In this document: in pieces, positions 1 through 64,000 of the stretch
How the letters are laid out: each line of letters starts with the position of its first letter
Position numbering within the stretch: the stretch's first letter is position 1
Made by a program: the position numbers and the translations under genes
The notes under the pieces: model-generated
Database searches by the model: none
Told to the model about the DNA's origin: nothing
What the model saw: only the letters and a program-made list of their open reading frames with translations
Assembly: GCA_947172645.1 (NCBI GenBank)
Contig: CAMWBY010000005.1
Span: 62,001-126,000, forward strand
DNA length: 64,000 nt
Direction: 5' to 3'
Source of the DNA: an uncultured Lachnospiraceae bacterium
GTDB taxonomy: Bacteria > Bacillota > Clostridia > Lachnospirales > Lachnospiraceae

Positions 1-92
1 CGTGTGCTCTTTTCTCCTGACATATCCGCTTGCCAGGTTATCCGCGAGACGTCCGGCGGCGGACTGAGCTGACGGCGTTTCATTATACTTAA

Positions 93-395
93 GATTAGGG
101 TGCCAAAAGGTGCTGTCATAAAAATTAACTGGCAGATTGCACAAAATGTCCACGAAGCTGTCTTTCGCAGGAATATGAGGTTTTCTTAATATTCCGTTCA
201 GCATCTAGCAATTTTGGGGTATGGATGCCCCAAAAAGCCCTCTCTGAGCCCGGATGGCGAATAGAGGGCGGTTGCGTCCATTTCCATGGATTTCCCGGAA
301 TATTTTAGAAAATCCATATGACGGAGACAGACACGAGGGGACTTTGTGCAATTTGCCCTTACAATTTATATAGTACACCTTTTGGCACCCTAATC
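93..395. mobile_element. MITE-like element with perfect 20-bp terminal inverted repeats
   Basis: Bases 93-112 (GATTAGGGTGCCAAAAGGTG) are the exact reverse complement of 376-395. A second imperfect inverted block lies just inside (GGCAGATTGCACAAA on the left, complement of GGCAAATTGCACAAA on the right). Flanks TACTTAA (86-92) and TACTGAA (396-402) may be an imperfect 7-bp target duplication. No transposase-sized frame is present, so it looks non-autonomous. The 92 bases before it are too short to assign to a gene. Confidence 0.75.
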
Positions 396-415
396 TACTG
401 AATATACATATATAA

Positions 416-456
416 AAATCCCTGGAGGAATACCGTGGTATACGCTCCAGGGATTT
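416..456 (-). terminator. Terminator after the NhaC antiporter gene
   Basis: Perfect 12-bp inverted repeat AAATCCCTGGAG (416-427) / CTCCAGGGATTT (445-456), 15 bases after the stop of the minus-strand gene. Read on the minus strand the stem is followed by a T-rich stretch, as in rho-independent terminators. Confidence 0.75.
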
Positions 457-471
457 GTTGTTTGTTATCGG

Positions 472-2073
472 TTATTCTTTGTGCATATTCTTAATGACAG
501 CCAGTGTCAGCAGCAGAAGGACGACTCCTACAGGTAATGAAATCCAGGCGTTCTGCGCGAAACCGGCCACAATATATGTGACGAAGGAAATCGCCGCAAC
601 CACGATGACATAAGGAAGCTGTGTGGATACGTGGTTGACATGGTCGCACTGTGCGCCCGCGGAAGCCATGATTGTCGTGTCGGATATGGGAGAGCAATGG
701 TCGCCGCATACCGCGCCTGCCATACATGCAGAGATGGAGATAATCATAAGCTGCGGGTTGGAGTTCATAAATACATTTACCACGATTGGAATCAAAATTC
801 CGAAAGTGCCCCAGGACGTTCCTGTGGAGAACGCAAGGAAACATGCCACGAGGAAAATAATTGCAGGCAGGAAGTTCATCAGGGAGCCTGCACTCCTTTG
901 AACCGCGTCGGCAACGAAAATTGCCGCGCCCAGGGAATCGGTCATCGCCTTAAGCGTCCAGGCGAAGGTCAGGATTAAGATGGCCGGAACCATCGCTTTG
1001 AAGCCGTCAGGCAGACACTTCATACAGTCTGTAAAGCTTAAAACCCTGCGCAGCAGGTAAATAATTACGGTAAGTATCATCGCGCAGATGCTGCCAAGCG
1101 CCAGGCCGACAGATGCGTCGGAGTTGGAGAAAGCGGCCACGAAACCTGCCCCTTCAAAGAACCCTCCGGTATAAATCATTCCGATAACACAGCAAAGTAT
1201 CAATGTGAAAATAGGAATCAGAAGGTCAATTACCTTTCCTTTCGGGTTGATGGGCTCTTCTTCCTGGGCGGAAGCGGAATTTCCCGTGGAGAACAAATCG
1301 CCTTTCAGGGCGTTGTCTTCGTGCGTTTTCATCGGCCCGAAGTCCACCTTCATAAGCACCAGGGCAATCATCATAATAATGGTTAAAATAGCGTAGAAGT
1401 TATAAGGGATAGCACGGATAAAAATAGAGAATCCGTCCTCGCCTTCCACGAAACCGGATACGGCAGCAGCCCACGAAGAGATAGGGGCGATGATGCAGAC
1501 AGGCGCCGCGGTGGCGTCAATCAGGTATGCCAGTTTGGCCCGGGAGACTTTATGTTCGTCTGTGACAGGCTTCATAACGCTGCCTACGGTAAGACAGTTG
1601 AAATAATCGTCGATAAAAATCAGGACGCCGAGAGCGACGGTGGCAAGCTGCGCGCCGGCGCGGGTCTTGATTTTTTCTTTGGCGAAGTGGCCGAAAGCGG
1701 CGGAGCCGCCCGCGCGGTTCATCAGGCTGACCATGGCGCCAAGTATCACGAGGAATACCAGGATGCCGACATTGTAGCTGTCAGAAAGTACAGCCACGAA
1801 ACCGTCGCTGAAAATATGTGTCAGCGTCATCTCAAATGAGAAGCCGGAGAAGAACAGTCCGCCTACCAGTATACCGATAAACAGGGAACTGTAAACTTCT
1901 TTCGTAATTAACGCCAGTACAATGGCGACGATGGGCGGAATCAGAGCCCAGAAAGTAGCGTACATGGCCGGCGTATATTCTGCTTCGACTTCTGCGGCAA
2001 ACGCGGTCATCGGCAAAAGCGCCAGACATAGAATCAGGGCGGCAATTCCTTGCAGTAGTTTTTTCTTTTTCAT
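472..2073 (-). CDS. nhaC: NhaC-family Na+/H+ antiporter
   Basis: A 533-residue polytopic membrane protein. It begins with a signal-like hydrophobic segment (residues 6-26, ending AFA) and then alternates about a dozen hydrophobic helices with short loops. The segments VFLVILGAMVSLMNRAGG, FIDDYFNCLTVGSVMKPVTD and SAGAQCDHVNHVSTQLPY resemble the NhaC/tetracycline-efflux-like antiporter family, whose members exchange Na+ for H+ or a related organic pair across the cytoplasmic membrane. The substrate cannot be read from sequence; malate/lactate-type exchange is possible. The start has an AGGGAGT ribosome site 8 bases upstream. It is a single-gene unit divergent from the response-regulator gene at 2296 and ends at its own terminator. 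Confidence 0.85.
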   Translation of the reverse strand: MKKKKLLQGIAALILCLALLPMTAFAAEVEAEYTPAMYATFWALIPPIVAIVLALITKEVYSSLFIGILVGGLFFSGFSFEMTLTHIFSDGFVAVLSDSYNVGILVFLVILGAMVSLMNRAGGSAAFGHFAKEKIKTRAGAQLATVALGVLIFIDDYFNCLTVGSVMKPVTDEHKVSRAKLAYLIDATAAPVCIIAPISSWAAAVSGFVEGEDGFSIFIRAIPYNFYAILTIIMMIALVLMKVDFGPMKTHEDNALKGDLFSTGNSASAQEEEPINPKGKVIDLLIPIFTLILCCVIGMIYTGGFFEGAGFVAAFSNSDASVGLALGSICAMILTVIIYLLRRVLSFTDCMKCLPDGFKAMVPAILILTFAWTLKAMTDSLGAAIFVADAVQRSAGSLMNFLPAIIFLVACFLAFSTGTSWGTFGILIPIVVNVFMNSNPQLMIISISACMAGAVCGDHCSPISDTTIMASAGAQCDHVNHVSTQLPYVIVVAAISFVTYIVAGFAQNAWISLPVGVVLLLLTLAVIKNMHKE

Positions 2074-2237
2074 TTTTCTTACTCCCTTTTCTATAGTTTT
2101 CCTATCCTTCTTGGAAGCAGCGCAGATACAATTATGCAGGAATGTAGCGCCGCTGCCGAAGTTAGTATACCACCGGGACTTATATTAAACAAGAAAAATA
2201 TAGAAAAAACGGGTATCATGCGGATAGAAGAGAGCAT

Positions 2238-2267
2238 TTGACAAAATGTATCCTTTGGAAGTACACT
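2238..2267 (+). promoter_or_regulatory. Promoter of the REC-synthetase fusion gene
   Basis: TTGACA (2238-2243), 18-base spacer, TACACT (2262-2267), about 28 bases before the start codon at 2296. A good sigma-A-like match. Confidence 0.6.
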
Positions 2268-2295
2268 GTATGTAAAAAGGGGAATTAGAATTAAT

Positions 2296-3351
2296 ATGCA
2301 AAGGATACTTGTGGTGGACGACGCGGAAATTAACCGCGAGCTGCTGCGCAATATATTGGAAGATGAATACGAGGTTGACTTGGCGGCGGATGGGGAAGAG
2401 GCCGTCGGGAAGCTGAAAGAACACCAGAACCGGACGGCGGCGGTCCTGCTTGACCTGCATATGCCGAAGATGGATGGATTTGCCGTGATTTCCAGGTTAA
2501 AAGAAAAGGGATGGCTGCGCCGGATTCCTGTGCTTGTTATCAGCAGTGAAGATGCTGCGGAGATTGAGACGAGATGTCTTGCGATGGGGGTTTCGGATTT
2601 CATCCATAAACCTTTCGAGGCTTCCATTGTGAAAAACCGCGTGAAGAATACAGCGGAGCTGTTTGCCTGCAAGAATCAGTTGGAACAGAAAGTGGAGGAG
2701 CAGCACAGGATTATTGAGATGCAGGCGGAGAAACTGCGGGAGTCGGAGCCTTTTAACAGGCTGATGATGGAGTACCGTTCCGCCATCATGGAGGTGGAGA
2801 CGAGACTCAAGGTGTTAAACGGGGAGTTTTCCCAGATGTATAAGAGGAATCCTTTTGAATCCATCAAGAGCAGGTTGAAGACACCCACCAGCATTTATGA
2901 AAAACTGGCGCGCAAAGGATATCCGGTGACGGTGGAGAGCATCAGGGAACATTTGTCGGATGTGGCGGGGCTGCGGGTTATCTGCTCTTTTCCGGATGAC
3001 ATTTACCGCCTGGCGGATTTTTTGACGAAGCAGGATGATTTTATTTTGCTGCGGCAAAAGGACTATATCAAGAAGCCGAAACCTAACGGTTACCGGAGTC
3101 TGCATCTGATACTCAGCGTGCCGATTTTTCTTTCCAATGAGAAGAAATACATTAAGACAGAGGTACAGTTCCGCACCATTGCCATGGATTTCTGGGCGAG
3201 CCTGGAACACAAATTAAGGTATAAGAAAGATGTTGCCAATACGGTGGAAATCGAAGAGCAATTAAGGGCATGCGCAGATTCAATAGAGATGCTCGATTAC
3301 CAGATGCAGGATATACGCAACAAGATTGACTTGTCCGATACAGCGGTTTAA
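2296..3351 (+). CDS. Response regulator receiver fused to a RelA/SpoT-type (p)ppGpp synthetase domain
   Basis: 351 residues in three parts. Residues 3-118 are a receiver domain with the acidic pair D8/D9, phosphoacceptor D53 (LLDLHMP) and conserved K105. Residues 126-150 look like a coiled-coil linker. Residues about 155-335 match small alarmone synthetases: SRLKTPTSIYEK (R193, K195, K203 for ATP), SDVAGLRVICSF (D222), DYIKKPKPNGYRSLHL for GTP binding, and EVQFRTIAMDFW with the catalytic Glu. No HD hydrolase domain is present, so synthesis of ppGpp/pppGpp without breakdown is expected. I infer that phosphorylation of D53 tunes synthesis. No kinase is adjacent; orphan hybrid kinases at 23040 and 58385 are possible partners. 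Confidence 0.88.
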   Translation: MQRILVVDDAEINRELLRNILEDEYEVDLAADGEEAVGKLKEHQNRTAAVLLDLHMPKMDGFAVISRLKEKGWLRRIPVLVISSEDAAEIETRCLAMGVSDFIHKPFEASIVKNRVKNTAELFACKNQLEQKVEEQHRIIEMQAEKLRESEPFNRLMMEYRSAIMEVETRLKVLNGEFSQMYKRNPFESIKSRLKTPTSIYEKLARKGYPVTVESIREHLSDVAGLRVICSFPDDIYRLADFLTKQDDFILLRQKDYIKKPKPNGYRSLHLILSVPIFLSNEKKYIKTEVQFRTIAMDFWASLEHKLRYKKDVANTVEIEEQLRACADSIEMLDYQMQDIRNKIDLSDTAV

Positions 3352-3403
3352 GGGGTGCCGGAAGGCGGTTTGGGCCGGCTTGGGATGCAGAAGGGAGGTA
3401 CAA

Positions 3404-4129
3404 ATGTACAGTTATGATAAGACAGGTAAGAAATCCCTGGGAGCCCGCACCGAGGATGAATTGATGAAATACATCCTCCAGGAGCCGGTGGAGCCGGGAC
3501 AGAAGATTCCCAATGAATATGAGTTGGCTGAGAAGTTCGGCGTAGGGAGAAGCACTGTCAGGGAAGCGGTAAAAGGGTTGGTATCCAGAGGGATACTGGA
3601 AGTGCGCAGGGGCTCCGGAACCTATGTGATTAATACCAACTCCGTGGATGATGACCCGCTGGGACTCAGTAAGATTGATGATAAGTATAAACTGGCCCTT
3701 GACCTGTTCGAGGTGCGTCTTATGATTGAACCTGAGATTGCAGCCCTGGCATGTAAGAATGCGTCCGAAGAAGAGTTAAAAAGGCTTAAGCGGCTGTGCG
3801 ATGAGACAGAGCAGCTCTACCGGGGCGGGCGCAACCATATCAGCAAGGATATTGAATTTCATACCTGCATAGCAAGGTGCAGCAAGAATCAGGTAGTCGA
3901 AGCTTTGATTCCGATTATCAATACGGCGGTCTATACGTTCGCAAATCTGACGAACCGGCTATTGAAGGAAGAGACATTGGAAACGCACCGGGCTGTTACG
4001 GATGCGGTACTCAAACGGGATTCTGTCGGGGCAAGGTGCGCGATGATGATGCACCTGACTTATAATCGTCAGACGATTATGAAGCTTCTGGAAGAGCGGG
4101 ACGGTAAAAAGGGCAGACAGAAGCAGTGA
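3404..4129 (+). CDS. GntR/FadR-family transcriptional regulator
   Basis: 241 residues. The N-terminal winged helix (about 5-75) has the GntR pattern KIPNEYELAEKFGVGRSTVREAVKGLVSRGILEVRRGSGTYV. The C-terminal helical FCD effector domain follows (about 95-230), with D-x4-R-type (DLFEVRLMIEPE) and H-containing helices (EFHTCIARCSKN; LETHRAVTDAV) as in FadR-type metal/ligand-binding regulators. I chose the ATG at 3404 because GGGAGG lies 5 bases upstream; an earlier in-frame ATG at 3326 overlaps the preceding gene. It precedes the sugar-acid operon and probably represses it, with an aldonate or KDG as inducer. Confidence 0.88.
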   Translation: MYSYDKTGKKSLGARTEDELMKYILQEPVEPGQKIPNEYELAEKFGVGRSTVREAVKGLVSRGILEVRRGSGTYVINTNSVDDDPLGLSKIDDKYKLALDLFEVRLMIEPEIAALACKNASEEELKRLKRLCDETEQLYRGGRNHISKDIEFHTCIARCSKNQVVEALIPIINTAVYTFANLTNRLLKEETLETHRAVTDAVLKRDSVGARCAMMMHLTYNRQTIMKLLEERDGKKGRQKQ

Positions 4130-4204
4130 AGACAATATACGTCAGATGATTTAGACCACTTGCAGACGTCTTATGAAATACTGTAGGCAAAATATACAAA
4201 AGAA

Positions 4205-4239
4205 GAGGATAATTCCATTGTGAATGTCCTCATTTTTTT
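4205..4239 (+). terminator. Terminator after the GntR gene
   Basis: GAGGA...TCCTC hairpin (4205-4231) with an inner AATTC/GAAT stem, followed by seven T residues (4233-4239). It separates the regulator from the sugar-acid operon. Confidence 0.7.
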
Positions 4240-4263
4240 ATGCAAAAAATAGAATAGGAATTA

Positions 4264-4332
4264 AATACATCAGATGTATTGAAGGAAAAATAGGCAAATC
4301 GTATAATAACCATACAAGAACATAAGACGTCT
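4264..4332 (+). promoter_or_regulatory. Promoter and operator region of the sugar-acid operon
   Basis: A promoter TTGAAG (4279-4284), 17-base spacer, TATAAT (4302-4307). A 17-bp palindrome AATACATCAGATGTATT (4264-4280) overlaps the -35 box. AGACGTCT, itself palindromic, occurs at 4325-4332 just after the expected transcription start and again at 4164-4171, so it brackets the promoter. Such sites fit repression by the FadR-type protein encoded at 3404; this is inference. Confidence 0.6.
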
Positions 4333-4365
4333 GATGTTATAAAAGAAAATAGGAGGTATCAAACA

Positions 4366-5724
4366 ATGGCAGGTGAGGCAATGGCGTTAAATCCGACCAG
4401 GCTGGTAATTGCGGCAATCGTTGGCCTGGCGGTATTACTTTTACTGATTATTAAATTTAAGGTGCAGGCGATGATTGCCATTTTAGTGGGGGCGATTGTG
4501 ATTGGCCTGGGGGCCGGGATGCCCTTTGAGAGTATTGTGACGGCGGTGAACGACGGGATAGGAAACACGCTGAAGGGGATTGCGTTGTTGGTGGGGCTTG
4601 GCTCTATGTTCGGAGCCATCCTGGAGGCTTCCGGCGGGGCGCAGACCCTGGCCGTGAGCATGGTGAAATGGTTCGGAGATAAGAAAGCGGCCTGGGCGCT
4701 TGGCATTACAGGCCTGGTTATCGCGATGCCGGTATTTTTCGACGCAGGACTTATTATCCTGATTCCTCTTGCGTTCTCGCTGGCAAAGCGGACGAAGCGT
4801 TCTTCTTTGTTCTATGCGATTCCGCTTTTGGCAGGGCTTGCAGTCGGACATGCCTTTATACCGCCCACACCGGGGCCGGTTCTTGTAGCGACGATGCTTA
4901 ATGTTGAGCTTGGATGGGTTATCATGGTTGGTATTTTGTGCGGTGTGTTCTCTATGATTGTGGCGGGGCCTGTATGGGGTTCTGTCTGCGGGAATAAGTA
5001 CATGGTTCCCGTACCGGAACATGTGGCGAACCAGGAAGACTTTGACGAGTCGAAATTACCGGGTTTCTGGACGATTGTTGGGATTATCCTGATTCCGCTT
5101 GTGCTGATTATCCTGGACTCCGTGGCGGGTGTTGTCCCGGCACTAGGCGGCCTGGCGCCGATTTTCGGTTTCCTTGGAGAGCCCTTTGTGGCATTGTTGA
5201 TTGCAACGATAGCCGCGATGTTGATTCTTGGCCTGCGGCATGGTTATAATATGGAAGAACTGGAAAAAATTATGACCAAGTCCCTGGAGCCTACGGGATT
5301 GATTCTTCTTGTGACGGCATGCGGCGGCGTTCTGCGGTATATGCTCCAGTATTCCGGGCTTGGAGACCTGATTGGCAATGCGGTGGCTTCAGCGAATTTG
5401 CCGATTGTGGCGGTTGCGTTTGTGGTGGCGGCCCTGGTCAGGATTTGCGTGGGTTCCGCCACGGTTGCCATGACGATGGCGGCCGGGATTATCGCGGCGA
5501 TGCCGGGGATAGCAGATTTGTCCCCGCTGTATTTGGCCTGCACGACGGCGGCGGTTGCAGGCGGTGCGACCGTGTGTTCCCATTTCAATGATTCGGGCTT
5601 CTGGTTGGTGAAATCGCTTGTGGGGATGGATGAGAAGACGACGTTGAAGACCTGGACGGTTATGGAGACGCTTGTGGGCGGAACCGGATTTGTTGTGGCG
5701 CTTATCATTTCGTTCTTTGCATGA
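4366..5724 (+). CDS. gntP: GntP-family gluconate/aldonate permease
   Basis: 452 residues with about 12-14 hydrophobic helices throughout. Family segments include GLGSMFGAILEASGGAQTLA, MPVFFDAGLIILIPLAF, GHAFIPPTPGPVLVATMLNV and VCSHFNDSGFWLVKSLVGM, all characteristic of GntP/GntT proton symporters. The ribosome site AGGAGG lies 8 bases before the ATG. It is first in an operon with a dehydratase, KDPG aldolase and KDG kinase, so it probably imports gluconate or a related hexonate. The exact sugar acid cannot be fixed from sequence. Confidence 0.9.
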   Translation: MAGEAMALNPTRLVIAAIVGLAVLLLLIIKFKVQAMIAILVGAIVIGLGAGMPFESIVTAVNDGIGNTLKGIALLVGLGSMFGAILEASGGAQTLAVSMVKWFGDKKAAWALGITGLVIAMPVFFDAGLIILIPLAFSLAKRTKRSSLFYAIPLLAGLAVGHAFIPPTPGPVLVATMLNVELGWVIMVGILCGVFSMIVAGPVWGSVCGNKYMVPVPEHVANQEDFDESKLPGFWTIVGIILIPLVLIILDSVAGVVPALGGLAPIFGFLGEPFVALLIATIAAMLILGLRHGYNMEELEKIMTKSLEPTGLILLVTACGGVLRYMLQYSGLGDLIGNAVASANLPIVAVAFVVAALVRICVGSATVAMTMAAGIIAAMPGIADLSPLYLACTTAAVAGGATVCSHFNDSGFWLVKSLVGMDEKTTLKTWTVMETLVGGTGFVVALIISFFA

Positions 5725-5774
5725 TAAGTTTCGCAATTATCTAAAAGAGAGCAATGGAGAAAGGAGAACAAGAC

Positions 5775-7520
5775 ATGGAATTGAGGAGTCAACAGATGCG
5801 GAAGGCGGCGCCGGAACTGGACCCGCTCAGAATCGGAACAGGGTGGAAGCCGGAGGATTTGTCCAAACCGCAGGTTATGATTGAAAGCACATATGGCGAC
5901 AGCCACCCGGGCAGCGGACACTTGAATATTTTGGTGGAGGAAGTGCGGAAAGGAATTGAAGAGGCAGGCGGGTTCGGGGCGCGCTATTACTGCACGGATA
6001 TCTGCGACGGTGAAAGCCAGGGAACGGACGGAATCAATTACAGCCTGGCAAGCCGTGAGATGATAGCCAATATGATTGAAATACATGAAAGCGCCACGCC
6101 TTTTGACGCAGGCGTATATCTGGCAAGCTGCGATAAAGGGATGCCGGGTAATCTGATGGGACTTGCCAGGGTGGATATTCCCGCCATTGTAGTGCCGGGC
6201 GGCGCCATGAACGCCGGGCCGGAGATGCTTACTTTAGAGCAGCTTGGCATGTACAGCGCCAAGTATGAGCGCGGCGAGATTGACGAGGAAAAATTAAATT
6301 GGGCGAAGTGCAACGCCTGTCCCGGCTGCGGAGCCTGCTCTTTTATCGGTACGGCATCCACCATGCAGATTATGGCGGAGGCTCTTGGGCTTACCCTTCC
6401 CGGAAGCGCCCTGATGCCTGCCACAAGCCCGGATTTGCTTACCTTCGCGAGACAGGCGGGGGCCCAGGCGGTGAAGCTTGCCTCTATGCCGGATATGTGT
6501 CCAAGCAAAATTGTCACGATGGACAGTTTCGAGAATGCAATCCTGGTACATGCGGCTGTCTCGGGGAGTACCAACTGCCTGTTGCATATCCCGGCGATTG
6601 CCCATGAATTTGGGATAGAGGTTACGGGAGACACATTCGACAGGCTGCACAGGAACGCCAGGTATCTTCTTGACGTCAGACCCGCCGGGCGGTGGCCTGC
6701 GGAGTGTTTCTATTATGCAGGCGGGGTGCCGGCGATAATGGAAGAAATCCGCGAGCATCTGCACCTGGATGCAATGACGGTGACGGGCAAGACGCTTGGG
6801 GAGAATCTGGACGAGCTAAAGCAGAACGGATTTTATGAAAGATGTGAGAAATGGCTGCAGGAATTTAACGGACGTTACAATGTGTCTCTGAAAAAAGAGG
6901 ATATTATCCGGCCTTATGAGAATGCAATCGGAACGGACGGCAGCATTGCCATTTTAAGGGGGAACCTGGCGCCGGAAGGGGCGGTTATCAAGCACACGGC
7001 ATGTCCGAAAGAAATGTTCAAGGCAGTGCTGCGGGCGAGGCCCTTCGACAGCGAGGAGGAATGCCTGGAAGCGGTCTTAAAACACAAAGTCCAAAAAGGC
7101 GACGCCGTGTTTATCCGCTACGAGGGCCCGAAGGGCAGCGGGATGCCGGAGATGTTCTACACATCGGAGGCAATCAGCAGCGACAAAGAGCTTGGGAAAA
7201 GCATTGCGCTGATTACCGACGGACGGTTTTCCGGCGCGTCCACAGGCCCGGTAATCGGGCATTGCAGCCCGGAAGCGGTTGACTGTGGGCCGATTGCCCT
7301 TGTGGAAGAGGGGGACCTCATTGAGATAGACGTGCAGGAGCGGAAGCTGAACATCATCGGGATTGCGGGGGAACGTAAGACCATGGAGGAAGTGGAGGCG
7401 GTTCTTAAGGAGCGGCGAAAGGCTTGGAAGCCTCGTAAACCGAAATATAAAAACGGCGTCCTGCGCCTGTTCAGCGAACATGCGGCAAGCCCGATGAAGG
7501 GCGCTTATCTGGAATATTGA
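5775..7520 (+). CDS. IlvD/Edd-family aldonate dehydratase (probable gluconate-type)
   Basis: 581 residues. Conserved family segments are STYGDSHPGSGHLN, CDGESQGTDG, ASCDKGMPGNLMG, NACPGCGACSFIGTASTMQ and ITDGRFSGASTGPVIGH; the cysteines in CDK and CPGCGAC fit the iron-sulfur ligands of this family. Homologues include dihydroxy-acid dehydratase (IlvD), phosphogluconate dehydratase (Edd) and sugar-acid dehydratases. Neighbours argue for a sugar-acid dehydratase giving 2-keto-3-deoxy-aldonate rather than branched-chain amino-acid synthesis. The ATG at 5775 has AAGGAG 8 bases upstream; an in-frame ATG at 5754 has a weaker site. KDG kinase in the operon suggests that the unphosphorylated acid is the substrate. 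Confidence 0.85.
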   Translation: MELRSQQMRKAAPELDPLRIGTGWKPEDLSKPQVMIESTYGDSHPGSGHLNILVEEVRKGIEEAGGFGARYYCTDICDGESQGTDGINYSLASREMIANMIEIHESATPFDAGVYLASCDKGMPGNLMGLARVDIPAIVVPGGAMNAGPEMLTLEQLGMYSAKYERGEIDEEKLNWAKCNACPGCGACSFIGTASTMQIMAEALGLTLPGSALMPATSPDLLTFARQAGAQAVKLASMPDMCPSKIVTMDSFENAILVHAAVSGSTNCLLHIPAIAHEFGIEVTGDTFDRLHRNARYLLDVRPAGRWPAECFYYAGGVPAIMEEIREHLHLDAMTVTGKTLGENLDELKQNGFYERCEKWLQEFNGRYNVSLKKEDIIRPYENAIGTDGSIAILRGNLAPEGAVIKHTACPKEMFKAVLRARPFDSEEECLEAVLKHKVQKGDAVFIRYEGPKGSGMPEMFYTSEAISSDKELGKSIALITDGRFSGASTGPVIGHCSPEAVDCGPIALVEEGDLIEIDVQERKLNIIGIAGERKTMEEVEAVLKERRKAWKPRKPKYKNGVLRLFSEHAASPMKGAYLEY

Positions 7521-7579
7521 CTTCCGTGGACAGACAGAGAGCAACTGATTATGGATAAGAAGGGAATGCGGGAAATAAA

Positions 7580-8221
7580 ATGAAGACAATAGAAGAACAA
7601 TTTTACGAATATGCGGTGGTGCCGGTAGTGGTGCTTGAGAGGGCGGAGGATGCGCTTCCTTTAGCGGAGGCTTTGGTAAAGGGCGGGCTTCCCTGCGCGG
7701 AGGTGACGCTCCGCACAGAGGCGGCGGAGGAATCCATCCGGCTGATGGCTGAGAAATACCCTGATATGCTTGTGGGGGCGGGAACCGTATTGACCATAGG
7801 ACAGGTGGAGCGGGCCGTTGCGGCAGGAGCGAAATTTATTGTAAGCCCAGGCTTCGACCCGGAGATTGTAGATTACTGCCTGGAAAAGAAAATCCCTGTT
7901 TTTCCGGGATGCGTCACCCCCTCCGAGGTGGCCCAGGCGGCGAAAAGGGGCATGAAAGTGGTGAAGTTTTTCCCTGCGGAACAGGCAGGCGGCATTGCCA
8001 TGGTTAAGGCGATGGCGGCGCCCTATACGATGATGAAATTTATGCCTACGGGCGGAATCAGTGCGAAAAACCTGAAGGACTATCTTGGGTTTGACAAGAT
8101 TCTGTGCTGCGGCGGAAGCTGGATGGTGAAGGGCGACCTTATCCGTCAAGGTGAGTTTGACAGAATATGTGAATTGACGAGAGAGGCCGTTGAGCTTGCG
8201 GCCTCCATACGTGGGAATTAA
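7580..8221 (+). CDS. eda: KDPG/KHG aldolase
   Basis: 213 residues, the normal size for the class I aldolase that splits 2-keto-3-deoxy-6-phosphogluconate into pyruvate and glyceraldehyde 3-phosphate. Family motifs seen are EVTLRT (catalytic Glu), GAGTVLT, SPGFDPE, PGCVTPSE, VKFFPAE (Schiff-base Lys), FMPTGGIS and CCGGSWM. It sits 59 bases after the dehydratase gene and before the KDG kinase, so the three enzymes complete a semi-phosphorylative Entner-Doudoroff branch. Confidence 0.93.
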   Translation: MKTIEEQFYEYAVVPVVVLERAEDALPLAEALVKGGLPCAEVTLRTEAAEESIRLMAEKYPDMLVGAGTVLTIGQVERAVAAGAKFIVSPGFDPEIVDYCLEKKIPVFPGCVTPSEVAQAAKRGMKVVKFFPAEQAGGIAMVKAMAAPYTMMKFMPTGGISAKNLKDYLGFDKILCCGGSWMVKGDLIRQGEFDRICELTREAVELAASIRGN

Positions 8222-8323
8222 GGCGTAGAGCAGCCTTTTGACCCACGAATCCTATAAACAAATTGATTCCTGCGCCGGCATGGTGGATTATCCGGCGCAG
8301 GTCGGAAAGGAACAGGGAAAGAT

Positions 8324-9421
8324 ATGGAGTTGAATTTAAGGCAGGAAAAAGAGTGCAGATATGACGCGGTCTCCCTCGGGGAGGTGATGCTGAGGCTTGA
8401 CCCGGGCGAAGGGCGGATACGCACGGCGCGTAGCTTCCGCGTATGGGAAGGGGGCGGCGAGTACAATGTGGTGCGCGGGCTGCGCAGGTGTTTTGGGATG
8501 AAGACAGGCGTAATCACCGCTTTTGCGGAGAATGAAGTGGGACTTTTGATGGAAGATTTAATCTTGCAAGGCGGTGTGGACACTTCTCTGATACGGTGGG
8601 TAAAGACCGACGGAATCGGCAGAGTGTGCAGGAACGGGCTGAATTTCACGGAGAGAGGGTTCGGTATCAGAGGCGCCGTAGGATGTTCTGACCGCGCCAA
8701 CACGGCGATTTCCAAGGCTGCCCCGCAGGATTTTGATTTCGAGTACATCTTCGGGGAACTGGGGGTACGCTGGCTGCATACGGGAGGAATCTATGCGGCG
8801 CTGTCCGAACAGGCCAGCGAGACCGTGCTTGCGGCAATCAAGACCGCGAAGAAATATGGGACAGTGGTTTCCTACGATTTGAATTACAGGCCCTCCATGT
8901 GGAGCGCGATTGGCGGGCTTAAGAAGGCGCAGGAAGTAAACAAAGAGATTGCTGGATATGTGGATGTGATGATAGGGAACGAGGAGGATTTCACAGCCTG
9001 CCTCGGCTTTGAAATCGAAGGGAATGATGAGAGTTTAAAAGAGTTGAACCTGGACGGGTATAAGAAGATGATTAACCATGCCGCCAAAGTGTATCCGAAT
9101 TTCAAGGTGGTGGCCACCACCTTGCGTCAGGTGAAAACAGCCACGGTTAACGACTGGAGCGCAATCTGTTGGGCGGACGGAGAAATCTATAAGGCAAAAG
9201 ATTATAAGGGATTAGAGATTATGGACCGCGTAGGCGGCGGCGATTCCTTTGCTTCCGGGCTGATTTACGGCTTGATGGCTACGGGCGACGCACAGACGGC
9301 GGTGGAGTACGGGGCGGCGCATGGCGCGTTGGCCATGACCACGCCAGGAGACACTACCATGGCGAGCAAGAAAGAAGTTGAGGCAGTCATGGGCGGCGCC
9401 GGGGCGAGAGTACAGAGGTAA
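8324..9421 (+). CDS. kdgK: PfkB-family 2-keto-3-deoxygluconate kinase
   Basis: 365 residues with a ribokinase/PfkB fold. The N-terminal region has SLGEVMLRLDPGEGRIRTA and WEGGGEYNVVRGL (substrate lid and GG motif); the C-terminal signature is DRVGGGDSFASGLIYGL, with the catalytic Asp in GGGDSF. KDG kinases of this group phosphorylate 2-keto-3-deoxygluconate to KDPG, the substrate of the aldolase encoded just upstream. Position as last gene of the operon supports this over ribokinase or fructokinase function. The gap of about 100 bases before it shows no clear separate promoter. Confidence 0.85.
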   Translation: MELNLRQEKECRYDAVSLGEVMLRLDPGEGRIRTARSFRVWEGGGEYNVVRGLRRCFGMKTGVITAFAENEVGLLMEDLILQGGVDTSLIRWVKTDGIGRVCRNGLNFTERGFGIRGAVGCSDRANTAISKAAPQDFDFEYIFGELGVRWLHTGGIYAALSEQASETVLAAIKTAKKYGTVVSYDLNYRPSMWSAIGGLKKAQEVNKEIAGYVDVMIGNEEDFTACLGFEIEGNDESLKELNLDGYKKMINHAAKVYPNFKVVATTLRQVKTATVNDWSAICWADGEIYKAKDYKGLEIMDRVGGGDSFASGLIYGLMATGDAQTAVEYGAAHGALAMTTPGDTTMASKKEVEAVMGGAGARVQR

Positions 9422-9435
9422 GGCAGCGTAGACGG

Positions 9436-9473
9436 GTTCGTACTCTTCACGGTAGGAAGTGAAGGGTACGAAC
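9436..9473. terminator. Bidirectional terminator-like hairpin between convergent genes
   Basis: GTTCGTACTCTTCAC (9436-9450) pairs with GTGAAGGGTACGAAC (9459-9473), a 15-bp stem with one T-G pair and an 8-base loop. It lies between the ends of kdgK (plus) and the radical SAM gene (minus). T-runs are weak. Confidence 0.55.
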
Positions 9474-9492
9474 ACATTTCGGGTAAAAAGCC

Positions 9493-10374
9493 TTACCCTA
9501 AAGACTTTAAGTTTCTTCTATACTCTTGCATCTCCCTTTCATCCGTATTGTCTAAAACATATTGCAGCTCGTTTGTTACCTTTTCACGGTCATAGGGAAG
9601 ATACGCCGTTACCGGCGTGAAATTAGATACCGTGTTCGCCAACAGGTGCGTGCGTATATTTAGGTTATCGATTAGGATTTGCAATTCACGGATACGCTCT
9701 TTTTCTTGGGCAGGCACAAACAAGCCTTGCTGTGCCATCTGGTACAGCTCCGTATCTGGAAAAAGCGTGAGAGAGTCTATGGAAATGAAATATGGATTAA
9801 GCTGACTAAACAGCTTGGCGCTATTCCTTGCATTTTGGTATCCGCCACCTTTTCCCGCAAGCCCTGTCATATAAACAAAGTAGTATTCAATGCCTGCTTC
9901 GTCCAGTTTTTTGCATTGTTCCAGAATATCAGCGGTCGTATATCCCTTATTGGCAAGGGAAAGCGTTTCGTCATCGCCGCTTTCCACACCGATGCTCAGT
10001 CCGTTAATACCCATGGCCCTGAGTTTCTTGAGCTGCCATACCTCTTTACTTTTAATATCCCGGATGCTCGCAAACATAGCCATTGTTTGACATTTAATCA
10101 GATAGTCCCTGACCGTCAATGCCCGCAATTTGAGATTTTCATAGCTCATTGCGAATGGGCTAGCTCCCGTCCAGAAAATCCTTCGGGCATTTGGCTGATA
10201 ACTTTTTATCTCTGCTAAATCTTCCTCAAATTCGGTGGTGGGCGACATTCGGAAACACTCGTTTTTATATAAGTTGCAAAACTTACATTTATTGTAGGTG
10301 CAGCCGGAGGTGGCCTGTATGATGACCGAATGAGCTTCATACGGCGGTCGCCAAGTTCTGCCTGTAAAGTGCAT
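9493..10374 (-). CDS. Radical SAM protein, copy 2
   Basis: 293 residues. The cluster motif is CTYNKCKFC (CX4CX2C), near residue 25 after TGRTWRPPYEAHSVIIQATSG, with Phe before the last Cys. Further family segments are FWTGASPF, GLSIGVESGDDETL and YFVYMTGLAGKGGG. It is a paralogue of the gene at 10393, with WRPPYEA and NKGYT-ADI-EQC shared. The ATG at 10374 has AAGGAG 8 bases upstream, matching the spacing of its paralogue; an earlier GTG start at 10392 would put the ribosome site inside the gene. Substrate unknown; the motif spacing is seen in uncharacterised B12-independent radical SAM proteins. Confidence 0.85.
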   Translation of the reverse strand: MHFTGRTWRPPYEAHSVIIQATSGCTYNKCKFCNLYKNECFRMSPTTEFEEDLAEIKSYQPNARRIFWTGASPFAMSYENLKLRALTVRDYLIKCQTMAMFASIRDIKSKEVWQLKKLRAMGINGLSIGVESGDDETLSLANKGYTTADILEQCKKLDEAGIEYYFVYMTGLAGKGGGYQNARNSAKLFSQLNPYFISIDSLTLFPDTELYQMAQQGLFVPAQEKERIRELQILIDNLNIRTHLLANTVSNFTPVTAYLPYDREKVTNELQYVLDNTDEREMQEYRRNLKSLG

Positions 10375-10392
10375 GATTGCATCTCCTTTCAC

Positions 10393-11292
10393 TTACAAAT
10401 GATGCACGCTTTTTCTATACCGCTGTAATTCTTCTTCACTGACATTTCCTATGATTTCATCGAGAAACGCCGACAGTTTTTTCTTGTCTTTCGGCAGTTG
10501 CCCATGAAACTGGTACGCATTGGAAGCCCCCATTGCCGCAAAGATGGTAGGTATCTGCAAATTTTCAATAAGCGTCCGTACTTCTTTGTATTTTTCGAGT
10601 TCGCCTTCCTCTTGCCAGTTCTCACGCTGTATTTCAGCATAAAGTTCAGAATCAGGATAAATCGTAAGCATATTTGCCCCGATAAGCGTAGGATGTATCT
10701 GGTTGCATAGTTCAGCCGTCAATTTAGCTCCGATTTCTCCACGGCCTGCCCCGGAAATACCTACTAAGTAAAAGAAGCTGTAATGAATATTTGCTGCATC
10801 TAATCTTTGGCATTGCTCTATGATGTCCGCCGAGGTATATCCCTTGTTCATAAACCGCAGGGCCTCATCATCGCCTGTTTCTAATCCGATTGTCAGGCCA
10901 TCATATCCCATATCTCGCAGTTTGGCTAGCTCCTCATCGGTTTTAAAGATAACATCTGTAATTCTTGCAAACGAGCCGATAGATTTAACCGACGGGAGAT
11001 ATTTGCAGATTAGTTCTGCAATCGCAGTTAATTTGTCATAAGACAGAACGAATGGATTGGCTCCCGTCAAAAACACTCGGCGGGTGCGCCCGCTGTTCCA
11101 ACTTCTCGTTGCTCTTTTAACCTCCCATAAATCACTCTCAATATCCTCCAGAGGGGACAGCCTGAATTTGAATGGCAAATTGTTATATAAGGTGCAAAAT
11201 TTGCATTTGTGATGCGTACACCCTGCCGTTACCTCTAACAAAAGTGATGCCGCTTCATATGGCGGACGCCAAATTGTTCCTGTGTAGTGCAT
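10393..11292 (-). CDS. Radical SAM protein, copy 1
   Basis: 299 residues. The iron-sulfur motif CTHHKCKFC (CX4CX2C) sits near residue 25 after GTIWRPPYEAASLLLEVTAG. Other conserved parts are RRVFLTGANPF, GLTIGLETGDDEAL and YFFYLVGISGAGRG-like segments shared with the downstream copy. The ATG at 11292 with AAGGAG 8 bases upstream is preferred over a GTG at 11298. It is the first gene of a two-gene operon, divergent from an HxlR regulator with an inverted-repeat operator candidate between. Function unknown; two adjacent paralogues suggest a heterodimer or two related steps. Confidence 0.85.
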   Translation of the reverse strand: MHYTGTIWRPPYEAASLLLEVTAGCTHHKCKFCTLYNNLPFKFRLSPLEDIESDLWEVKRATRSWNSGRTRRVFLTGANPFVLSYDKLTAIAELICKYLPSVKSIGSFARITDVIFKTDEELAKLRDMGYDGLTIGLETGDDEALRFMNKGYTSADIIEQCQRLDAANIHYSFFYLVGISGAGRGEIGAKLTAELCNQIHPTLIGANMLTIYPDSELYAEIQRENWQEEGELEKYKEVRTLIENLQIPTIFAAMGASNAYQFHGQLPKDKKKLSAFLDEIIGNVSEEELQRYRKSVHHL

Positions 11293-11322
11293 AAACACAT
11301 CTCCTTTTTGTAGTTTATGCTA

Positions 11323-11419
11323 ATTATACTTTTGTACAATGATTTTGCAAGTACTATACTTTTTTGTAGTACCTATATTTAAATGGTACATTGGATTTTA
11401 AGAAAAAGCGTGTTATACT
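11323..11419. promoter_or_regulatory. Divergent promoters and HxlR operator candidate
   Basis: Minus-strand promoter for the radical SAM pair: TTGCAA (complement of 11345-11350), 16 bases, TATAAT (complement of 11323-11328). Plus-strand promoter for the regulator: TTGGAT (11391-11396), 17 bases, TATACT (11414-11419). Between them GTACTA (11351-11356) and TAGTAC (11367-11372) form an inverted repeat with a 10-base centre, a fitting size for an HxlR dimer. Confidence 0.65.
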
Positions 11420-11441
11420 ATTTGGGAAAGGGGTGGCAGGA

Positions 11442-11771
11442 ATGAAAAAAAGCACATTGGCTGTTGAACGCTGCAAAACTGTTTCTACCATACAAAGAAT
11501 TTTAGGCGGTAAATGGAAAATTGAAATTATCTATTACATCGCTTTTAGGGATATACACCGCTTTGGGGAGCTTCGCAGGCATATCGGTGACATTACGGAA
11601 TCAAGTCTGACAAAGCAGCTTCGGGAACTGGAAGCGGACGGCTTCATCACCCGTTATGACTACAAAGAAGTACCTCCTCGTGTGGAGTATAACCTTACTG
11701 ACTTAGGCAAAAGTTTCATTCCCGTTTTTGAACACATGAAACAATGGGGAGATGAGAACCTCGGTGAGTAA
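11442..11771 (+). CDS. HxlR-family transcriptional regulator
   Basis: 109 residues with the HxlR winged helix-turn-helix: ERCKTVSTIQRILGGKWKIEIIYYI, FGELRRHIGDITESSLTKQLRELEADGFITR and PPRVEYNLTDLGKSFIPV. One Cys is in the usual N-terminal position (ERC) for this family, several members of which sense electrophiles or oxidants. I start it at the ATG at 11442, because its promoter -10 box (11414-11419) lies downstream of the earlier in-frame TTG at 11391. It probably controls itself and the divergent radical SAM pair. Confidence 0.88.
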   Translation: MKKSTLAVERCKTVSTIQRILGGKWKIEIIYYIAFRDIHRFGELRRHIGDITESSLTKQLRELEADGFITRYDYKEVPPRVEYNLTDLGKSFIPVFEHMKQWGDENLGE

Positions 11772-11795
11772 TGTGGCAAGGTATTCGGCAGTCAC

Positions 11796-11957
11796 ATGAA
11801 TAATCAGGGTTCTATTAATGAGCGCTTTCGGTACGGAAAAATCAATCAATGCCAGATACAACAATTATTGGACTGTATTAACTCGTTTCCCGCCTATCCG
11901 GAATGGCATTCTGATAGCCGGAATCCATTCTCAGCACACCCTTTCAAATTTTATTGA
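11796..11957 (+). CDS. Possible 53-residue open frame, unknown
   Basis: An ATG-TGA frame encoding 53 residues (start MNNQGSINERFRYGK). No convincing ribosome site precedes it and I recognise no family. It lies in the 374-base gap between the HxlR and holA genes and may be a remnant of a lost gene or chance. Confidence 0.2.
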   Translation: MNNQGSINERFRYGKINQCQIQQLLDCINSFPAYPEWHSDSRNPFSAHPFKFY

Positions 11958-12028
11958 CAGTGTTCCTGCCTGCTAATATCATAACAATAAGCATAAATTT
12001 TGAATTGTAAAAAATTGCGGAATAGAAA

Positions 12029-12057
12029 TTGAATTGTGCCCTGCGACAGGGTATACT
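12029..12057 (+). promoter_or_regulatory. Promoter upstream of holA
   Basis: TTGAAT (12029-12034), 17-base spacer, TATACT (12052-12057), about 90 bases before holA. Confidence 0.6.
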
Positions 12058-12145
12058 GGATAAGTAAAAATGTACATTGTGAACGCAGAGATGGAATAAC
12101 CGCGAGAAGCTTGCTTTGCGCGATGTTCCGGAAATGTTGGCCGGC

Positions 12146-13135
12146 ATGAAGAAATTAGCGGAAGAAATTAAATCAGGACAATTGAAACAAGTATATATCC
12201 TGTACGGGGAAGAGGCGTACCTGCGGAACCAATACAAGGAGAAGCTGAAGACGGCTCTGCTTGACGGAGGAGACGCTATGAATTTCCATTATTTTGAGGG
12301 AAAAGATGTGCGTTCCGCCCAGGCAATCGATTTGGCGGAGACGATGCCTTTTCTGGCGAACCGCAGGGTGATTATGTTGGAGAACAGCGGCCTTTTTGCC
12401 CGTGGCGGGGAGGAACTTGCGGCTTACTTAAGCGCTCCTTCAGAGACGGCGTATTTCGTGTTCGTGGAGCAGACAGTGGACAAACGCAGCAAACTCTATA
12501 AAGCGGCCACGGCCAAGGGGCGTGCCATTGAGTTTAAGGCGCAGGACGAGCAGGTGTTGAAACGGTGGATTCTGGGATTCCTAAAAAAAGAAAACAAGAA
12601 CATTACGGAGCGTGACCTGAACCTTTTTTTGGATAAGACAGGGGCGGGCATGGAAAATATCCGGGCGGAACTGGAGAAACTTCTGTGTTATTGTATGGAC
12701 AGGGACGTGGTGACGGCGCAGGATATCGAGGCGGTCTGCACCAAGCAGGTGAGCAACCAGATTTTCGACATGATTAACGCGGTGGCGGACAGGAAACAGA
12801 AGACGGCGATGGAATTATATTACGACCTCCTGACGCTCAAGGAGCCGCCCGGGCGTATACTTTTTCTGATTGCAAGGCAGTTTAATCTGCTTCTGCAGGT
12901 TAAGGAGCTTAAGAATAAGGGGTTTGACGCAGGTACCATCGGAGAAAAGACAGGACTTGCAGGGTTTATAGCAAAGAAATATGTGGCGCAGGCAGCGAAG
13001 TTTCGGGAAGCCGATTTGAGAAAGGCGCTTGCGGACTGCGTGGAGGCGGAGGAAGCCGTTAAGACCGGGAAAATGAACGATGTGATGAGCGTCGAGCTGC
13101 TCATCGTGAAGTACAGCATGAACCCTGACGCATAA
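12146..13135 (+). CDS. holA: DNA polymerase III delta subunit
   Basis: About 329 residues. The N-terminus KQVYILYGEEAYLRNQYKEKL carries the HolA-type opening with a Walker-A-like region; later segments EKLLCYCMDRDVVTAQDIEAVC, IFDMINAVADRKQKTAMELYYDLL and LFLIARQFNLLLQVKELKNKG are typical of the delta clamp-loader subunit, which opens the sliding clamp. The start is uncertain: ATG at 12146 best matches the family's N-terminus, but ATG 12134 and TTG 12116 are in frame and none has a strong ribosome site. Followed at 39 bases by a small membrane-anchored zinc-ribbon protein. Confidence 0.88.
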   Translation: MKKLAEEIKSGQLKQVYILYGEEAYLRNQYKEKLKTALLDGGDAMNFHYFEGKDVRSAQAIDLAETMPFLANRRVIMLENSGLFARGGEELAAYLSAPSETAYFVFVEQTVDKRSKLYKAATAKGRAIEFKAQDEQVLKRWILGFLKKENKNITERDLNLFLDKTGAGMENIRAELEKLLCYCMDRDVVTAQDIEAVCTKQVSNQIFDMINAVADRKQKTAMELYYDLLTLKEPPGRILFLIARQFNLLLQVKELKNKGFDAGTIGEKTGLAGFIAKKYVAQAAKFREADLRKALADCVEAEEAVKTGKMNDVMSVELLIVKYSMNPDA

Positions 13136-13174
13136 GCGGATAGATACGGCAAAGAGAAAGGTTTGGTTATTAAA

Positions 13175-13717
13175 ATGGCACAGATACTGATTATTGTATG
13201 TATTATCATCTTTTATTATAATAGGAAGCGTATCAGGGATTCGGGAGGTGCGCCGGGGAATCGTTCCATGCCGAATACGACGGTTACGTCTGCCGGAAGT
13301 GCAAGTAAGAAGCCTGCGGCCGGCAATCCATATGCGGGAAATACGGGGAATTCCGGCGGGTATACAGGCAGGGCCGGGATACCTGCGGCGCGGGGCGGCG
13401 TAAAGCAGACGGCGCACAACAGACGGGCGCAGGAAGCCATACAGGAGGCAAAAGAAGACGGACATTCCACGACGGCATATCTGATGGAGAAGGCGGAAGC
13501 GGACGCAAGAGAGCATGAGAGGGAGAAGTATGAGGAGCAGCGGCGGCTGTATGAGACGAGAGGCGGGCTTGCCGTGGCGGAAAGGTTTTTAGACGGCGAT
13601 TCCATTCCCCAGGGCAAGAGATGCGTAAGATGCGGCTACTGTGGGGCGGACAATTTGATACCGACGGCAGCAAAGATACGTTACAGCTGTTATTTTTGCT
13701 GCGAACCGATTAATTAG
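13175..13717 (+). CDS. Membrane-anchored protein with C-terminal zinc-ribbon-like motif, unknown function
   Basis: 180 residues. One N-terminal transmembrane helix (QILIIVCIIIFYY), then a Gly/Ala/Asn-rich low-complexity stretch, a charged helical part (EADAREHEREKYEEQRRLY) and a C-terminal Cys-rich end, CVRCGYCGADN ... CYFCCEP, that could bind zinc. No known family is recognised. It lies between holA and thrH in the same direction, 16 bases before the latter. Confidence 0.65.
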   Translation: MAQILIIVCIIIFYYNRKRIRDSGGAPGNRSMPNTTVTSAGSASKKPAAGNPYAGNTGNSGGYTGRAGIPAARGGVKQTAHNRRAQEAIQEAKEDGHSTTAYLMEKAEADAREHEREKYEEQRRLYETRGGLAVAERFLDGDSIPQGKRCVRCGYCGADNLIPTAAKIRYSCYFCCEPIN

Positions 13718-13733
13718 AGAGAATGGAGGAAAA

Positions 13734-14348
13734 ATGAGCATGAATATCGTATGTTTGGATTTGGAAGGCGTGTTGGTGCCGGAAATATGGATTGCGTTTG
13801 CCAAGGCAAGCGGCATTCCTGAGCTTAAGCGGACTACCAGGGACGAGCCGGATTATAATAAACTGATGAATTGGAGAATCGGCGTCCTTAAAGAGCATGG
13901 ACTTGGATTAAAAGAGATTCAGGAAACCATTGCGACGATTGACCCGATACCGGGAGCTAAAGAATTTTTGGACGAACTTCGCAGTATTACCCAGGTCATT
14001 ATTATCAGCGACACTTTCACACAGTTCGCCGGTCCGCTGATGAAGAAGCTTGGATATCCGACGATTTTCTGTAATTCTCTTGAGGTTGCGCAGGACGGTG
14101 AAATCACGGGATTTAAGATGCGTATTGAAAATTCGAAGCTGACCACGGTTAAAGCTCTGCAGTCCATCGGATACGAGACGATTGCCAGCGGGGACAGCCA
14201 TAACGATATGGGAATGATTAAAGCAAGCAAAGCCGGTTTCCTTTTCAAGAGCACGGAGCAGATTAAGAAGGACAATCCGCAGATTCCGGCGTATGAGACG
14301 TATGAAGAGTTGATGGCGGCAATTAAGGAAGCATTGGAAGAAAACTAG
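13734..14348 (+). CDS. thrH: ThrH-like HAD phosphatase (phosphoserine phosphatase / homoserine phosphotransferase)
   Basis: 204 residues, close in length and sequence pattern to bacterial ThrH: CLDLEGVLVPEIWIAFAKASGI near the N-terminus (D9 nucleophile, DxE instead of DxD), TRDEPDYNKLM, VIIISDTFTQF, and ASGDSHNDMGM for the second Asp. ThrH removes phosphate from phosphoserine and can pass it to homoserine. GGAGG lies just upstream of the ATG. A homoserine dehydrogenase is encoded further on (26370), but not in this operon. Confidence 0.88.
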   Translation: MSMNIVCLDLEGVLVPEIWIAFAKASGIPELKRTTRDEPDYNKLMNWRIGVLKEHGLGLKEIQETIATIDPIPGAKEFLDELRSITQVIIISDTFTQFAGPLMKKLGYPTIFCNSLEVAQDGEITGFKMRIENSKLTTVKALQSIGYETIASGDSHNDMGMIKASKAGFLFKSTEQIKKDNPQIPAYETYEELMAAIKEALEEN

Positions 14349-14355
14349 GCGGATT

Positions 14356-15933
14356 ATGAAAGTTATTCGTAAAATTCTTTATGTCATTGCGGTTCTCTCC
14401 GCGCTTTTGTGCATTCTGGTTATAGTGTGTGCGGTCAGGCCGGATGTCACAGAAAAAATACAGGGACTGCTGTACCGGGATAACGGCAAAGAAGCAGGGG
14501 TGGAAACGGTCTCCGGGGACGTGGACAGCCCTGCGGCAGGCGGCGTCACCCATATGCCGAAGGAAGTCGGGGCATCGGGGGACGGCGGGGAAACAGCGGG
14601 TGCGGAGGACTCTTTCACAGGCGTGGAGCCGGAAAAGGACGGGCCGGAGAATGATGGGGCGTCGCAGAACGGCGGCCGGAATGGTTCTGAGAATGCCATG
14701 GCTGTGGATGGGGCGGACTATATCGCGCCGGATGAATCGGATATCGTCGTGCCGGAGGCCGTATCAGGCAGGAGCGGCTATAAGCAGATACAGGGCAATG
14801 AAGAACAGGTTGACGATTCGTCGGCTGTGGACATCCAGGAACGGCTTGACGCCGGATATACGGGTGACGGGCTTGATTTCGATGCGTTCTATTATCCTTT
14901 CTATGCGATGCTGGACGAGCGCGGCAAGCATATCTACAGACAGATTTATGCCAACGCCAACGAACTGTATCCGGTGTTTATGCCTGTGGAAGAGGTTACG
15001 GCGAAACAGCTCAAAAATATATTCGAGGCGGTCTACAATGACCATCCGGAGCTGTTCTGGATGGAGACGGCGTATGCGTGTAAGTATATGAGGACAGGAC
15101 AGTGCGTGGAGATTGATTTGGAGTTTAACCGCACCGCGCAGGATTTGGACAGCGCCAAGGCTGAATTCGACGGCCGGGCAGGAGAGATTGTGACGGCGGC
15201 GCAGAGTCTGCCCGATACTTATTCGAAGGAGAAATTCGTGCATGATGCATTGCTCGACAGGATTACATATAATATGCGTGCCGGGATGAACCAGAGCGCC
15301 TACAGTGCGTTGGTCGGCGGGGAAACGGTATGCGCGGGTTATGCCAGGGCTTTCCAGTACATATTACAGCAGCTTGGCATACCTTGTTATTATTGCACCG
15401 GATATGCCGGGGAGAGCCACGCGTGGAACATTGTCGCTCTGGATGACGGTTTCTACAATGTGGATACGACCTGGGATGATTCGGGCGGCGGCAGATATGA
15501 CTATTTTAATAAAACGGATGCGGATTATGCGAGTAACCATATCAGGCAGGATATGTCGGTATACCTGCCTCCCTGTGACGGACAGGCTTACCGCAATCTG
15601 GAGCAGGACGACGGGCAGGCAGATTTGAGAAGCCTTGCAGACGCGGGCTTTGGGGAGGAACAGGTACTCACGGATATAGGCGGGTATTATGAGGACTGTT
15701 ACAACCAGATTTTGCAGAATGGAAAAGGACACTATACCTTTTATAATGTGATAGAAGGCGGGCAGCTGTTGGACGAGTGGGACAGAAGCTACCGGGCGGA
15801 ACAATATAAGGAAGCGTATATGGAAAATGCCATGTCGGCGCTTGGGGCATACCACTGCGAGATGGCGTTGGAAGTCGAAGAGCTGCAGGGCGGGAGATAT
15901 CTTGTCATGCATGAGGTTACGCTGACGGAATAA
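14356..15933 (+). CDS. Membrane-anchored transglutaminase-like domain protein
   Basis: 525 residues. One N-terminal transmembrane helix (about 6-27), then a long Gly/Glu-rich low-complexity linker (about 45-150), then a folded region with a transglutaminase-like core: VCAGYARAFQYILQQLGIPC (C326), SHAWNIV (H355) and YNVDTTWDD (D370) give a Cys-His-Asp triad. Such extracellular domains in Firmicutes act as cysteine proteases or amide-modifying enzymes at the wall. It begins 7 bases after thrH and ends at a strong terminator. Confidence 0.8.
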   Translation: MKVIRKILYVIAVLSALLCILVIVCAVRPDVTEKIQGLLYRDNGKEAGVETVSGDVDSPAAGGVTHMPKEVGASGDGGETAGAEDSFTGVEPEKDGPENDGASQNGGRNGSENAMAVDGADYIAPDESDIVVPEAVSGRSGYKQIQGNEEQVDDSSAVDIQERLDAGYTGDGLDFDAFYYPFYAMLDERGKHIYRQIYANANELYPVFMPVEEVTAKQLKNIFEAVYNDHPELFWMETAYACKYMRTGQCVEIDLEFNRTAQDLDSAKAEFDGRAGEIVTAAQSLPDTYSKEKFVHDALLDRITYNMRAGMNQSAYSALVGGETVCAGYARAFQYILQQLGIPCYYCTGYAGESHAWNIVALDDGFYNVDTTWDDSGGGRYDYFNKTDADYASNHIRQDMSVYLPPCDGQAYRNLEQDDGQADLRSLADAGFGEEQVLTDIGGYYEDCYNQILQNGKGHYTFYNVIEGGQLLDEWDRSYRAEQYKEAYMENAMSALGAYHCEMALEVEELQGGRYLVMHEVTLTE

Positions 15934-15945
15934 CGGAATAATTTA

Positions 15946-15982
15946 GCAAGAAAAAACGGGTTTTGGCCCGTTTTTTTGCTTG
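15946..15982 (+). terminator. Strong rho-independent terminator
   Basis: GCAAGAAAAAACGGG, 6-base loop, then CCCGTTTTTTTGCTTG: a long A/T-extended hairpin with a seven-T run, directly after the transglutaminase-like gene. Confidence 0.9.
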
Positions 15983-16120
15983 ATACCAGGAAATTTCTCC
16001 ACTTGTCAGGCACTGCCACTTTTAAGTCCGGTTTATGGGACTGTATTTATGATATTTTAGTTTCATACATGGATTAAAACGGAAGGGGGAATATAGTTTG
16101 CGGTATGAGTTGCAGGGAAC

Positions 16121-16169
16121 TTGACAAATGCGAACATATGTTTTAAAGTATAGACAGAACAAATGTTCC
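16121..16169 (+). promoter_or_regulatory. SOS-type promoter with two LexA boxes
   Basis: TTGACA (16121-16126) and TAAAGT (16144-16149) are 17 bases apart. CGAACATATGTTTT (16131-16144) fills the spacer and AGAACAAATGTTCC (16156-16169) follows 25 bases further on. Both fit the Gram-positive LexA/DinR pattern CGAACRNRYGTTYG with one or two mismatches. Confidence 0.65.
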
Positions 16170-16210
16170 TTTTGGGCGAAATATTTCTCTGATTTTAAGT
16201 GGAGAAGGGA

Positions 16211-16239
16211 ATGACATTTTTCTGATTTGGGATTATACT
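16211..16239 (+). promoter_or_regulatory. Second promoter upstream of the DUF1653 gene
   Basis: ATGACA (16211-16216), 17-base spacer, TATACT (16234-16239). A 17-codon open frame 16243-16296 (MGKQIQAILDRPDRSTE) overlaps the next start as ATGA, so a leader peptide is possible on transcripts from the LexA-boxed promoter. Confidence 0.45.
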
Positions 16240-16292
16240 AATATGGGTAAACAGATACAGGCTATTTTGGATAGACCGGATAGGAGCACAGA

Positions 16293-16862
16293 ATGAGAGC
16301 GAATCCCAGACCACAGGAAATGTACCGACATTTTAAAGGAAATATATATCAGATACGTTGTCTTGCCAGGCACAGTGAGACGAGAGAGATGATGGTGGTT
16401 TATCAGGCTATGTATGGCACGTTTCAGATTTATGTAAGGCCGCTTGATATGTTTATGGAAGAAGTAGACCATGTGAAATATCCCGAGGTTAAGCAGAAAT
16501 ACAGGTTTGAATTGTTGCAGGATATGGAATCGTGTCAGGCGGAAATGGATTTACAGGCCCCTGACAGGCAGGAAGACAAGAGCAGTGCCACAGCACAGGC
16601 GGATGAGCCTGACCGGACAGCGGAATCAGACGAACAAGTTCATATTGACCCTCTGGTGATGGAATTTCTGGATGCAGGCACATATGAGCAGAGATTAAAT
16701 ATTCTTGCAGCGCTCCGGCACAGGGTTACCAATGAGATGATTAATACGATGGCCGTTGCGGTCGATTTGGAAATCAAAGATGGTGACGTGCAGGAGAGGT
16801 ATGAAGAGCTGAAGAATTGTCTGCTTACTTTTGAAAAATATGAGTGCAACAGATTGCGCTAA
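16293..16862 (+). CDS. DUF1653-domain protein
   Basis: 189 residues. The N-terminal half (EMYRHFKGNIYQIRCLARHSETREMMVVYQ... through RPLDMFMEEVD) matches the DUF1653 family, small beta-rich domains of unknown function. The C-terminal half after an acidic spacer (VHIDPLVMEFLDAGTYEQRLNILAAL) is helical and of unknown role. AGGAG lies 6 bases before the ATG. It is the first gene downstream of two LexA-box-like sites and leads into 5'-nucleotidase and SfsA-MutY genes. Confidence 0.75.
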   Translation: MRANPRPQEMYRHFKGNIYQIRCLARHSETREMMVVYQAMYGTFQIYVRPLDMFMEEVDHVKYPEVKQKYRFELLQDMESCQAEMDLQAPDRQEDKSSATAQADEPDRTAESDEQVHIDPLVMEFLDAGTYEQRLNILAALRHRVTNEMINTMAVAVDLEIKDGDVQERYEELKNCLLTFEKYECNRLR

Positions 16863-16965
16863 ACCGGTTGACATAATATAGTAGACTTTGATGAAAGAAA
16901 CACATCCTGGAGGAACATGGCGGAGGCAGTATGGAGACGCTGTGACAGCTGACAGGAGGTGGCTT

Positions 16966-17910
16966 ATGTCTTACGATTTAGAGAACAGGCTGGTGGTGGG
17001 CGTATCGTCCAGGGCATTGTTTGATTTGTCATACGAAAATACGATATTTGAGGCGGACGGCGTGGAGGCCTATTGCAGATACCAGGTGGAGCATGAGAAT
17101 GAGATATTGCGTCCGGGACCGGGGTTTCCGCTTATTAAGGCTTTGCTTAACCTGAATCGTTTGCCGGGTAAAGAAGGCAGCGTTGAAGTGATTATTATGT
17201 CGAGAAACAGCCCGGACTCGTCGCTTAGGGTCTTTAAGACGATAGAGCATTATGGATTGGGCATTACCAGGGCGGTACTTGCAAGCGGCGCTTCGCTGGC
17301 GCCTTATCTGACTGCATTTAAGACGGATTTATTTCTGTCGGCTTATGAAGATGATGTGCAGAGCGCCATTGACTCTAATATTGCGGCGGGAATTATTTGT
17401 ACGGACGGACTGCATACGTATGACTGCGACCATCAGATTAGACAGATTAGGATTGCTTTCGACGGGGATGCGGTGTTGTTTTCGGACGAATCGGAGAAGA
17501 TATACCAGGAAAAGGGATTGGAGGCTTTCGAGGAGAATGAGAGGCGCAACGCCGACAGTCCGCTTAAGGCGGGGCCTTTTGCGAAATTTCTCGAGACGCT
17601 GTCCAAATTGCAGGCTGATTTTACCGTGCAGGAGGCGCCAATCCGCACAGCCCTTGTCACTACCAGATGCGCGCCTACCCATGAGCGTGTGATACGTACA
17701 CTGAGAGCGTGGAATGTGCGTATTGACGAGGTGTTCTTTTTGGGCGGTGTACGCAAGAAGGATGTACTTAAGGCATTCGGCGCGCATATTTTCTTTGACG
17801 ACCAGACGGTGCACACTGTTCCGGCATCCGAGGTAGTCCCTGCGGCGAGGGTGCCTTACAGGAAGAAAGCTCTTTGCGGGGAAGCAGTTGACGTCTATGA
17901 CAGCAGCTGA
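16966..17910 (+). CDS. Cytosolic 5'-nucleotidase (NT5C1-like)
   Basis: 314 residues. The sequence RLVVGVSSRALFDL, FPLIKALLNLN, VEVIIMSRNSPDSSLRVFKTIEHYGL, FDGDAVLFSDESEKIY and FFLGGVRKKDVLKAFGAHIFFDDQ follow the 5'-nucleotidase family that includes mammalian cytosolic 5'-nucleotidase 1; the aspartates of FDGDAV and the FDD-Q segment fit a HAD-type site. It would release nucleosides from nucleoside monophosphates. The ATG at 16966 has AGGAGG 6 bases upstream. Confidence 0.8.
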   Translation: MSYDLENRLVVGVSSRALFDLSYENTIFEADGVEAYCRYQVEHENEILRPGPGFPLIKALLNLNRLPGKEGSVEVIIMSRNSPDSSLRVFKTIEHYGLGITRAVLASGASLAPYLTAFKTDLFLSAYEDDVQSAIDSNIAAGIICTDGLHTYDCDHQIRQIRIAFDGDAVLFSDESEKIYQEKGLEAFEENERRNADSPLKAGPFAKFLETLSKLQADFTVQEAPIRTALVTTRCAPTHERVIRTLRAWNVRIDEVFFLGGVRKKDVLKAFGAHIFFDDQTVHTVPASEVVPAARVPYRKKALCGEAVDVYDSS

Positions 17911-17930
17911 TGGCGCATGGTTGACATAAT

Positions 17931-19661
17931 ATGAAGTATAAAGAGATTGTTACAGCGAAATTCATAGAAAGGCCCAACCGTTTTATCGCATATGTGGATA
18001 TAGCAGGCGAAAAGACGAAGGTGCATGTGAAGAATACCGGAAGATGCAGGGAGCTTCTGCGGGAGCAGGCGAGGGTATATTTGGAGAAAAGTGATAATCC
18101 CGGACGTTCCACGGCCTATGACCTGGTGGCGGTGGACAAGGGCGGGGTGTTAGTCAATATGGATTCCAATGCACCGAATAAAGTGGTAGGCGAATGGCTC
18201 CAATCGGGCGGACTGTATGAGGATGTCCGGTTGGTGCGCCCGGAGACGGTTTTCGGCAGTTCCAGGTTTGATTTCTATGTGGAGGGGACATCCGGGCGGA
18301 AAGCCTTTGTCGAGGTCAAGGGCGTTACTCTGGAGAACGACGGTGTGGCGGCATTCCCGGATGCACCGTCGGAGCGTGCGGTAAAACATGTGGAAGAGCT
18401 TATAGAAGCATGTGGGCAGGGGTATGAAGCTTACCTTATTTTTGTGGTTCAGATGAATGGGGTCAGATATGTGGAGCCGAACCGGCATACTCAGCCGGCT
18501 TTTGCCGAGGCATTGCTGAGAGCAAGAAAAGCGGGGGTGCGTTTGCTTGCCTATGACTGCCTTGTGGAGAGGGACAGCCTTACGATGGACGCTCCGCTGC
18601 CTGTGATTCTGGACAGTCTGGATTTGATTGCAAAACCGCTTCTCGCGTGGTATGATGCGGGCAGACGTATCCTTCCATGGAGGGAGGAGCCCACGCCTTA
18701 TCATGTTTGGCTGTCGGAAATCATGTTACAGCAGACAAGGGTGGAGGCCGTGAAACCGTACTATGACAGGTTTATAAAGGAACTTCCGGATATTGCAAGC
18801 CTTGCAGCGGTGGAAGAAGAACGGCTTTTAAAGCTGTGGGAAGGGCTTGGATATTACAATCGTGCAAGAAACCTGCAGAAGTCGGCGCGGCTGATAGTAT
18901 CGGAATACGGAGGCCGGATGCCGGGGGATTATAGTAGGCTGATGAAACTTCCCGGAATCGGCAGCTATACGGCGGGAGCCATTTCTTCCATAGCTTTCGG
19001 CAATGCGGTTTCGGCAGTCGACGGCAATGTCCTGAGAGTCCTGTCCCGGCTGCGGATGGATGAACGCGATATTATGGATGCAAAAGTGAAGAAGGCTGTG
19101 GAAGAAGAACTGCAAGGCGTCATACCGAAGGACAGGCCGGGGGATTTCAATCAGGCGTTGATGGAACTGGGAGCCATGGTCTGCGTTCCTAACGGCAGCC
19201 CGAAATGCGGGGATTGCCCTTGGGAAACGATATGCCAGGCGAAAGCCCGCGGGCAAGTCATGGAATATCCGAAGAAGAAACCCAAAAGACCGCGCAGCAT
19301 AGAGAAAAAGACGGTTCTGGTAATACGTTATGGGCGTATGGCGGCGCTGCAGAGAAGGCCGGACGAGGGGCTTCTTGCGGGAATGTATGAGTTCCCATGT
19401 ATGGATGGGCACCAGAATGAGAAGCAAGTCATTGCTTATCTTAGAAAATTGGGTGTGGCGCCGATTAGGATTCGGAAGCTTGCTCCGGCGAAACATGTCT
19501 TTACGCATAAAGAATGGCATATGACAGGATATCTTATACGCGTGGACGAACTGGCAGGCATGGGCGGGTATGTGTTTGCACAGCCGGAAGAGATTCGGGG
19601 AAGATACCCGGTGCCTTCCGCCTATGCAGCATATTTGGAATATATGAATGCAAGTATATAG
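17931..19661 (+). CDS. mutY: SfsA nuclease domain fused to MutY A/G-specific adenine glycosylase
   Basis: 576 residues with two complete enzymes in one frame. Residues 1 to about 225 are SfsA-like: FIERPNRFIAYVDIAGEKTKVHVKNTGRC, VFGSSRFDFYVEG, AFVEVKGVTLENDGVAAFPDAPSERAVKH. Residues about 230-576 are MutY: WLSEIMLQQTRVEAV (catalytic Glu), KLPGIGSYTAGAI (helix-hairpin-helix), AVDGNVLRVLSRL (catalytic Asp), CVPNGSPKCGDCPWETIC (CX7CX2CX5C iron-sulfur ligands), and a C-terminal NUDIX-like domain for 8-oxoG recognition. MutY removes adenine opposite 8-oxoguanine; SfsA-family proteins have DNA/RNA-binding or nuclease activity. No clear ribosome site precedes the ATG, 20 bases after the nucleotidase gene. 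Confidence 0.9.
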   Translation: MKYKEIVTAKFIERPNRFIAYVDIAGEKTKVHVKNTGRCRELLREQARVYLEKSDNPGRSTAYDLVAVDKGGVLVNMDSNAPNKVVGEWLQSGGLYEDVRLVRPETVFGSSRFDFYVEGTSGRKAFVEVKGVTLENDGVAAFPDAPSERAVKHVEELIEACGQGYEAYLIFVVQMNGVRYVEPNRHTQPAFAEALLRARKAGVRLLAYDCLVERDSLTMDAPLPVILDSLDLIAKPLLAWYDAGRRILPWREEPTPYHVWLSEIMLQQTRVEAVKPYYDRFIKELPDIASLAAVEEERLLKLWEGLGYYNRARNLQKSARLIVSEYGGRMPGDYSRLMKLPGIGSYTAGAISSIAFGNAVSAVDGNVLRVLSRLRMDERDIMDAKVKKAVEEELQGVIPKDRPGDFNQALMELGAMVCVPNGSPKCGDCPWETICQAKARGQVMEYPKKKPKRPRSIEKKTVLVIRYGRMAALQRRPDEGLLAGMYEFPCMDGHQNEKQVIAYLRKLGVAPIRIRKLAPAKHVFTHKEWHMTGYLIRVDELAGMGGYVFAQPEEIRGRYPVPSAYAAYLEYMNASI

Positions 19662-19675
19662 TGGGGTGGAGTGTT

Positions 19676-20701
19676 ATGAAATTATTATCTGTGACAGTGC
19701 CGAGCTATAATTCAGAAGCTTACATGAGAAAATGCATCGATTCCCTTCTCGTTGGCGGGGAGGATGTGGAGATACTGATTGTGGATGACGGTTCCACGGA
19801 TGCGACGGGGGCTATAGCGGATGAATACGAAGCGGAGTATCCGTCTATTGTCAAGGCAATCCATAAAGAGAACGGAGGGCACGGTTCCGCGGTTAATGCA
19901 GGACTGGAACATGCTTCGGGGGTGTATTTTAAGGTGGTGGACAGCGACGACTGGGTGAAGGAGAGCGCATACCATAAAATACTGGAAGTTTTGCGTGACC
20001 TTACGGCGGGGGATTCGACGCTTGATATGTTGATTAGTAATTTTGTCTATGAGAAGGAAGGGGAAGTAAAGCATAAGGTGATGAAATACCGCCATGCTTT
20101 GCCCCAGGACCGTATTTTTACATGGAATGAAGTGAAGCATTTCCATAAAGGACAGTATATCCTGATGCATTCCGTGATTTTCCGTACAAGGCTTCTGAAA
20201 GAATGTGGGCTGAAACTGCCGGACAATACCTTTTATGTGGATAATATTTTTGTTTTTGAGCCGCTTATCTATGTGAGGAATATGTATTACCTGGATGTGA
20301 ATTTCTATCGTTATTATATTGGCAGGGAAGGCCAATCGGTCAATGAGGAGATTATGATTTCCAGGGTAGACCAACAGATTAAGGTGAATAAAATGATGGT
20401 AGATTACCTGTCCGAACACATGGATAAGGTTTATAGCAGGCGTAAACTGAAAAATTATATGATAAATTATTTGGAGATTATAACCGTCATCTCTTCTATA
20501 TTATTAATCCGCTCGGGGACAGACGAGAGCCTGGAGAAGAAACAGGAACTGTGGGAGTACATTAAAAAGAAAGACTTGCGGATTTACATGAGGCTGCGTT
20601 ACGGTGTATTAGGAAATTCCATGAATCTGCCGGGGAAAGGCGGCAGGAAGATTTCGGTGGAAGGATATAAGATATGCAGGCGGTTTTACAAGTTTAACTG
20701 A
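19676..20701 (+). CDS. Family 2 glycosyltransferase
   Basis: 341 residues with a GT-A fold: LSVTVPSYNSEAYMRKCIDSLL, EILIVDDGSTDATGAIADEY, ENGGHGSAVNAGLEHASG and YFKVVDSDDWV (the DxD-like metal site). The C-terminal part is helical with a basic end. It probably transfers a sugar to a surface glycan; acceptor unknown. I use the ATG at 19676, preceded by GGTGGAG, rather than in-frame starts inside the mutY gene. Confidence 0.88.
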   Translation: MKLLSVTVPSYNSEAYMRKCIDSLLVGGEDVEILIVDDGSTDATGAIADEYEAEYPSIVKAIHKENGGHGSAVNAGLEHASGVYFKVVDSDDWVKESAYHKILEVLRDLTAGDSTLDMLISNFVYEKEGEVKHKVMKYRHALPQDRIFTWNEVKHFHKGQYILMHSVIFRTRLLKECGLKLPDNTFYVDNIFVFEPLIYVRNMYYLDVNFYRYYIGREGQSVNEEIMISRVDQQIKVNKMMVDYLSEHMDKVYSRRKLKNYMINYLEIITVISSILLIRSGTDESLEKKQELWEYIKKKDLRIYMRLRYGVLGNSMNLPGKGGRKISVEGYKICRRFYKFN

Positions 20702-20807
20702 TTCACGTGGGCAACGGGTTAGCGGGCCGCTTAAAACCGGCGGATGCTTGGTTTGGATATATGGGCGGCTGCTGAGAAACCGTTGGCTTAAGCGGACAGA
20801 ACAGCAA

Positions 20808-20836
20808 ATAATGCACTGGCAATGCCAGTGCATTAT
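20808..20836. terminator. Hairpin between convergent genes
   Basis: ATAATGCACTGGC (20808-20820), loop AAT, GCCAGTGCATTAT (20824-20836): a perfect 13-bp stem between the ends of the glycosyltransferase and PAP2 genes. There is no clear T-run, so it may act as a structural barrier rather than a classic terminator. Confidence 0.5.
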
Positions 20837-20855
20837 GGTATATACTATATGAGAC

Positions 20856-21542
20856 TTATCCGATTTCGGGTTTTCTTTTATGATGGTTGCTTAAGTTGTG
20901 GTAGACGTTAATCAATACATCCGAACTGTATACGGCGACATACATTACCGCAGCCAGGATAAAAGCGGTGACAACGTCGAATGCGGAATGCTGCTTAATG
21001 AACATGGTTGACATAATAATTGAGATGCACAGGATGAATGAGCCTATGCGTATCCCCTTGTATTTTTTCAGCCGATGGCTTTTCATAACAGCGATATGGC
21101 ATCCTAATGAATTATATACATGGATGCTCGGCCACAGGTTTGTCGGGGTGTCCGCCTGGTACAGTCCCGCCACAAGCTGTGTGAAGATGTTATCCCGCGG
21201 CATTACGCTTGGCCTGAGATGATGTCCATTAGGCCACAGTGTGGATACGAGAAGGAAAATAGTCATGCCGGTAAAAAGGAAAGCGCATGTTCTGAAATAG
21301 TCATTTTTGTCGCGGAAAAAGAAATACATGATGACTACGGCGACATAGGCGAACCATAGCAAATAGGGTACCACAAATATTTCACAGAACGGGATATGGT
21401 CGTCAAGAGCCACATGGATGACTTGATAGCGGCTTGTGACAGTTTTCTCCAAATGGCCGAACCATGACAGATATATGACTCCGTAGATGAGAAGCGGAAT
21501 TGCATGTCTGTATTTTATAAAAGTATTTTTTAGAGTTTTCAT
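20856..21542 (-). CDS. PAP2-superfamily membrane phosphatase/transferase
   Basis: 228 residues with about six transmembrane helices. The PAP2 motifs are present in variant form: HHLRPSVMPRDN for the phosphate loop, LWPSIHVYNS (PSGH-like with Ile) and FIKQHSAFDVV (the H-x3-D motif). This arrangement resembles the inositolphosphotransferase-like branch of the family. Likely substrates are lipid phosphates in the membrane. The ATG at 21542 has GGAGG 5 bases upstream; the in-frame ATG at 21554 contains that site. Confidence 0.78.
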   Translation of the reverse strand: MKTLKNTFIKYRHAIPLLIYGVIYLSWFGHLEKTVTSRYQVIHVALDDHIPFCEIFVVPYLLWFAYVAVVIMYFFFRDKNDYFRTCAFLFTGMTIFLLVSTLWPNGHHLRPSVMPRDNIFTQLVAGLYQADTPTNLWPSIHVYNSLGCHIAVMKSHRLKKYKGIRIGSFILCISIIMSTMFIKQHSAFDVVTAFILAAVMYVAVYSSDVLINVYHNLSNHHKRKPEIG

Positions 21543-21684
21543 AGCTGCCTCCATTCCGAAATGTTTTCCGGGCTGTCCATAGAAGATATCATAGCAGAAT
21601 GATGTAAAAAGTCAAAATAAGATTTCCATAAATATTTCTTAATTTTTCCTGAAAAAGTGTCTATTATGTTTAATAAACATGCTG

Positions 21685-21714
21685 TTGCGCCATAATCGCA
21701 CCTTGTGTTATACT
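21685..21714 (+). promoter_or_regulatory. Promoter of glyA
   Basis: TTGCGC (21685-21690), 18-base spacer, TATACT (21709-21714), about 50 bases before the glyA start. No glycine or folate-type riboswitch was recognised in this leader. Confidence 0.5.
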
Positions 21715-21766
21715 AATACCAATTTTAGGTAAAATTAACGAGAGCTAAGAAAGGCAGGAACAAGGA

Positions 21767-23005
21767 ATGTATTCATTGGATGAAGTAAAGATGGTAGACC
21801 CGGAAATTGCGCAGGCAATCGAAGATGAGCAGCAGCGCCAGAATTCCCATATCGAGCTGATTGCGTCTGAGAACTGGGTGAGCAAGGCTGTTATGGCGGC
21901 GATGGGAAGCCCTCTCACGAATAAATATGCGGAAGGGTATCCGGGTAAGAGATATTATGGCGGCTGCGAGTGCGTGGACGTAGTGGAAGACTTGGCGAGA
22001 GACAGGGCGAAAGAACTTTTCGGCTGTGAGTATGTCAATGTGCAGCCCCATTCCGGCGCTCAGGCGAATATGGCGGTGTTTTTTGCGGTGATGGAGCCGG
22101 GAGATACTTTTATGGGCATGAACTTAGACCACGGCGGGCATCTGTCCCATGGCTCACCGGTCAATATGTCCGGCAAGTATTTCAAATGTGTGCCTTACGG
22201 CGTCAATGATGACGGGTTCCTTGATTATGATAATGTGCGCAAGATTGCTTTGGAATGTAAGCCGAAGATGATTGTGGCAGGCGCATCCGCCTATGCCAGG
22301 ACGATTGATTTTAAGAAGTTCAGGGAGATTGCCGATGAGGTCGGCGCCGTATTGATGGTAGATATCGCGCATATTGCAGGTCTTGTGGCGGCCGGACTGC
22401 ATCCAAGCCCGATTCCTTATGCGCATGTGACGACTACCACGACGCATAAGACGCTTCGCGGCCCCCGTGGCGGCATGATTATGTCAAGCCAGGAGGTGGC
22501 GGATAAGTATAACTTTAATAAGGCTATTTTCCCCGGTATCCAGGGCGGGCCGTTAATGCATGTGATTGCGGCGAAGGCTGTCTGCTTCAAGGAAGCGCTC
22601 GACCCTTCCTTTAAAGAATACCAGCAGGGCGTTGTGGACAATGCGCAGGCGCTTTGCAAGGGGCTTCAGAAACGCGATGTTAAGATTGTGTCAGGAGGCA
22701 CGGATAATCATTTGATGTTGGTCGACCTGACGCCTTATGGATTGACAGGCAAGGCAGTGGAGAAACTTCTGGATGAGGCGCATATTACTGCCAACAAGAA
22801 CACGATTCCGAACGACCCGAAATCACCGTTTGTCACAAGCGGTATCCGGCTCGGCACACCGGCGGCCACTTCACGTGGATTGAATACTGAGGATATGGAT
22901 CAGGTTGCGGAAGCTATTTCCATTGTGGTTAAGGAAGGTGAAGCGGGAATCGATAAAGCACGTGCGGTTATTAAAAAACTGACGGATAAATATCCGCTCG
23001 TCTGA
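21767..23005 (+). CDS. glyA: Serine hydroxymethyltransferase
   Basis: 412 residues, normal for GlyA. The enzyme interconverts serine and glycine with tetrahydrofolate. Seen: [53 protein letters not shown], the PLP-lysine segment [14 protein letters not shown] and [13 protein letters not shown]. It stands as a single gene with its own promoter, followed by a sensor kinase gene. Linked metabolically to thyA and folA further down the window. Confidence 0.97.
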
Positions 23006-23039
23006 TTACATTATTATACCGGCCAGAGGGGGAGCATGT

Positions 23040-26000
23040 ATGTATCATTGTCATACTCATTTTTATTTATTAGGGCATCACGTGGAGGCCTTTGAGATTA
23101 TAAAGGAAATGGCGTCTTTTGAACAGTTTACGCATACATTCACTGAGGGCGGCAGCCCGGACGCACTGTTAACAGCCGATGCTGATGTGATTTTTGCAGA
23201 CTTGCAAAGTTGTGAAGGAGCGGATGCGGAAGAAACGGTGCGGACACTGATACAGAATAAGCGCGGAGATACCGAGCTTATTCTGTTTGCGCAGCCAGGG
23301 CAGATTATATCATTAGAGGGTATGCTGACGGAAATTAAGGATATATGGACAATGCCGATGCCGGATGAGGAAATCAGATTCCGTTTTCTTAGATGGCAGC
23401 AGTCCTACAAGAGGGATAAGGACTTTTGGCAGACGAGCCAGTATCTTGAGGCGGCCATCAATAACATTCCGAATCTAATTTGGTATAAGGATAAAGACGG
23501 CAGGCATGAGAAAGTAAACAATAGTTTCTGTCAGACAGTCAATAAGACGAAACAACAGGTGGAAGGGCAGGGACATGCCTATATATGGGATGTGGAGCAG
23601 GATGACCCTGCCTGTATAGAGTCGGAACGGCAGGTAATGGAACGGCAGGAGACTTGCGTTTCTGAGGAAATCATTGAGACCGGGATGGGGAAGAGAACGC
23701 TTACCACCTACAAATCCCCCTTATATGATTTGGACGGAACCGTGATGGGTACGGTTGGCGTTGGAATTGACGTGACGAAAGAGCGTGCCTATGAAGAGGA
23801 ACTGTTGAAGAAAAACCGCATCATGGGGACGATTTTTACCAGCATCGATTGCGGCGTACTATGCCATTCCCTGGATGGAACGCGGATTTTAAGCGTAAAC
23901 GATGCGGCGCTTAAAATTCTCGGCTGCGAGTCGAAAGAAGAAATGATGGAACGCGGATTCGATATGGTGGCGGATTCTGTGTTAGATGAAGATAAACCTG
24001 TGCTCCAACAGAAGATTGAGGAACTGAGGAAAGAAGGAGACAGTTGCAGCGTAGAGTACCGTGTACGCCATGAGAATGGGGAAATTCTGCATATTATGGG
24101 CAATGTGAAGTTGCTCAAGGAGGATGGAGAGCTGTTTTACCAACGGTTCCTGTTAGACTGCACCGAGCAGAAACTTCAGGAGACAAAGAACGCCAAATAT
24201 CAGGAAGAGCTAATCCATGCGCTGACTATCGATTATAATCTTGTCTGTTTCTTTGACCTTGACACCGGTATGGGCAGTACGCTTCGGAATGCCGAAAAGG
24301 ACAAAAGCTTGTTTGGCTCGGCCCTGGATGGGGATATCATGCTTGAGGAGAGCATGGGCCGTTACGTACAGAAACTGGTACATGAAGAAGACCGGGAGCT
24401 TATGCGGCAGGCTCTTAGAAAAGACAGGATAAGGCAGGAGCTTGGGGAAAAGAAGACATATTGCGTGCGGCACCGTATTGTCAGGGGAAATGTGACGGAA
24501 TATTTCGAGATGAAGGTTGTACGCGCAGGGGCTTGGGAAGACCATTTCGGCGTTGTGCTGGGACTTCACAATGTGGATGAAGAAACCCGGAGCGAGATGG
24601 AGAAGAAGGCGCTTTTAGAGGATGCATTGATTCAGGCGAATGAGGCAAACAGGGCGAAGAGTGAATTTTTGTCAAATATGTCCCATGATATCCGCACGCC
24701 TATGAATGCAATTACGGGCTTTACCTCCTTAGCAATCGCACATATTGACCGTACAGAACAGGTAAAAGAGTATTTAGAGAAGATTATGACGTCAGGCAAC
24801 CATCTGCTTAGCCTGATTAATGACGTTCTGGATATGAGCCGTATTGAAAGCGGCAAGATACGTCTGGATGCAAAACCTTGCAGGCTTCCTGATATTATGC
24901 ACAGCCTGTGCAATATATTGCAGGCGGATATCAAGGCGAAGAACCAGGAACTGTATGTCGATGCGCTGAATATTGTCCATGAAGAGATTTATTGTGATAA
25001 CCTGCGACTGAATCAGGTGCTTTTAAACCTGATTAGCAATTCTGTAAAGTATACGGAACCGGGAGGCAAAATTAAAATCCGTGTTTCGGAGGAAAAGGCG
25101 GCAGGAAGAAACCGTGCGAAGTATATTTTCCGCATCAGGGATAACGGCATGGGAATGAGCGAGGAATTTCTGTCGCACATTTTTGAACCTTTTGAGAGAG
25201 AAGAAAATTCCACTATCAGCGGTATTCAGGGCACGGGGCTTGGTATGGCGATTACGAAGAATATCGTGGATATGATGGACGGTACGATTGAGGTACAGAG
25301 CAAACAGGGAGTGGGAAGCGAGTTTAAGGTTTCCTTTGTGTTCGAGCTGGACCCTGAGGAAGAAATTGTGGCAGGAATGCCGGAATTACAAAGTTATCGG
25401 GCATTGGTGGCGGATTATGATGCGGACAGCTGCGAAAGCGTGTCGGGCATGTTTGAGAGAATCGGGATACATGCGGATTATGTGCTTTCGGAAAAAGAAG
25501 CCATAGAGCGTGCCAGACAGGCGGCCAGTGAAGGGAATGCATACAAAATCCTTGTGATTGGATGGATACTTCCGCGCGCCAAGAATATTGAGATTATACG
25601 GGAAATCAGAGAGGCGGCGGGCGAGGATGCGATTGTTCTTGTCCTGACATCCTATGACTGGACAGATATGGAAGATGAGGCAAGGCGTGCGGGCGTTTCG
25701 GCATTTTGCAGCGAACCGTTATTTATGTCTGAGCTTAAGAAAACGCTTCAGACCGTATTATATGGGGAAGACGGAGAAAACGAAGACAGAAGCCAAAAAG
25801 AGGATATATTCCACAGAGGGCGTATTTTGTTGGCTGAGGATGTGGAGTTAAACCAGGAAATTGCGGTTGAGATTCTCGGCGATGCGGGACTCGAGACAGA
25901 AGTGGCAGGCAATGGGCAGATTGCGGTGGAGATGCTTAGGGCTTCGGAGCCGGGGTACTATCAGGTAGTGCTGATGGATATCCAGATGCCGGTTATGAAT

Positions 26001-26198
26001 GGCTATGAGGCGACTAAGGCGATTAGGGCGCTTGAGAATAAAGAACTTGCATCGATACCGATTCTGGCGATGTCGGCCAATGCTTTTGAGGAAGATAAGC
26101 AGGAGGCGTATAAATGCGGCATGAATGGACATATAGCAAAGCCGATTGATGTGGACAGTATGTTTGAGACTTTGGGTAGCATATTGAAGCGTCGGTAA
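23040..26198 (+). CDS. Hybrid histidine kinase with PAS-like sensors and two receiver domains
   Basis: 1052 residues, no obvious transmembrane helix. Residues 1 to about 125 resemble a degenerate receiver; about 140-510 hold PAS-like domains (IWYKDKDGRHEKVNNSF; ILSVNDAALKILGCES). HisKA follows at about 545 (FLSNMSHDIRTPMNAITGF) and HATPase to about 775 (NLISNSVKYTE, DNGMGMSEEFL, GTGLGMAITKN). The first C-terminal receiver (about 785-905) reads VIGWILPR where the phosphoacceptor Asp is expected, so it is probably inactive. The second (about 922-1045) has LMDIQMPVMNGYEA and is intact. No adjacent regulator; the receiver-synthetase at 2296 is one speculative partner. Confidence 0.88.
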   Translation: MYHCHTHFYLLGHHVEAFEIIKEMASFEQFTHTFTEGGSPDALLTADADVIFADLQSCEGADAEETVRTLIQNKRGDTELILFAQPGQIISLEGMLTEIKDIWTMPMPDEEIRFRFLRWQQSYKRDKDFWQTSQYLEAAINNIPNLIWYKDKDGRHEKVNNSFCQTVNKTKQQVEGQGHAYIWDVEQDDPACIESERQVMERQETCVSEEIIETGMGKRTLTTYKSPLYDLDGTVMGTVGVGIDVTKERAYEEELLKKNRIMGTIFTSIDCGVLCHSLDGTRILSVNDAALKILGCESKEEMMERGFDMVADSVLDEDKPVLQQKIEELRKEGDSCSVEYRVRHENGEILHIMGNVKLLKEDGELFYQRFLLDCTEQKLQETKNAKYQEELIHALTIDYNLVCFFDLDTGMGSTLRNAEKDKSLFGSALDGDIMLEESMGRYVQKLVHEEDRELMRQALRKDRIRQELGEKKTYCVRHRIVRGNVTEYFEMKVVRAGAWEDHFGVVLGLHNVDEETRSEMEKKALLEDALIQANEANRAKSEFLSNMSHDIRTPMNAITGFTSLAIAHIDRTEQVKEYLEKIMTSGNHLLSLINDVLDMSRIESGKIRLDAKPCRLPDIMHSLCNILQADIKAKNQELYVDALNIVHEEIYCDNLRLNQVLLNLISNSVKYTEPGGKIKIRVSEEKAAGRNRAKYIFRIRDNGMGMSEEFLSHIFEPFEREENSTISGIQGTGLGMAITKNIVDMMDGTIEVQSKQGVGSEFKVSFVFELDPEEEIVAGMPELQSYRALVADYDADSCESVSGMFERIGIHADYVLSEKEAIERARQAASEGNAYKILVIGWILPRAKNIEIIREIREAAGEDAIVLVLTSYDWTDMEDEARRAGVSAFCSEPLFMSELKKTLQTVLYGEDGENEDRSQKEDIFHRGRILLAEDVELNQEIAVEILGDAGLETEVAGNGQIAVEMLRASEPGYYQVVLMDIQMPVMNGYEATKAIRALENKELASIPILAMSANAFEEDKQEAYKCGMNGHIAKPIDVDSMFETLGSILKRR

Positions 26199-26201
26199 CG
26201 G

Positions 26202-26261
26202 GTAACAGTTCCGCTTTGTGTGCATCAGGCGTGACAGGGAAGCCGAAGGCTGAACTGTTAC
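26202..26261. repeat. Long-loop inverted repeat after the kinase gene
   Basis: GTAACAGTTC (26202-26211) and GAACTGTTAC (26252-26261) are perfect complements with a 40-base loop. It may end the kinase transcript; no T-run follows. Confidence 0.35.
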
Positions 26262-26369
26262 GGTAACGGTAATATTTCACAATTTAATCTTGCTATCATT
26301 GTGCAGGTGTGCTAGTATAATGCGTTGAGAATGACCTAATAGAGAGCAAAGGAAGAGAGGAGCAATATT

Positions 26370-27578
26370 ATGATTCATGTGGCGGTGTTAGGGTACGGCA
26401 CGGTAGGCAGCGGTGTCGTGGAGGTAATTGAGACTAACAAGGCAGCTATCAATATGAGAGCCAGCGCGGAGCTTAATATTAAGTATATTCTTGACCTCAG
26501 GGATTTTCCGGGAGACCCGTATGAGGACAAGGTTGTGCATGATTTTAATACCATATTGAATGATACTGAGGTGACTGTCATTTGTGAGACAATGGGGGGT
26601 ATCCATCCGGCTTACGATTTCTCCAAACAGGCGCTTCTTGCAGGCAAAAGCGTATGTACGTCGAATAAAGAGCTGGTAGCAAGCCACGGCCCGGAATTGA
26701 TTGATATTGCCAAGGAACACCATTGCAACTACCTGTTTGAGGCAAGCGTGGGAGGCGGCATCCCGATTATCCGCCCGCTGAACTATTCTCTGACGGCGGA
26801 GAAAATTGACTCTATCACCGGTATTTTGAATGGCACAACCAATTATATCCTGACGAAGATGGATAAAGAGGGAGCCGATTTCGATGATGTGCTGAAAGAG
26901 GCGCAGGAGAAGGGATATGCGGAGAGAAATCCTGAGGCTGATGTGGAAGGCTATGACGCCTGCCGTAAGATTGCAATCCTTTCTTCATTGATGTGCAGTA
27001 AGAATGTCAAATATGAGGAAATCTATACGGAGGGTATTACAAAGATAACTTCGAAAGATTTCCTGTATGCGAAACAGATGAATAAGTCCATAAAACTGCT
27101 TGCTATGAGCCGCGATACGGAGCACGGCTTTTTTGCCATGGTCGCGCCTTTTATGATTTCCAGAGAGCATCCTCTTTATAGCGTGAACGATGTGTTCAAT
27201 GCCGTATATGTACATGGCAATATGTTGGGCGATACGATGTATTATGGACGCGGGGCGGGCAAGCTGCCCACCGCGAGCGCTGTGGTGTCTGATGTGGTGG
27301 ACTGCGCAAGGCACCAGGGTAAGACGGTTATGTGTTTCTGGGAGAGCGAAGACGTGAAGGTTGTCGGCATCGAGGAGGACCAGGGTAAGTTTTTTGTCAG
27401 GGTTTCCGCTGACAAGAAGGATGCGGCGATTGATGTTTTCGGCTCTTTGGCTGAAATTAACGCGGGCGTCGAAGGCGAATTTGGGTTTATGACGCATGTT
27501 ATGACCGAGAAAGATTTTAACGAAAAAATCGCAAAAATTGGCGGATGTATCAATAGAATCAGGATACTTAGCGCATAA
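26370..27578 (+). CDS. hom: Homoserine dehydrogenase
   Basis: 402 residues. The Rossmann nucleotide site VAVLGYGTVGSGVVEVIE opens the protein; KSVCTSNKELVASHG, FEASVGGGIPIIRPL, GILNGTTNYILTKM, NPEADVEGYDACRKIAIL are the homoserine dehydrogenase signature segments. A C-terminal ACT-like region (about 315-400) may bind threonine. It reduces aspartate semialdehyde to homoserine for threonine and methionine. A GAGAGGAG ribosome site precedes the ATG; aspartate kinase follows in the same direction. Confidence 0.95.
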   Translation: MIHVAVLGYGTVGSGVVEVIETNKAAINMRASAELNIKYILDLRDFPGDPYEDKVVHDFNTILNDTEVTVICETMGGIHPAYDFSKQALLAGKSVCTSNKELVASHGPELIDIAKEHHCNYLFEASVGGGIPIIRPLNYSLTAEKIDSITGILNGTTNYILTKMDKEGADFDDVLKEAQEKGYAERNPEADVEGYDACRKIAILSSLMCSKNVKYEEIYTEGITKITSKDFLYAKQMNKSIKLLAMSRDTEHGFFAMVAPFMISREHPLYSVNDVFNAVYVHGNMLGDTMYYGRGAGKLPTASAVVSDVVDCARHQGKTVMCFWESEDVKVVGIEEDQGKFFVRVSADKKDAAIDVFGSLAEINAGVEGEFGFMTHVMTEKDFNEKIAKIGGCINRIRILSA

Positions 27579-27657
27579 GATATGGATGAGAGGTAAGGGT
27601 GAAAAAAAGAAGAAAGGGTAAAATGCAAGCATTTTCGCTTGAGGCTTGGTGCAAATT

Positions 27658-28977
27658 ATGAAAAAAGTAGTAAAATTCGGCGGAAGTTCTTTGGCAAGCG
27701 CCGAACAGTTTAAGAAGGTCGGAGAGATTATCCGTGCAGACAAGGAAAGAAAGTTTGTGGTCCCTTCTGCGCCGGGTAAGCGTGATGCGGACGATACCAA
27801 GGTGACAGACATGCTGTATGCATGTTATGAACTGGCCGACGAAGGCAAGGATTTCAAGGCGCAGCTTGAAGAAATCAGAGGCAGGTATCAGGAGATTATT
27901 GACGGGCTTGGCCTGGAGCTTTCTCTGGAAGACGAATTTTTAACGATAGAGAAGAAGTTTAAAGAAAAAGCCGGGGATAATTATGCGGCTTCCCGGGGTG
28001 AGTATTTAAACGGCATTATTATGGCTATGTATCTCGGCTATGAGTTTGTGGACGCGGCGGAAGTCATTCTTTTTGACGAGGACGGAGAGTTTGATTCGGA
28101 GACCACGAACAAGATGCTGCGCGAGCGCCTGAAAGATGTGGACGCGGCGGTTGTGCCCGGTTTCTATGGCGCGTATGCGGACGGCACGGTTAAGACATTC
28201 TCGAGAGGCGGTTCTGATATCACCGGTTCCATTCTGGCCAGGGCCGTGCAGGCGAATGTATATGAGAACTGGACGGATGTGTCCGGGTTCCTGATTGCGG
28301 ACCCGCGGATTATCTATAAGCCCGAAGGCATTGATACCATCACATATAAGGAGTTGCGGGAGTTGGCTTATATGGGCGCATCAGTACTTCATGAGGATGC
28401 GATTTTTCCTGTCAGAAGGGAAGGAATCCCCATCAATATCCGCAATACCAATTCACCGGACGACAGGGGTACTTGGATTGTGGAAAGTACGTGCCAGAAA
28501 TCGAAATATGTTATTACCGGTATTGCGGGCAAAAAAGGTTTCTGCGCCATCAATATCGATAAAGATATGATGAATTCCGAGATAGGGTTCGGGCGCAAGG
28601 TACTGCAGGCGTTTGAGGAAAACGGGATTTCTTTCGAGCATGTACCCTCCGGTATTGACACGATGACAGTCTTTGTGCATCAGGATGAGTTTATGCACAA
28701 AGAACAGCAGGTAGTATCGGCCATCCATAGATTAGCGGACCCCGACCATATTGATATAGAGGGGGATTTCGCATTAATCGCAGTGGTAGGCCGCGGTATG
28801 AAATCTACCCGTGGTACGGCGGGAAGAATTTTCTCGGCACTTGCCCATGCAAATGTCAACGTAAAGATGATTGACCAGGGTTCCAGTGAGTTAAATATTA
28901 TCATCGGCGTATCCAATGCGGATTTCGAGACGGCGATTAAGGCGATTTACGATATATTTGTACTGATGCAGATTTAA
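27658..28977 (+). CDS. lysC: Aspartate kinase
   Basis: 439 residues. The N-terminal kinase domain starts KVVKFGGSSLASAEQF and contains RGGSDITGSILARAVQA and YKELRELAYMGASVLHEDA, as in aspartokinases; two ACT regions follow (ITGIAGKKGFCAINIDKDMM and LIAVVGRGMKSTRGTAGRIFSALAHANVNVKMIDQGSSELNI), implying feedback control by lysine or threonine. It commits aspartate to lysine, threonine and methionine synthesis. The ATG at 27658 is used rather than the in-frame TTG at 27646; the ribosome site is weak. Pairs functionally with hom just upstream. Confidence 0.95.
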   Translation: MKKVVKFGGSSLASAEQFKKVGEIIRADKERKFVVPSAPGKRDADDTKVTDMLYACYELADEGKDFKAQLEEIRGRYQEIIDGLGLELSLEDEFLTIEKKFKEKAGDNYAASRGEYLNGIIMAMYLGYEFVDAAEVILFDEDGEFDSETTNKMLRERLKDVDAAVVPGFYGAYADGTVKTFSRGGSDITGSILARAVQANVYENWTDVSGFLIADPRIIYKPEGIDTITYKELRELAYMGASVLHEDAIFPVRREGIPINIRNTNSPDDRGTWIVESTCQKSKYVITGIAGKKGFCAINIDKDMMNSEIGFGRKVLQAFEENGISFEHVPSGIDTMTVFVHQDEFMHKEQQVVSAIHRLADPDHIDIEGDFALIAVVGRGMKSTRGTAGRIFSALAHANVNVKMIDQGSSELNIIIGVSNADFETAIKAIYDIFVLMQI

Positions 28978-28988
28978 TGCAAAGAAGA

Positions 28989-29007
28989 GATTCCGCAGAG
29001 CGGAATC
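28989..29007 (+). repeat. Hairpin in front of the small membrane protein's ribosome site
   Basis: GATTCCGC (28989-28996), loop AGA, GCGGAATC (29000-29007): a perfect 8-bp stem ending just before GGAGG (29010-29014). It could damp translation or protect the 5' end of the following operon. Confidence 0.45.
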
Positions 29008-29019
29008 ATGGAGGTTATT

Positions 29020-29277
29020 ATGAAAAAATTAATGTTACAGGCAGCTAAGTTCACATATTTCGCGGGATGTTTCTGGTATCTGTTTACGATACCGGCACAG
29101 GCATACATCGACCCGTCGGCAGTGACTTATATCATCCAGGCAGTTGCGGGCGTGCTCATTGCCTTGGGCGCGGCATTCACCATTTTCCGACATAAGATAT
29201 TTGCCTTTTTCAAGAAGAATAAGAAGGGCGGCGCTACGGAAGGCAGCGCGGTTGAATTTAAGGACGTGGACGATTAA
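29020..29277 (+). CDS. Small exported single-pass membrane protein
   Basis: 85 residues: signal-peptide-like start (KLMLQAAKFTYFAGCFWYLFTIPAQAYIDPS), a second hydrophobic segment (TYIIQAVAGVLIALGAAFTIF), then a basic loop (RHKIFAFFKKNKK) and acidic tail. Small proteins with an AYIDP-type segment followed by one helix are common next to surface-polymer genes, but no biochemical role is known to me. GGAGG lies 5 bases before the ATG at 29020; an upstream ATG at 29008 overlaps that site. It is 11 bases before the YidC-TagF fusion, so probably co-translated and possibly its partner. Confidence 0.72.
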   Translation: MKKLMLQAAKFTYFAGCFWYLFTIPAQAYIDPSAVTYIIQAVAGVLIALGAAFTIFRHKIFAFFKKNKKGGATEGSAVEFKDVDD

Positions 29278-29288
29278 GGGGCGGTCAG

Positions 29289-31169
29289 ATGGGTACAGTA
29301 ATCGATGCGGTAGTCGGCGGGCTTCTGTGGCTTATCAACCTGTGCTACGGGCTATGCCATAACTACTGGGCAGCAATCTTCATATTTACATTCCTGACGA
29401 AGGTGATTCTTCTGCCCCTCTCGGTGTGGGTGCAGAAGAACTCCATCAAGACGGTCAGGATGTCGCCGGAGATGAACCATATCAAGGCGGCATATTTTGG
29501 CAATCAGGAAGCAATCTCCGAGGAGCAGTATAAGCTGTTCAAGAGGGAGAAATACAGCCCCTTTGCAGACTTAATCCCCCTGTTCGTGCAGCTTGCGCTG
29601 CTGATGGGCGTGGTGGAAGCGGTGAAAAGGGGGACGGACCTGACGGACATCCCTGCCAGGACGGGAGGAATTACCCTGGTGATTCCCCTGCTTGCAGCGT
29701 TGTCCGCTTTTTTCATGTGTTACATGCAGAACCGGGCGAATGTGCTGCAATCGGAGCAGGGCCTGGCGAACAAGTACGGCACCATGGCATTCTCCGTGGG
29801 GCTCTCCCTATACCTGGGATTTTTTGTTTCCGTAGGGGTAGGGTTCTACTGGAGCTGCAGCAACATCCTTTCGGTGGTGCAGCTCATCCTGTTAAATATC
29901 TGGATTAACCCCAAGGACTATATTGACTATGAAGCCCTGGAGGAAAGCAAGGAGGCGCTCCGCAAGGCGAAGGAGTTCATGTCCTCGAAGCAGAAGGAGG
30001 ACAAGGGGAGCCCCTACAGGGCGAAGTGCAGGGCGGACTATAAGCGGTTCCTGAAGACGCCGGATAAAAAGGTGGTCTTCTATTCGGAGAAGAACGGCTT
30101 CTATAAATACTATAAGAACATAATCGAGGAGATTATCCGGCGGACCAACATCGTGGTGCACTACATCACAAGCGACCCGGAGGATGAAGTGTTCGGGATG
30201 GCGGGGAGCCAGTTCGTGCCCTACTACATCAATGAGAACAGGATGATTGTCCTGATGATGAAGATGGAGACGGACATTATGGTGATGACCACGCCTGACC
30301 TGGAGAACTTCCAGTTAAAGCGTTCCTACGTGAAGAAGGACATTGAGTATATCTATGTGCCCCATGACGTGAACAGCTCCAACTTGACGTTCCATAAGGA
30401 TGCGTTAGACCATTTTGACACGGTCTTCACCTCCGGCCCGAAGAACAAGGCGGAGATTGCGGAACGGGAAGAAAAATATGGGCTGCGGAAAAAGAACCTG
30501 GTGGAGTGGGGCTCGTCGGTGATTGACAACATGACCGCGTCTTACGCCGGGATGCTGCAGGAGGAAGGAAGCGCAGGGAAGCAGGACGGGAAAAAGACGG
30601 TACTGATAGCCCCTTCCTGGCAGGCGGACAACATACTGGATTCCTGTATAGAGGTGATGCTCAAGCAGCTTGCGGGCACGCCGTACCATGTCATTGTGCG
30701 CCCGCATCCGCAGTATGTGCGGCACTTTGGAGCGCGGATAGACGCCCTGGCTGAGAAGTACGGGGGAGATGGCGTGGAGTTCCAGAAGGACTTTTCCTCC
30801 AACAAGACAGTATACATGGCGGACCTCCTGGTGACGGACTGGTCGAGCATCGCGTTTGAGTATGCGTTCTCCACGTTAAAGCCCGTGCTGTTCATCAACA
30901 CGCCGATGAAGGTTGTAAACCCGGATTACAGGGAGCTTGAGACGGTCCCGATAGACATAGAGCTGAGGGAGCGGATAGGGATATCGGTGGAGCCTGGCAG
31001 GATAGAAGAGGGAATCGTGGAGGCGGTGGAGAGGCTCTTAGGGGATAAGCAGTTTTCACGGGAATCCATGGAGGCAATGAAAGAAGAATATATCTATAAC
31101 AACGGGATAAGCGGTAAGGTTGGCGCCAAGTATATCATCGACAGACTGGTAAACCGTTCGAAAAAATAG
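29289..31169 (+). CDS. YidC/Oxa1-like membrane domain fused to TagF-like CDP-glycerol glycerophosphotransferase
   Basis: 626 residues. Residues 5-207 resemble a YidC/Oxa1 insertase: NYWAAIFIFTFLTKVILLPLSVWVQKNS with K38 where insertases keep a groove Arg, a coiled hairpin region, YSPFADLIPLFVQLALLMGVVEAV and further helices to INPKDY. After a charged linker (208-258), residues 259-625 look like a TagB/TagF glycerophosphotransferase: VVFYSEKNGFYKY, YVPHDVNSSNLTFHK (His), IAPSWQADN, VIVRPHPQYV and LLVTDWSSIAFEYAF. TagF-type enzymes move glycerol-phosphate units from CDP-glycerol to wall polymers. Directly upstream of PhnW and PEP mutase genes, it is the likely transfer step of a phosphonate-containing surface polymer. 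The donor substrate is inferred. Confidence 0.82.
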   Translation: MGTVIDAVVGGLLWLINLCYGLCHNYWAAIFIFTFLTKVILLPLSVWVQKNSIKTVRMSPEMNHIKAAYFGNQEAISEEQYKLFKREKYSPFADLIPLFVQLALLMGVVEAVKRGTDLTDIPARTGGITLVIPLLAALSAFFMCYMQNRANVLQSEQGLANKYGTMAFSVGLSLYLGFFVSVGVGFYWSCSNILSVVQLILLNIWINPKDYIDYEALEESKEALRKAKEFMSSKQKEDKGSPYRAKCRADYKRFLKTPDKKVVFYSEKNGFYKYYKNIIEEIIRRTNIVVHYITSDPEDEVFGMAGSQFVPYYINENRMIVLMMKMETDIMVMTTPDLENFQLKRSYVKKDIEYIYVPHDVNSSNLTFHKDALDHFDTVFTSGPKNKAEIAEREEKYGLRKKNLVEWGSSVIDNMTASYAGMLQEEGSAGKQDGKKTVLIAPSWQADNILDSCIEVMLKQLAGTPYHVIVRPHPQYVRHFGARIDALAEKYGGDGVEFQKDFSSNKTVYMADLLVTDWSSIAFEYAFSTLKPVLFINTPMKVVNPDYRELETVPIDIELRERIGISVEPGRIEEGIVEAVERLLGDKQFSRESMEAMKEEYIYNNGISGKVGAKYIIDRLVNRSKK

Positions 31170-31195
31170 TGTAAGTATTACAGGAGGTTTCACAG

Positions 31196-32320
31196 ATGGT
31201 TAAGAGAAATGTATTGTTAAATCCGGGACCGGCTACGACGACCGATACAGTGAAGATGGCGCAGGTGGTGCCGGATATCTGCCCGCGGGAGAAGGAATTT
31301 GTGTCTGTCATGCGGGAGGTGGAGGAAGGGCTTCTGCGGATTGTCCATGCGAATCCTGAGGAGTATGCCGCAGTCTTATTCTGTGGTTCCGGGACAATCA
31401 ATATGGATATATGCCTCAATTCGCTGCTTCCGGCCGACAAGAAGATACTGATTATCAACAATGGGGCATACAGCAGCAGAGGAGCGGAAATCTGCGAATA
31501 TTACGGGCTTGCGTATATCAATCTGAGACTGCCCCTAGACAGGCAGCCAGACCTTGCGGTGATTGAGCAGACTTTGCAGGAAAACCCGGATGTGGCGTTG
31601 GTCTATACGACCCATCATGAGACAGGCACCGGACTTTTAAATCCCATAAAGGAGATTGGCGCCTTAGTGCACCGTTATCAGGGAGTGTTCGTGGTTGACA
31701 CCACATCCACTTATGCGATGCGGCCCATTCATATGGCACAAGACGAGATAGATTTCTGTATGGCTTCGGCACAGAAAGGCATTATGGCAATGACAGGACT
31801 TTCTTTTATCATCGGGAAAAAGTCTCTTATCGAAGCTTCCGCCGGATATCCGAAACGTTCCTATTATTGTAATTTATATATGCAGTATGATTATGCCAGG
31901 GCGCATGGGGAGATGCATTTTACGCCGCCAGTACAGGTAATCTATTCGGTACGGCAGGCGCTTGAGGAGTATTTTGCGGAAGGGGAAGCCGGAAAGTGGG
32001 CAAGGCACTGCCGTGTATACCAGGCAATCAGGGCGGGGCTTACGGAATTGGGATTCCGGATTTATATCTCACAGGAGCAGGAGTCCGGGCTTGTGGCGGC
32101 TGCGGTCTATCCGGATGACAGCCATTGGGATTTTGGAAAGATACATGATTACTGTTATGAGAGAGGATTTACTATTTACCCCGGTAAAGTGGAGAAACTC
32201 GGCATGTTCCGGCTGTGTGCGTTGGGAGCCATAGACCAAGAGGATATAGAAGCGTTTTTTGTTGTCTTCAAGGAAGCGTTGAAACATTATGGCGTCAGTG
32301 TGCCGGTGCAGTACAAATAG
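31196..32320 (+). CDS. phnW: 2-aminoethylphosphonate-pyruvate transaminase
   Basis: 374 residues, class V aminotransferase fold. LLNPGPATTTDTVKMAQVVPDICPREKEF is the family opening; CGSGTINMDICLNSLL, TTHHETGTGLLNP, DTTSTYAMRP and the PLP-lysine segment ASAQKGIMAMTGLSF follow. PhnW exchanges the amino group between 2-aminoethylphosphonate and phosphonoacetaldehyde. No phosphonatase (PhnX) lies nearby, while PEP mutase and phosphonopyruvate decarboxylase do, so it runs in the synthesis direction. AGGAGG lies 9 bases upstream. Confidence 0.9.
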   Translation: MVKRNVLLNPGPATTTDTVKMAQVVPDICPREKEFVSVMREVEEGLLRIVHANPEEYAAVLFCGSGTINMDICLNSLLPADKKILIINNGAYSSRGAEICEYYGLAYINLRLPLDRQPDLAVIEQTLQENPDVALVYTTHHETGTGLLNPIKEIGALVHRYQGVFVVDTTSTYAMRPIHMAQDEIDFCMASAQKGIMAMTGLSFIIGKKSLIEASAGYPKRSYYCNLYMQYDYARAHGEMHFTPPVQVIYSVRQALEEYFAEGEAGKWARHCRVYQAIRAGLTELGFRIYISQEQESGLVAAAVYPDDSHWDFGKIHDYCYERGFTIYPGKVEKLGMFRLCALGAIDQEDIEAFFVVFKEALKHYGVSVPVQYK

Positions 32321-32348
32321 CGGTTAGGATGAAAGACGGTGTGGATTG

Positions 32349-33644
32349 ATGAAGAAGGTTTATACGTGTTTTTGTACAGATGTGATACATGAGGGGCATA
32401 TGAATATCCTGCGGGAGGCTGCCAGGCATGGCGACGTCTACGTGGGGGTGCTGTCAGACGAAGCCATGGTAGGGTTTAACAGGTTTCCCACGATTTCCCT
32501 GGAACAGAGGATGGAGATTGTCAGGGAAACCGGGTTGGTGAAGGAAGTCATGGTCCAGCAAGAGGTTATGTATGACCGGGTTATCCCAGAGGTGAGGCCG
32601 GATTATGTGGTGCATGGGGACAACTGGGCCCAGGGGCCGGAGAGCGCCATCAGGGACAATGTCATAAAGAACCTGAAAGAATACGGCGGTGAGCTGTTGG
32701 AAGTCCCTTATACCTATAACGACAGGGTAAAGCGGATTGACGACCAGATGAAGGAGAAGCTTGCGATGCCGGAATTCAGGCGCAGGCGGCTCCGTCAGTT
32801 AATTGCGATGCGCCCCATTGTCAAGACACTGGAAGTGCATTCCGGGCTAACCGGGCTGATTGCGGAGAAGACGGTGGTGGAGAGCAACGGGAAACTGGAC
32901 CAGTTTGACGCCATGTGGATATCCTCGCTGTGCGACTCCACGGCCAAGGGAAAGCCCGATATCGAACTGGTGGACATGTCCTCCAGGATACGGACAATCG
33001 ACGATGTGATGGACGTGACGACGAAGCCGATTATCCTGGACGGGGATACAGGCGGCCTGGTGGAACACTTCGTATATAATGTGCGGACATTGGAGCGGAT
33101 GGGCGTGTCCGCGGTGATTATAGAGGATAAGACCGGGCTTAAGAAAAATTCCCTGTTCGGCACGGAGGTGGAGCAGACACAGGACAGCATAGAGAATTTC
33201 TGTGCGAAAATCAGCGCAGGGAAGAAAGCGCTGCGCACGGATGATTTTATGATTATCGCCAGGATAGAGAGCCTGATTTTAGAGCGGGGAATGGAGGATG
33301 CGTTAAAGCGTGCGGATGCCTATGTGCAGGCAGGGGCGGACGGCATTATGATTCATTCCAGGCAAAAATCACCGGACGAGATACTTAAGTTCTGCCACCT
33401 GTTCCGGGAGAAGGATAAGAAGACGCCCATTGTGGTGGTACCCACTTCTTTTAACAGCATTACGGAGGAGGAGCTTGCGGCGGCAGGGGTGAACATCGTT
33501 ATCTATGCGAACCAGCTGACCAGGAGCGCTTTTCCGGCGATGCAGGGAACGGCGGTGGAGATATTGAAGAACCACAGGGCGTTGGAGGCGGATTCCAGGC
33601 TGATGCCCTTTAAGGATATTATCCGGCTGATAGACGAGATATAA
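32349..33644 (+). CDS. pepM: Phosphoenolpyruvate mutase with N-terminal cytidylyltransferase domain
   Basis: 431 residues. Residues 1 to about 130 are a nucleotidyltransferase domain with the HxGH motif (H14-E-G-H17), resembling glycerol-3-phosphate and ethanolamine-phosphate cytidylyltransferases. Residues about 150-425 are PEP mutase: WISSLCDSTAKGKPD, DGDTGG (231-236), and the diagnostic EDKTGLKKNS (259-268), an exact EDKX5NS signature that separates PEP mutase from isocitrate-lyase-type relatives. It turns PEP into phosphonopyruvate, the carbon-phosphorus bond-forming step. The N-terminal domain may activate the phosphonate or a glycerol phosphate with CTP. The ATG at 32349 is used; a TTG lies just before. 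Confidence 0.92.
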   Translation: MKKVYTCFCTDVIHEGHMNILREAARHGDVYVGVLSDEAMVGFNRFPTISLEQRMEIVRETGLVKEVMVQQEVMYDRVIPEVRPDYVVHGDNWAQGPESAIRDNVIKNLKEYGGELLEVPYTYNDRVKRIDDQMKEKLAMPEFRRRRLRQLIAMRPIVKTLEVHSGLTGLIAEKTVVESNGKLDQFDAMWISSLCDSTAKGKPDIELVDMSSRIRTIDDVMDVTTKPIILDGDTGGLVEHFVYNVRTLERMGVSAVIIEDKTGLKKNSLFGTEVEQTQDSIENFCAKISAGKKALRTDDFMIIARIESLILERGMEDALKRADAYVQAGADGIMIHSRQKSPDEILKFCHLFREKDKKTPIVVVPTSFNSITEEELAAAGVNIVIYANQLTRSAFPAMQGTAVEILKNHRALEADSRLMPFKDIIRLIDEI

Positions 33645-33690
33645 GGAAAAGAACTGTTGAAAGAAAATCCATTGGCCCACGGAGGAAAAT

Positions 33691-34383
33691 ATGCGAGAGA
33701 TAGCAATTTTAATGGCGGCAGGTTTGGGAAGCCGTATGTATCCACTGACGCAGTCGTGTCCTAAGCCGTTGATAGAAGTTCACGGCAAGGCGATGATTGA
33801 GACCGTGATTGACGGGCTTTTGCGGCGTCCAGTGGAAGAAATATATATTGTGACAGGTTATCTTGGGGAGCAATTTGAATATTTGCGTGAGAAGTATCCG
33901 CAGGTTCGGCTTGTGCATAATCCGGAGTACTTGACAAAAAATAATATTTCTTCTGTGTATGCGGCAAGAGAAGCGCTTGGGACGGCGGCTTGTTTTATCT
34001 GTGAGTCTGACTTGTATGTGGCAGATGCTTCTATTTTCTGCAAAGAGCTTACGCATTCCTGTTATTATGGAAGAATGCAACGGGGATATTCGACCGATTG
34101 GGTGTTTGAGCTGAAAGATGGGTATATTTCCCGGGTTGGCAAGGGAGGAAACGACACATATAACATGGTTGGCGTATCCTATTTTACAAAGGAGGACGCC
34201 TGCATTTTACGGGAAGAGATTGAGAAAGCCTGCGAAAAGGAAGAAAACGGCGGTTTATTCTGGGACGAGGTAGTTGACCGAAATTTGGACAAGCTTAAAC
34301 TGACGGTGGAACCGGTGTCGGAAGGACAGCTTGTGGAGATTGATACAGTGGAAGAATTGGAGAAAATCAATGAAAGCATCTAA
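33691..34383 (+). CDS. LicC/PntC-like CTP-dependent nucleotidyltransferase
   Basis: 230 residues, sugar-nucleotidyltransferase fold: IAILMAAGLGSRMYPLTQSCPKPLIEV (GxGxRxxPLT...KPL), ICESDLYVAD for metal binding, and a DEVVDRNL / VEIDTVEELEKI C-terminus as in LicC. LicC makes CDP-choline; in phosphonate loci the related PntC makes CMP-2-aminoethylphosphonate. Placed between PEP mutase and phosphonopyruvate decarboxylase, the PntC role is most likely. Its last 14 bases overlap the next gene. Confidence 0.82.
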   Translation: MREIAILMAAGLGSRMYPLTQSCPKPLIEVHGKAMIETVIDGLLRRPVEEIYIVTGYLGEQFEYLREKYPQVRLVHNPEYLTKNNISSVYAAREALGTAACFICESDLYVADASIFCKELTHSCYYGRMQRGYSTDWVFELKDGYISRVGKGGNDTYNMVGVSYFTKEDACILREEIEKACEKEENGGLFWDEVVDRNLDKLKLTVEPVSEGQLVEIDTVEELEKINESI

Positions 34384-35491
34384 ATTGTTATCACAGTTGG
34401 AACATATGGGAATTGATACGGTTGCAGGAGTGCCTGATTCCACGCTGAAGCAGTTTTGCGACGGTGTGCAGTGTTACCAGGGCGGGCTGACCCATTATGT
34501 GGCAGTTAACGAGGGCGCGGCGGTCGGCCTGGCAATCGGGAGCTATCTTGCTTCCGGCAAACCGGCGTGCGTGTATATGCAGAATTCAGGAATTGGGAAT
34601 ATGGTCAATCCCCTTGCGTCGCTGGCCAACAGTGACGTATATGGGATACCTATGCTGTTTATCATCGGGTGGCGCGGGGAACCGGGCGTCAAGGACGAGC
34701 CTCAGCATGTTTTCCAGGGAAAAGTGACCTGCGAGCTGTTGGAGACACTGGCGGTTCCTTACAGCGTGATTGACCGGAATACGACGGACGAAGAAATGGA
34801 TGAAATTCTGCATGAGGCGGATAAGGCGTTAAAGCATGGGGATCAGTTTGCGGTTGTCGTGAAAAAAGGGACTTTTGAAAAAGAAGAACCTTTTACTTGG
34901 GAAAACGGTAATCGTATGGGGAGAGAAGAGGCGCTGGAACATATCCTGCGCGGGCTGCCCAGAGATGTGGCGGTGGTGTCCACTACGGGGAAGATATCGC
35001 GGGAACTGTACGAGCAGAGCCGGGAAATCTATGGAAACCATGACAATCTGTTTATGACGGTGGGCGGCATGGGACACGCTTCCATGATTGCGCTTGGGAT
35101 TGCCGGGAAACGGGCGGACAGAAAGGTGGTCTGCATAGACGGGGACGGCGCAGCGCTGATGCATATGGGCGTGTTGCCTTTTATCGCTTCCCAGGCACCG
35201 GAGAATTTCTATCATATCGTAATCAATAACCAGGCGCACGAATCCGTAGGGGCTATGCCCACGGGATGCAGGCAGACGGAGTTTTCACAGATTGCCAGAG
35301 CGGCGGGATACCGCCAGGCACGGAAGCTTGTATCGATGGAGGATGTGGACAGGATTGGGGAGTGGGTTTCATCCCAGGCAGGGCCGATTATGTGGGAGAT
35401 TCCGGTATCCCTTGCTTCACGGGCGGATTTGGGCAGGCCGAAGGAGAGCGCGCGTGAGAATAAAGAAGGGTTTATGAAGTTTCTCGGTTAG
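34370..35491 (+). CDS. ppd: Phosphonopyruvate decarboxylase
   Basis: 373 residues, thiamine-diphosphate enzyme. The N-terminal half has GIDTVAGVPDSTLKQFCDG, HYVAVNEGAAVGLAIGSYLA (catalytic Glu) and GWRGEPGVKDEPQHVFQG; the C-terminal half has the ThDP motif GDGAALMHMGVLPF...NN. It converts phosphonopyruvate to phosphonoacetaldehyde, pulling the unfavourable PEP mutase step forward. The ATG at 34370 lies inside the end of the nucleotidyltransferase gene, so the two are translationally coupled. Last gene of the phosphonate cluster. Confidence 0.92.
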   Translation: MKASKLLSQLEHMGIDTVAGVPDSTLKQFCDGVQCYQGGLTHYVAVNEGAAVGLAIGSYLASGKPACVYMQNSGIGNMVNPLASLANSDVYGIPMLFIIGWRGEPGVKDEPQHVFQGKVTCELLETLAVPYSVIDRNTTDEEMDEILHEADKALKHGDQFAVVVKKGTFEKEEPFTWENGNRMGREEALEHILRGLPRDVAVVSTTGKISRELYEQSREIYGNHDNLFMTVGGMGHASMIALGIAGKRADRKVVCIDGDGAALMHMGVLPFIASQAPENFYHIVINNQAHESVGAMPTGCRQTEFSQIARAAGYRQARKLVSMEDVDRIGEWVSSQAGPIMWEIPVSLASRADLGRPKESARENKEGFMKFLG

Positions 35492-35692
35492 GCAGTTTTC
35501 TGGATAAAAAAATACTCTTTTTGACATACTCTTTGACATATTTCATAAAAAATCTTTCTTTTTTATATTTTTTATGTTAAACTTTATACAACTGTGATGT
35601 ATTATACAATCATTCCCGGGAGTTTTCCAACTATTCCAGACACTTAGACAGGCAGAAGAAGTTTCGGGAATATATGGGTAATGGAGGTACAT

Positions 35693-37645
35693 ATGGCAAA
35701 TCAGAGAGTGGAAGCGTTGGTTTATACAAATGATAATTGTGTAGGCTGTAACAAATGCATTTCGGTCTGTCCGGTGCTCACGGCAAACCAGGCAGTGTCT
35801 GAGGACGGCAAGAATATTATTGTGGTGGATGGCAAGCAGTGTATCAGTTGTGGCGCGTGCTTCGACGCATGCGCGCACAATGCGAGAAGCTATGTGGATG
35901 ACACGGAACGCTTCTTTGAGGACTTGAAAAGAGGAGACAAGATATCCCTTCTGCTTGCGCCTGCATTTTTGGCGAACTATCCGAGAGAATACGGAAGCGT
36001 GTTGGGCGGGCTGAAGAAGCTCGGCGTCAACCGGATTATCAGTGTCAGTTTCGGCGCGGATATTACCACATGGGGATATATTAAGTATATTACAGAACAT
36101 GATTTTAAGGGCGGCGTATCGCAGCCATGCCCTGCGGTTGTAGGTTATATCGAGAAGTACATTCCTGAATTAATTCCAAGTCTGGTTCCAGTGCATTCCC
36201 CTATGATGTGTGCCGCTATTTATGCCAAGAAATACATGAAAGTGCCGGATAAGCTTGCTTTTATCGGCCCGTGCATTGCGAAGAAGAATGAGATAGAAGA
36301 CCCGAACTGCGGCGGCTATGTATCGTACAACGTGACGTTTGACCATTTAATGGAATATGTGAGACAGCACGGTATTTCCGGCCCGTCTGTAACGGATGAG
36401 ATTGAGTATGGGCTGGGCTCTATCTACCCTATGCCGGGAGGGCTCAAGGAGAACGTATATTGGTTCTGCGGTGAAGAAGTTTTTATCAGGCAGATTGAAG
36501 GCGAGCAGCACACCTATGAATTTCTGGAGGATTATAAGGAGAGGGTGCTTGGTAAGAAGGAACTTCCGTTTATGGTGGATGCCTTAAACTGTGCTAAGGG
36601 CTGTATTTACGGCACAGGCGTGGAGAAGGAGAGGACGCAGACCGATGATATCCTCTATGAATTGCAGAGAATTAAGGCAGCCAGCAAGAAAAATGACCGC
36701 AGACATGCCTTCAGCAAGAAATTGACGCCGAAACAGAGGTTAGATAAATTCAATAAGCAGTTTAAAATGCTTAATATCAATGATTTTATCAGGCATTATA
36801 CCGACCGGTCGGAGGGATTGGAAATCCGACGGCCGAACGCGTCGGAGCTGAACGGTATTTTTACGGATATGGATAAAAACACCGATATGCAGAGGACGAT
36901 GGATTGTTCTGCGTGCGGTTATGTATCTTGTAAAAATATGGCTGTGGCGATTTATAATGGTTGTAACCATAAAGAGAACTGCATCCAGTACGTGAAAGGT
37001 GAAGTGGAGAAAGAGAATGTGCGCGCACGGCAGTTAGCACAAGACATGGAGGCTAAAAACGCCGAAATCCAAGAAAAAAATGAGATGATTGCCGCATTGA
37101 TTGCCGAAGTGCATGAAGATTTTGTCAGCCTGGATACATCTATCGTCGAGATGTCCCAGGGGAATAACAGCAATGCCCAGGAGAGTACTGGTATATCGAC
37201 GTCCATGGCTGATGTAGTCAGCTTCTGCGACGCTTTGAAGATGGCATTAACGAATATTCAGGAGCTTTTAGTGAAATTAGAATTAAATAACGGCGAGATT
37301 ACTAATGTGGCCGAGGAGACGAACCTGTTGGCGCTCAATGCGAGCATCGAGGCGGCCAGGGCGGGGGAATCCGGCAGAGGATTTGCGATTATTGCGGAAA
37401 ATATTAAAAAGCTGGCGGAATTGTCGAAAGATACAGCCAGCGACAGCGATTCCAACAAAGAACAGATTCAGGAGGCCATTACGATGCTGCTTGGCGATGC
37501 CGAGAATTTGATTGACATCATCGACAGTGTGAATGTGCGCGTCACGAATCTGGCGGCTGCAACGGAGGAGATTGCGGCTTCAGCGGATATGGTGAGTACG
37601 ATTTCTTCCGATTTGAAAACGAAATTAGGAAGGCTTACCTCATAA
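35693..37645 (+). CDS. [FeFe]-hydrogenase-like H-cluster protein fused to a chemoreceptor signalling domain
   Basis: 650 residues. Two ferredoxin motifs open it ([25 protein letters not shown]). The hydrogenase-like domain retains the L1, L2 and L3 cysteines in altered form: [28 protein letters not shown] and [12 protein letters not shown]. Then a further Fe-S domain ([21 protein letters not shown]) and, after a coiled coil, a methyl-accepting-chemotaxis-type segment ([19 protein letters not shown]). No transmembrane or HAMP segment is seen. Sensory hydrogenases of this kind are thought to signal hydrogen or redox state rather than do bulk catalysis. GGAGG lies 5 bases before the ATG at 35693. 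Confidence 0.88.
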
Positions 37646-37679
37646 AAGTAAGAGGCTGCTACAACAGCCTCTTACTTTT
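37644..37679. terminator. Bidirectional terminator
   Basis: AAAAGTAAGAGGCTG (37644-37658), 6-base loop, CAGCCTCTTACTTTT (37665-37679): a perfect 15-bp stem with A/T ends, between the convergent hydrogenase-like and LUD genes. Confidence 0.9.
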
Positions 37680-37730
37680 ATGTATAGGAAATTTTTGGTA
37701 TATACTGACTTTATGACAGAGATGCGCGGT

Positions 37731-38366
37731 CTAATATCCCAACGATTCTCCCACCAGAAATACTTTAATCCGTCCGGTATGTCCGCTTCTTCTTGTCACG
37801 ACAATCTGGTTGCAGAAGCATTCCGGCGCAAGACAGTTGTGGCATGTTCCTGTTGCGGCGCAAGGAAGATTTCTTCCCAGACGGATGGCGTTGGGCGGTG
37901 AAGCCATATTGCGGACCCGGGCGATGCCGCTTTCCACATCAGTGACTACTTTATTCATTCCTACGACGAGGATGACATGGCTGGGGCCTTGAATCAGGCA
38001 GGCAACGCGGTTGCCGTTACCGTCTATGTTAATCAGTTCGCCTTCCAATGTGATGGCATTGCTGCTCATCAGGTAATAGTCGGCAAGGACGGTGCGGGCA
38101 TAGAGAGCCCTGGACTCTTCGGGAGTTTTTGCAGCGGAACGGTCTATCAGCTCGTACTTACCGTTTTGGATGCCGTCCATCAATCCCATTTCTTTGACGC
38201 TTTCACTGCCGCCCCAACTGATTACGGAGCCTTCCGGGATAGATTCCAGAATAGCGGATGTACATTCGGCGGCTGTTTCAAAATAGAAGCCTTCCATATT
38301 ACGTTTTTCAAGATTCTTAATGATTGTTTCTGCCTGTTTTGATAAGGCGGTTAATTTGTGTGACAT
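37731..38366 (-). CDS. LUD-domain protein (lactate utilization / DUF162 type)
   Basis: 211 residues. MEGFYFETAAECTSAILESIPEGSVISWGGSESVKEMGL, TPEESRALYARTVLADYYLMSSNAITLEGELINIDGNGNRVA and GPSHVILVVGMNKVV follow the LutC/LUD family. The C-terminal Cys-rich segment CAATGTCHNCLAPECFC could bind a metal or Fe-S centre. Related proteins act in lactate oxidation, but lutA and lutB are absent here, so the role is open. Start ATG at 38366 with GGAGG 6 bases upstream. Confidence 0.82.
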   Translation of the reverse strand: MSHKLTALSKQAETIIKNLEKRNMEGFYFETAAECTSAILESIPEGSVISWGGSESVKEMGLMDGIQNGKYELIDRSAAKTPEESRALYARTVLADYYLMSSNAITLEGELINIDGNGNRVACLIQGPSHVILVVGMNKVVTDVESGIARVRNMASPPNAIRLGRNLPCAATGTCHNCLAPECFCNQIVVTRRSGHTGRIKVFLVGESLGY

Positions 38367-38593
38367 ATGATGCCCTCCGTTCATGTTTCATGCTTTTTAG
38401 GGGTTTAAGTAAGAATAGTATAACATTATGAAGGAAGCGGGCGCAAGTTTATCGGGATTTTGTTGTTGGGTTGATATAACGGTTTGACATTGATGGAATT
38501 AACTGTTAATAATGGATTAAAATGCTAAAAATGTGATAATTTGTATTAATAAAAAATAAATTGTAAAAATTATAATTTTTTTAAAGAAATGTG

Positions 38594-38621
38594 TTGACAA
38601 ATAGAAAAAAGCTGATATAAT
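38594..38621 (+). promoter_or_regulatory. Near-consensus promoter with no assigned gene
   Basis: TTGACA (38594-38599), 16-base spacer, TATAAT (38616-38621), preceded by a very A/T-rich block that could act as an UP element. It points into 38628-38945, where no ordinary gene is found. Confidence 0.75.
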
Positions 38622-38627
38622 AAAATC

Positions 38628-38945
38628 ATAAACAAAACAAATTCACATAGATATCCTAAAGAAAAGGAGGTACGGTCCACCGAAAGCATAACTTAAAATC
38701 CATTTAAAGTACAAATGAATAAGGAACCAATGACAAAGCAACGAAGACGTAGTCGAGTACATGAGAAAAAGTAACGAGTCGCAGAAGAGAAGAGAATAAG
38801 ACGTTACGGTATATGCATACGAAAGAGGAATGGAAAGAATACGAAGGAAGAAATTGGAGGTATGGACCATTGGATAGTGTAGTATAGAAGCGGGTATTAA
38901 TTCTAAAAGGATTAGTACCCGCTTCGCTGTGTACCTTTTTGACAC
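38628..38945 (+). ncRNA. Candidate small RNA or small-peptide transcript
   Basis: About 310 purine-rich bases between a strong promoter and a terminator-like inverted repeat (GAAGCGGGTA at 38887 ... TACCCGCTTC ending near 38929) followed by CTTTTT. It contains two related ribosome-site-like boxes, GGAGGTACGGTCCACC and GGAGGTATGGACCATTGG; the second opens a 6-codon frame. A 19-codon basic frame (MNKEPMTKQRRRSRVHEKK) lies at 38715-38774. I do not recognise a known RNA family. The surrounding gap 38385-39179 has no other gene. Confidence 0.4.
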
Positions 38946-39179
38946 TCCAATCATGATAGGAAAGTGTCCCGCCTACCTGAGTTTGCGACAAATTTTCCGT
39001 AGGAATACTTGTGGACTTGCAATGAGCTGCGCTCTTTTTTTGTGATGATTTGTGTGGCGGATATTGGCGGCAGAATGAAGGATTAGGTTGAAAATTATGT
39101 GGAATATTTTCTGGAAATAGGTTATAGTGTAAGTGAACATACGGCATTTTGTGTGTTGACTTACAACAGGAGGAATAGT

Positions 39180-40739
39180 ATGGGGAAATTATTTCATAAA
39201 AGAAACAAATATTCAGATGAAGAATTCGAGAATGAAGAGTTTGAGAATGAAGAATTTGAAGATGACGATATGGATGACGAAGATGACGACGATGAAATAG
39301 AGGACGAAGAAGAAACAGAAGAAGAGATGGATGAAGAAGACGAAGGCGCCGAAGAAGATGATGAAACAGATGATGAGGATGAAGAAGACGAGGACGCCGA
39401 TGAAGATGACGAAGACGACGATGAGGAATGGGAGGAAGATGACAGACGGACATTCAGGAGACGCAGGAGAATCCGCAATCAGATTATTTCGTATTCTGTT
39501 GTATTTGTGGTAATGGCAGCGATTATTGCGGGCGGCGTAGCCGTAGGCAGGAACATAATGGATATGATTAAAGAGAAGCAGGCAGCGGAAGAACAGGCAC
39601 AATTACAAGCCGAGCAGGAGGCAGAGGAAGCTCATGAGGTTGTGATTGACGCGCCGGAGACGTTGGACGAACCGGAGGAGGATATTTTGGGCGAGCTTGT
39701 GGCGGCTTCCCTTTCTGATATGCCTCTTGAGGACAAGGTGGCGGGGCTGTTTATTGTAACGCCCGAGGCATTAACCGGGGTTGCAACAGCGACCCAGGCG
39801 GGAGAGGGCACTCAGGCGGCATTGATTGAATACGGAATAGGCGGACTTATTTATTTTGACAAGAATATATTAGAAAAAGAACAGATTACGGATATGCTGT
39901 CCAGCACAGTTTCCAAGAGCAGGTATCCGCTATTTCTGGCGGTAGACGAAGAGGGCGGCTCTGTCAGCAGAGTGGCAAAAAGCGGCATTGACGTGATTCA
40001 GGTTGATAGCATGTCTTCCATCGGCGAGTCGGGCGATACGTCGCAGGCGTATGAGGCGGGCTTGACAATTGGTACATATTTGAAAGAATTAGGCTTTAAC
40101 CTTGATTTTGCCCCGGTGGCCGATGTGGCGGCTTCGGGGGAAAGCGCTTTGGGAGACCGGGTTTTCGGTTCGGACGCGCAGACGGCAGGAGATATGGTTG
40201 CCAATGTGGTAGAAGGAATTGAAGGTACAGGCGTCAGTTCTTGTTTAAAACATTTTCCGGGAATCGGGGATGCGGCGGAAGACACTCATGACGGGAAAGT
40301 CGAATCGACGAAGACGCTGGATGAAATGAGGGAGTCTAATTTCCTTCCATTTAAGGCAGGCATTGAAGCGGGGGCGGATTTTGTGATGGTCAGCCATATG
40401 ACAGTGCCGTCCGGGGATGAAGATGCCATACCTTCCAGTTTATCTAAGACGATGATTACGGATGTCCTGCGGAATGAACTGGGATTTCAGGGTGTGGTCA
40501 TTACGGACGCATTGAATATGGGTGCTATTACCGATTATTATACGTCTGAGGAAGCAGCGGTCATGGCGATTGAGGCGGGGGCGGATATGCTGCTTATGCC
40601 TGAGGATTTCCACGCTGCCTATGACGCACTTTTAGCCGCTGTACAGGACGGAACAATTCCGGAAGAGAGAATCAATGAATCCCTGGAGCGCATTTACCGC
40701 GTAAAGGGTGAGAAGAAGTTGGCGCAGCAAACGCAGTAA
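39180..40739 (+). CDS. Membrane-anchored NagZ-like beta-N-acetylhexosaminidase (GH3) with acidic N-terminal tail
   Basis: 519 residues. Residues about 12-90 are almost all Asp and Glu, then a basic RRTFRRRRRIRNQ and one transmembrane helix (IISYSVVFVVMAAIIAGGVAVG), a short coiled coil, and a GH3 domain (about 180-515): LFLAVDEEGGSVSRV, LGFNLDFAPVADV, CLKHFPGIGDAAEDTHDG (general-acid His region) and GVVITDALNMGAI (nucleophile Asp). Topology puts the acidic tail in the cytoplasm and the enzyme outside, cutting GlcNAc from wall glycans. KHFPGIGD has Ile where the family mostly has His. AGGAGG lies 6 bases before the ATG at 39180. Confidence 0.87.
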   Translation: MGKLFHKRNKYSDEEFENEEFENEEFEDDDMDDEDDDDEIEDEEETEEEMDEEDEGAEEDDETDDEDEEDEDADEDDEDDDEEWEEDDRRTFRRRRRIRNQIISYSVVFVVMAAIIAGGVAVGRNIMDMIKEKQAAEEQAQLQAEQEAEEAHEVVIDAPETLDEPEEDILGELVAASLSDMPLEDKVAGLFIVTPEALTGVATATQAGEGTQAALIEYGIGGLIYFDKNILEKEQITDMLSSTVSKSRYPLFLAVDEEGGSVSRVAKSGIDVIQVDSMSSIGESGDTSQAYEAGLTIGTYLKELGFNLDFAPVADVAASGESALGDRVFGSDAQTAGDMVANVVEGIEGTGVSSCLKHFPGIGDAAEDTHDGKVESTKTLDEMRESNFLPFKAGIEAGADFVMVSHMTVPSGDEDAIPSSLSKTMITDVLRNELGFQGVVITDALNMGAITDYYTSEEAAVMAIEAGADMLLMPEDFHAAYDALLAAVQDGTIPEERINESLERIYRVKGEKKLAQQTQ

Positions 40740-40868
40740 ACGGCAGGCGGTTTATTGGAATGCGAGCGGCCCGGGATATCACATAAAAATTCAAAATTGT
40801 GCACACAATTACAAAAAAATATAAAGTTTATAGAAATTAAAAAAATTAGAAAAACTTTAATTTTTTTG

Positions 40869-40897
40869 TTGACAAAGAGAAGCCTATATAGTATAGT
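40869..40897 (+). promoter_or_regulatory. Promoter of tRNA-Gly
   Basis: TTGACA (40869-40874), 17-base spacer, TATAGT (40892-40897), about 45 bases before the tRNA. Confidence 0.8.
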
Positions 40898-40941
40898 ATT
40901 ATTTGTCCGAGGGATACAGAGAAGAATCGGGCAGATGATAA

Positions 40942-41014
40942 GCGCGAGTGGCTCAGTTGGTGGAGCACGACCTTGCCAAGGTCGGGGTCGCGGGTTCGAG
41001 TCCCGTCTCGCGCT
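40942..41014 (+). tRNA. tRNA-Gly (anticodon GCC)
   Basis: A full cloverleaf: acceptor GCGCGAG (40942-40948) / CTCGCGC (41007-41013), D-stem GCTC/GAGC, anticodon arm CGACC-TTGCCAA-GGTCG giving GCC, T-arm GCGGG-TTCGAGT-CCCGT, discriminator T. CCA is not encoded. Its 3' end is the attachment site of the integrative element downstream. Confidence 0.96.
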
Positions 41015-41019
41015 CTTTT
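40992..41019. repeat. attL: 28-bp direct repeat at the tRNA-Gly 3' end
   Basis: The 28 bases starting GGGTTCGAGTCCCGTCTCGC are repeated exactly at 45733-45760. The repeat covers the T-arm and acceptor end of the tRNA, so integration leaves the tRNA intact. Confidence 0.88.
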
Positions 41020-41106
41020 ATTAGCCGGGAAACCTGTAAAATACAGCGTTTCCCGTTTTTCATGCCCTGAAAGTTTTGATTACACTTGATTACATTTTTC
41101 AGGGAT

Positions 41107-42409
41107 TCATATTGTTTTGTGGGTCAATGCCTTTTCCAGGAGGCTTTCTGTCTCATCTTGCGGCATACGGTTGAAACAGTAATTCTTGTAAGTTGTACGT
41201 TCGTCCTCATGCCCAACCTGTTTCCTGATTTCGTTTATATTTACACCAGCGTCAATAAGACTGCTGATATAAGTCTTGCGCGCTTTATGCGAAGACTTTT
41301 CTCCAATGCCAATATAGCGGCAATATTTTCTGATGCGGGTATCAACACTCCGGCCATGGACTCGCCCGTTTGCATTTAAGAAGAGATAGCCGTCATCATA
41401 ATAACCGTGGTCTTGGTTATTTTGCTTCACCAATTCTAAAATTGACCTTGCGGTATTGCTTAGGTATACAAGCCTGTCCCCGGCGTTGGTCTTGGCATGT
41501 TCCACTATTTGGTAATGCTGTGTGTTCCATGAGCCGTCGGGGTTCTGCTGAGTCTGCCTTGTTTCCATGCGTTGTATATGTAGGTATTTTCCTGTAATGT
41601 CGCTTTCTTTCAGCGCAACGATTTCCCCTAGCCTTAAGCCTGTCTGATATAAAAAAGGTATGGCTAAACATGCAGATTCACCGGTTTCATGGAAATCCCT
41701 GTAAGCTTCTTTCTCAATCAATGGTTGTTCGGTAGTCAGAAAAACTTGCGTTTCATCACTTGGCTTTTTATTGTTGCAAAACAGTTTGCGGTCAATAGTA
41801 ATTTTGGAAAAAGGATTATCAGCAATGATATTTTTCTGTACGGCATATTCCAAAGACTGGCGTATAATAATAGTCATATTGTAATATTGCTTTTTTGTCA
41901 GTTGGCATGTCCTGATTTTTTTAAGCGCCCATTCCTCCAGTCTGTCATAGGTTAGTTGTTGCAGGGGAATATCAATCAAAGGGTCATCTATATAATACTT
42001 TTCCAAATCGTTATGAATGCGGCGGATATACATAGATGAGGTGGTCTTTAATTTCTTATAGTTAAGCCACGTTTGATAGAATGCGCGTAAAGTAATTTTA
42101 CGCCCGGATGACTCATTGTCCATATCCTTATAATATGCAATGATTGCATTATCCAGTTTTTCGCGGCTTCCCTTTGCGATAAGCCTCCGTTTGTTTTTTT
42201 TGTCTGTCATCGGGAAGATAGGTTCTCCATCTGCCGTCTGTACCCTGCCAAATATTGAAAGTGTGGTTTTCAAGATATTTTTTATTGTTCATATCATCTA
42301 TTTCACTTTTGGCATCCTCTAGGGATATATTACATTTACTTAGAAGAAAATGCAATGGAGAGTCATCTGGGTTTATTGTTTGTTCATTTCTTTCCATAAG
42401 CTGCACCAT
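41107..42409 (-). pseudogene. int: Tyrosine recombinase integrase, split by a one-base frameshift
   Basis: The catalytic part (41107-42201) has YQTGLRLGEIVAL (Arg), SSHKARKTYISSL (H-x2-R), QVGHEDERTTYKNYCF (His and nucleophile Tyr), as in Tn916-type integrases. The family's N-terminal DNA-binding segment (TFNIWQGTDGRWRTYLPDD) is found in another frame that starts at 42409. The frames meet at a run of eight A residues on the coding strand (42194-42201); seven A residues would restore one protein of about 433 residues reading DDRQKNKRRLIAKG. It may be a true mutation, a slippery site, or a sequencing error. Transcribed towards attL. Confidence 0.85.
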
Positions 42410-42956
42410 AGAAAAGTTGTCCCACAGCGTTGATATTTTTATATATGTGTGTTTTTGATAAAAAGGGTAACGACTTTTTTTCCTTTCTCACGTTATCCAT
42501 AAATTTTTGATTTCTGGAATTTTGAAATCTTCAATATATCTATTCCTGTAAATGAAGTCCCTTTTCAAACCCATAACCACTTTCTAACAAGATATGTTAT
42601 ATGTTCCTTTTTTCTAACTTATTTTCTTTTTTGTGCGCATTTCCTCCCTTTCTGGTCATGGCGTATCTGATATGTTTTTAATGATGTTTTTGTTTATTTT
42701 GGGGTGTAAATTGGGGATTTGCGGTTAAATTTGGGGATTAAAGAACTGTTTTTTATTGAGATATCAGGATGGACTGTAATATTTTTGTTTGTTTTGTCAA
42801 GATTGACGCATATATTTATGGAAAAGTCTATTTTTTGCGTATTTTATGACTTATTTATTAAAAAAATGGGGAAGTGCCAGACGGGGCAGGGGACAGCCCT
42901 AAACACTCTTAGAACTATCCCTTGCTTACCTTTTTATCCATCCCCATTTTTCTGCT
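42410..42956. other. A/T-rich gap with no gene recognised
   Basis: 547 bases between integrase and XRE regulator. Very A/T-rich; short open frames have no ribosome sites or recognisable families. It may once have held an excisionase or replication gene. Confidence 0.5.
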
Positions 42957-43169
42957 CTATTGGTTTTCTCGGATTTCCAATAAATCCTCAATTTCACAAT
43001 TAAAATATTCACATAGCTTTAGTATCAGGTTTGCATCTATTCGTTGAAACTCATCACGGCAATATCTGTTAAAATTCCCCCTCGGTAAATCAAGGTCTTT
43101 ACAGATTCGGTTTTTGGAAACTGACCGTTCAGTCAATAACTCGTTGATTCTCATGTGCAAATATTTCAT
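42957..43169 (-). CDS. Small XRE/Cro-type DNA-binding regulator
   Basis: 70 residues, a single helix-turn-helix: INELLTERSVSKNRICKDLDLPRGNFNRYCRDEFQRIDANLILKLCEYFNCEIEDLLE. This is the standard Cro/C1 form used by integrative elements and phages. An AGGA ribosome site is just upstream of the ATG at 43169. A 30-bp palindrome at 43266-43295 in the divergent spacer is a candidate operator. Confidence 0.85.
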   Translation of the reverse strand: MKYLHMRINELLTERSVSKNRICKDLDLPRGNFNRYCRDEFQRIDANLILKLCEYFNCEIEDLLEIRENQ

Positions 43170-43265
43170 TTTATTCCTGTACCTTCCTTTTTTATTTTAT
43201 TATAAAAAAGGGATTATTATATTGTAATTTACAAGATATTAAGGCATAATAAACCAAGTTCATAT

Positions 43266-43295
43266 TTAATACCTTGCTATATAGTAAGGTATTAA
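43266..43295. promoter_or_regulatory. 30-bp palindrome, candidate XRE operator
   Basis: TTAATACCTT (43266-43275) and AAGGTATTAA (43286-43295) flank a near-symmetrical CTATATAG core, with one mismatched pair over 30 bases. TTGTAATTTACAA (43222-43234), closer to the XRE gene, is a second palindrome. Confidence 0.6.
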
Positions 43296-43429
43296 TAATG
43301 GAAATTGTACATGAATACTGATTAGGAGTAAAAATTTTTATTTATTCATGCAACTTTCCTAAGATTTAAACATACTTTTTAAACAGCTGATAAAAAACTA
43401 TAAAACACAAGATGAAAGGGTGATAAAAA

Positions 43430-44211
43430 ATGGCTAAGAAAAAGCTATTAACAATGGGGCTTATTGCGCTCATGGGAACAGGCTGTTTCATAGGGTGTTC
43501 TGCTGTACAGAATGACGCGCAAACGGTTGAAACAACGGCAACGCCAAAAGAAATCGAGGTCACAGCAGAAAAAATACGGATGCGGAACCGCTTGTATCAG
43601 AAGAATCTACTTATAAGGAAGAACAGCCGTTGACAGCAGAGACGGCAGAAAGGGAAGAAGCGGAAAGCGGTACAAGCCATACGGAACAGGAAACGGATAT
43701 TTCACAGGACGATGTAGCCAAGGCAGGGTAAGAGGAAAAACAGGAAGAATCCGGGCAGGAGGCAACGGAAGAACCCGAAGCGGATAACATAGATGAGATG
43801 GATACATACTTATATGCCACGGCTGATGTCAATATGCGTGAAGGATACACGACAGACTCGGGAGTGATAAAGGTGGTTCCCTATGGGACGAAACTGCATG
43901 TCACGGGAGTCATTGAGAACTGGTACCGTATTGACGGGGAAGGTATGGGGTATGTATTCGGTAAATATTTGTCAGCAGAGGAGCCAGTAAATCAGGTGGC
44001 AAGCCAGTCCACAGCCCAATCCCAGGCAGAAACGTCTGCCCAAACCGGAGAGAAAAAAACATACGAACAGACGTATAACGAGTTAATTGGGTGGGGATTT
44101 TCTCCTGAAACGGCAGCCGAATTAGCAGAAATAAGCACTAGCGGTCCCGAACCCCCAAATTCCCAATTAGCAATGGAGGGCGGCAATATTAATATTTTTT
44201 TAAATAAATAA
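43430..44211 (+). pseudogene. SH3-domain lipoprotein, broken by a frameshift and a stop
   Basis: A lipoprotein start (KKLLTMGLIALMGTGCFIGCSA) runs to about 43568 in one frame. At GCAGAAAAAATACGG (43566-43580) the frame must shift to continue as an acidic Ser/Glu/Thr linker (NTDAEPLVSEEST...), which then meets an in-frame TAA at 43729-43731. Past it the same frame encodes a bacterial SH3 domain (DVNMREGYTTDSGVIKVVPYGTKLHV...WYRIDGEGMGYVFGKYL) that would bind wall peptides. A later ATG at 43798 could express the SH3 part alone. After the TAA at 44209 the frame stays open to 44376 (KSLECGKAMLQGDYEITIDSDD), possibly a lost C-terminal domain. Confidence 0.75.
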
Positions 44212-44394
44212 ACTGCAATAAATTTTACTTCCGGCATCAAAATCACAGGTAAGTGTAACATGTATGTAAAATCTCTGGAATGTGGTAAAGCTATGTTGCA
44301 GGGGGACTATGAGATTACAATTGATTCCGATGATGATGTTTCAGTAGAATATATGAATTTTGATTTACAACTTTAATATCAATGCAACCGGAAA

Positions 44395-44433
44395 GAAAAG
44401 CAACCAAAACTATTATGAGTGTGGTTGCTTTTC
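44395..44433 (+). terminator. Terminator after the SH3 lipoprotein remnant
   Basis: GAAAAGCAACCA (44395-44406) pairs with TGGTTGCTTTTC (44422-44433), a 12-bp stem with 15-base loop and T-run. Confidence 0.75.
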
Positions 44434-45142
44434 GACATATTTCGTTTATATATCCATACAATGAAACAAATATATCGATAAGCGGAAAATCTTAAAACCG
44501 CATCTTAAAATTAATCCAAACCATATTCTTTCCCTAAAATAGAAAATATCCCTTAAAAACAACCTTTTTGGGAAAACATACAAGGAAATCTGAAATTTTT
44601 AATGATAAATAATTATTCGGTCTGAATAAAAATCCTTCATTTGAGATTTAGTCTTAATAGATTTTCAGCATTTAAAACTAAAATAGGAAGGAAACCATTG
44701 GTTTTCAGCATAAAATATTAACAAGCTTTGATTCCGGAGGTGTTTTATTACATTGTAAGATGTTGTTTTTTAAAACTGTAAACCGTCAATTCAAAATAAA
44801 AGGGCTTACAGTTAACCATTCTTTTTGATTGAACATCTACATTTTATTCCCATGGAAAAAATAGGCATCTACTACACCATGTTAGAAAAACAGCCATATA
44901 CACAAAAGAAAAAACAGGGAACCAATTTACAACACGCCATAGGGGATAGGAACATATCCAAAAAGCATGATAAGTTAGAAAAATAAGACTTCTGGCATAA
45001 CTTGTTAGTTTTTGTAGAGGAGTTTGAAAAGGGATTTTATTCACAGAAGGATATATCATTTTAAATTTTTATAAGTATAAAAATAGTTGTCTAGCGAAAA
45101 TAGTATTGCATAAAAATGAGGATTGGTTTAAAATAATAAAAA
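44434..45142. other. A/T-rich gap with no gene recognised
   Basis: About 700 A/T-rich bases inside the integrative element. No frame here has a ribosome site plus recognisable content. Confidence 0.5.
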
Positions 45143-45192
45143 GGGTGTTACCGTTAGTAACGGTTCGCCTCAGTTAATAGTTACACAAAATC

Positions 45193-45233
45193 AAAAAAAG
45201 CAACCTAACTTTGGTCGGAGCGGTTGCTTTTTT
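45193..45233. terminator. Terminator overlapping the small hydrophobic-peptide gene end
   Basis: AAAAAAAGCAACC (45193-45205) and GGTTGCTTTTTT (45222-45233) form a hairpin with U-run in either direction. The peptide's last codons lie within the stem-loop. Confidence 0.8.
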
Positions 45234-45342
45234 GATGCTTTTTATTTACCATGGCGGTCTGTATGATACTGATAACAGTGACAATCATGCTAAGAACTGT
45301 CACCGCAATACCAACAATACCGACTATTGTTTCCAACACCAT
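45205..45342 (-). CDS. Small hydrophobic peptide, type I toxin-like
   Basis: 45 residues: MVLETIVGIVGIAVTVLSMI followed by VTVISIIQTAMV, then a charged tail NKKHQKSNRSDQS. One helix plus a basic, polar C-terminus is the usual design of type I toxin peptides (Fst/TxpA/holin-like). GAAAGG lies about 9 bases before the ATG. The gene runs straight into a strong terminator and is enclosed by inverted repeats. A long plus-strand frame over the same bases (45211-45501) is probably its shadow. An antisense RNA has not been identified. Confidence 0.6.
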   Translation of the reverse strand: MVLETIVGIVGIAVTVLSMIVTVISIIQTAMVNKKHQKSNRSDQS

Positions 45343-45732
45343 ATCTTGTACCTTTCGCTATATTTTCCATATGTATCACCTCCAAATACTGGAAGCTCTC
45401 AAAATGTACTCATTTTGGCAAAAGGCGAACCGCTTACCGTTCAGGTAACACCCATAATAAAGGTATCACAGAAAATGCCGGATTGCAATGGTTTAAAGTA
45501 AAATATCAATGGAAATAACGGATAGACAGGGAATTGTAAATCACGGGATATATATTTGGGATGAAAAGGGAAATTTTATGCTAGATATATAGACTTGGGG
45601 ATGAAGTTTAGGTATATAGGAGAATTTTGGCACGTCAAACATAGGAATATGGGGCAATGATTACACTTTTGATTACATTTTATAAAGAGGATGCGCAAAG
45701 TGCCTTTCTGCCTGTGTTTTAGATTTTTATGT

Positions 45733-45760
45733 GGGTTCGAGTCCCGTCTCGCGCTCTTTT
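45733..45760. repeat. attR: second copy of the 28-bp tRNA-end repeat
   Basis: Exact copy of 40992-41019. It is followed by a GCGGAAAC...GTTTCCGC terminator-like hairpin (45768-45798), as the tRNA copy is followed by GGGAAAC...GTTTCCC (41027-41054). Confidence 0.85.
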
Positions 45761-45879
45761 TAATGAAGCGGAAACGTTGATAAATACAGCGTTTCCGCTA
45801 TTTTTGTGTGCCTACAAATCGGTATACAGTTGTAGACAGTACTTTAATACCATTACAATGCCTTTGCTATGAGACCATC

Positions 45880-46107
45880 TTACGCCGCTTTGGAATAATC
45901 AATGACAGCAATTTCCTGCATAAGCTGTTTCGCCATATTTACAAGAGCTTCCACCTGTTCAGCAACTTCGTCCGAATAATATTTCTCACCGCATTGCTCA
46001 CACTCTTCACAAGGTACATTTTTGATAATGATAATGCAGTTTTTATAATTTACGACATGAGTTGTCAATGATGGAATCGTGGTCTTACATTTACAATACA
46101 TACACAT
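45880..46107 (-). CDS. YgiT/MqsA-type zinc-finger antitoxin-like protein
   Basis: 75 residues: two CxxC-type pairs (MYCKC... and CEECEQCGEKYYSDEVAEQVEAL) typical of the YgiT/MqsA N-terminal zinc domain, ending IDYSKAA. No full helix-turn-helix domain follows, so it is the short form. It starts 2 bases after the stop of the DUF4258 gene, giving the toxin-antitoxin-like order seen on the other strand at 46631-47181. Confidence 0.75.
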   Translation of the reverse strand: MCMYCKCKTTIPSLTTHVVNYKNCIIIIKNVPCEECEQCGEKYYSDEVAEQVEALVNMAKQLMQEIAVIDYSKAA

Positions 46108-46109
46108 AA

Positions 46110-46424
46110 TTACTGCCCCTTTCTTGTCTTTAAATCCTTTTCAAACTTATCGGTACTTGGAAAGTAAGCTGTTATAAAAAACAGACTGTTGCTATCTGAG
46201 CCAACAACAATATGCAATATTTTATTTTCTTTCGTATGCCCGAAAACAAGACAACTGGGATAAGGGAAATCATCTGGATACTCCTCTATGATTTCGCCCG
46301 TTTGCAGGCTGGACTTCGCATCCGCAATACTGATATCCCTTTCCTGCATACGCTCCAGACAATGTTTTGACCATTTTATATTGGATGAAACATTTAATAG
46401 CCTTTAAAGCTGTTCTATATCCAT
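46110..46424 (-). pseudogene. DUF4258 protein with an early stop codon
   Basis: Reading from the ATG at 46424 gives MDIEQL, then TAA (46404-46406), then RLLNVSSNIKWSKHCLERMQERDISIADAKSSLQTGEII... in the same frame, matching the intact copy at 46631 (EDLRKLCTDDTIIMTAHIIKRCKERNIDSDSI). Codon 7 is probably a mutated Lys or Gln codon. An internal ATG at 46349 could give a shortened 79-residue form without the first helix. DUF4258 proteins are RelE-like toxin candidates. Confidence 0.7.
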
Positions 46425-46510
46425 ATCCGTAATTCCTTTGCTTGTGTTTATAAATATTATACACTATTTCGGCAAGAAATAAAATATGTTTACCGACCTC
46501 TTACAGAAGA

Positions 46511-46529
46511 TTGTAGACAGTGTCTACAA
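46511..46529. promoter_or_regulatory. 19-bp perfect palindrome between the divergent modules
   Basis: TTGTAGACAGTGTCTACAA lies between the two DUF4258/YgiT modules, upstream of both, near TATAAT boxes at 46601-46606 (plus) and complement of 46456-46461 (minus). It fits autoregulation by an antitoxin; inference. Confidence 0.5.
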
Positions 46530-46630
46530 TGCCTTACTTATGAGGTCATGCTTATGAGGTCATAGGTCTTTTTTACTTCCCTATTCTGAATGAAGTATGA
46601 TATAATATTCCATAGAAAGCAGGTGAAAAA

Positions 46631-46948
46631 GTGGCTTTACATATTGAGGATTTAAGAAAACTATGTACAGACGATACTATTATAATGACTGCACATATAA
46701 TAAAACGTTGCAAAGAAAGAAATATTGATTCAGACAGTATTATAAAAGTCATTATGCATGGTGAAATTATAAAGCAATACGAAGATGATAAGCCGTTCCC
46801 TAGCTGTTTATTATTGGGAATGTCAATAGATGGCAAATATTTGCATGTAGTCGTTGCAAGTGATAATATCAATTTACATATAATAACAGCATATTATCCA
46901 AGTACTGACGAATGGGAACCAGACTTTAAAACCAGAAGGGGGCGTTGA
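46631..46948 (+). CDS. DUF4258 protein, toxin candidate
   Basis: 105 residues starting at GTG with AGGTG upstream. Segments IIMTAHIIKRCKERNIDSDSIIKVIMHGEIIKQYEDDKPFPSCLLLG and KYLHVVVASDNINLHIITAYYPSTDEWEPDF follow the DUF4258 pattern: a conserved His near the first helix, and a C-terminal beta segment. The fold is thought RelE/MqsR-like, so an mRNA-cleaving toxin is possible. Followed directly by a YgiT-type gene. Activity has not been shown for this protein. Confidence 0.75.
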   Translation: MALHIEDLRKLCTDDTIIMTAHIIKRCKERNIDSDSIIKVIMHGEIIKQYEDDKPFPSCLLLGMSIDGKYLHVVVASDNINLHIITAYYPSTDEWEPDFKTRRGR

Positions 46949-46950
46949 AT

Positions 46951-47181
46951 ATGAATTGTTTTACTTGTGGCAGCAACCATATGATTGAGTCAACAACAAT
47001 CTATGTCGAGAAATTAGGAAATGGTATCCTGATTGTAAAAAATGTTCCATGCAGGAAATGTTCCCAGTGCGGCGAGGAATTTTTTTCAATGGCAATCATG
47101 AAAGAGATTGAGAAATTAAGTAAACAGGCAGAAAAGATTATCAGTGAAGTTATGATTATTGATTACAACAAGGCGGCATAA
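46951..47181 (+). CDS. YgiT/MqsA-type zinc-finger antitoxin-like protein
   Basis: 76 residues: CFTCGSNHM and NVPCRKCSQCGEEFFSMAIMKEIEKLSKQAEKI, ending IDYNKAA. It is a paralogue of the protein at 45880 (shared IVKNVPC, CSQCGE / CEQCGE and IDY-KAA). The ATG at 46951 has AAGGGGG about 9 bases upstream and begins 2 bases after the DUF4258 stop. Predicted to bind zinc and neutralise or partner the upstream protein. Confidence 0.75.
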   Translation: MNCFTCGSNHMIESTTIYVEKLGNGILIVKNVPCRKCSQCGEEFFSMAIMKEIEKLSKQAEKIISEVMIIDYNKAA

Positions 47182-47224
47182 AACGTGCTTCTCCTTGATT
47201 TTATTGGATTTTTCAGACACTTTT

Positions 47225-47300
47225 GGGTTCGAGTCCCGTCTTGCACTTTGGTTAAATTTGCGGAAACGTTGATAAATACGGCGTTTCCGTTTTTCTTTGT
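47225..47300. repeat. Third, degenerate tRNA-Gly att copy with hairpin
   Basis: GGGTTCGAGTCCCGTC (47225-47240) matches the att repeat exactly for 16 bases, then diverges (TTGCACT for TCGCGCT). It is followed by GCGGAAACGTTGATAAATAC and GGCGTTTCCG, near-identical to the hairpin after the second copy. This marks the far end of an older insertion in the same tRNA. Confidence 0.7.
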
Positions 47301-47429
47301 GTCTGCAAATTTGAAGACAGTCTATCAATCCTTAACTATGAAGGCGCGTATCCAAAGGCGGCGTTTGAGTAGTCTTGCCCCGGAGATTTCCCTGTGCTAT
47401 GATATTTTTGGATAAAGAGAGGTTTACTT

Positions 47430-48146
47430 ATGTTACAGATTGCGATATGTGATGACGAGCGGTTTTATCAGGAAAAGATACAGAGCCTTCTTGCAAAATT
47501 TTTTGACGGACGGGGAATGGAGTATACAGTCGCATCGTTTTTTTCGGGGGAAGAATTTCTGGGACAGTGTGAGAACAATGTGCGTTTCGACATTGTGTTT
47601 CTGGATATCAGTATGGCGGAGGTGGATGGCATACAGACGGCTATGCGTATCCGCTCTTTTTACAGTGACACCTATATTGTATTCGTGACAGCTTTCATTG
47701 ATTATGCATTGGAAGGGTATAAGGTGAATGCTGTCCGGTATCTGATGAAGGATACGCTTGATTTGGCGATGGACGAGTGCATGACGGCGATTTTACACAA
47801 AATGCGGCTTTCCTGGGTGACATTTACGTTCCTGGAGGGTAAGAAGAAACTGTATACCGATAATATTGTTTATGTGGAGAGCAGGGGACATAAGACGTTT
47901 TTTTATTATATGGAATCGGAGAGGGTTGTTTACCAGATTTACGATAAACTGGACGATGTGGAGAAAGTATTGGACGGTCATGGATTCCTCCGAATCCACA
48001 AGAGTTATCTGGTAAATATGAAGCATATCAGTAAAATCAGTAATTATATGGCATATTTGGATACAGGGGAAGAGCTTTCCGTGCCCCGGCTGCGTTTTCA
48101 GACTGTGAAGGAGGCGTTTTTGGCTTATCAAGGGGAAGTGGGATGA
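47430..48146 (+). CDS. LytTR-family response regulator (AgrA-like)
   Basis: 238 residues. Receiver domain 1 to about 120 (ICDDERFYQEKIQSLL; phosphoacceptor in DIVFLDISMAEVDG), then a LytTR DNA-binding domain (about 135-235: IVYVESRGHKTFFYY, FLRIHKSYLVNMKHI). Such regulators bind pairs of direct repeats upstream of targets. AGAGG lies about 8 bases before the ATG. Directly followed by its histidine kinase. Confidence 0.92.
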   Translation: MLQIAICDDERFYQEKIQSLLAKFFDGRGMEYTVASFFSGEEFLGQCENNVRFDIVFLDISMAEVDGIQTAMRIRSFYSDTYIVFVTAFIDYALEGYKVNAVRYLMKDTLDLAMDECMTAILHKMRLSWVTFTFLEGKKKLYTDNIVYVESRGHKTFFYYMESERVVYQIYDKLDDVEKVLDGHGFLRIHKSYLVNMKHISKISNYMAYLDTGEELSVPRLRFQTVKEAFLAYQGEVG

Positions 48147-48180
48147 AAAATAAACTGAGGGAGGAAACGGGGGGATTTTT

Positions 48181-49491
48181 TTGGGAGATTTAACAGGACT
48201 TGTGGTCCGCAGCATTATTTTGTCGTTTGTTATGGGTATGAGCTGTCAGATGTTTTTTGGGACTGTTGTGCCGATGAGGAAAATGCGTTATGCGTGGATG
48301 GAACACACGGCAGTGATGGCGTATACAGCAGGATTTATGGTGATTGCGGTGACAGAGATTCCGCCCTATGTCCTTCAGCCGGTGCGGGTTATTGTGGCGA
48401 TATTTATTGTCTCGCAGATTTATTTTCGGGTTCATTTTCTAAGAAACCTCACGCTTTCTGTGGTGTTTTGCGGAATTTATTGGATAGTTTCCGTATTTTT
48501 CCTGTCTGTGGCCAGCGTGATGCCGGTGGGCATCTACAGGGAATGGACAGATATGTTTGAACCGGTCATAGATTTATGCTATTTATTTCTGGTGTTGGTT
48601 TTCCGTTATTGGTTTCGGAAACGTTTTCATGCTTTGCCGGATGTCAAATGGGGGAAGTTTGGGCTTTTGGCCATGGCTGGCATTGTTGTGAGCGTGGCCG
48701 TAGCTGTGATGTCGCCGGAAGGCAGTGCGGAAGATTACTATGCAAGACTCCTGACTGTCACAGGTTTTGCGGTGGTTTATGTGTTTGGCTTCTACTATAT
48801 GGTCAATACACTGGAAAAAGAATCCCAGATTCAGAAGCTCAGGCTGCTCCATGAGCGAACCAGAAACCAGATGAATCTGTACCAGGGTATGAAGGAGCGT
48901 TATGAACAGCAGAGGCGGTACTGGCATGATTATAAGAACCAACTGAACTGTATCCAGGGCATGATTGGGAATGGACAGACGAAAGAGGCGCTTCAATATA
49001 TTGAAAAACTGACCGGTAGTTTATATCAGGGCGATATGTGCGTGAATACAAATCATGGGGTGGTAAATGTGATGCTGAACCAGAAGTATAGAGAGGCATA
49101 CAACCAAGGTATCGCCATGACGATGATTGCAAATGACTTGTCTGGGCTTACGGTCAGTGAGGAGGACATCGTGACGCTGCTTGGCAATCTTCTTGACAAT
49201 GCAGTTGAAGCGTGCAGGGAATTGGAGCGCAACCGGGTCATACAGTTTAAAATGATTTTGGAGGAGGGACAGCTTATTCTGTCGGTACGTAATCCGGTGG
49301 AAAAACCTGTGTTGATTAAGAATAACAGGATTGTGACAAGCAAACAGGACAAGTCGCGCCATGGGATTGGACTGTTCAACGTTGACTCTGTAGTCAGAAA
49401 GAACGGAGGAACGAGTGTCCTGAAGTGCAAAGACGGATGGTTTTCTTTTACGGCGGTGATACCTGCGGAAACGGGGGATAAGGCGGTATGA
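48181..49491 (+). CDS. GHKL-type sensor histidine kinase (AgrC-like)
   Basis: 436 residues. About six N-terminal transmembrane helices (1-205), a coiled coil, then RRYWHDYKNQLNCIQGMI with the phosphoaccepting His, and a GHKL ATPase domain (NLLDNAVEACRELERN; RHGIGLFNVDSVVRKNGG). It starts at TTG 48181, 34 bases after the regulator. The form is that of peptide-sensing kinases, but no AgrD/AgrB-like pair is seen here, so its signal is unknown. Confidence 0.88.
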   Translation: MGDLTGLVVRSIILSFVMGMSCQMFFGTVVPMRKMRYAWMEHTAVMAYTAGFMVIAVTEIPPYVLQPVRVIVAIFIVSQIYFRVHFLRNLTLSVVFCGIYWIVSVFFLSVASVMPVGIYREWTDMFEPVIDLCYLFLVLVFRYWFRKRFHALPDVKWGKFGLLAMAGIVVSVAVAVMSPEGSAEDYYARLLTVTGFAVVYVFGFYYMVNTLEKESQIQKLRLLHERTRNQMNLYQGMKERYEQQRRYWHDYKNQLNCIQGMIGNGQTKEALQYIEKLTGSLYQGDMCVNTNHGVVNVMLNQKYREAYNQGIAMTMIANDLSGLTVSEEDIVTLLGNLLDNAVEACRELERNRVIQFKMILEEGQLILSVRNPVEKPVLIKNNRIVTSKQDKSRHGIGLFNVDSVVRKNGGTSVLKCKDGWFSFTAVIPAETGDKAV

Positions 49492-49664
49492 CGCCAGGAG
49501 ATATGAGTTTTTTTGCTGTTTGACCGTCGTTTCCTGCCGGCAATATTGTACTGCGCGCTTTCCTTAAATAAGATAAAAGGCGACAGGCATGAAATTGCCT
49601 GTGATGCAGTAGGAGATTGCAAAACTATTTCAATATGGTTGAAAAAAGGAAAGGGATGGCAGGA

Positions 49665-50447
49665 ATGATGAAGAAAACAGCGATAGGAATCTGTGGGGTT
49701 GTGATGGCGGGGAGTCTTTTTCTGGACGCCTGCGGGGCATACGCGGCGGATGGCACGAGCCAGATATTGTCCACGCCGGAGGAGGCGGCAGAGTATGCGA
49801 TGGAAAGCTTAAAAGAGTTGGATTTGGAGCGGTTCAACGCGTGTACGGATAATTATGTGGACACTTATTATAACTGGATTGGCGTTCCGGTGGAAGCTGA
49901 GTACCGGGTGTTCAGCGAGCTGCAGCAGCCGGGAGTAAAGTTTGGGAAGTGGAAAAGAAGATATGAGTTTAGCCGCAGGCTGTTAGAGAAAATGATGGAG
50001 AATCTGGAGTGGGAAATCAAGGATGTGCAGGAAGACGGAGACAGGGCCCGTATCGAGATGGAAATTACCAATCTGAATATGGCGGATGTCATGGGGAAAT
50101 ATGAAATCCAACTCCTGGAAAGTATGCTAGAGGGCAGCGGGACAGGGATAATGCAGATGTTAAAAGATTTGTCAAATATTGAGGCGGACGACGGGCTGCT
50201 TGCAGTCATAGAATCCTGCGACGAGGAAGATATCTGCACCTTATCCGTGACAGCCACGGCGTATTTGGAGAATGGCGGATGGAAGCTGCATCTTGACGAC
50301 GGGTTTATCAATGCTTTTATGGGGAACATCAATGGGGATGAATATTCCGAAGAAATACAGAAGAGAGTCGATGAATTGGAGAAGCTTAATGAGGAGAAGC
50401 TGAAGGACTGGGCGGATGAGTTGGAGGAGAACATGGAGAGATGGTAA
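49665..50447 (+). CDS. Exported protein of unknown function next to the LytTR system
   Basis: About 260 residues. The N-terminus MKKTAIGICGVVMAGSLFLDACGAYAADG is a signal peptide with either an AYA-A cleavage site or an atypical lipobox (LDAC). The rest is acidic and helical (EEAAEYAMESLKELDLERFNAC; EEIQKRVDELEKLNEEKLKDWADELEENMERW). No family recognised, although an N-terminal NTF2-like shape is possible. Several ATG codons (49656, 49665, 49668) are plausible starts. Probably an output of the adjacent two-component system. Its stop codon is the first of a row of repeated stop codons. Confidence 0.65.
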   Translation: MMKKTAIGICGVVMAGSLFLDACGAYAADGTSQILSTPEEAAEYAMESLKELDLERFNACTDNYVDTYYNWIGVPVEAEYRVFSELQQPGVKFGKWKRRYEFSRRLLEKMMENLEWEIKDVQEDGDRARIEMEITNLNMADVMGKYEIQLLESMLEGSGTGIMQMLKDLSNIEADDGLLAVIESCDEEDICTLSVTATAYLENGGWKLHLDDGFINAFMGNINGDEYSEEIQKRVDELEKLNEEKLKDWADELEENMERW

Positions 50448-50519
50448 GAGACGTGGTAAGAGACGTGGTAAGAGACGTGGTAAGAGACGTGGTAAGAGAC
50501 GTGGTAAGAGACGTGGTAA
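50443..50519 (+). repeat. 12-bp tandem repeat, 6.4 copies, carrying in-frame stop codons
   Basis: Unit GGTAAGAGACGT from 50443 to 50514 in six exact copies plus GGTAA. The first unit holds the stop codon of the exported protein (TGG TAA); because 12 is a multiple of 3, every unit gives another in-frame TAA. No length change in the array can open the frame. Confidence 0.95.
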
Positions 50520-50629
50520 ACTGTGTGTTGCCCGGAGACAGAATTTGATTTATAATAATTGCTGCCAGGAATGGGCATGAGAGGAGTTTCTAAGGCTTAT
50601 GCCGGAAGACGGCTGAGAATCTATATGGC

Positions 50630-50666
50630 CAGGGCTGTTTGTATCGGAGCGTTACAAACAGCCCTG
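50630..50666. repeat. Hairpin upstream of greA-like gene
   Basis: CAGGGCTGTTTGTA and TACAAACAGCCCTG form a 14-bp perfect stem with a 9-base loop. No T-run follows. The 305-base gap 50448-50752 holds only this and the tandem repeat. Confidence 0.5.
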
Positions 50667-50752
50667 ATGGCTAATGCAAATTTGGGATTTGCCACTTTGC
50701 GTTGTCAAAGTAATGTCCCTTGTCATGTAAACGCTTCGGAATGGAGATTAGG

Positions 50753-51256
50753 ATGCATAACGAACTGACGAAACAGGACATCAAGAAGATGGAAGAAGAA
50801 ATAGAGTACCGCAAATTGGTGGTGCGCAAGGAGGCCCTCGAGGATGTCAAGACAGCCAGGGCGCACGGTGACTTGAGTGAGAATTTCGAGTACCATGCGG
50901 CGAAGAAAGTGAAGAACCAGAATGAAAGCCGTATCCGCTATCTGGAGCGGATGATTAAGACGGCGGTGATTGTCTCTGACGAGTCGGCGGAGGACGAGGT
51001 AGGCATGAACAATACGGTGGAAGTCTATTTCGAAGAGGACGACCTGGTGGAGAAATACAGGCTTGTCACCACTGTCCGCGGCAATTCCCTGGAAGGGCTA
51101 ATCAGTACGGAATCACCCCTTGGCAAAGCGCTTCTCGGGCATAAGGCAGGCGACAGGGTCTATGTGGAAGTGAATCCGGGTTTCGGTTATTATGTCGTCG
51201 TGAAATCGATAGAAAATACGGTGGATGACGGGAGTGATAAACTGCGCAGTTTCTGA
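50753..51256 (+). CDS. greA: GreA/GreB-family transcription elongation factor
   Basis: 167 residues. The N-terminal antiparallel coiled coil (KMEEEIEYRKLVVRKEALEDVKTARAHGDLSENFEYHAAKKVKNQNESRIRYLERMI) has the tip acidic residues of the LSEN-E-Y region that help RNA polymerase cleave backtracked RNA; the C-terminal FKBP-like domain follows (GLISTESPLGKALLGHKAGD). Start ATG 50753 with GGAG 6 bases upstream. It could be an additional paralogue rather than the main GreA. Confidence 0.88.
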   Translation: MHNELTKQDIKKMEEEIEYRKLVVRKEALEDVKTARAHGDLSENFEYHAAKKVKNQNESRIRYLERMIKTAVIVSDESAEDEVGMNNTVEVYFEEDDLVEKYRLVTTVRGNSLEGLISTESPLGKALLGHKAGDRVYVEVNPGFGYYVVVKSIENTVDDGSDKLRSF

Positions 51257-51288
51257 CAGTTATTTTCTGAGAAATATTTTGCTGTGAT

Positions 51289-51316
51289 TGTACAGCGTAG
51301 AAATATATGCTATAAT
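51289..51316 (+). promoter_or_regulatory. Promoter of the holin-like toxin transcript
   Basis: TTGTAC (51289-51294), 16-base spacer, TATAAT (51311-51316) with the extended -10 TG (TGCTATAAT). The expected start near 51323 is where the 5' inverted-repeat arm begins. Confidence 0.75.
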
Positions 51317-51324
51317 CCATTTAT

Positions 51325-51599
51325 GGGAAAACCATAGAGCCACAGGCGGCTTTACCCTTCTTGTGTTTTACGGAGGGTATGAAAGCCCTCCGGACGGAAG
51401 AAAGGAGGGCGAGGCGATGTATGTTACATACTCTGATTTAGTTCAGATTGGGATATTCATGGTTGCCCTTGTAGGATTGTGTTTCACAATCTTCAGGGGA
51501 AAAGGGAAATAGCCGCCACTACTACCAATAGTGACGGCTGACCGCTGTTAGCGGAAGTCAATACATTATTGAGGGTAGAGCCGCTTCTATGGCTTTCCC
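51325..51599 (+). repeat. Complementary 5' and 3' ends of the toxin transcript
   Basis: GGGAAAACCATAGAGCCACA and following GGCGGCTTTACCC (51325-51357) are largely complementary to GGGTAGAGCCGCTTCTATGG and CTTTCCC (51573-51599). A stem-loop (AGCCGCCACTA... TAGTGACGGCT, 51512-51540) and a CCGCT/AGCGG hairpin (51541-51554) lie between. The ends could pair to close the mRNA. Confidence 0.7.
51417..51512 (+). CDS. Holin-like type I toxin peptide
   Basis: 31 residues: MYVTYSDLVQIGIFMVALVG followed by LCFTIFRGKGK. This is the putative holin-like toxin pattern (short polar start, T-Y-x-x-L, one helix, Lys-rich tail). A strong AAAGGAGGG ribosome site precedes the ATG. It lies in a transcript whose two ends are complementary. 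Insertion into the cell membrane is the expected effect; an antisense antitoxin RNA is expected but not located. Confidence 0.75.
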   Translation: MYVTYSDLVQIGIFMVALVGLCFTIFRGKGK

Positions 51600-51765
51600 T
51601 ATTTCTATGCCTAATATAGCACATCTGGCAGAAATATTCAAGAACCAACCGCAAAATGACAACGTTTAAAAAGAGAAGATGTTACCCTCCGGACAAGTGG
51701 CATAAATGGGACAGCCCCCGCATATAACATAATGTACGCAAGAGTACATCATAAAAACGGCCGGA

Positions 51766-51807
51766 TGTACATGCACTTGGGAAGGCAGATTCATGCGTGT
51801 ACATGCA
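51766..51807 (+). promoter_or_regulatory. Two TGTACATGCA direct repeats upstream of the P-type ATPase
   Basis: TGTACATGCA occurs at 51766-51775 and 51798-51807, 32 bp apart (about three helical turns). ATGTAC/GTACAT (51732-51749) lies just upstream. They may be regulator sites for the ATPase gene. The remaining 51600-51731 shows no gene. Confidence 0.4.
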
Positions 51808-51844
51808 GGGACGGTGCAGAACGGCAGGTGCGGGAGGGAAATGC

Positions 51845-54541
51845 ATGTATGAGATGAAGACGGCGGCGGATGTGCTTCGGATGCTGGGGACGGACAAGGA
51901 CAGGGGACTTGGGCATAAGGAGGCCATGGAGCGGAAGGCGAAGTATGGGGAGAATAAGCTGAAAGACCAGGAACAGAAAAGCGTCTGGCAGATGATATTA
52001 GAACAGCTTAACGACCCTTTGATATTGATTCTGGTGGTGGCGATGGCAATCTCCCTTATGCTGCATGAGCTTGGGGATGCAATTATCATTATAACGGTGG
52101 TAGTCCTGAATGCCGCTGTGGGTATCATCCAGGAGGGCAAAGCGGGCAGGGCGGTGGAGGCGCTCAAGAAGATGTCTTCGCCCCAGGCCGTTGTTGTGCG
52201 GGGCGGGGAGCGGATGAAGATTCCTGCCACGGATTTGGTGCAAGGGGATATCGTGCTGTTGGAAGCGGGCAATATGATTCCGGCGGATATGCGTCTCATT
52301 GAGACCCGGGGAGTCTGCATCGAAGAGTCTGCCCTTACGGGAGAGTCTGAGGCGGTAGAGAAGGAAGCAGGCTATGTGGCGGAGGAAACGGGGGACAATA
52401 GCTGCGCAAATATGGCATATATGTCCACCTATATGACGAAGGGCAGGGGCAGGGGTGTGGTGACTGCCACGGGCATGGACACGCGTATCGGGCATATTGC
52501 GGATATGCTGCATGGCTCCAGGGAGAAGCTAACGCCTCTGCAAGTGAAACTGGGAGAGCTTGGCAAAGTGCTGAGTTTCCTGGCCGTAGGGATATGTGTA
52601 TTCCTGTTTGTCGTGGCGGTGTTACAGAAACGCGACGTGGGGGAGATGCTTTTGACTTCCGTATCCCTTGCGGTGGCTGCGGTGCCGGAGGGGCTTCCGG
52701 CTATCGTGACGATTGTGCTTGCTTTGAGCGTATCCCGTATGGTGCGCGCGAAAACCATAGTCCGCAAGCTTTCTTCCGTGGAGACGTTAGGGGCGGTGGA
52801 GGTGGTTTGTTCTGACAAGACGGGCACGCTGACACAGAATAAGATGACGGTGACGGAGTGTTATCTGGAGGGAAAACTTGTCACACGGGAAAAGCTTCAG
52901 CAATTCTTTTCGGTGGTATCTGGCGGGCAGGAAACGGCGCCGGACGGTTGCACCGGACGCAGGCATTTTTTGTTGGGATGTCTGCTCTGTAATGACGGGG
53001 CGCTGCTTGGGGAGGACAAAATCGGTGACCCCACGGAACTGGCCCTTCTGTATATGGCGAGAGATTGTGGCGCGGACATAGAAAGACTGCGGGGCGTTTT
53101 CCCGCGGATTGGGGAAAAAGGGTTTGATTCGCAGCGCAAGATGATGACTACGGTGCACAGGGAAGGCAGCGAGACCGTTTCTTATTCCAAGGGCGCGGCG
53201 GAAAGGATTCTCGAGGGATGCGACAGGATGTACGGTCAGGGGCGGATTATTGCCATGGGCCAGTCCGACAAGGATGCGGTTGTGCGGGTGCAGAAGCAGT
53301 TGATGGGCGAGGGCAGGCGGGTGATGGCGCTTGCCATGGACGGAGACGGAAGAATGCAGGAGAAGGATATGATTTTCCTGGGGCTTCTTAGTATGCAGGA
53401 CCCGGTTCGCCCGGAAGCGGTACAGGCGGTTGCCGATTTCGAGAAAGCCGGCGTAAGTACCGTCATGATTACGGGAGACCATCCGGACACGGCTTACTCG
53501 ATTGCCAGAGAGCTTGGCATTGCAGAACGTCCGCAGCAGTGTATCACGGGTAAGGAGTTAGACCATTTGAAGGACCATAGTTTCTTACAGCGGCTGCAGG
53601 AGGCCAAGGTTTTTGCCAGGGTGACGCCGGAGCATAAGGTCAGGATTGTGGAGGGCTACCGGACTCTTGGCAAGACTGTGGCTATGACGGGGGACGGCGT
53701 CAACGACGCGCCGTCGTTACAGGCGGCGGATATCGGAATTGCCATGGGATTAAACGGCACGGACGTGGCGCGCGGGGCGGCGGATTTCGTGTTGATGGAT
53801 GACAATTTCGCTACCATCCATATGGCCATCAGGGAGGGCAGGGGAATCTATGAGAATATCAGGAAGTCGGTTCTTTTCCTGCTATCTTCCAACTTGGGGG
53901 AAATCATTACAATGTTGGTGACCATTGTGGCCGGGCTGCCAAGCCCTCTCAAGGCGAGTTTTATCCTGTGGATAAATCTGATTACCGATTCCCTTCCGGC
54001 CCTGGCGCTTGGCGTGGACGACAATGAGGGAGAAGGGCTTATGCGCGAAAGGCCCCGGAAGAAGGAGGATTCTCTTTTTGCCAAAGGCGGGCTTTTGTGT
54101 GTTATCTGTTACGGATTGCTTATCGGCGGCGTGAGCCTGGCGGCATTTTTAAAAGTGCCGTATGACAGGATAGTGGCGGAGGGACTTCCGGTTAGTTTAC
54201 ATAATGTTATAGAAGGGCTGAGAATCTCAACGGTTCTTGCCAAGGCGCAGACACATGCCTTTATGGTGCTTGGTATCAGCCAGTTATTCCATGCCATAGG
54301 AATGCGGGACGTGAATCGTTCGGTGTTTAAGATGAATCACAGAAATAATCCTTACATGATTGGCGCGCTTGTGATAGGGATTGCGCTGCAGGTGGCAGTG
54401 ACGGAGATTGGGCCGCTTATACAGCTCTTCGGGACGGTCCGCCTGGGAATGATGGAGTGGATGCAGCTCATTGCCCTGTCCACAACGCCGCTTATCGTCC
54501 ACGAAATGCTTGTGGCGGTAAGCAGGGGAAAGAAATCGTAA
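51845..54541 (+). CDS. P-type Ca2+/cation-transporting ATPase (P2A)
   Basis: 898 residues, the usual P2A length. N-terminal cation ATPase domain; VCIEESALTGESEAVEKEAG (actuator TGES); M4 PEGLPAIVTIVLALS; phosphorylation site VVCSDKTGTLTQNKMT; hinge MTGDGVNDAPSLQAADIGIAMG; M6 NLITDSLPALALGVDD. The PEGLP and N-x-x-TD residues fit SERCA/PMCA-like calcium pumps, but other divalent cations are possible. The ATG at 51845 has GGGAGGG about 8 bases upstream. Convergent with ytaF. Confidence 0.92.
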   Translation: MYEMKTAADVLRMLGTDKDRGLGHKEAMERKAKYGENKLKDQEQKSVWQMILEQLNDPLILILVVAMAISLMLHELGDAIIIITVVVLNAAVGIIQEGKAGRAVEALKKMSSPQAVVVRGGERMKIPATDLVQGDIVLLEAGNMIPADMRLIETRGVCIEESALTGESEAVEKEAGYVAEETGDNSCANMAYMSTYMTKGRGRGVVTATGMDTRIGHIADMLHGSREKLTPLQVKLGELGKVLSFLAVGICVFLFVVAVLQKRDVGEMLLTSVSLAVAAVPEGLPAIVTIVLALSVSRMVRAKTIVRKLSSVETLGAVEVVCSDKTGTLTQNKMTVTECYLEGKLVTREKLQQFFSVVSGGQETAPDGCTGRRHFLLGCLLCNDGALLGEDKIGDPTELALLYMARDCGADIERLRGVFPRIGEKGFDSQRKMMTTVHREGSETVSYSKGAAERILEGCDRMYGQGRIIAMGQSDKDAVVRVQKQLMGEGRRVMALAMDGDGRMQEKDMIFLGLLSMQDPVRPEAVQAVADFEKAGVSTVMITGDHPDTAYSIARELGIAERPQQCITGKELDHLKDHSFLQRLQEAKVFARVTPEHKVRIVEGYRTLGKTVAMTGDGVNDAPSLQAADIGIAMGLNGTDVARGAADFVLMDDNFATIHMAIREGRGIYENIRKSVLFLLSSNLGEIITMLVTIVAGLPSPLKASFILWINLITDSLPALALGVDDNEGEGLMRERPRKKEDSLFAKGGLLCVICYGLLIGGVSLAAFLKVPYDRIVAEGLPVSLHNVIEGLRISTVLAKAQTHAFMVLGISQLFHAIGMRDVNRSVFKMNHRNNPYMIGALVIGIALQVAVTEIGPLIQLFGTVRLGMMEWMQLIALSTTPLIVHEMLVAVSRGKKS

Positions 54542-54560
54542 AAAGAGGCGGTTGTTAAGC

Positions 54561-55196
54561 TTACAGCAAAGCCTGCACCGCCAGCAGGAGGAGAAACAGA
54601 CCGCTAAGCCATGACAGGTCAATATGGAGGACGGAGGAGACCAGGTGTCCGAAGCCGTATCCTGCGGCGAACAGGGCCAGATTAAAGAGGGCGGAGAGGA
54701 TAAAGAGCGCAGCGGCGGGAACCTCTCCGGTGGTGAAAGCCATACCCACGAGCACGCTGTCCAGGGAAAGAGCCAGTGACAGGAGAAAGGCTTCCTTAGG
54801 GCTTAAGACTTGTAAGTCTTCCTTGTTGGCGTCTTCCGGGGAGAGATAGACGGTAAAAATAATATTAATCTGCTTGATTTTGCAGCCCCAGTTTCTTGTG
54901 AGACTGGGGTGTTTGCGCGCTACGAGACGTATCAGGCTTTCAGACAGCTTACTGCATCCCAGGATGGAGAGAAGGGTGAAGGAAAGAGCAGGAAGCGCGG
55001 CGGCGGGGAGAAGCAGGGCGAGGGAAGAACCGACGAGGTTGGCCGCCGTGATGAACGCGGCGGGGACGCAGATTAGGATAAGATAAGCGGGGAATTTAAT
55101 CTGTACGCGCTGGGTGCCATAAGTCAGCCCGGCGGTTAGGGAATCGACGGATACGGCGGCGAGAAAGAGGAGGAGCGCCGCGAAAGCAGAAGACAT
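54561..55196 (-). CDS. ytaF: YtaF-type sporulation-associated membrane protein (MntP-like)
   Basis: 211 residues with six transmembrane helices in two repeats, each with an Asp in the first helix: LAAVSVDSLTAGLTYGTQRVQI and LLSLALSLDSVLVGMAFTTG. These DS(L/V)xxG motifs define the YtaF/MntP family. A hydrophilic middle loop (KQINIIFTVYLSPEDANKEDLQVLSPKEA) separates the repeats. YtaF is known from sporulating Firmicutes; metal export, as for MntP, is possible. GAGGTGATT precedes the start. Confidence 0.88.
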   Translation of the reverse strand: MSSAFAALLLFLAAVSVDSLTAGLTYGTQRVQIKFPAYLILICVPAAFITAANLVGSSLALLLPAAALPALSFTLLSILGCSKLSESLIRLVARKHPSLTRNWGCKIKQINIIFTVYLSPEDANKEDLQVLSPKEAFLLSLALSLDSVLVGMAFTTGEVPAAALFILSALFNLALFAAGYGFGHLVSSVLHIDLSWLSGLFLLLLAVQALL

Positions 55197-55372
55197 AGGA
55201 AAATCACCTCAATGGAAAAAACTTTATTTTATATTGTATGGAAAAAACGACAAGAGTTGATGAATTTTATTTACGCACAATTTAAAAAATGGTATGATAA
55301 ACCTATAATGTGCCAGTGTAACAATGATAGTCCGGTTATTACAAAATCGTTTTGTCAGAATGGGGGTTTTTT

Positions 55373-56977
55373 ATGGAGTTAATGTTTATCGGGGCAGACC
55401 ATGAGGTTACGGGAAGTTGTCATTATCTTCGGGTAGGGGAGAAAAATATTCTGATTGATTACGGCATGGAGCAGGGAGCGAATGTGTTTGAGAATTGTGA
55501 GCTGCCTGTGGATGCGGCGTTGATTGACTACGTATTCTTGACGCATGCGCATATAGATCATTCCGGTATGCTTCCTCTTCTGTATGCCAGGGGGTTCCGG
55601 GGCGGCATCTATGCGACTGTCGCGACTTGCGATTTGTGCAGCATCATGCTGCGTGACTGCGCCCATATCCAGATGCAGGAGGCGGAGTGGAAGAACCGCA
55701 AGGCGAAGAGAAGTTCTGAAAATGCAGTGATTGAGCCCGTGTACACGATGGAAGACGCGGACGGGACGATTAAGCGGCTTATCCCTTGCGATTATGCGAG
55801 TATGATAAATGTGTGTGAGGGTGTGCAGATTCGGTTTACGGATATCGGGCACTTGCTTGGCTCTTCCAGTATTGAGGTGTGGGCGACGGAAGAGGGCGTG
55901 ACGAAGAAATTGGTCTTTTCCGGGGATATCGGCAACAGCGACCAGCCTTTGATTAAGAATCCGAAACTGACGGAAGAGGCGGACTATGTGGTGATGGAGT
56001 CTACTTATGGCGACAGGCTGCACAGCGAGGACAGACCGGATTATATCGGGGAACTGACGAGGATATTACAGTCAACCTTTGATAAGGGCGGCAATGTCGT
56101 GATTCCCTCCTTCGCGGTGGGCAGGACACAGGAAATACTGTATTTTCTGCGCCAAATCAAGGCGGAAGGGCTGGTGAAGGGACATGAAGGGTTCCATGTC
56201 TATGTGGATAGCCCGCTGGCGGTGGAAGCCACCGGTATTTTCCATAAGAACGAACATGAATGTTTCGACGAAGAAGCGATGGCGCTTGTCAGGAAAGGAA
56301 TCAATCCCATTACCTTCCCCGGGCTTCGGCTTGCGATTACCAGTGACGAATCAAGGGCGATTAATTTCGAGAACAGTCCCAAGGTTATCATATCGGCGTC
56401 CGGTATGTGTGAGGCGGGCAGAATCAGGCACCACCTGAAACATAACCTGTGGCGGCCGGAATGTACGATTCTGTTCGTGGGCTACCAGGCGGTGGGGACG
56501 CTTGGCAGGCATATCGTGGAGGGCGCCAGGGAAGTGAAGCTTTTTGGTGAACAGATAGAGATACGCGCACAGATTATGAAGCTTATCGGCATGAGCGGGC
56601 ACGCGGATAAGAACGGGCTTCTCAAGTGGGTGGAAGGATTTAAGAAGAAACCGCGGAAAGTGTTCGTGGTGCATGGCGAGGACGGCGTCTGCAAGCTTTT
56701 TACGGAATGCCTGAAAATAGAACATGGCATCGATGCTTATGCGCCGTACAGCGGCACCCGTTTTGATTTGGTTAAGGGCCAGTTCATCTATGAAGCGCAG
56801 CCTGTGGCAGTGAAGAAGAAAGGGAAAGGCATCTCCGATGTCTTTGCAAGGCTGCTTGCCAGCGGGCAGAGGCTTATTGCGGTTATACATAAAAACGAAG
56901 GCGGGGCAAATAAGGACCTTGCGAAATTTGCGGACCAGATTAACTCGCTTTGTGATAAGTGGGATAACAGAATATAG
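55373..56977 (+). CDS. Beta-CASP metallo-beta-lactamase-fold RNA hydrolase
   Basis: 534 residues. Metal motif THAHIDHSG (HxHxDH), FTDIGHLLGSSSIEV, FSGDIGNSDQPL, the beta-CASP region (VVIPSFAVGRTQEILYFLR; SPLAVEATGIF) and the C-terminal RMMBL segment (LIGMSGHADKNGLLKWV; VFVVHGEDGV). Proteins of this group are related to CPSF-73/RNase J and act on RNA. It has no extra KH domains. The ATG at 55373 is used. thyA follows at 31 bases. Confidence 0.9.
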   Translation: MELMFIGADHEVTGSCHYLRVGEKNILIDYGMEQGANVFENCELPVDAALIDYVFLTHAHIDHSGMLPLLYARGFRGGIYATVATCDLCSIMLRDCAHIQMQEAEWKNRKAKRSSENAVIEPVYTMEDADGTIKRLIPCDYASMINVCEGVQIRFTDIGHLLGSSSIEVWATEEGVTKKLVFSGDIGNSDQPLIKNPKLTEEADYVVMESTYGDRLHSEDRPDYIGELTRILQSTFDKGGNVVIPSFAVGRTQEILYFLRQIKAEGLVKGHEGFHVYVDSPLAVEATGIFHKNEHECFDEEAMALVRKGINPITFPGLRLAITSDESRAINFENSPKVIISASGMCEAGRIRHHLKHNLWRPECTILFVGYQAVGTLGRHIVEGAREVKLFGEQIEIRAQIMKLIGMSGHADKNGLLKWVEGFKKKPRKVFVVHGEDGVCKLFTECLKIEHGIDAYAPYSGTRFDLVKGQFIYEAQPVAVKKKGKGISDVFARLLASGQRLIAVIHKNEGGANKDLAKFADQINSLCDKWDNRI

Positions 56978-57008
56978 GATAGAAAAGAGAAAAGGAATCA
57001 GGCGGATT

Positions 57009-57857
57009 ATGAGTGCAGCAGACCACATTTTTATAAAGATGTGCAAGGATATTCTTGAGAACGGTACGAGTACGGAGGGGGAGAAGGTAAGGCCCCATTG
57101 GGCGGACGGTACGTTGGCCTATACGATAAAACAGTTTGGCGTGGTGAACAGGTATGACTTGTCGAAGGAGTTCCCGATTATGACGCTGCGGCGGACGGCG
57201 CTTAAGAGCGCAACCGACGAGATGCTCTGGATATGGCAGCGCAAGTCCAACAATGTCAAGGACTTGCACAGCCATATATGGGATGAGTGGGCTGACAGGG
57301 ACGGTTCTATCGGCAAAGCCTACGGTTATCAGATGGGGGTAAAGCATCAGTATAAAGAGGGCATGATGGACCAGGTGGACCGCGTCATTTACGATTTGAA
57401 GAATAATCCTTTCAGTCGCCGTATTATGACGAACATCTACGTACATCAGGATTTGCACGAAATGAACCTGTATCCTTGCGCTTACAGCATGACATTCAAT
57501 GTGACCCAGAAGAAAGGGCATGACAGGCTGACGTTAAATGCCGTCTTAAACCAGCGTTCCCAGGATGTGCTTACCGCCAATAACTGGAACGTGGTGCAGT
57601 ATGCGGTGTTAGTGCATATGCTGGCCCAGGTCTGCGGCATGGAGGTAGGGGAATTGGTGCATGTGATTGCGGACGCGCACATTTATGACAGGCATATTCC
57701 TATTATAGAAGAAATGATTACGAGGCCGTGTTATGATGCGCCTGTTTTCTGGCTGAATCCCGAGGTGAAGGATTTCTATGAGTTTACAAGGGATGATGTG
57801 AAAGTGGAGAGTTATGTCACTGGCCCCCAGGTGGAGAATATACCTGTGGCGATATAG
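57009..57857 (+). CDS. thyA: Thymidylate synthase
   Basis: 282 residues. LRRTALKSATDEMLWIWQRKSNNVKDL, WDEWADRDGSIGKAYGYQMG, FSRRIMTN, NQRSQDVLTANNWNVVQYAVLVHMLA and DAHIYDRHI match ThyA. The active-site segment reads LYPCAYSMTFNV: the nucleophile Cys is kept, while the residue after it is Ala where most ThyA have His. It methylates dUMP with methylene-tetrahydrofolate. Start ATG 57009. Operon with folA, 17 bases downstream. Confidence 0.93.
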   Translation: MSAADHIFIKMCKDILENGTSTEGEKVRPHWADGTLAYTIKQFGVVNRYDLSKEFPIMTLRRTALKSATDEMLWIWQRKSNNVKDLHSHIWDEWADRDGSIGKAYGYQMGVKHQYKEGMMDQVDRVIYDLKNNPFSRRIMTNIYVHQDLHEMNLYPCAYSMTFNVTQKKGHDRLTLNAVLNQRSQDVLTANNWNVVQYAVLVHMLAQVCGMEVGELVHVIADAHIYDRHIPIIEEMITRPCYDAPVFWLNPEVKDFYEFTRDDVKVESYVTGPQVENIPVAI

Positions 57858-57874
57858 AATAGGAGAACCGAGAG

Positions 57875-58366
57875 ATGAATTTAATCGTAGCAGTAGACAG
57901 CAATTGGGCGATTGGCTGTAAGAACAGCCTGCTTGTCAGCATTCCGGCTGACCACAAGTTTTTCCGGCAGGAGACGACGGGTAAGGTGGTGGTGTTTGGC
58001 AGGAAGACGTTGGAGACTTTTCCCCAGGGTATGCCTTTGAAAAACCGCACGAATATCGTCCTGTCTTCCAACCCGGATTATCATGTGAAAGACGCCATCG
58101 TTGTACATAGTAAGGAAGAGCTTCTGGAGAAGTTAAAAGATTATCCGGACGAGGAGGTCTATATCATCGGCGGGGAGAGTGTTTACCGCATGATGCTGCC
58201 TTACTGCGATGTGGCGCATGTGACGAAGATAGACCATGCCTATGAGGCGGACGCTTATTTTCCGGATTTAGATGAGGACCCGGGGTGGGAGGTTACGGCG
58301 GACAGCGAAGAGCAGACTTATTTTGATATTGCCTATGAGTTTGTGAAATATGAGCGTGTAAGGTAG
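57875..58366 (+). CDS. folA: Dihydrofolate reductase
   Basis: 163 residues: LIVAVDSNWAIGCKNSLLVSIPADHKFFRQETTGKVVVFGRKTLETFP, FLKNRTNIVLS-like segment and VYIIGGESVYRMMLPYCDVAHVTKID. The order and size are those of DHFR. It regenerates tetrahydrofolate used up by ThyA, its operon partner. AGGAG lies upstream of the ATG. Confidence 0.95.
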   Translation: MNLIVAVDSNWAIGCKNSLLVSIPADHKFFRQETTGKVVVFGRKTLETFPQGMPLKNRTNIVLSSNPDYHVKDAIVVHSKEELLEKLKDYPDEEVYIIGGESVYRMMLPYCDVAHVTKIDHAYEADAYFPDLDEDPGWEVTADSEEQTYFDIAYEFVKYERVR

Positions 58367-58384
58367 GCAGGGAAGGAAAAAATT

Positions 58385-60364
58385 ATGGGTTACAGTCCGG
58401 AGAAGGCGGCGGCATCAGACAGGGGGCAGCAGGTTTCTACGCTGTTACAGGCGAAGGAACAGTTGGAACGTAAGAATATAGAGTTAGAAGAAGCAATTAT
58501 GGCGGCGAAGAAGGCGGACAGCGCCAGGGATATTTTCCTGGCGAATATGTCCCATGAGCTGCGCACGCCGATTAACACGATTCTTGGCCTGAATGAATTG
58601 ATTATAAGGGAAAGCCAGGATGAGGCGGTCAAGGAATATGCGTTGGATATCAGGCAGGCGGGCAATATCCTTCTTACGTTGGTCAGCGATATCCTGGACT
58701 TCACGACGTTGGAGGCAGGGCAGATGGAGCTGATGGAAGGAATTTATGATATCAGCTCGTTGTTAAATGACTTGATTAACGGCATTTCCCTGCAGGTACG
58801 CAAGAAGAAGCTTGAACTGAAACTGGATATTGCGAAGGATATACCGCACAAACTTCTGGGAGATGAGATACATTTAAGGCAGATTATAGGAAACTTGCTT
58901 TCCAATGCCGTGAAATATACGGAGAAAGGCAGGATTACGTTGCATATCAGCTGGCGGAAGCTGCCGCAGGATAAAGTTGAATTGTTCATTGTCGTTAAGG
59001 ATACAGGCGTCGGTATCAAGGAGAAGGATATACCGAAACTGTTCGGCGTTTTCCAACGCATGAATACTACCGTCCGTAATAAGAATGAGCGGACAGGACT
59101 TGGGCTTGCCATTACGAACCGGCTTGTAAAAATGATGGGCGGCAAACTGGAAGTGCAGAGCGTCTACGGTAAGGGTTCCGCGTTTTCCTTTAAGGTGGTA
59201 CAGAAGGTGGCGGACAAGGCGCCTCTTGGGGATTTTGAGAAGCAATACAACGAGAGTTTGCGAAGCACTGAAAATTATCGCCAGAAATTTATTGCCCCTA
59301 TGGGAAGAATCCTGGTAGTTGACGACAATGCCATGAACCTGGCAGTGGCTCAGGGACTTCTTAAGCAGACCAGGCTGCAGGTTGATGTGGCGAGCAGCGG
59401 CGAGGAATGTCTGGAACTGATGAAGCATAAGACGTATCATCTTATCTGTATGGACCATATGATGCCGGTGATGGATGGAGTGGAGACGCTGCATAAAATA
59501 AGAGAACTTGACAGTAATCCGTCTGCGGACGTCCCGGTGATTGCGCTGACGGCCAATGCGGTGCCGGGAGCAAAAGAATTTTATTTAAACGAAGGTTTCC
59601 AGGATTATCTTACGAAACCTATCGATGCGGACAAATTTGAAAATATGCTGATTGAGTATCTGCCTGACAGTGTGGTCTATCTGACACAGGGGCAGAATGT
59701 AGATATGGAATATGAGATGCAGGATGCGGAGCTTGCGCTGGATATCCGTGAAAGCCAGTTATTCATGATTGGATTTAACATCCGCAACGGTTTAAAATAT
59801 ATGGGCGGCGACAAGGCGCTTTACAGCAAGGTGCTGCGTGACTTCCATTTGATATTGAAAGAGAAGGAGGACGCTCTTAGGGGATTTTTAAAGAATGGGG
59901 ATATGCCGGGATATGCCATTGTCGTGCATTCTTTGAAGGGGAATGCAAGAAATCTGGGAGCAGACGAGCTTGCGGATGAGGCGTTCGAGCTTGAGAAGAT
60001 GAGTAAGGCAGGACGGATTGAGGATGTGGAAGTGCACTCTCCGATTCTTTTTAATATGATGAAGACGATGAGAAGCGGCTTGAAAGCGTATCTCGACAAT
60101 GAAGAAAAGAATGAGGCGGCCGATGAGAAAATGACGCCGGAGGTTTTGCTTCCGATTGCGGATGAAGAGTGGAAGCGGGCTTTGGAAGAACTGGCGGAGC
60201 GGCTTGATGACTTTGACGGTGACAGTGCCGGCGAGAAAATCGAGGAACTAAAGAGGTACGACCGTCCTGAATCGGACAGGAAAATGCTCCGGCTGTGTGA
60301 GAAGGCGGTCAAGGATTTCGCTTTTGACGTGGCGCTTGAGGTAGTGGATGCGGTAATGCCTTGA
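58385..60364 (+). CDS. Soluble histidine kinase with receiver and HPt domains, no sensor domain
   Basis: 659 residues. A short coiled coil (about 15-48) is the only N-terminal extension; HisKA has FLANMSHELRTPINTILGL (H57), HATPase has NLLSNAVKYTEKG, DTGVGIKEKDI and GLGLAITNRLVKMMGG. A receiver (about 308-430) has ILVVDDNAMNLAVA and the phosphoacceptor in CMDHMMPVMDG. An HPt domain with IVVHSLKGNARNLGA follows (about 485-580), then an extra C-terminal helical part. No transmembrane helix. Input must come from a partner protein. Starts 19 bases after folA. Confidence 0.9.
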   Translation: MGYSPEKAAASDRGQQVSTLLQAKEQLERKNIELEEAIMAAKKADSARDIFLANMSHELRTPINTILGLNELIIRESQDEAVKEYALDIRQAGNILLTLVSDILDFTTLEAGQMELMEGIYDISSLLNDLINGISLQVRKKKLELKLDIAKDIPHKLLGDEIHLRQIIGNLLSNAVKYTEKGRITLHISWRKLPQDKVELFIVVKDTGVGIKEKDIPKLFGVFQRMNTTVRNKNERTGLGLAITNRLVKMMGGKLEVQSVYGKGSAFSFKVVQKVADKAPLGDFEKQYNESLRSTENYRQKFIAPMGRILVVDDNAMNLAVAQGLLKQTRLQVDVASSGEECLELMKHKTYHLICMDHMMPVMDGVETLHKIRELDSNPSADVPVIALTANAVPGAKEFYLNEGFQDYLTKPIDADKFENMLIEYLPDSVVYLTQGQNVDMEYEMQDAELALDIRESQLFMIGFNIRNGLKYMGGDKALYSKVLRDFHLILKEKEDALRGFLKNGDMPGYAIVVHSLKGNARNLGADELADEAFELEKMSKAGRIEDVEVHSPILFNMMKTMRSGLKAYLDNEEKNEAADEKMTPEVLLPIADEEWKRALEELAERLDDFDGDSAGEKIEELKRYDRPESDRKMLRLCEKAVKDFAFDVALEVVDAVMP

Positions 60365-60471
60365 CTTTTGGAAAGAAAGGTATAATATAGATAAAGGAAA
60401 ATACGTGAGTGCATTTTGTGGATGGCACAAAGAAACTCCGAGAGTACATCGTTTCGGAATGGAGGAGAAGC

Positions 60472-61509
60472 ATGGGTAATAAGATGGAAAAGAAAAACAT
60501 TGACTGGGCAAATCTTGGATTCTCTTATCAGGAGACGGATAAGAGGTTCGTGGCTAATTATCAGAACGGCGCATGGGATGAAGGAGCGCTTATATCCGAT
60601 GCCAATATTTCCATCAATGAGTGTGCCGGCGTGTTACAGTATGCGCAGACATGCTTCGAGGGAATGAAAGCGTATACGACGGAGGACGGGCGTATTGTGA
60701 CTTTCCGTCCTGATTTAAACGCACGGCGCATGGCTGATACGTGTAAGAGGCTTGAGATGCCTGTTTTTCCGGAAGAGCGTTTTGTGCAGGCTGTAGTTGA
60801 TACGGTGGCAGCCAATGAGGCGTATGTGCCCCCTTATGGGTCGGGCGCAACTCTTTATATTCGTCCGTATATGTTCGGAAGCTCGCCTGTGATTGGCGTA
60901 AAACCTGCGGAAGAGTACCAGTTTAGAGTTTTCACGACGCCTGTAGGCCCTTATTTCAAGGGGGGTGTGAAGCCTCTGACCATTAAAGTGAGTGATTTCG
61001 ACAGGGCGGCGCCGCGGGGCACGGGACATGTGAAGGCAGGTTTAAACTATGCCATGAGCCTTCATGCGATTATGACGGCGCATGCAGAAGGCTACGATGA
61101 AAATATGTACCTGGACGCGGCTACAAGGACGAATGTGGAGGAGACGGGCGGCGCGAATTTCCTGTTCGTGACGAAAGATAACAAGGTTGTAACCCCGAAA
61201 TCATCCAGTATACTCCCTTCCATCACGAGGCGTTCCCTGATGGTGGTGGCGAAGGATTATCTTGGCCTGGAAGTGGAGGAGAGGGAGATTCCGCTTGAGG
61301 AAGTGCAGGATTTTGCAGAATGCGGACTGTGCGGTACGGCGGCGGTTATTTCACCTGTCGGCAAGATTGTAGACCATGGCAGGGAAATTGCATTCCCGAG
61401 CGGCATGAGTGAGATGGGGCCGGTTACGAAGAAATTGTATGACACATTGACAGGAATCCAGATGGGACGCATCGAGGCGCCTGAAGGGTGGATTCATGTG
61501 ATTAAGTAA
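60472..61509 (+). CDS. ilvE: Branched-chain amino acid aminotransferase
   Basis: 345 residues, fold type IV PLP enzyme: INECAGVLQYAQTCFEGMKAY, TFRPDLNARRMADTCKRL, YIRPYMFGSSP, GTGHVKAGLNYAMSLHA (PLP Lys), YLDAATRTNVEETGGANFLF and CGLCGTAAVISPVGKI. The size and order match IlvE of Firmicutes. It performs the last step of valine, leucine and isoleucine synthesis. GGAGGAG lies 4-5 bases before the ATG at 60472. Confidence 0.94.
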   Translation: MGNKMEKKNIDWANLGFSYQETDKRFVANYQNGAWDEGALISDANISINECAGVLQYAQTCFEGMKAYTTEDGRIVTFRPDLNARRMADTCKRLEMPVFPEERFVQAVVDTVAANEAYVPPYGSGATLYIRPYMFGSSPVIGVKPAEEYQFRVFTTPVGPYFKGGVKPLTIKVSDFDRAAPRGTGHVKAGLNYAMSLHAIMTAHAEGYDENMYLDAATRTNVEETGGANFLFVTKDNKVVTPKSSSILPSITRRSLMVVAKDYLGLEVEEREIPLEEVQDFAECGLCGTAAVISPVGKIVDHGREIAFPSGMSEMGPVTKKLYDTLTGIQMGRIEAPEGWIHVIK

Positions 61510-61642
61510 GTTTTCATTATGTTAATTTGTCAGTATGACAAGATAGATTAAGAACTAAAGGGGAGAGGGATTAGGTTGAGGTGCTTTTGGCATGCAATTT
61601 AATCCCTTTTCACATATATCAGAAAGGGATAGAGGATTGAAA

Positions 61643-62398
61643 ATGAGCGCATCGATAAGAGAGAGGTACCCATACTTATACGAGACACATCTGCATACAT
61701 GCGAGTCCAGCGCCTGCGCCAAAAGCACCGGCGCCGAGATGGCGAGGGCATGTAAAGAATACGGTTATACAGGTATTTTCGTGACAGACCACAACTGGGG
61801 CGGAAATACTGCGGTTGATAGGGGAATGCCCTGGGAAGATTGGGTGGATACATTCTGTCTGGGGTATGAACATGCCAAGGCGGAGGGGGATAAGATTGGG
61901 CTGGATGTATTCTTTGGCTATGAAGCGGGATACAACGGGACAGAATTTCTCATCTATGGAATTGACGGCCTGTGGCTGAAAGCCCATCCGGAGCTTCGGA
62001 CGGCCACGGTCGAAGAACAGTACAGATTGGTGCATGAGGCAGGGGGATTGGTGATTCACGCCCATCCTTTCCGGGTGGCAGGGTATATACCGGAATTACG
62101 TCTGTACCCGGAATGGGTGGACGGCGTGGAAGGCATTAATGCAACCCACTCCAATCCCAGGAGCATGGCCCATAACAATCATGAATTTGATATACGGGCG
62201 TTGTCCTATGCCCGGACGCACGCCCTGCCTGTCAGCGCAGGGTCCGATATCCATGAGAAGTATCTTTTTGGGGGAGGAATTGCTTTCAGTCGCCGTCTGG
62301 TTTCGGCGGCGGACTATGGGGTCGCTTTACGTGAAGGAGACTATGTCCTGACCGACGGCTCAGTGTGGTATGATAAACACGGAAACAGCATAAACTGA
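61643..62398 (+). CDS. PHP-domain metal-dependent phosphoesterase
   Basis: 251 residues. Metal motifs in order: YETHLHTCESSACA (HxH), GIFVTDHNWGGN, FFGYEAGYNGTEFLIYG (Glu), VIHAHPFR and SAGSDIHEK. This is the stand-alone PHP family; members include nucleotide and histidinol-phosphate phosphatases, so the substrate is open. Start ATG at 61643 preceded by GAGGATTG. It precedes a PrsA-like lipoprotein gene. Confidence 0.85.
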   Translation: MSASIRERYPYLYETHLHTCESSACAKSTGAEMARACKEYGYTGIFVTDHNWGGNTAVDRGMPWEDWVDTFCLGYEHAKAEGDKIGLDVFFGYEAGYNGTEFLIYGIDGLWLKAHPELRTATVEEQYRLVHEAGGLVIHAHPFRVAGYIPELRLYPEWVDGVEGINATHSNPRSMAHNNHEFDIRALSYARTHALPVSAGSDIHEKYLFGGGIAFSRRLVSAADYGVALREGDYVLTDGSVWYDKHGNSIN

Positions 62399-62450
62399 AC
62401 GTGAAAGCAAAATGCAGCGTATGGTCTGTTACAGAAAGAATGGGAAATAT

Positions 62451-63518
62451 ATGATTAAAAACGGATGGAAAAAATTTGTGGGAGTATTTCTTGCGGCAGC
62501 AGTCTCCATGGGAAGCCTGTCGGGCTGTGGGGATGAAAACAGTTTTGGCACTAAGGTGGTGCTTACCACCGGGTTTCATAAAGACGAGGTTTTCAGAATT
62601 GAGACGAGCACATGTTCCCTGCCGGAGATTATGGTCTATCTGACTAATATACAGAACCGCTATGAAAGCGTATACGGCACGGAAATCTGGGAGACGAATG
62701 TGGATGGCGTGACGCTGGAACAGAACGTGAAGGATATTGCGCTTGCGCAGATTGCACGTATTAAGACCATGAACCTGATGGCGAAACAATTCGAGGTGGA
62801 ATTGAGTGAAGAAGAAAAGGCGCAGGTGGAGAATGCGGCGGATGCTTATTACGGTTCCTTAACTGACATGGAGATTGAACGGATGGGTGTATCAAAAGAT
62901 ACAGTCAGCAAATTGTACGCGGAGTTTGCCCTGGCGGAGAAGGTGTACCAGTATACGATTAAGGACATTAACCCGGAAATCAGTGACGACGAGGCCCGTA
63001 CTATCACCGTACAGCATATTCTCATTAAGACGTATGCGTTGGATGGAACCGGGAAAAAGATTGCGTATACCGAGCAGGCGAAGAAGGACGCTTATGACCG
63101 GGCCTGTGAAGTGTACAAACTGGTGGAGCAGGGGGAGGATTTTGACGAACTTGTGCGCCGATACAGTGAAGATGACAAGAGCACGTATTCTTTCGGAAAA
63201 GGAGAGATGGACGAGGCGTTCGAGACTGCCGCGTTTAATTTAGGCAAGGATGAGATAAGCGATATTGTGGAATCGGAATATGGCTACCACATTATCAAGT
63301 GCCTCAATACGTTCAATAAGGATGAGACAGATGCCAATAAGGTGAAGATTGTAGACCAACGCCGGGCGGAAGCCTTCGGGCAGGAGTATGATGCCTATGT
63401 GGAGACGCTTACCCGGAACCTGAATGAAGAATTGTGGGACAGCGTTGGGTTCATACATGACGAGAATGTGAAGACGATGGATTTCTTTGAGGTCTATGCG
63501 CAGTATTTTGGGAAGTGA
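62451..63518 (+). CDS. prsA: PrsA/SurA-like lipoprotein peptidyl-prolyl isomerase
   Basis: 355 residues. Lipoprotein signal VGVFLAAAVSMGSLSGCGDE with an ideal LSGC lipobox; SurA/PrsA-type N-terminal helical region; a parvulin domain (ITVQHILIKTYALDG..., AYDRACEVYKLVEQGEDFDELVRRYSEDDKSTYSFGKGEMDEAFETAAFNLGKDEISDIVESEYGYHIIKC) and a helical end. It folds exported proteins outside the membrane. Starts at ATG 62451; an upstream ATG (62412) would extend the signal peptide oddly. Confidence 0.88.
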   Translation: MIKNGWKKFVGVFLAAAVSMGSLSGCGDENSFGTKVVLTTGFHKDEVFRIETSTCSLPEIMVYLTNIQNRYESVYGTEIWETNVDGVTLEQNVKDIALAQIARIKTMNLMAKQFEVELSEEEKAQVENAADAYYGSLTDMEIERMGVSKDTVSKLYAEFALAEKVYQYTIKDINPEISDDEARTITVQHILIKTYALDGTGKKIAYTEQAKKDAYDRACEVYKLVEQGEDFDELVRRYSEDDKSTYSFGKGEMDEAFETAAFNLGKDEISDIVESEYGYHIIKCLNTFNKDETDANKVKIVDQRRAEAFGQEYDAYVETLTRNLNEELWDSVGFIHDENVKTMDFFEVYAQYFGK

Positions 63519-63549
63519 ATTTTCTTTTTATAAAGTTTTTATAAAATTA

Positions 63550-63576
63550 TTAGCACTCGTTAAGAATGAGTGCTAA
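63550..63576 (+). promoter_or_regulatory. CIRCE element (HrcA operator)
   Basis: TTAGCACTC (63550-63558), nine bases, GAGTGCTAA (63568-63576): an exact CIRCE consensus. It ends 7 bases before the -35 box of the htpG promoter. Confidence 0.95.
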
Positions 63577-63583
63577 TTTCTTC

Positions 63584-63612
63584 TTGACTTCTTGGCACGG
63601 GCGTATTAAACT
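63584..63612 (+). promoter_or_regulatory. htpG promoter
   Basis: TTGACT (63584-63589), 17-base spacer, TAAACT (63607-63612), directly after CIRCE; transcript start would be about 100 bases before the htpG start. Confidence 0.65.
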
Positions 63613-63718
63613 ATCCACTAGTAAAGAAATACAGGCAAAGTGATTGCCTTCTCGCGACAAGTCGCTCAGAAATGGCGGTTAGCGTGAAATATTAGAATGA
63701 AGAAAGGAACGTGGCAAA

Positions 63719-64000
63719 ATGGCAGCAAAACATGGTAACTTATCAATCAACAGCGATAATATTTTTCCGATTATCAAAAAATGGCTGTATTCCGACCATG
63801 ACATTTTTTTCCGGGAATTGATTTCCAACGGATGCGATGCAATTACAAAGTTAAAAAAACTGGATATGATGGGCGAATATACGCTCCCGGACGGATATCA
63901 GGCGAAGATTCAGGTGGTTGTAAATCCCGAGGAGAAGACGCTTAAGTTCATCGATAACGGTATCGGCATGACGGCGGGCGAAGTAGAAGAGTACATCAAC
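63719..64000 (+). CDS. htpG: Molecular chaperone HtpG (Hsp90), N-terminal part
   Basis: The first 94 residues, cut by the window end. AAKHGNLSINSDNIFPIIKKWLYSDHDIFFRELISNGCDAITKLKKL holds the Hsp90 ATP-site Glu/Asn (FFRELISNGCDA), and LKFIDNGIGMTAGEV the DxGxG motif. An AAAGGA site precedes the ATG. HrcA control by the upstream CIRCE is likely. Confidence 0.95.
   Translation, partial: MAAKHGNLSINSDNIFPIIKKWLYSDHDIFFRELISNGCDAITKLKKLDMMGEYTLPDGYQAKIQVVVNPEEKTLKFIDNGIGMTAGEVEEYIN

Follow-up and report, generated by a model that had tools for sequence, protein, structure and literature searches.

A six-gene operon in the stretch of Lachnospiraceae DNA analysed in this study (64,000 nucleotides, hereafter the window) is predicted, with support from its sequence, to provide a route to CMP-2-aminoethylphosphonate (CMP-AEP) via PepM, Ppd, PhnW and PntC. 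The same operon encodes a protein, here termed YT, in which a YidC/Oxa1-like membrane domain is fused to a TagF-like transferase. From the gene content and gene associations, the domains and their rearrangement, and the folds and conserved motifs that could be read from the sequences and their models, we propose, with a confidence a little short of even, that these domains belong to one machine in which the TagF-like domain transfers AEP inside the cell, the YidC/Oxa1-like domain aids its crossing of the membrane and an AlkP-superfamily protein delivers it to a surface glycan. A first-pass annotation had read the operon as building a teichoic-acid-like polymer that carries AEP, with the transfer step tied to the membrane. 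Its CMP-AEP enzymes, YidC and TagF folds and membrane-tied transferase were retained in our analyses, but the polymer was not, and its reading of the operon lacked the AlkP-superfamily partner that we found beside YT, or fused to it, in relatives.

The operon and its predicted product

All six genes are tightly packed on the plus strand and are preceded by genes for homoserine dehydrogenase and aspartate kinase. By their coordinates, the first five are separated by gaps of 11, 26, 25 and 46 bp, and the genes for PntC and Ppd overlap. Profile searches and open reading frames placed every part named in the first-pass annotation where it had been reported, beginning with a small exported membrane protein with a YIDPSAVTYIIQ motif (29020..29277) that is a frequent companion of YT. 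The reading frame of this protein spans 29008–29277, and ATG 29020, the start given previously, is the better one because a GGAGG lies upstream of it. The protein has one hydrophobic segment besides a start that by eye resembles a signal peptide, and it had no match in Pfam at E 0.01 or in NCBIfam at 0.001. It is followed by YT (29289..31169) and by three enzymes that exceed their NCBIfam cut-offs, namely PhnW, the 2-aminoethylphosphonate aminotransferase (31196..32320; TIGR03301, 431.4 bits, cut-off 360.8), a PEP mutase (PepM) fused to a cytidylyltransferase-like domain (32346..33644, with ATG 32349 also possible; TIGR02320, 413.8 bits, cut-off 319.55) and, as the last gene, the phosphonopyruvate decarboxylase Ppd (34370..35491; TIGR03297, 455.6 bits, cut-off 312.5). 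The Ppd reading frame was listed from 34331, with ATG 34370 being its likelier start. A PntC/LicC-like cytidylyltransferase (33691..34383) completes the enzyme set for CMP-AEP.

The motif EDKX5NS, which had been noted in the PEP mutase of the window, was found there and in all 44 of the 44 cluster members. The N-terminal domain of the same protein, a PF01467 cytidylyltransferase-like domain with an HxGH motif, had been overlooked. The PepM-PF01467 fusion is a described variant that accounts for 23.6% of PepM proteins in Rice et al. (2019; PMC6697681), and the operon shares with the Pnt pathway as presented there (PepM-Ppd-AEPT-PntC) the CMP-AEP route, this fusion variant and the retention of Glu104 of Tde-PntC, which aligns with Glu105 of the window PntC. 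The latter protein is overall closest to LicC, its best PDB match being LicC of S. pneumoniae, with which it aligns over its whole length (E 2.7e-34). A glutamate occupies the Glu105 position in 41 of the 41 PntCs from AEP contexts that were aligned (five of 46 AEP rows fell outside the alignment) and is absent from five aligned LicC-like proteins of choline-kinase type loci. This residue is no proof of AEP selectivity, as 14 proteins in which LicC is fused to a CobD-like domain (LicC605, the second domain being called from one scanned member) carry the same glutamate.

The gene order of small protein, YT, PhnW, PepM, PntC and Ppd, for which the first-pass annotation had suggested a survey of genomes, was found again in many of 100 YT loci. 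In addition, PepM over its cut-off was present in 10 of 16 genomes with YT versus 21 of 283 others among the 299 genomes of the family (Fisher p 1.7e-7). The recurrence of the order across loci and the co-occurrence of YT and PepM together demonstrate that the arrangement is more than chance.

The YidC-TagF fusion protein

YT has 626 residues, with the YidC/Oxa1-like domain at approximately residues 5–210 and the TagF-like GT-B transferase at approximately residues 260–620, an assignment on which Pfam, alignment, AlphaFold and Foldseek agree. Both Pfam matches were above cut-off (PF02096, E 6e-28 at residues 26–203; PF04464, E 1.6e-14 at residues 372–537), and the NCBIfam YidC insertase model TIGR03592 gave 80.1 bits, under its cut-off of 84.3, with equivalogs far lower. 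An AlphaFold model based on an alignment of 53 sequences (the window protein and 52 of 73 complete relatives) had a mean pLDDT of 86.3 and a pTM of 0.65. Foldseek matched its membrane part to the B. halodurans YidC structure 3wo7 (E 2.4e-7, rmsd 3.1, TM 0.70 by target length), and its transferase part to a capsule synthesis enzyme of Actinobacillus as the top match (8qoy, E 1.5e-10) and to TagF (3l7j, E 2.1e-10, TM 0.56 by target). For residues 5–207, where an Oxa1-like fold had been claimed on the understanding that structure prediction might refute it, the model gave an Oxa1-type fold. These results bear out the fusion and support a transferase that is tied to the membrane.

Comparison to the TagF/PF04464 family of CDP-glycerol transferases (PDB 3l7i–3l7m) revealed both similarities and differences. 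Like these transferases, YT has a GT-B fold; its two aligned histidines, H359 and H473, are present in 53 of 53 YT sequences and correspond in position to the WH and R-x-HP histidines of a separately encoded, canonical TagF-like protein of the same genome (G000:C6:8439-9539). We take these residues to be the equivalents of the TagF catalytic residues; H444 and H548 mutants are named in the titles of the TagF PDB matches. The differences are that YT is fused to an Oxa1-type domain, has TDWS where TagF has TDYS, and occurs in a genome with no TagD over cut-off.

The membrane domain has the core membrane fold of the YidC/Oxa1/Alb3 insertases (PDB 3wo7 and 6al2), but in YT this core is followed by a TagF domain, and the arginine of E. 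coli and B. halodurans YidC, presumably that of the YidC groove, aligns with Lys38, a charged residue in TM1 of YT, the position being lysine in 51 and arginine in two of the 53 sequences. Q147, W188 and N192 are invariant (53 of 53), and we take these positions, like the arginine aligned with Lys38, to line the groove. Lys38 was considered as a diagnostic residue and dropped: its column holds Tyr in nine of the 13 ordinary YidCs, and all 16 of the 16 YidC-AlkP fusions have Asn or Gln there, perhaps partly through misalignment.

A further explanation for the membrane domain is that it serves as a dedicated insertase for the small YIDP protein, which would be a carrier or regulator of the transferase. 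In 77 of 96 loci, a small reading frame of the YIDP type is found no further than 1.5 kb from YT, 21 of 100 loci have a signal peptidase I-like gene close by (cluster c8, of which one member was scanned), and an ordinary YidC is kept separately in the window's own genome. However, a pattern search identified no YIDP reading frame within 1.5 kb at 19 of the 96 YT loci and none in 13 loci of the related family with free TagF-like proteins and YidC-AlkP fusions, and we regard the insertase role as quite improbable. The small YIDP protein is without a role in the model of one machine that we favor.

Distribution, donor modules and LicD

A close match to YT was found, by reading of the match table, in 16 of the 299 family genomes, in three of which (G051, G216 and G251) it is split. 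In the GTDB species genomes, tblastn confirmed a YT relative in at least 556 of the 593 candidate stretches. The best 80 of the 556, on which the fusion status rests, match most of YT and come mainly from Lachnospiraceae, plus Oscillospiraceae, Ruminococcaceae and other Clostridia. One of these 80 loci is labelled Saccharibacteria.

The genes beside YT vary. Neighbours within 8 kb were labelled for 96 rows, which comprise the window and the 100 loci minus four from which no fusion reading frame was recovered (L051, L052, L090 and L106) and minus L100, which was excluded by hand; the names of neighbour clusters rest on a Pfam scan of one member per cluster. The AEP label, defined as PepM, or PhnW and Ppd both, within 8 kb, applied to 46 rows, and LicC-type fusions were beside YT in 17 (LicC605 in 14 and a LicC/choline-kinase cluster in three). 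The remaining rows had a PntC-like gene alone (seven), PhnW or Ppd alone (two) or none of these (24, some on short contigs). On a quick YT tree without bootstrap, the AEP/LicC label changed at least seven times over 63 labelled rows. In 25 genomes whose YT has no adjacent PepM (26 of the 33 rows lacking AEP and LicC605/choline-kinase labels), PepM was encoded elsewhere in 14 and not found in 11, compared to its presence in 31 of the 299 genomes of the family sample. The varied labels and the counts for non-adjacent PepM indicate that the donor module changes while the YT transferase tends to stay. LicC605 was considered as a second maker of CMP-AEP and rejected, based on the lack of PepM in the three genomes of the family sample that carry it (G213, G086 and G196) and on its CobD-like second domain. 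Its product might, at a guess, be CDP-ethanolamine.

LicD-like phosphotransferases or glycosyltransferases are noted in the Pnt clusters of PMC6697681, and in the window a YidC-TagF protein stands in that place. No LicD was found in the window's own genome, and a home-made HMM built from 20 LicD sequences of the family, which recovered all six expected LicDs in control loci, identified LicD in only two of 100 YT loci (L090 and L132). LicD was present somewhere in the genome in 31 of 50 YT genomes. Within 10 kb of PepM it was found in none of eight YT clusters versus 10 of 23 other PepM genomes (Fisher p 0.03, from a hand-compiled table that includes some short contigs). In G261, one of those ten genomes, a free TagF-like gene is also close by.

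TagD was represented in the window's own genome, which is 98% complete, by two weak matches, the best with 43.6 bits versus a cut-off of 165.4. The lack of a TagD over cut-off, the varying donor genes and the near absence of LicD from YT loci led us to view the TagF-like domain of YT, on sequence grounds, as more likely a head-group transferase than a glycerol-phosphate polymerase. The same observations, with AEP or LicC-type neighbours alternating by genome, are the reason that the teichoic-acid-like polymer of the first-pass annotation was not supported. A glycerol-phosphate polymer that carries AEP and is polymerised by the TagF domain would account for the PF04464 match, the TagF fold and the capsule synthesis enzyme at the top of the Foldseek matches; nevertheless, no TagD exceeds its cut-off in that genome, alternative donor modules adjoin YT, and a separate canonical TagF-like protein is encoded, making such a polymer very unlikely in our estimation.

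The AlkP-superfamily partner and the proposed machine

An AlkP-superfamily membrane protein of ~580 residues, here termed c1, was found within the fetched flanks of 66 of 96 YT loci (a count that includes L100 and excludes the window), and is no more than 500 bp from YT in 40 of these. Where the fetched flanks extend for 9 kb or more in both directions, the raw count of loci with c1 was 31 of 40. There is no AlkP gene of the c1 family in the window or beside its operon, and the genome (3.87 Mb) has two members on other contigs (HMM E 3.8e-152 and 9.7e-147). A model of c1 (pLDDT 89.8) has five N-terminal helices followed by an AlkP-type fold, and its best Foldseek match was PbgA/YejM, with sulfatases, phosphonate monoester hydrolases and LtaS/LtaP also matched; all 50 matches listed were distant (TM ≤0.56 by target, 11–16% identity). 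T250, D459 and H460 are invariant in 31 c1 sequences (31 of 58 AlkP partners were aligned). PF00884 scored 20.9 bits against a cut-off of 25 in the one stand-alone c1 that was scanned, and was above cut-off in two scanned YidC-AlkP fusions.

AlkP and YT were also identified within a single reading frame, in both orders: AlkP-YT in L122 and L127, which are sister rows, and YT-AlkP in L100. In L122 the contig ends before the reading frame does. Free TagF-like proteins make up a sister family, and near the TagF gene of this family a YidC-AlkP fusion was found at 14 of 16 loci (12 of the 13 that were fetched and, of three more, L196 and L197 but not L195). In L196 and L197 the fusion was confirmed by Pfam and adjoins PepM genes, and blastp to the clusters of YT loci identified LicC- or choline-kinase-related genes in eight of the 13 sister-family loci. 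The TagF, YidC-like and AlkP domains are thus linked in three different ways, and this is good evidence that they act together. By hydropathy, L100 has 5 + 5 segments, which fits with TagF inside and AlkP outside; L122 and L127 have four segments in their YidC part, and three scanned YidC-AlkP fusions have 12 in all.

In the machine that we propose, PepM, Ppd, PhnW and PntC would make CMP-AEP, and the cytosolic TagF-like domain would move AEP from CMP onto a membrane-held acceptor, most likely a lipid, performing the job of LicD in other clusters. The YidC/Oxa1-like domain may hold the AEP product and help it across the membrane, much as Oxa1-family proteins scramble lipids, and the AlkP-superfamily transferase, with its catalytic domain facing outward, would pass AEP to a surface glycan. 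Comparable head-group transfer is performed by LtaS and EptA with phosphatidylglycerol and phosphatidylethanolamine. E. coli YidC, like other Oxa1 proteins or insertases, has been shown to scramble lipids in vitro (PMC10491306, a preprint). Relatives would run the same machine with LicC-type donors, likely CDP-choline and CDP-ethanolamine or a similar amine. For the window operon, an AlkP partner would need to be supplied by another part of the genome. We infer that TagF uses this donor, that the acceptor is a lipid and that the product crosses the membrane, as well as the sides on which the domains lie and the final glycan; YT may instead work straight on a glycan linked to lipid, and the lipid-carrier step could be wrong even with the transferase assignment being right. 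Several observations stand against a single machine: no AlkP gene lies by the window operon, c1 is missing from the fetched flanks of 30 of 96 loci and a donor gene from 24 of 96 rows, 11 of 25 checked genomes have no PepM, and the topology is clear in L100 only.

The absence of an adjoining AlkP gene from the window operon would also suit a membrane phosphonolipid as the sole end product, in which case YT would make an AEP lipid and nothing would go to glycan. According to PMC6697681, carbohydrate or lipid nucleophiles presumably capture CMP-AEP. Nonetheless, the association and fusion of AlkP with YT in many relatives argue against a lipid end product alone, which we hold to be improbable. 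The same fusions weigh against a decoration that takes place inside only, with YT acting as LicD does and placing AEP on an undecaprenyl-linked glycan repeat at the cytosolic face, the YidC-like domain being an anchor and AlkP a separate tailoring enzyme. Glycosyltransferase-like neighbours are common (cluster c7, 31 reading frames in 26 of 100 loci, one member scanned), LicD is nearly absent beside YT, and the TagF fold and motifs are kept, all as this decoration would have it. However, a mere anchor is not expected to keep Lys38 (51 Lys and two Arg of 53), Q147, W188 and N192, and the AlkP-YT fusions in both orders and the YidC-AlkP fusions of the sister family are left unexplained. We consider decoration inside only to be unlikely, although it is an alternative of some weight.

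Every domain of the proposed machine, and the CMP-AEP route, is already known. As in the Lic phosphocholine pathway (LicA/LicC/LicD), some YT relatives adjoin a fusion of a LicC-like protein with choline kinase, whereas YT loci are nearly without LicD and have TagF-like, YidC-like and AlkP domains instead. We regard the system as a variant of Pnt/Lic surface tailoring that has a fair chance of representing a machine of a new kind. The YidC-TagF fusion, its role as a stand-in for LicD and the triad with AlkP were not found in the open-access literature, as judged mostly by titles and the openings of abstracts. Tentatively, and with clear reservations, we suggest that gut Clostridia have an undescribed system, one machine that would combine a CMP/CDP-head-group transferase in the cytosol with an Oxa1-type scramblase domain and an AlkP transferase outside the cell, and that would move small phosphorus groups (aminoethylphosphonate, phosphocholine and phosphoethanolamine) across the membrane on a lipid and onto the surface. 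If true, nature would here be employing a YidC-type domain as a dedicated lipid transporter, a use for which we know no other example. The locus is a concrete candidate, in many gut Clostridia, for LicD-independent surface tailoring with phosphonate or phosphocholine, and it makes testable both this idea and the idea that lipid scrambling by domains of the Oxa1 type has a role in biology.

The c1 partner shares its five N-terminal helices and fold type with PbgA/YejM, LtaS and LtaP, but it is distant from them (13–16% identity) and differs in adjoining YT or being fused to it. In a tree of 47 rows with long branches, the YidC-TagF and YidC-AlkP proteins each formed their own group, and the AU test did not reject a single origin of the two separate from ordinary YidC (p 0.40).

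Genes accompanying YT in related loci

At locus L128, a signal peptidase I-like gene (14467-14958) was found that belongs with 20 similar ORFs to a cluster (c8) spanning 21 of the loci encoding relatives of YT, the YidC-TagF-like fusion protein, the cluster's name being based on a scan of one member. In several loci this gene adjoins a CobD-like LicC fusion. Domain matches near YT in L044 revealed a 711-residue protein (11774-13909) in which NTP transferase and RmlD-like reductase domains occur together with a region resembling a phosphoribosyltransferase, the last below the cut-off; this protein possibly synthesizes another activated group. A HipA-like gene (12168-13361) is interposed between YT and PhnW in L054, whose operon otherwise resembles the others.

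Taxonomic and family-wide distribution

Genes for YT, a PntC-like protein and LicD are present in L132, a record labeled Candidatus Saccharibacteria with a genome of ~0.7 Mb, reflecting either transfer or misbinning. Some Lachnospiraceae genomes (G294, G297 and G177) have four to seven PF04464 matches each, several of them clustered in a single run on the same contig; these matches probably belong to ordinary teichoic or capsule clusters, separate from YT.

Neighborhood of the window operon

Immediately 3' of the phosphonate operon, a 654-residue ORF (35681-37645) has matches to FeS and [FeFe]-hydrogenase-like domains joined to a chemotaxis signaling (MCP) domain, a composition suggesting a possible sensor of redox or hydrogen. 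Further downstream, a tRNA-Gly is followed by a minus-strand ORF (41107-42273), phage-type integrase-like as judged by eye from its translation, and GC content falls to 35-38% across 42-48 kb. Based on these sequence features, 40942-48000 may represent an integrated element.
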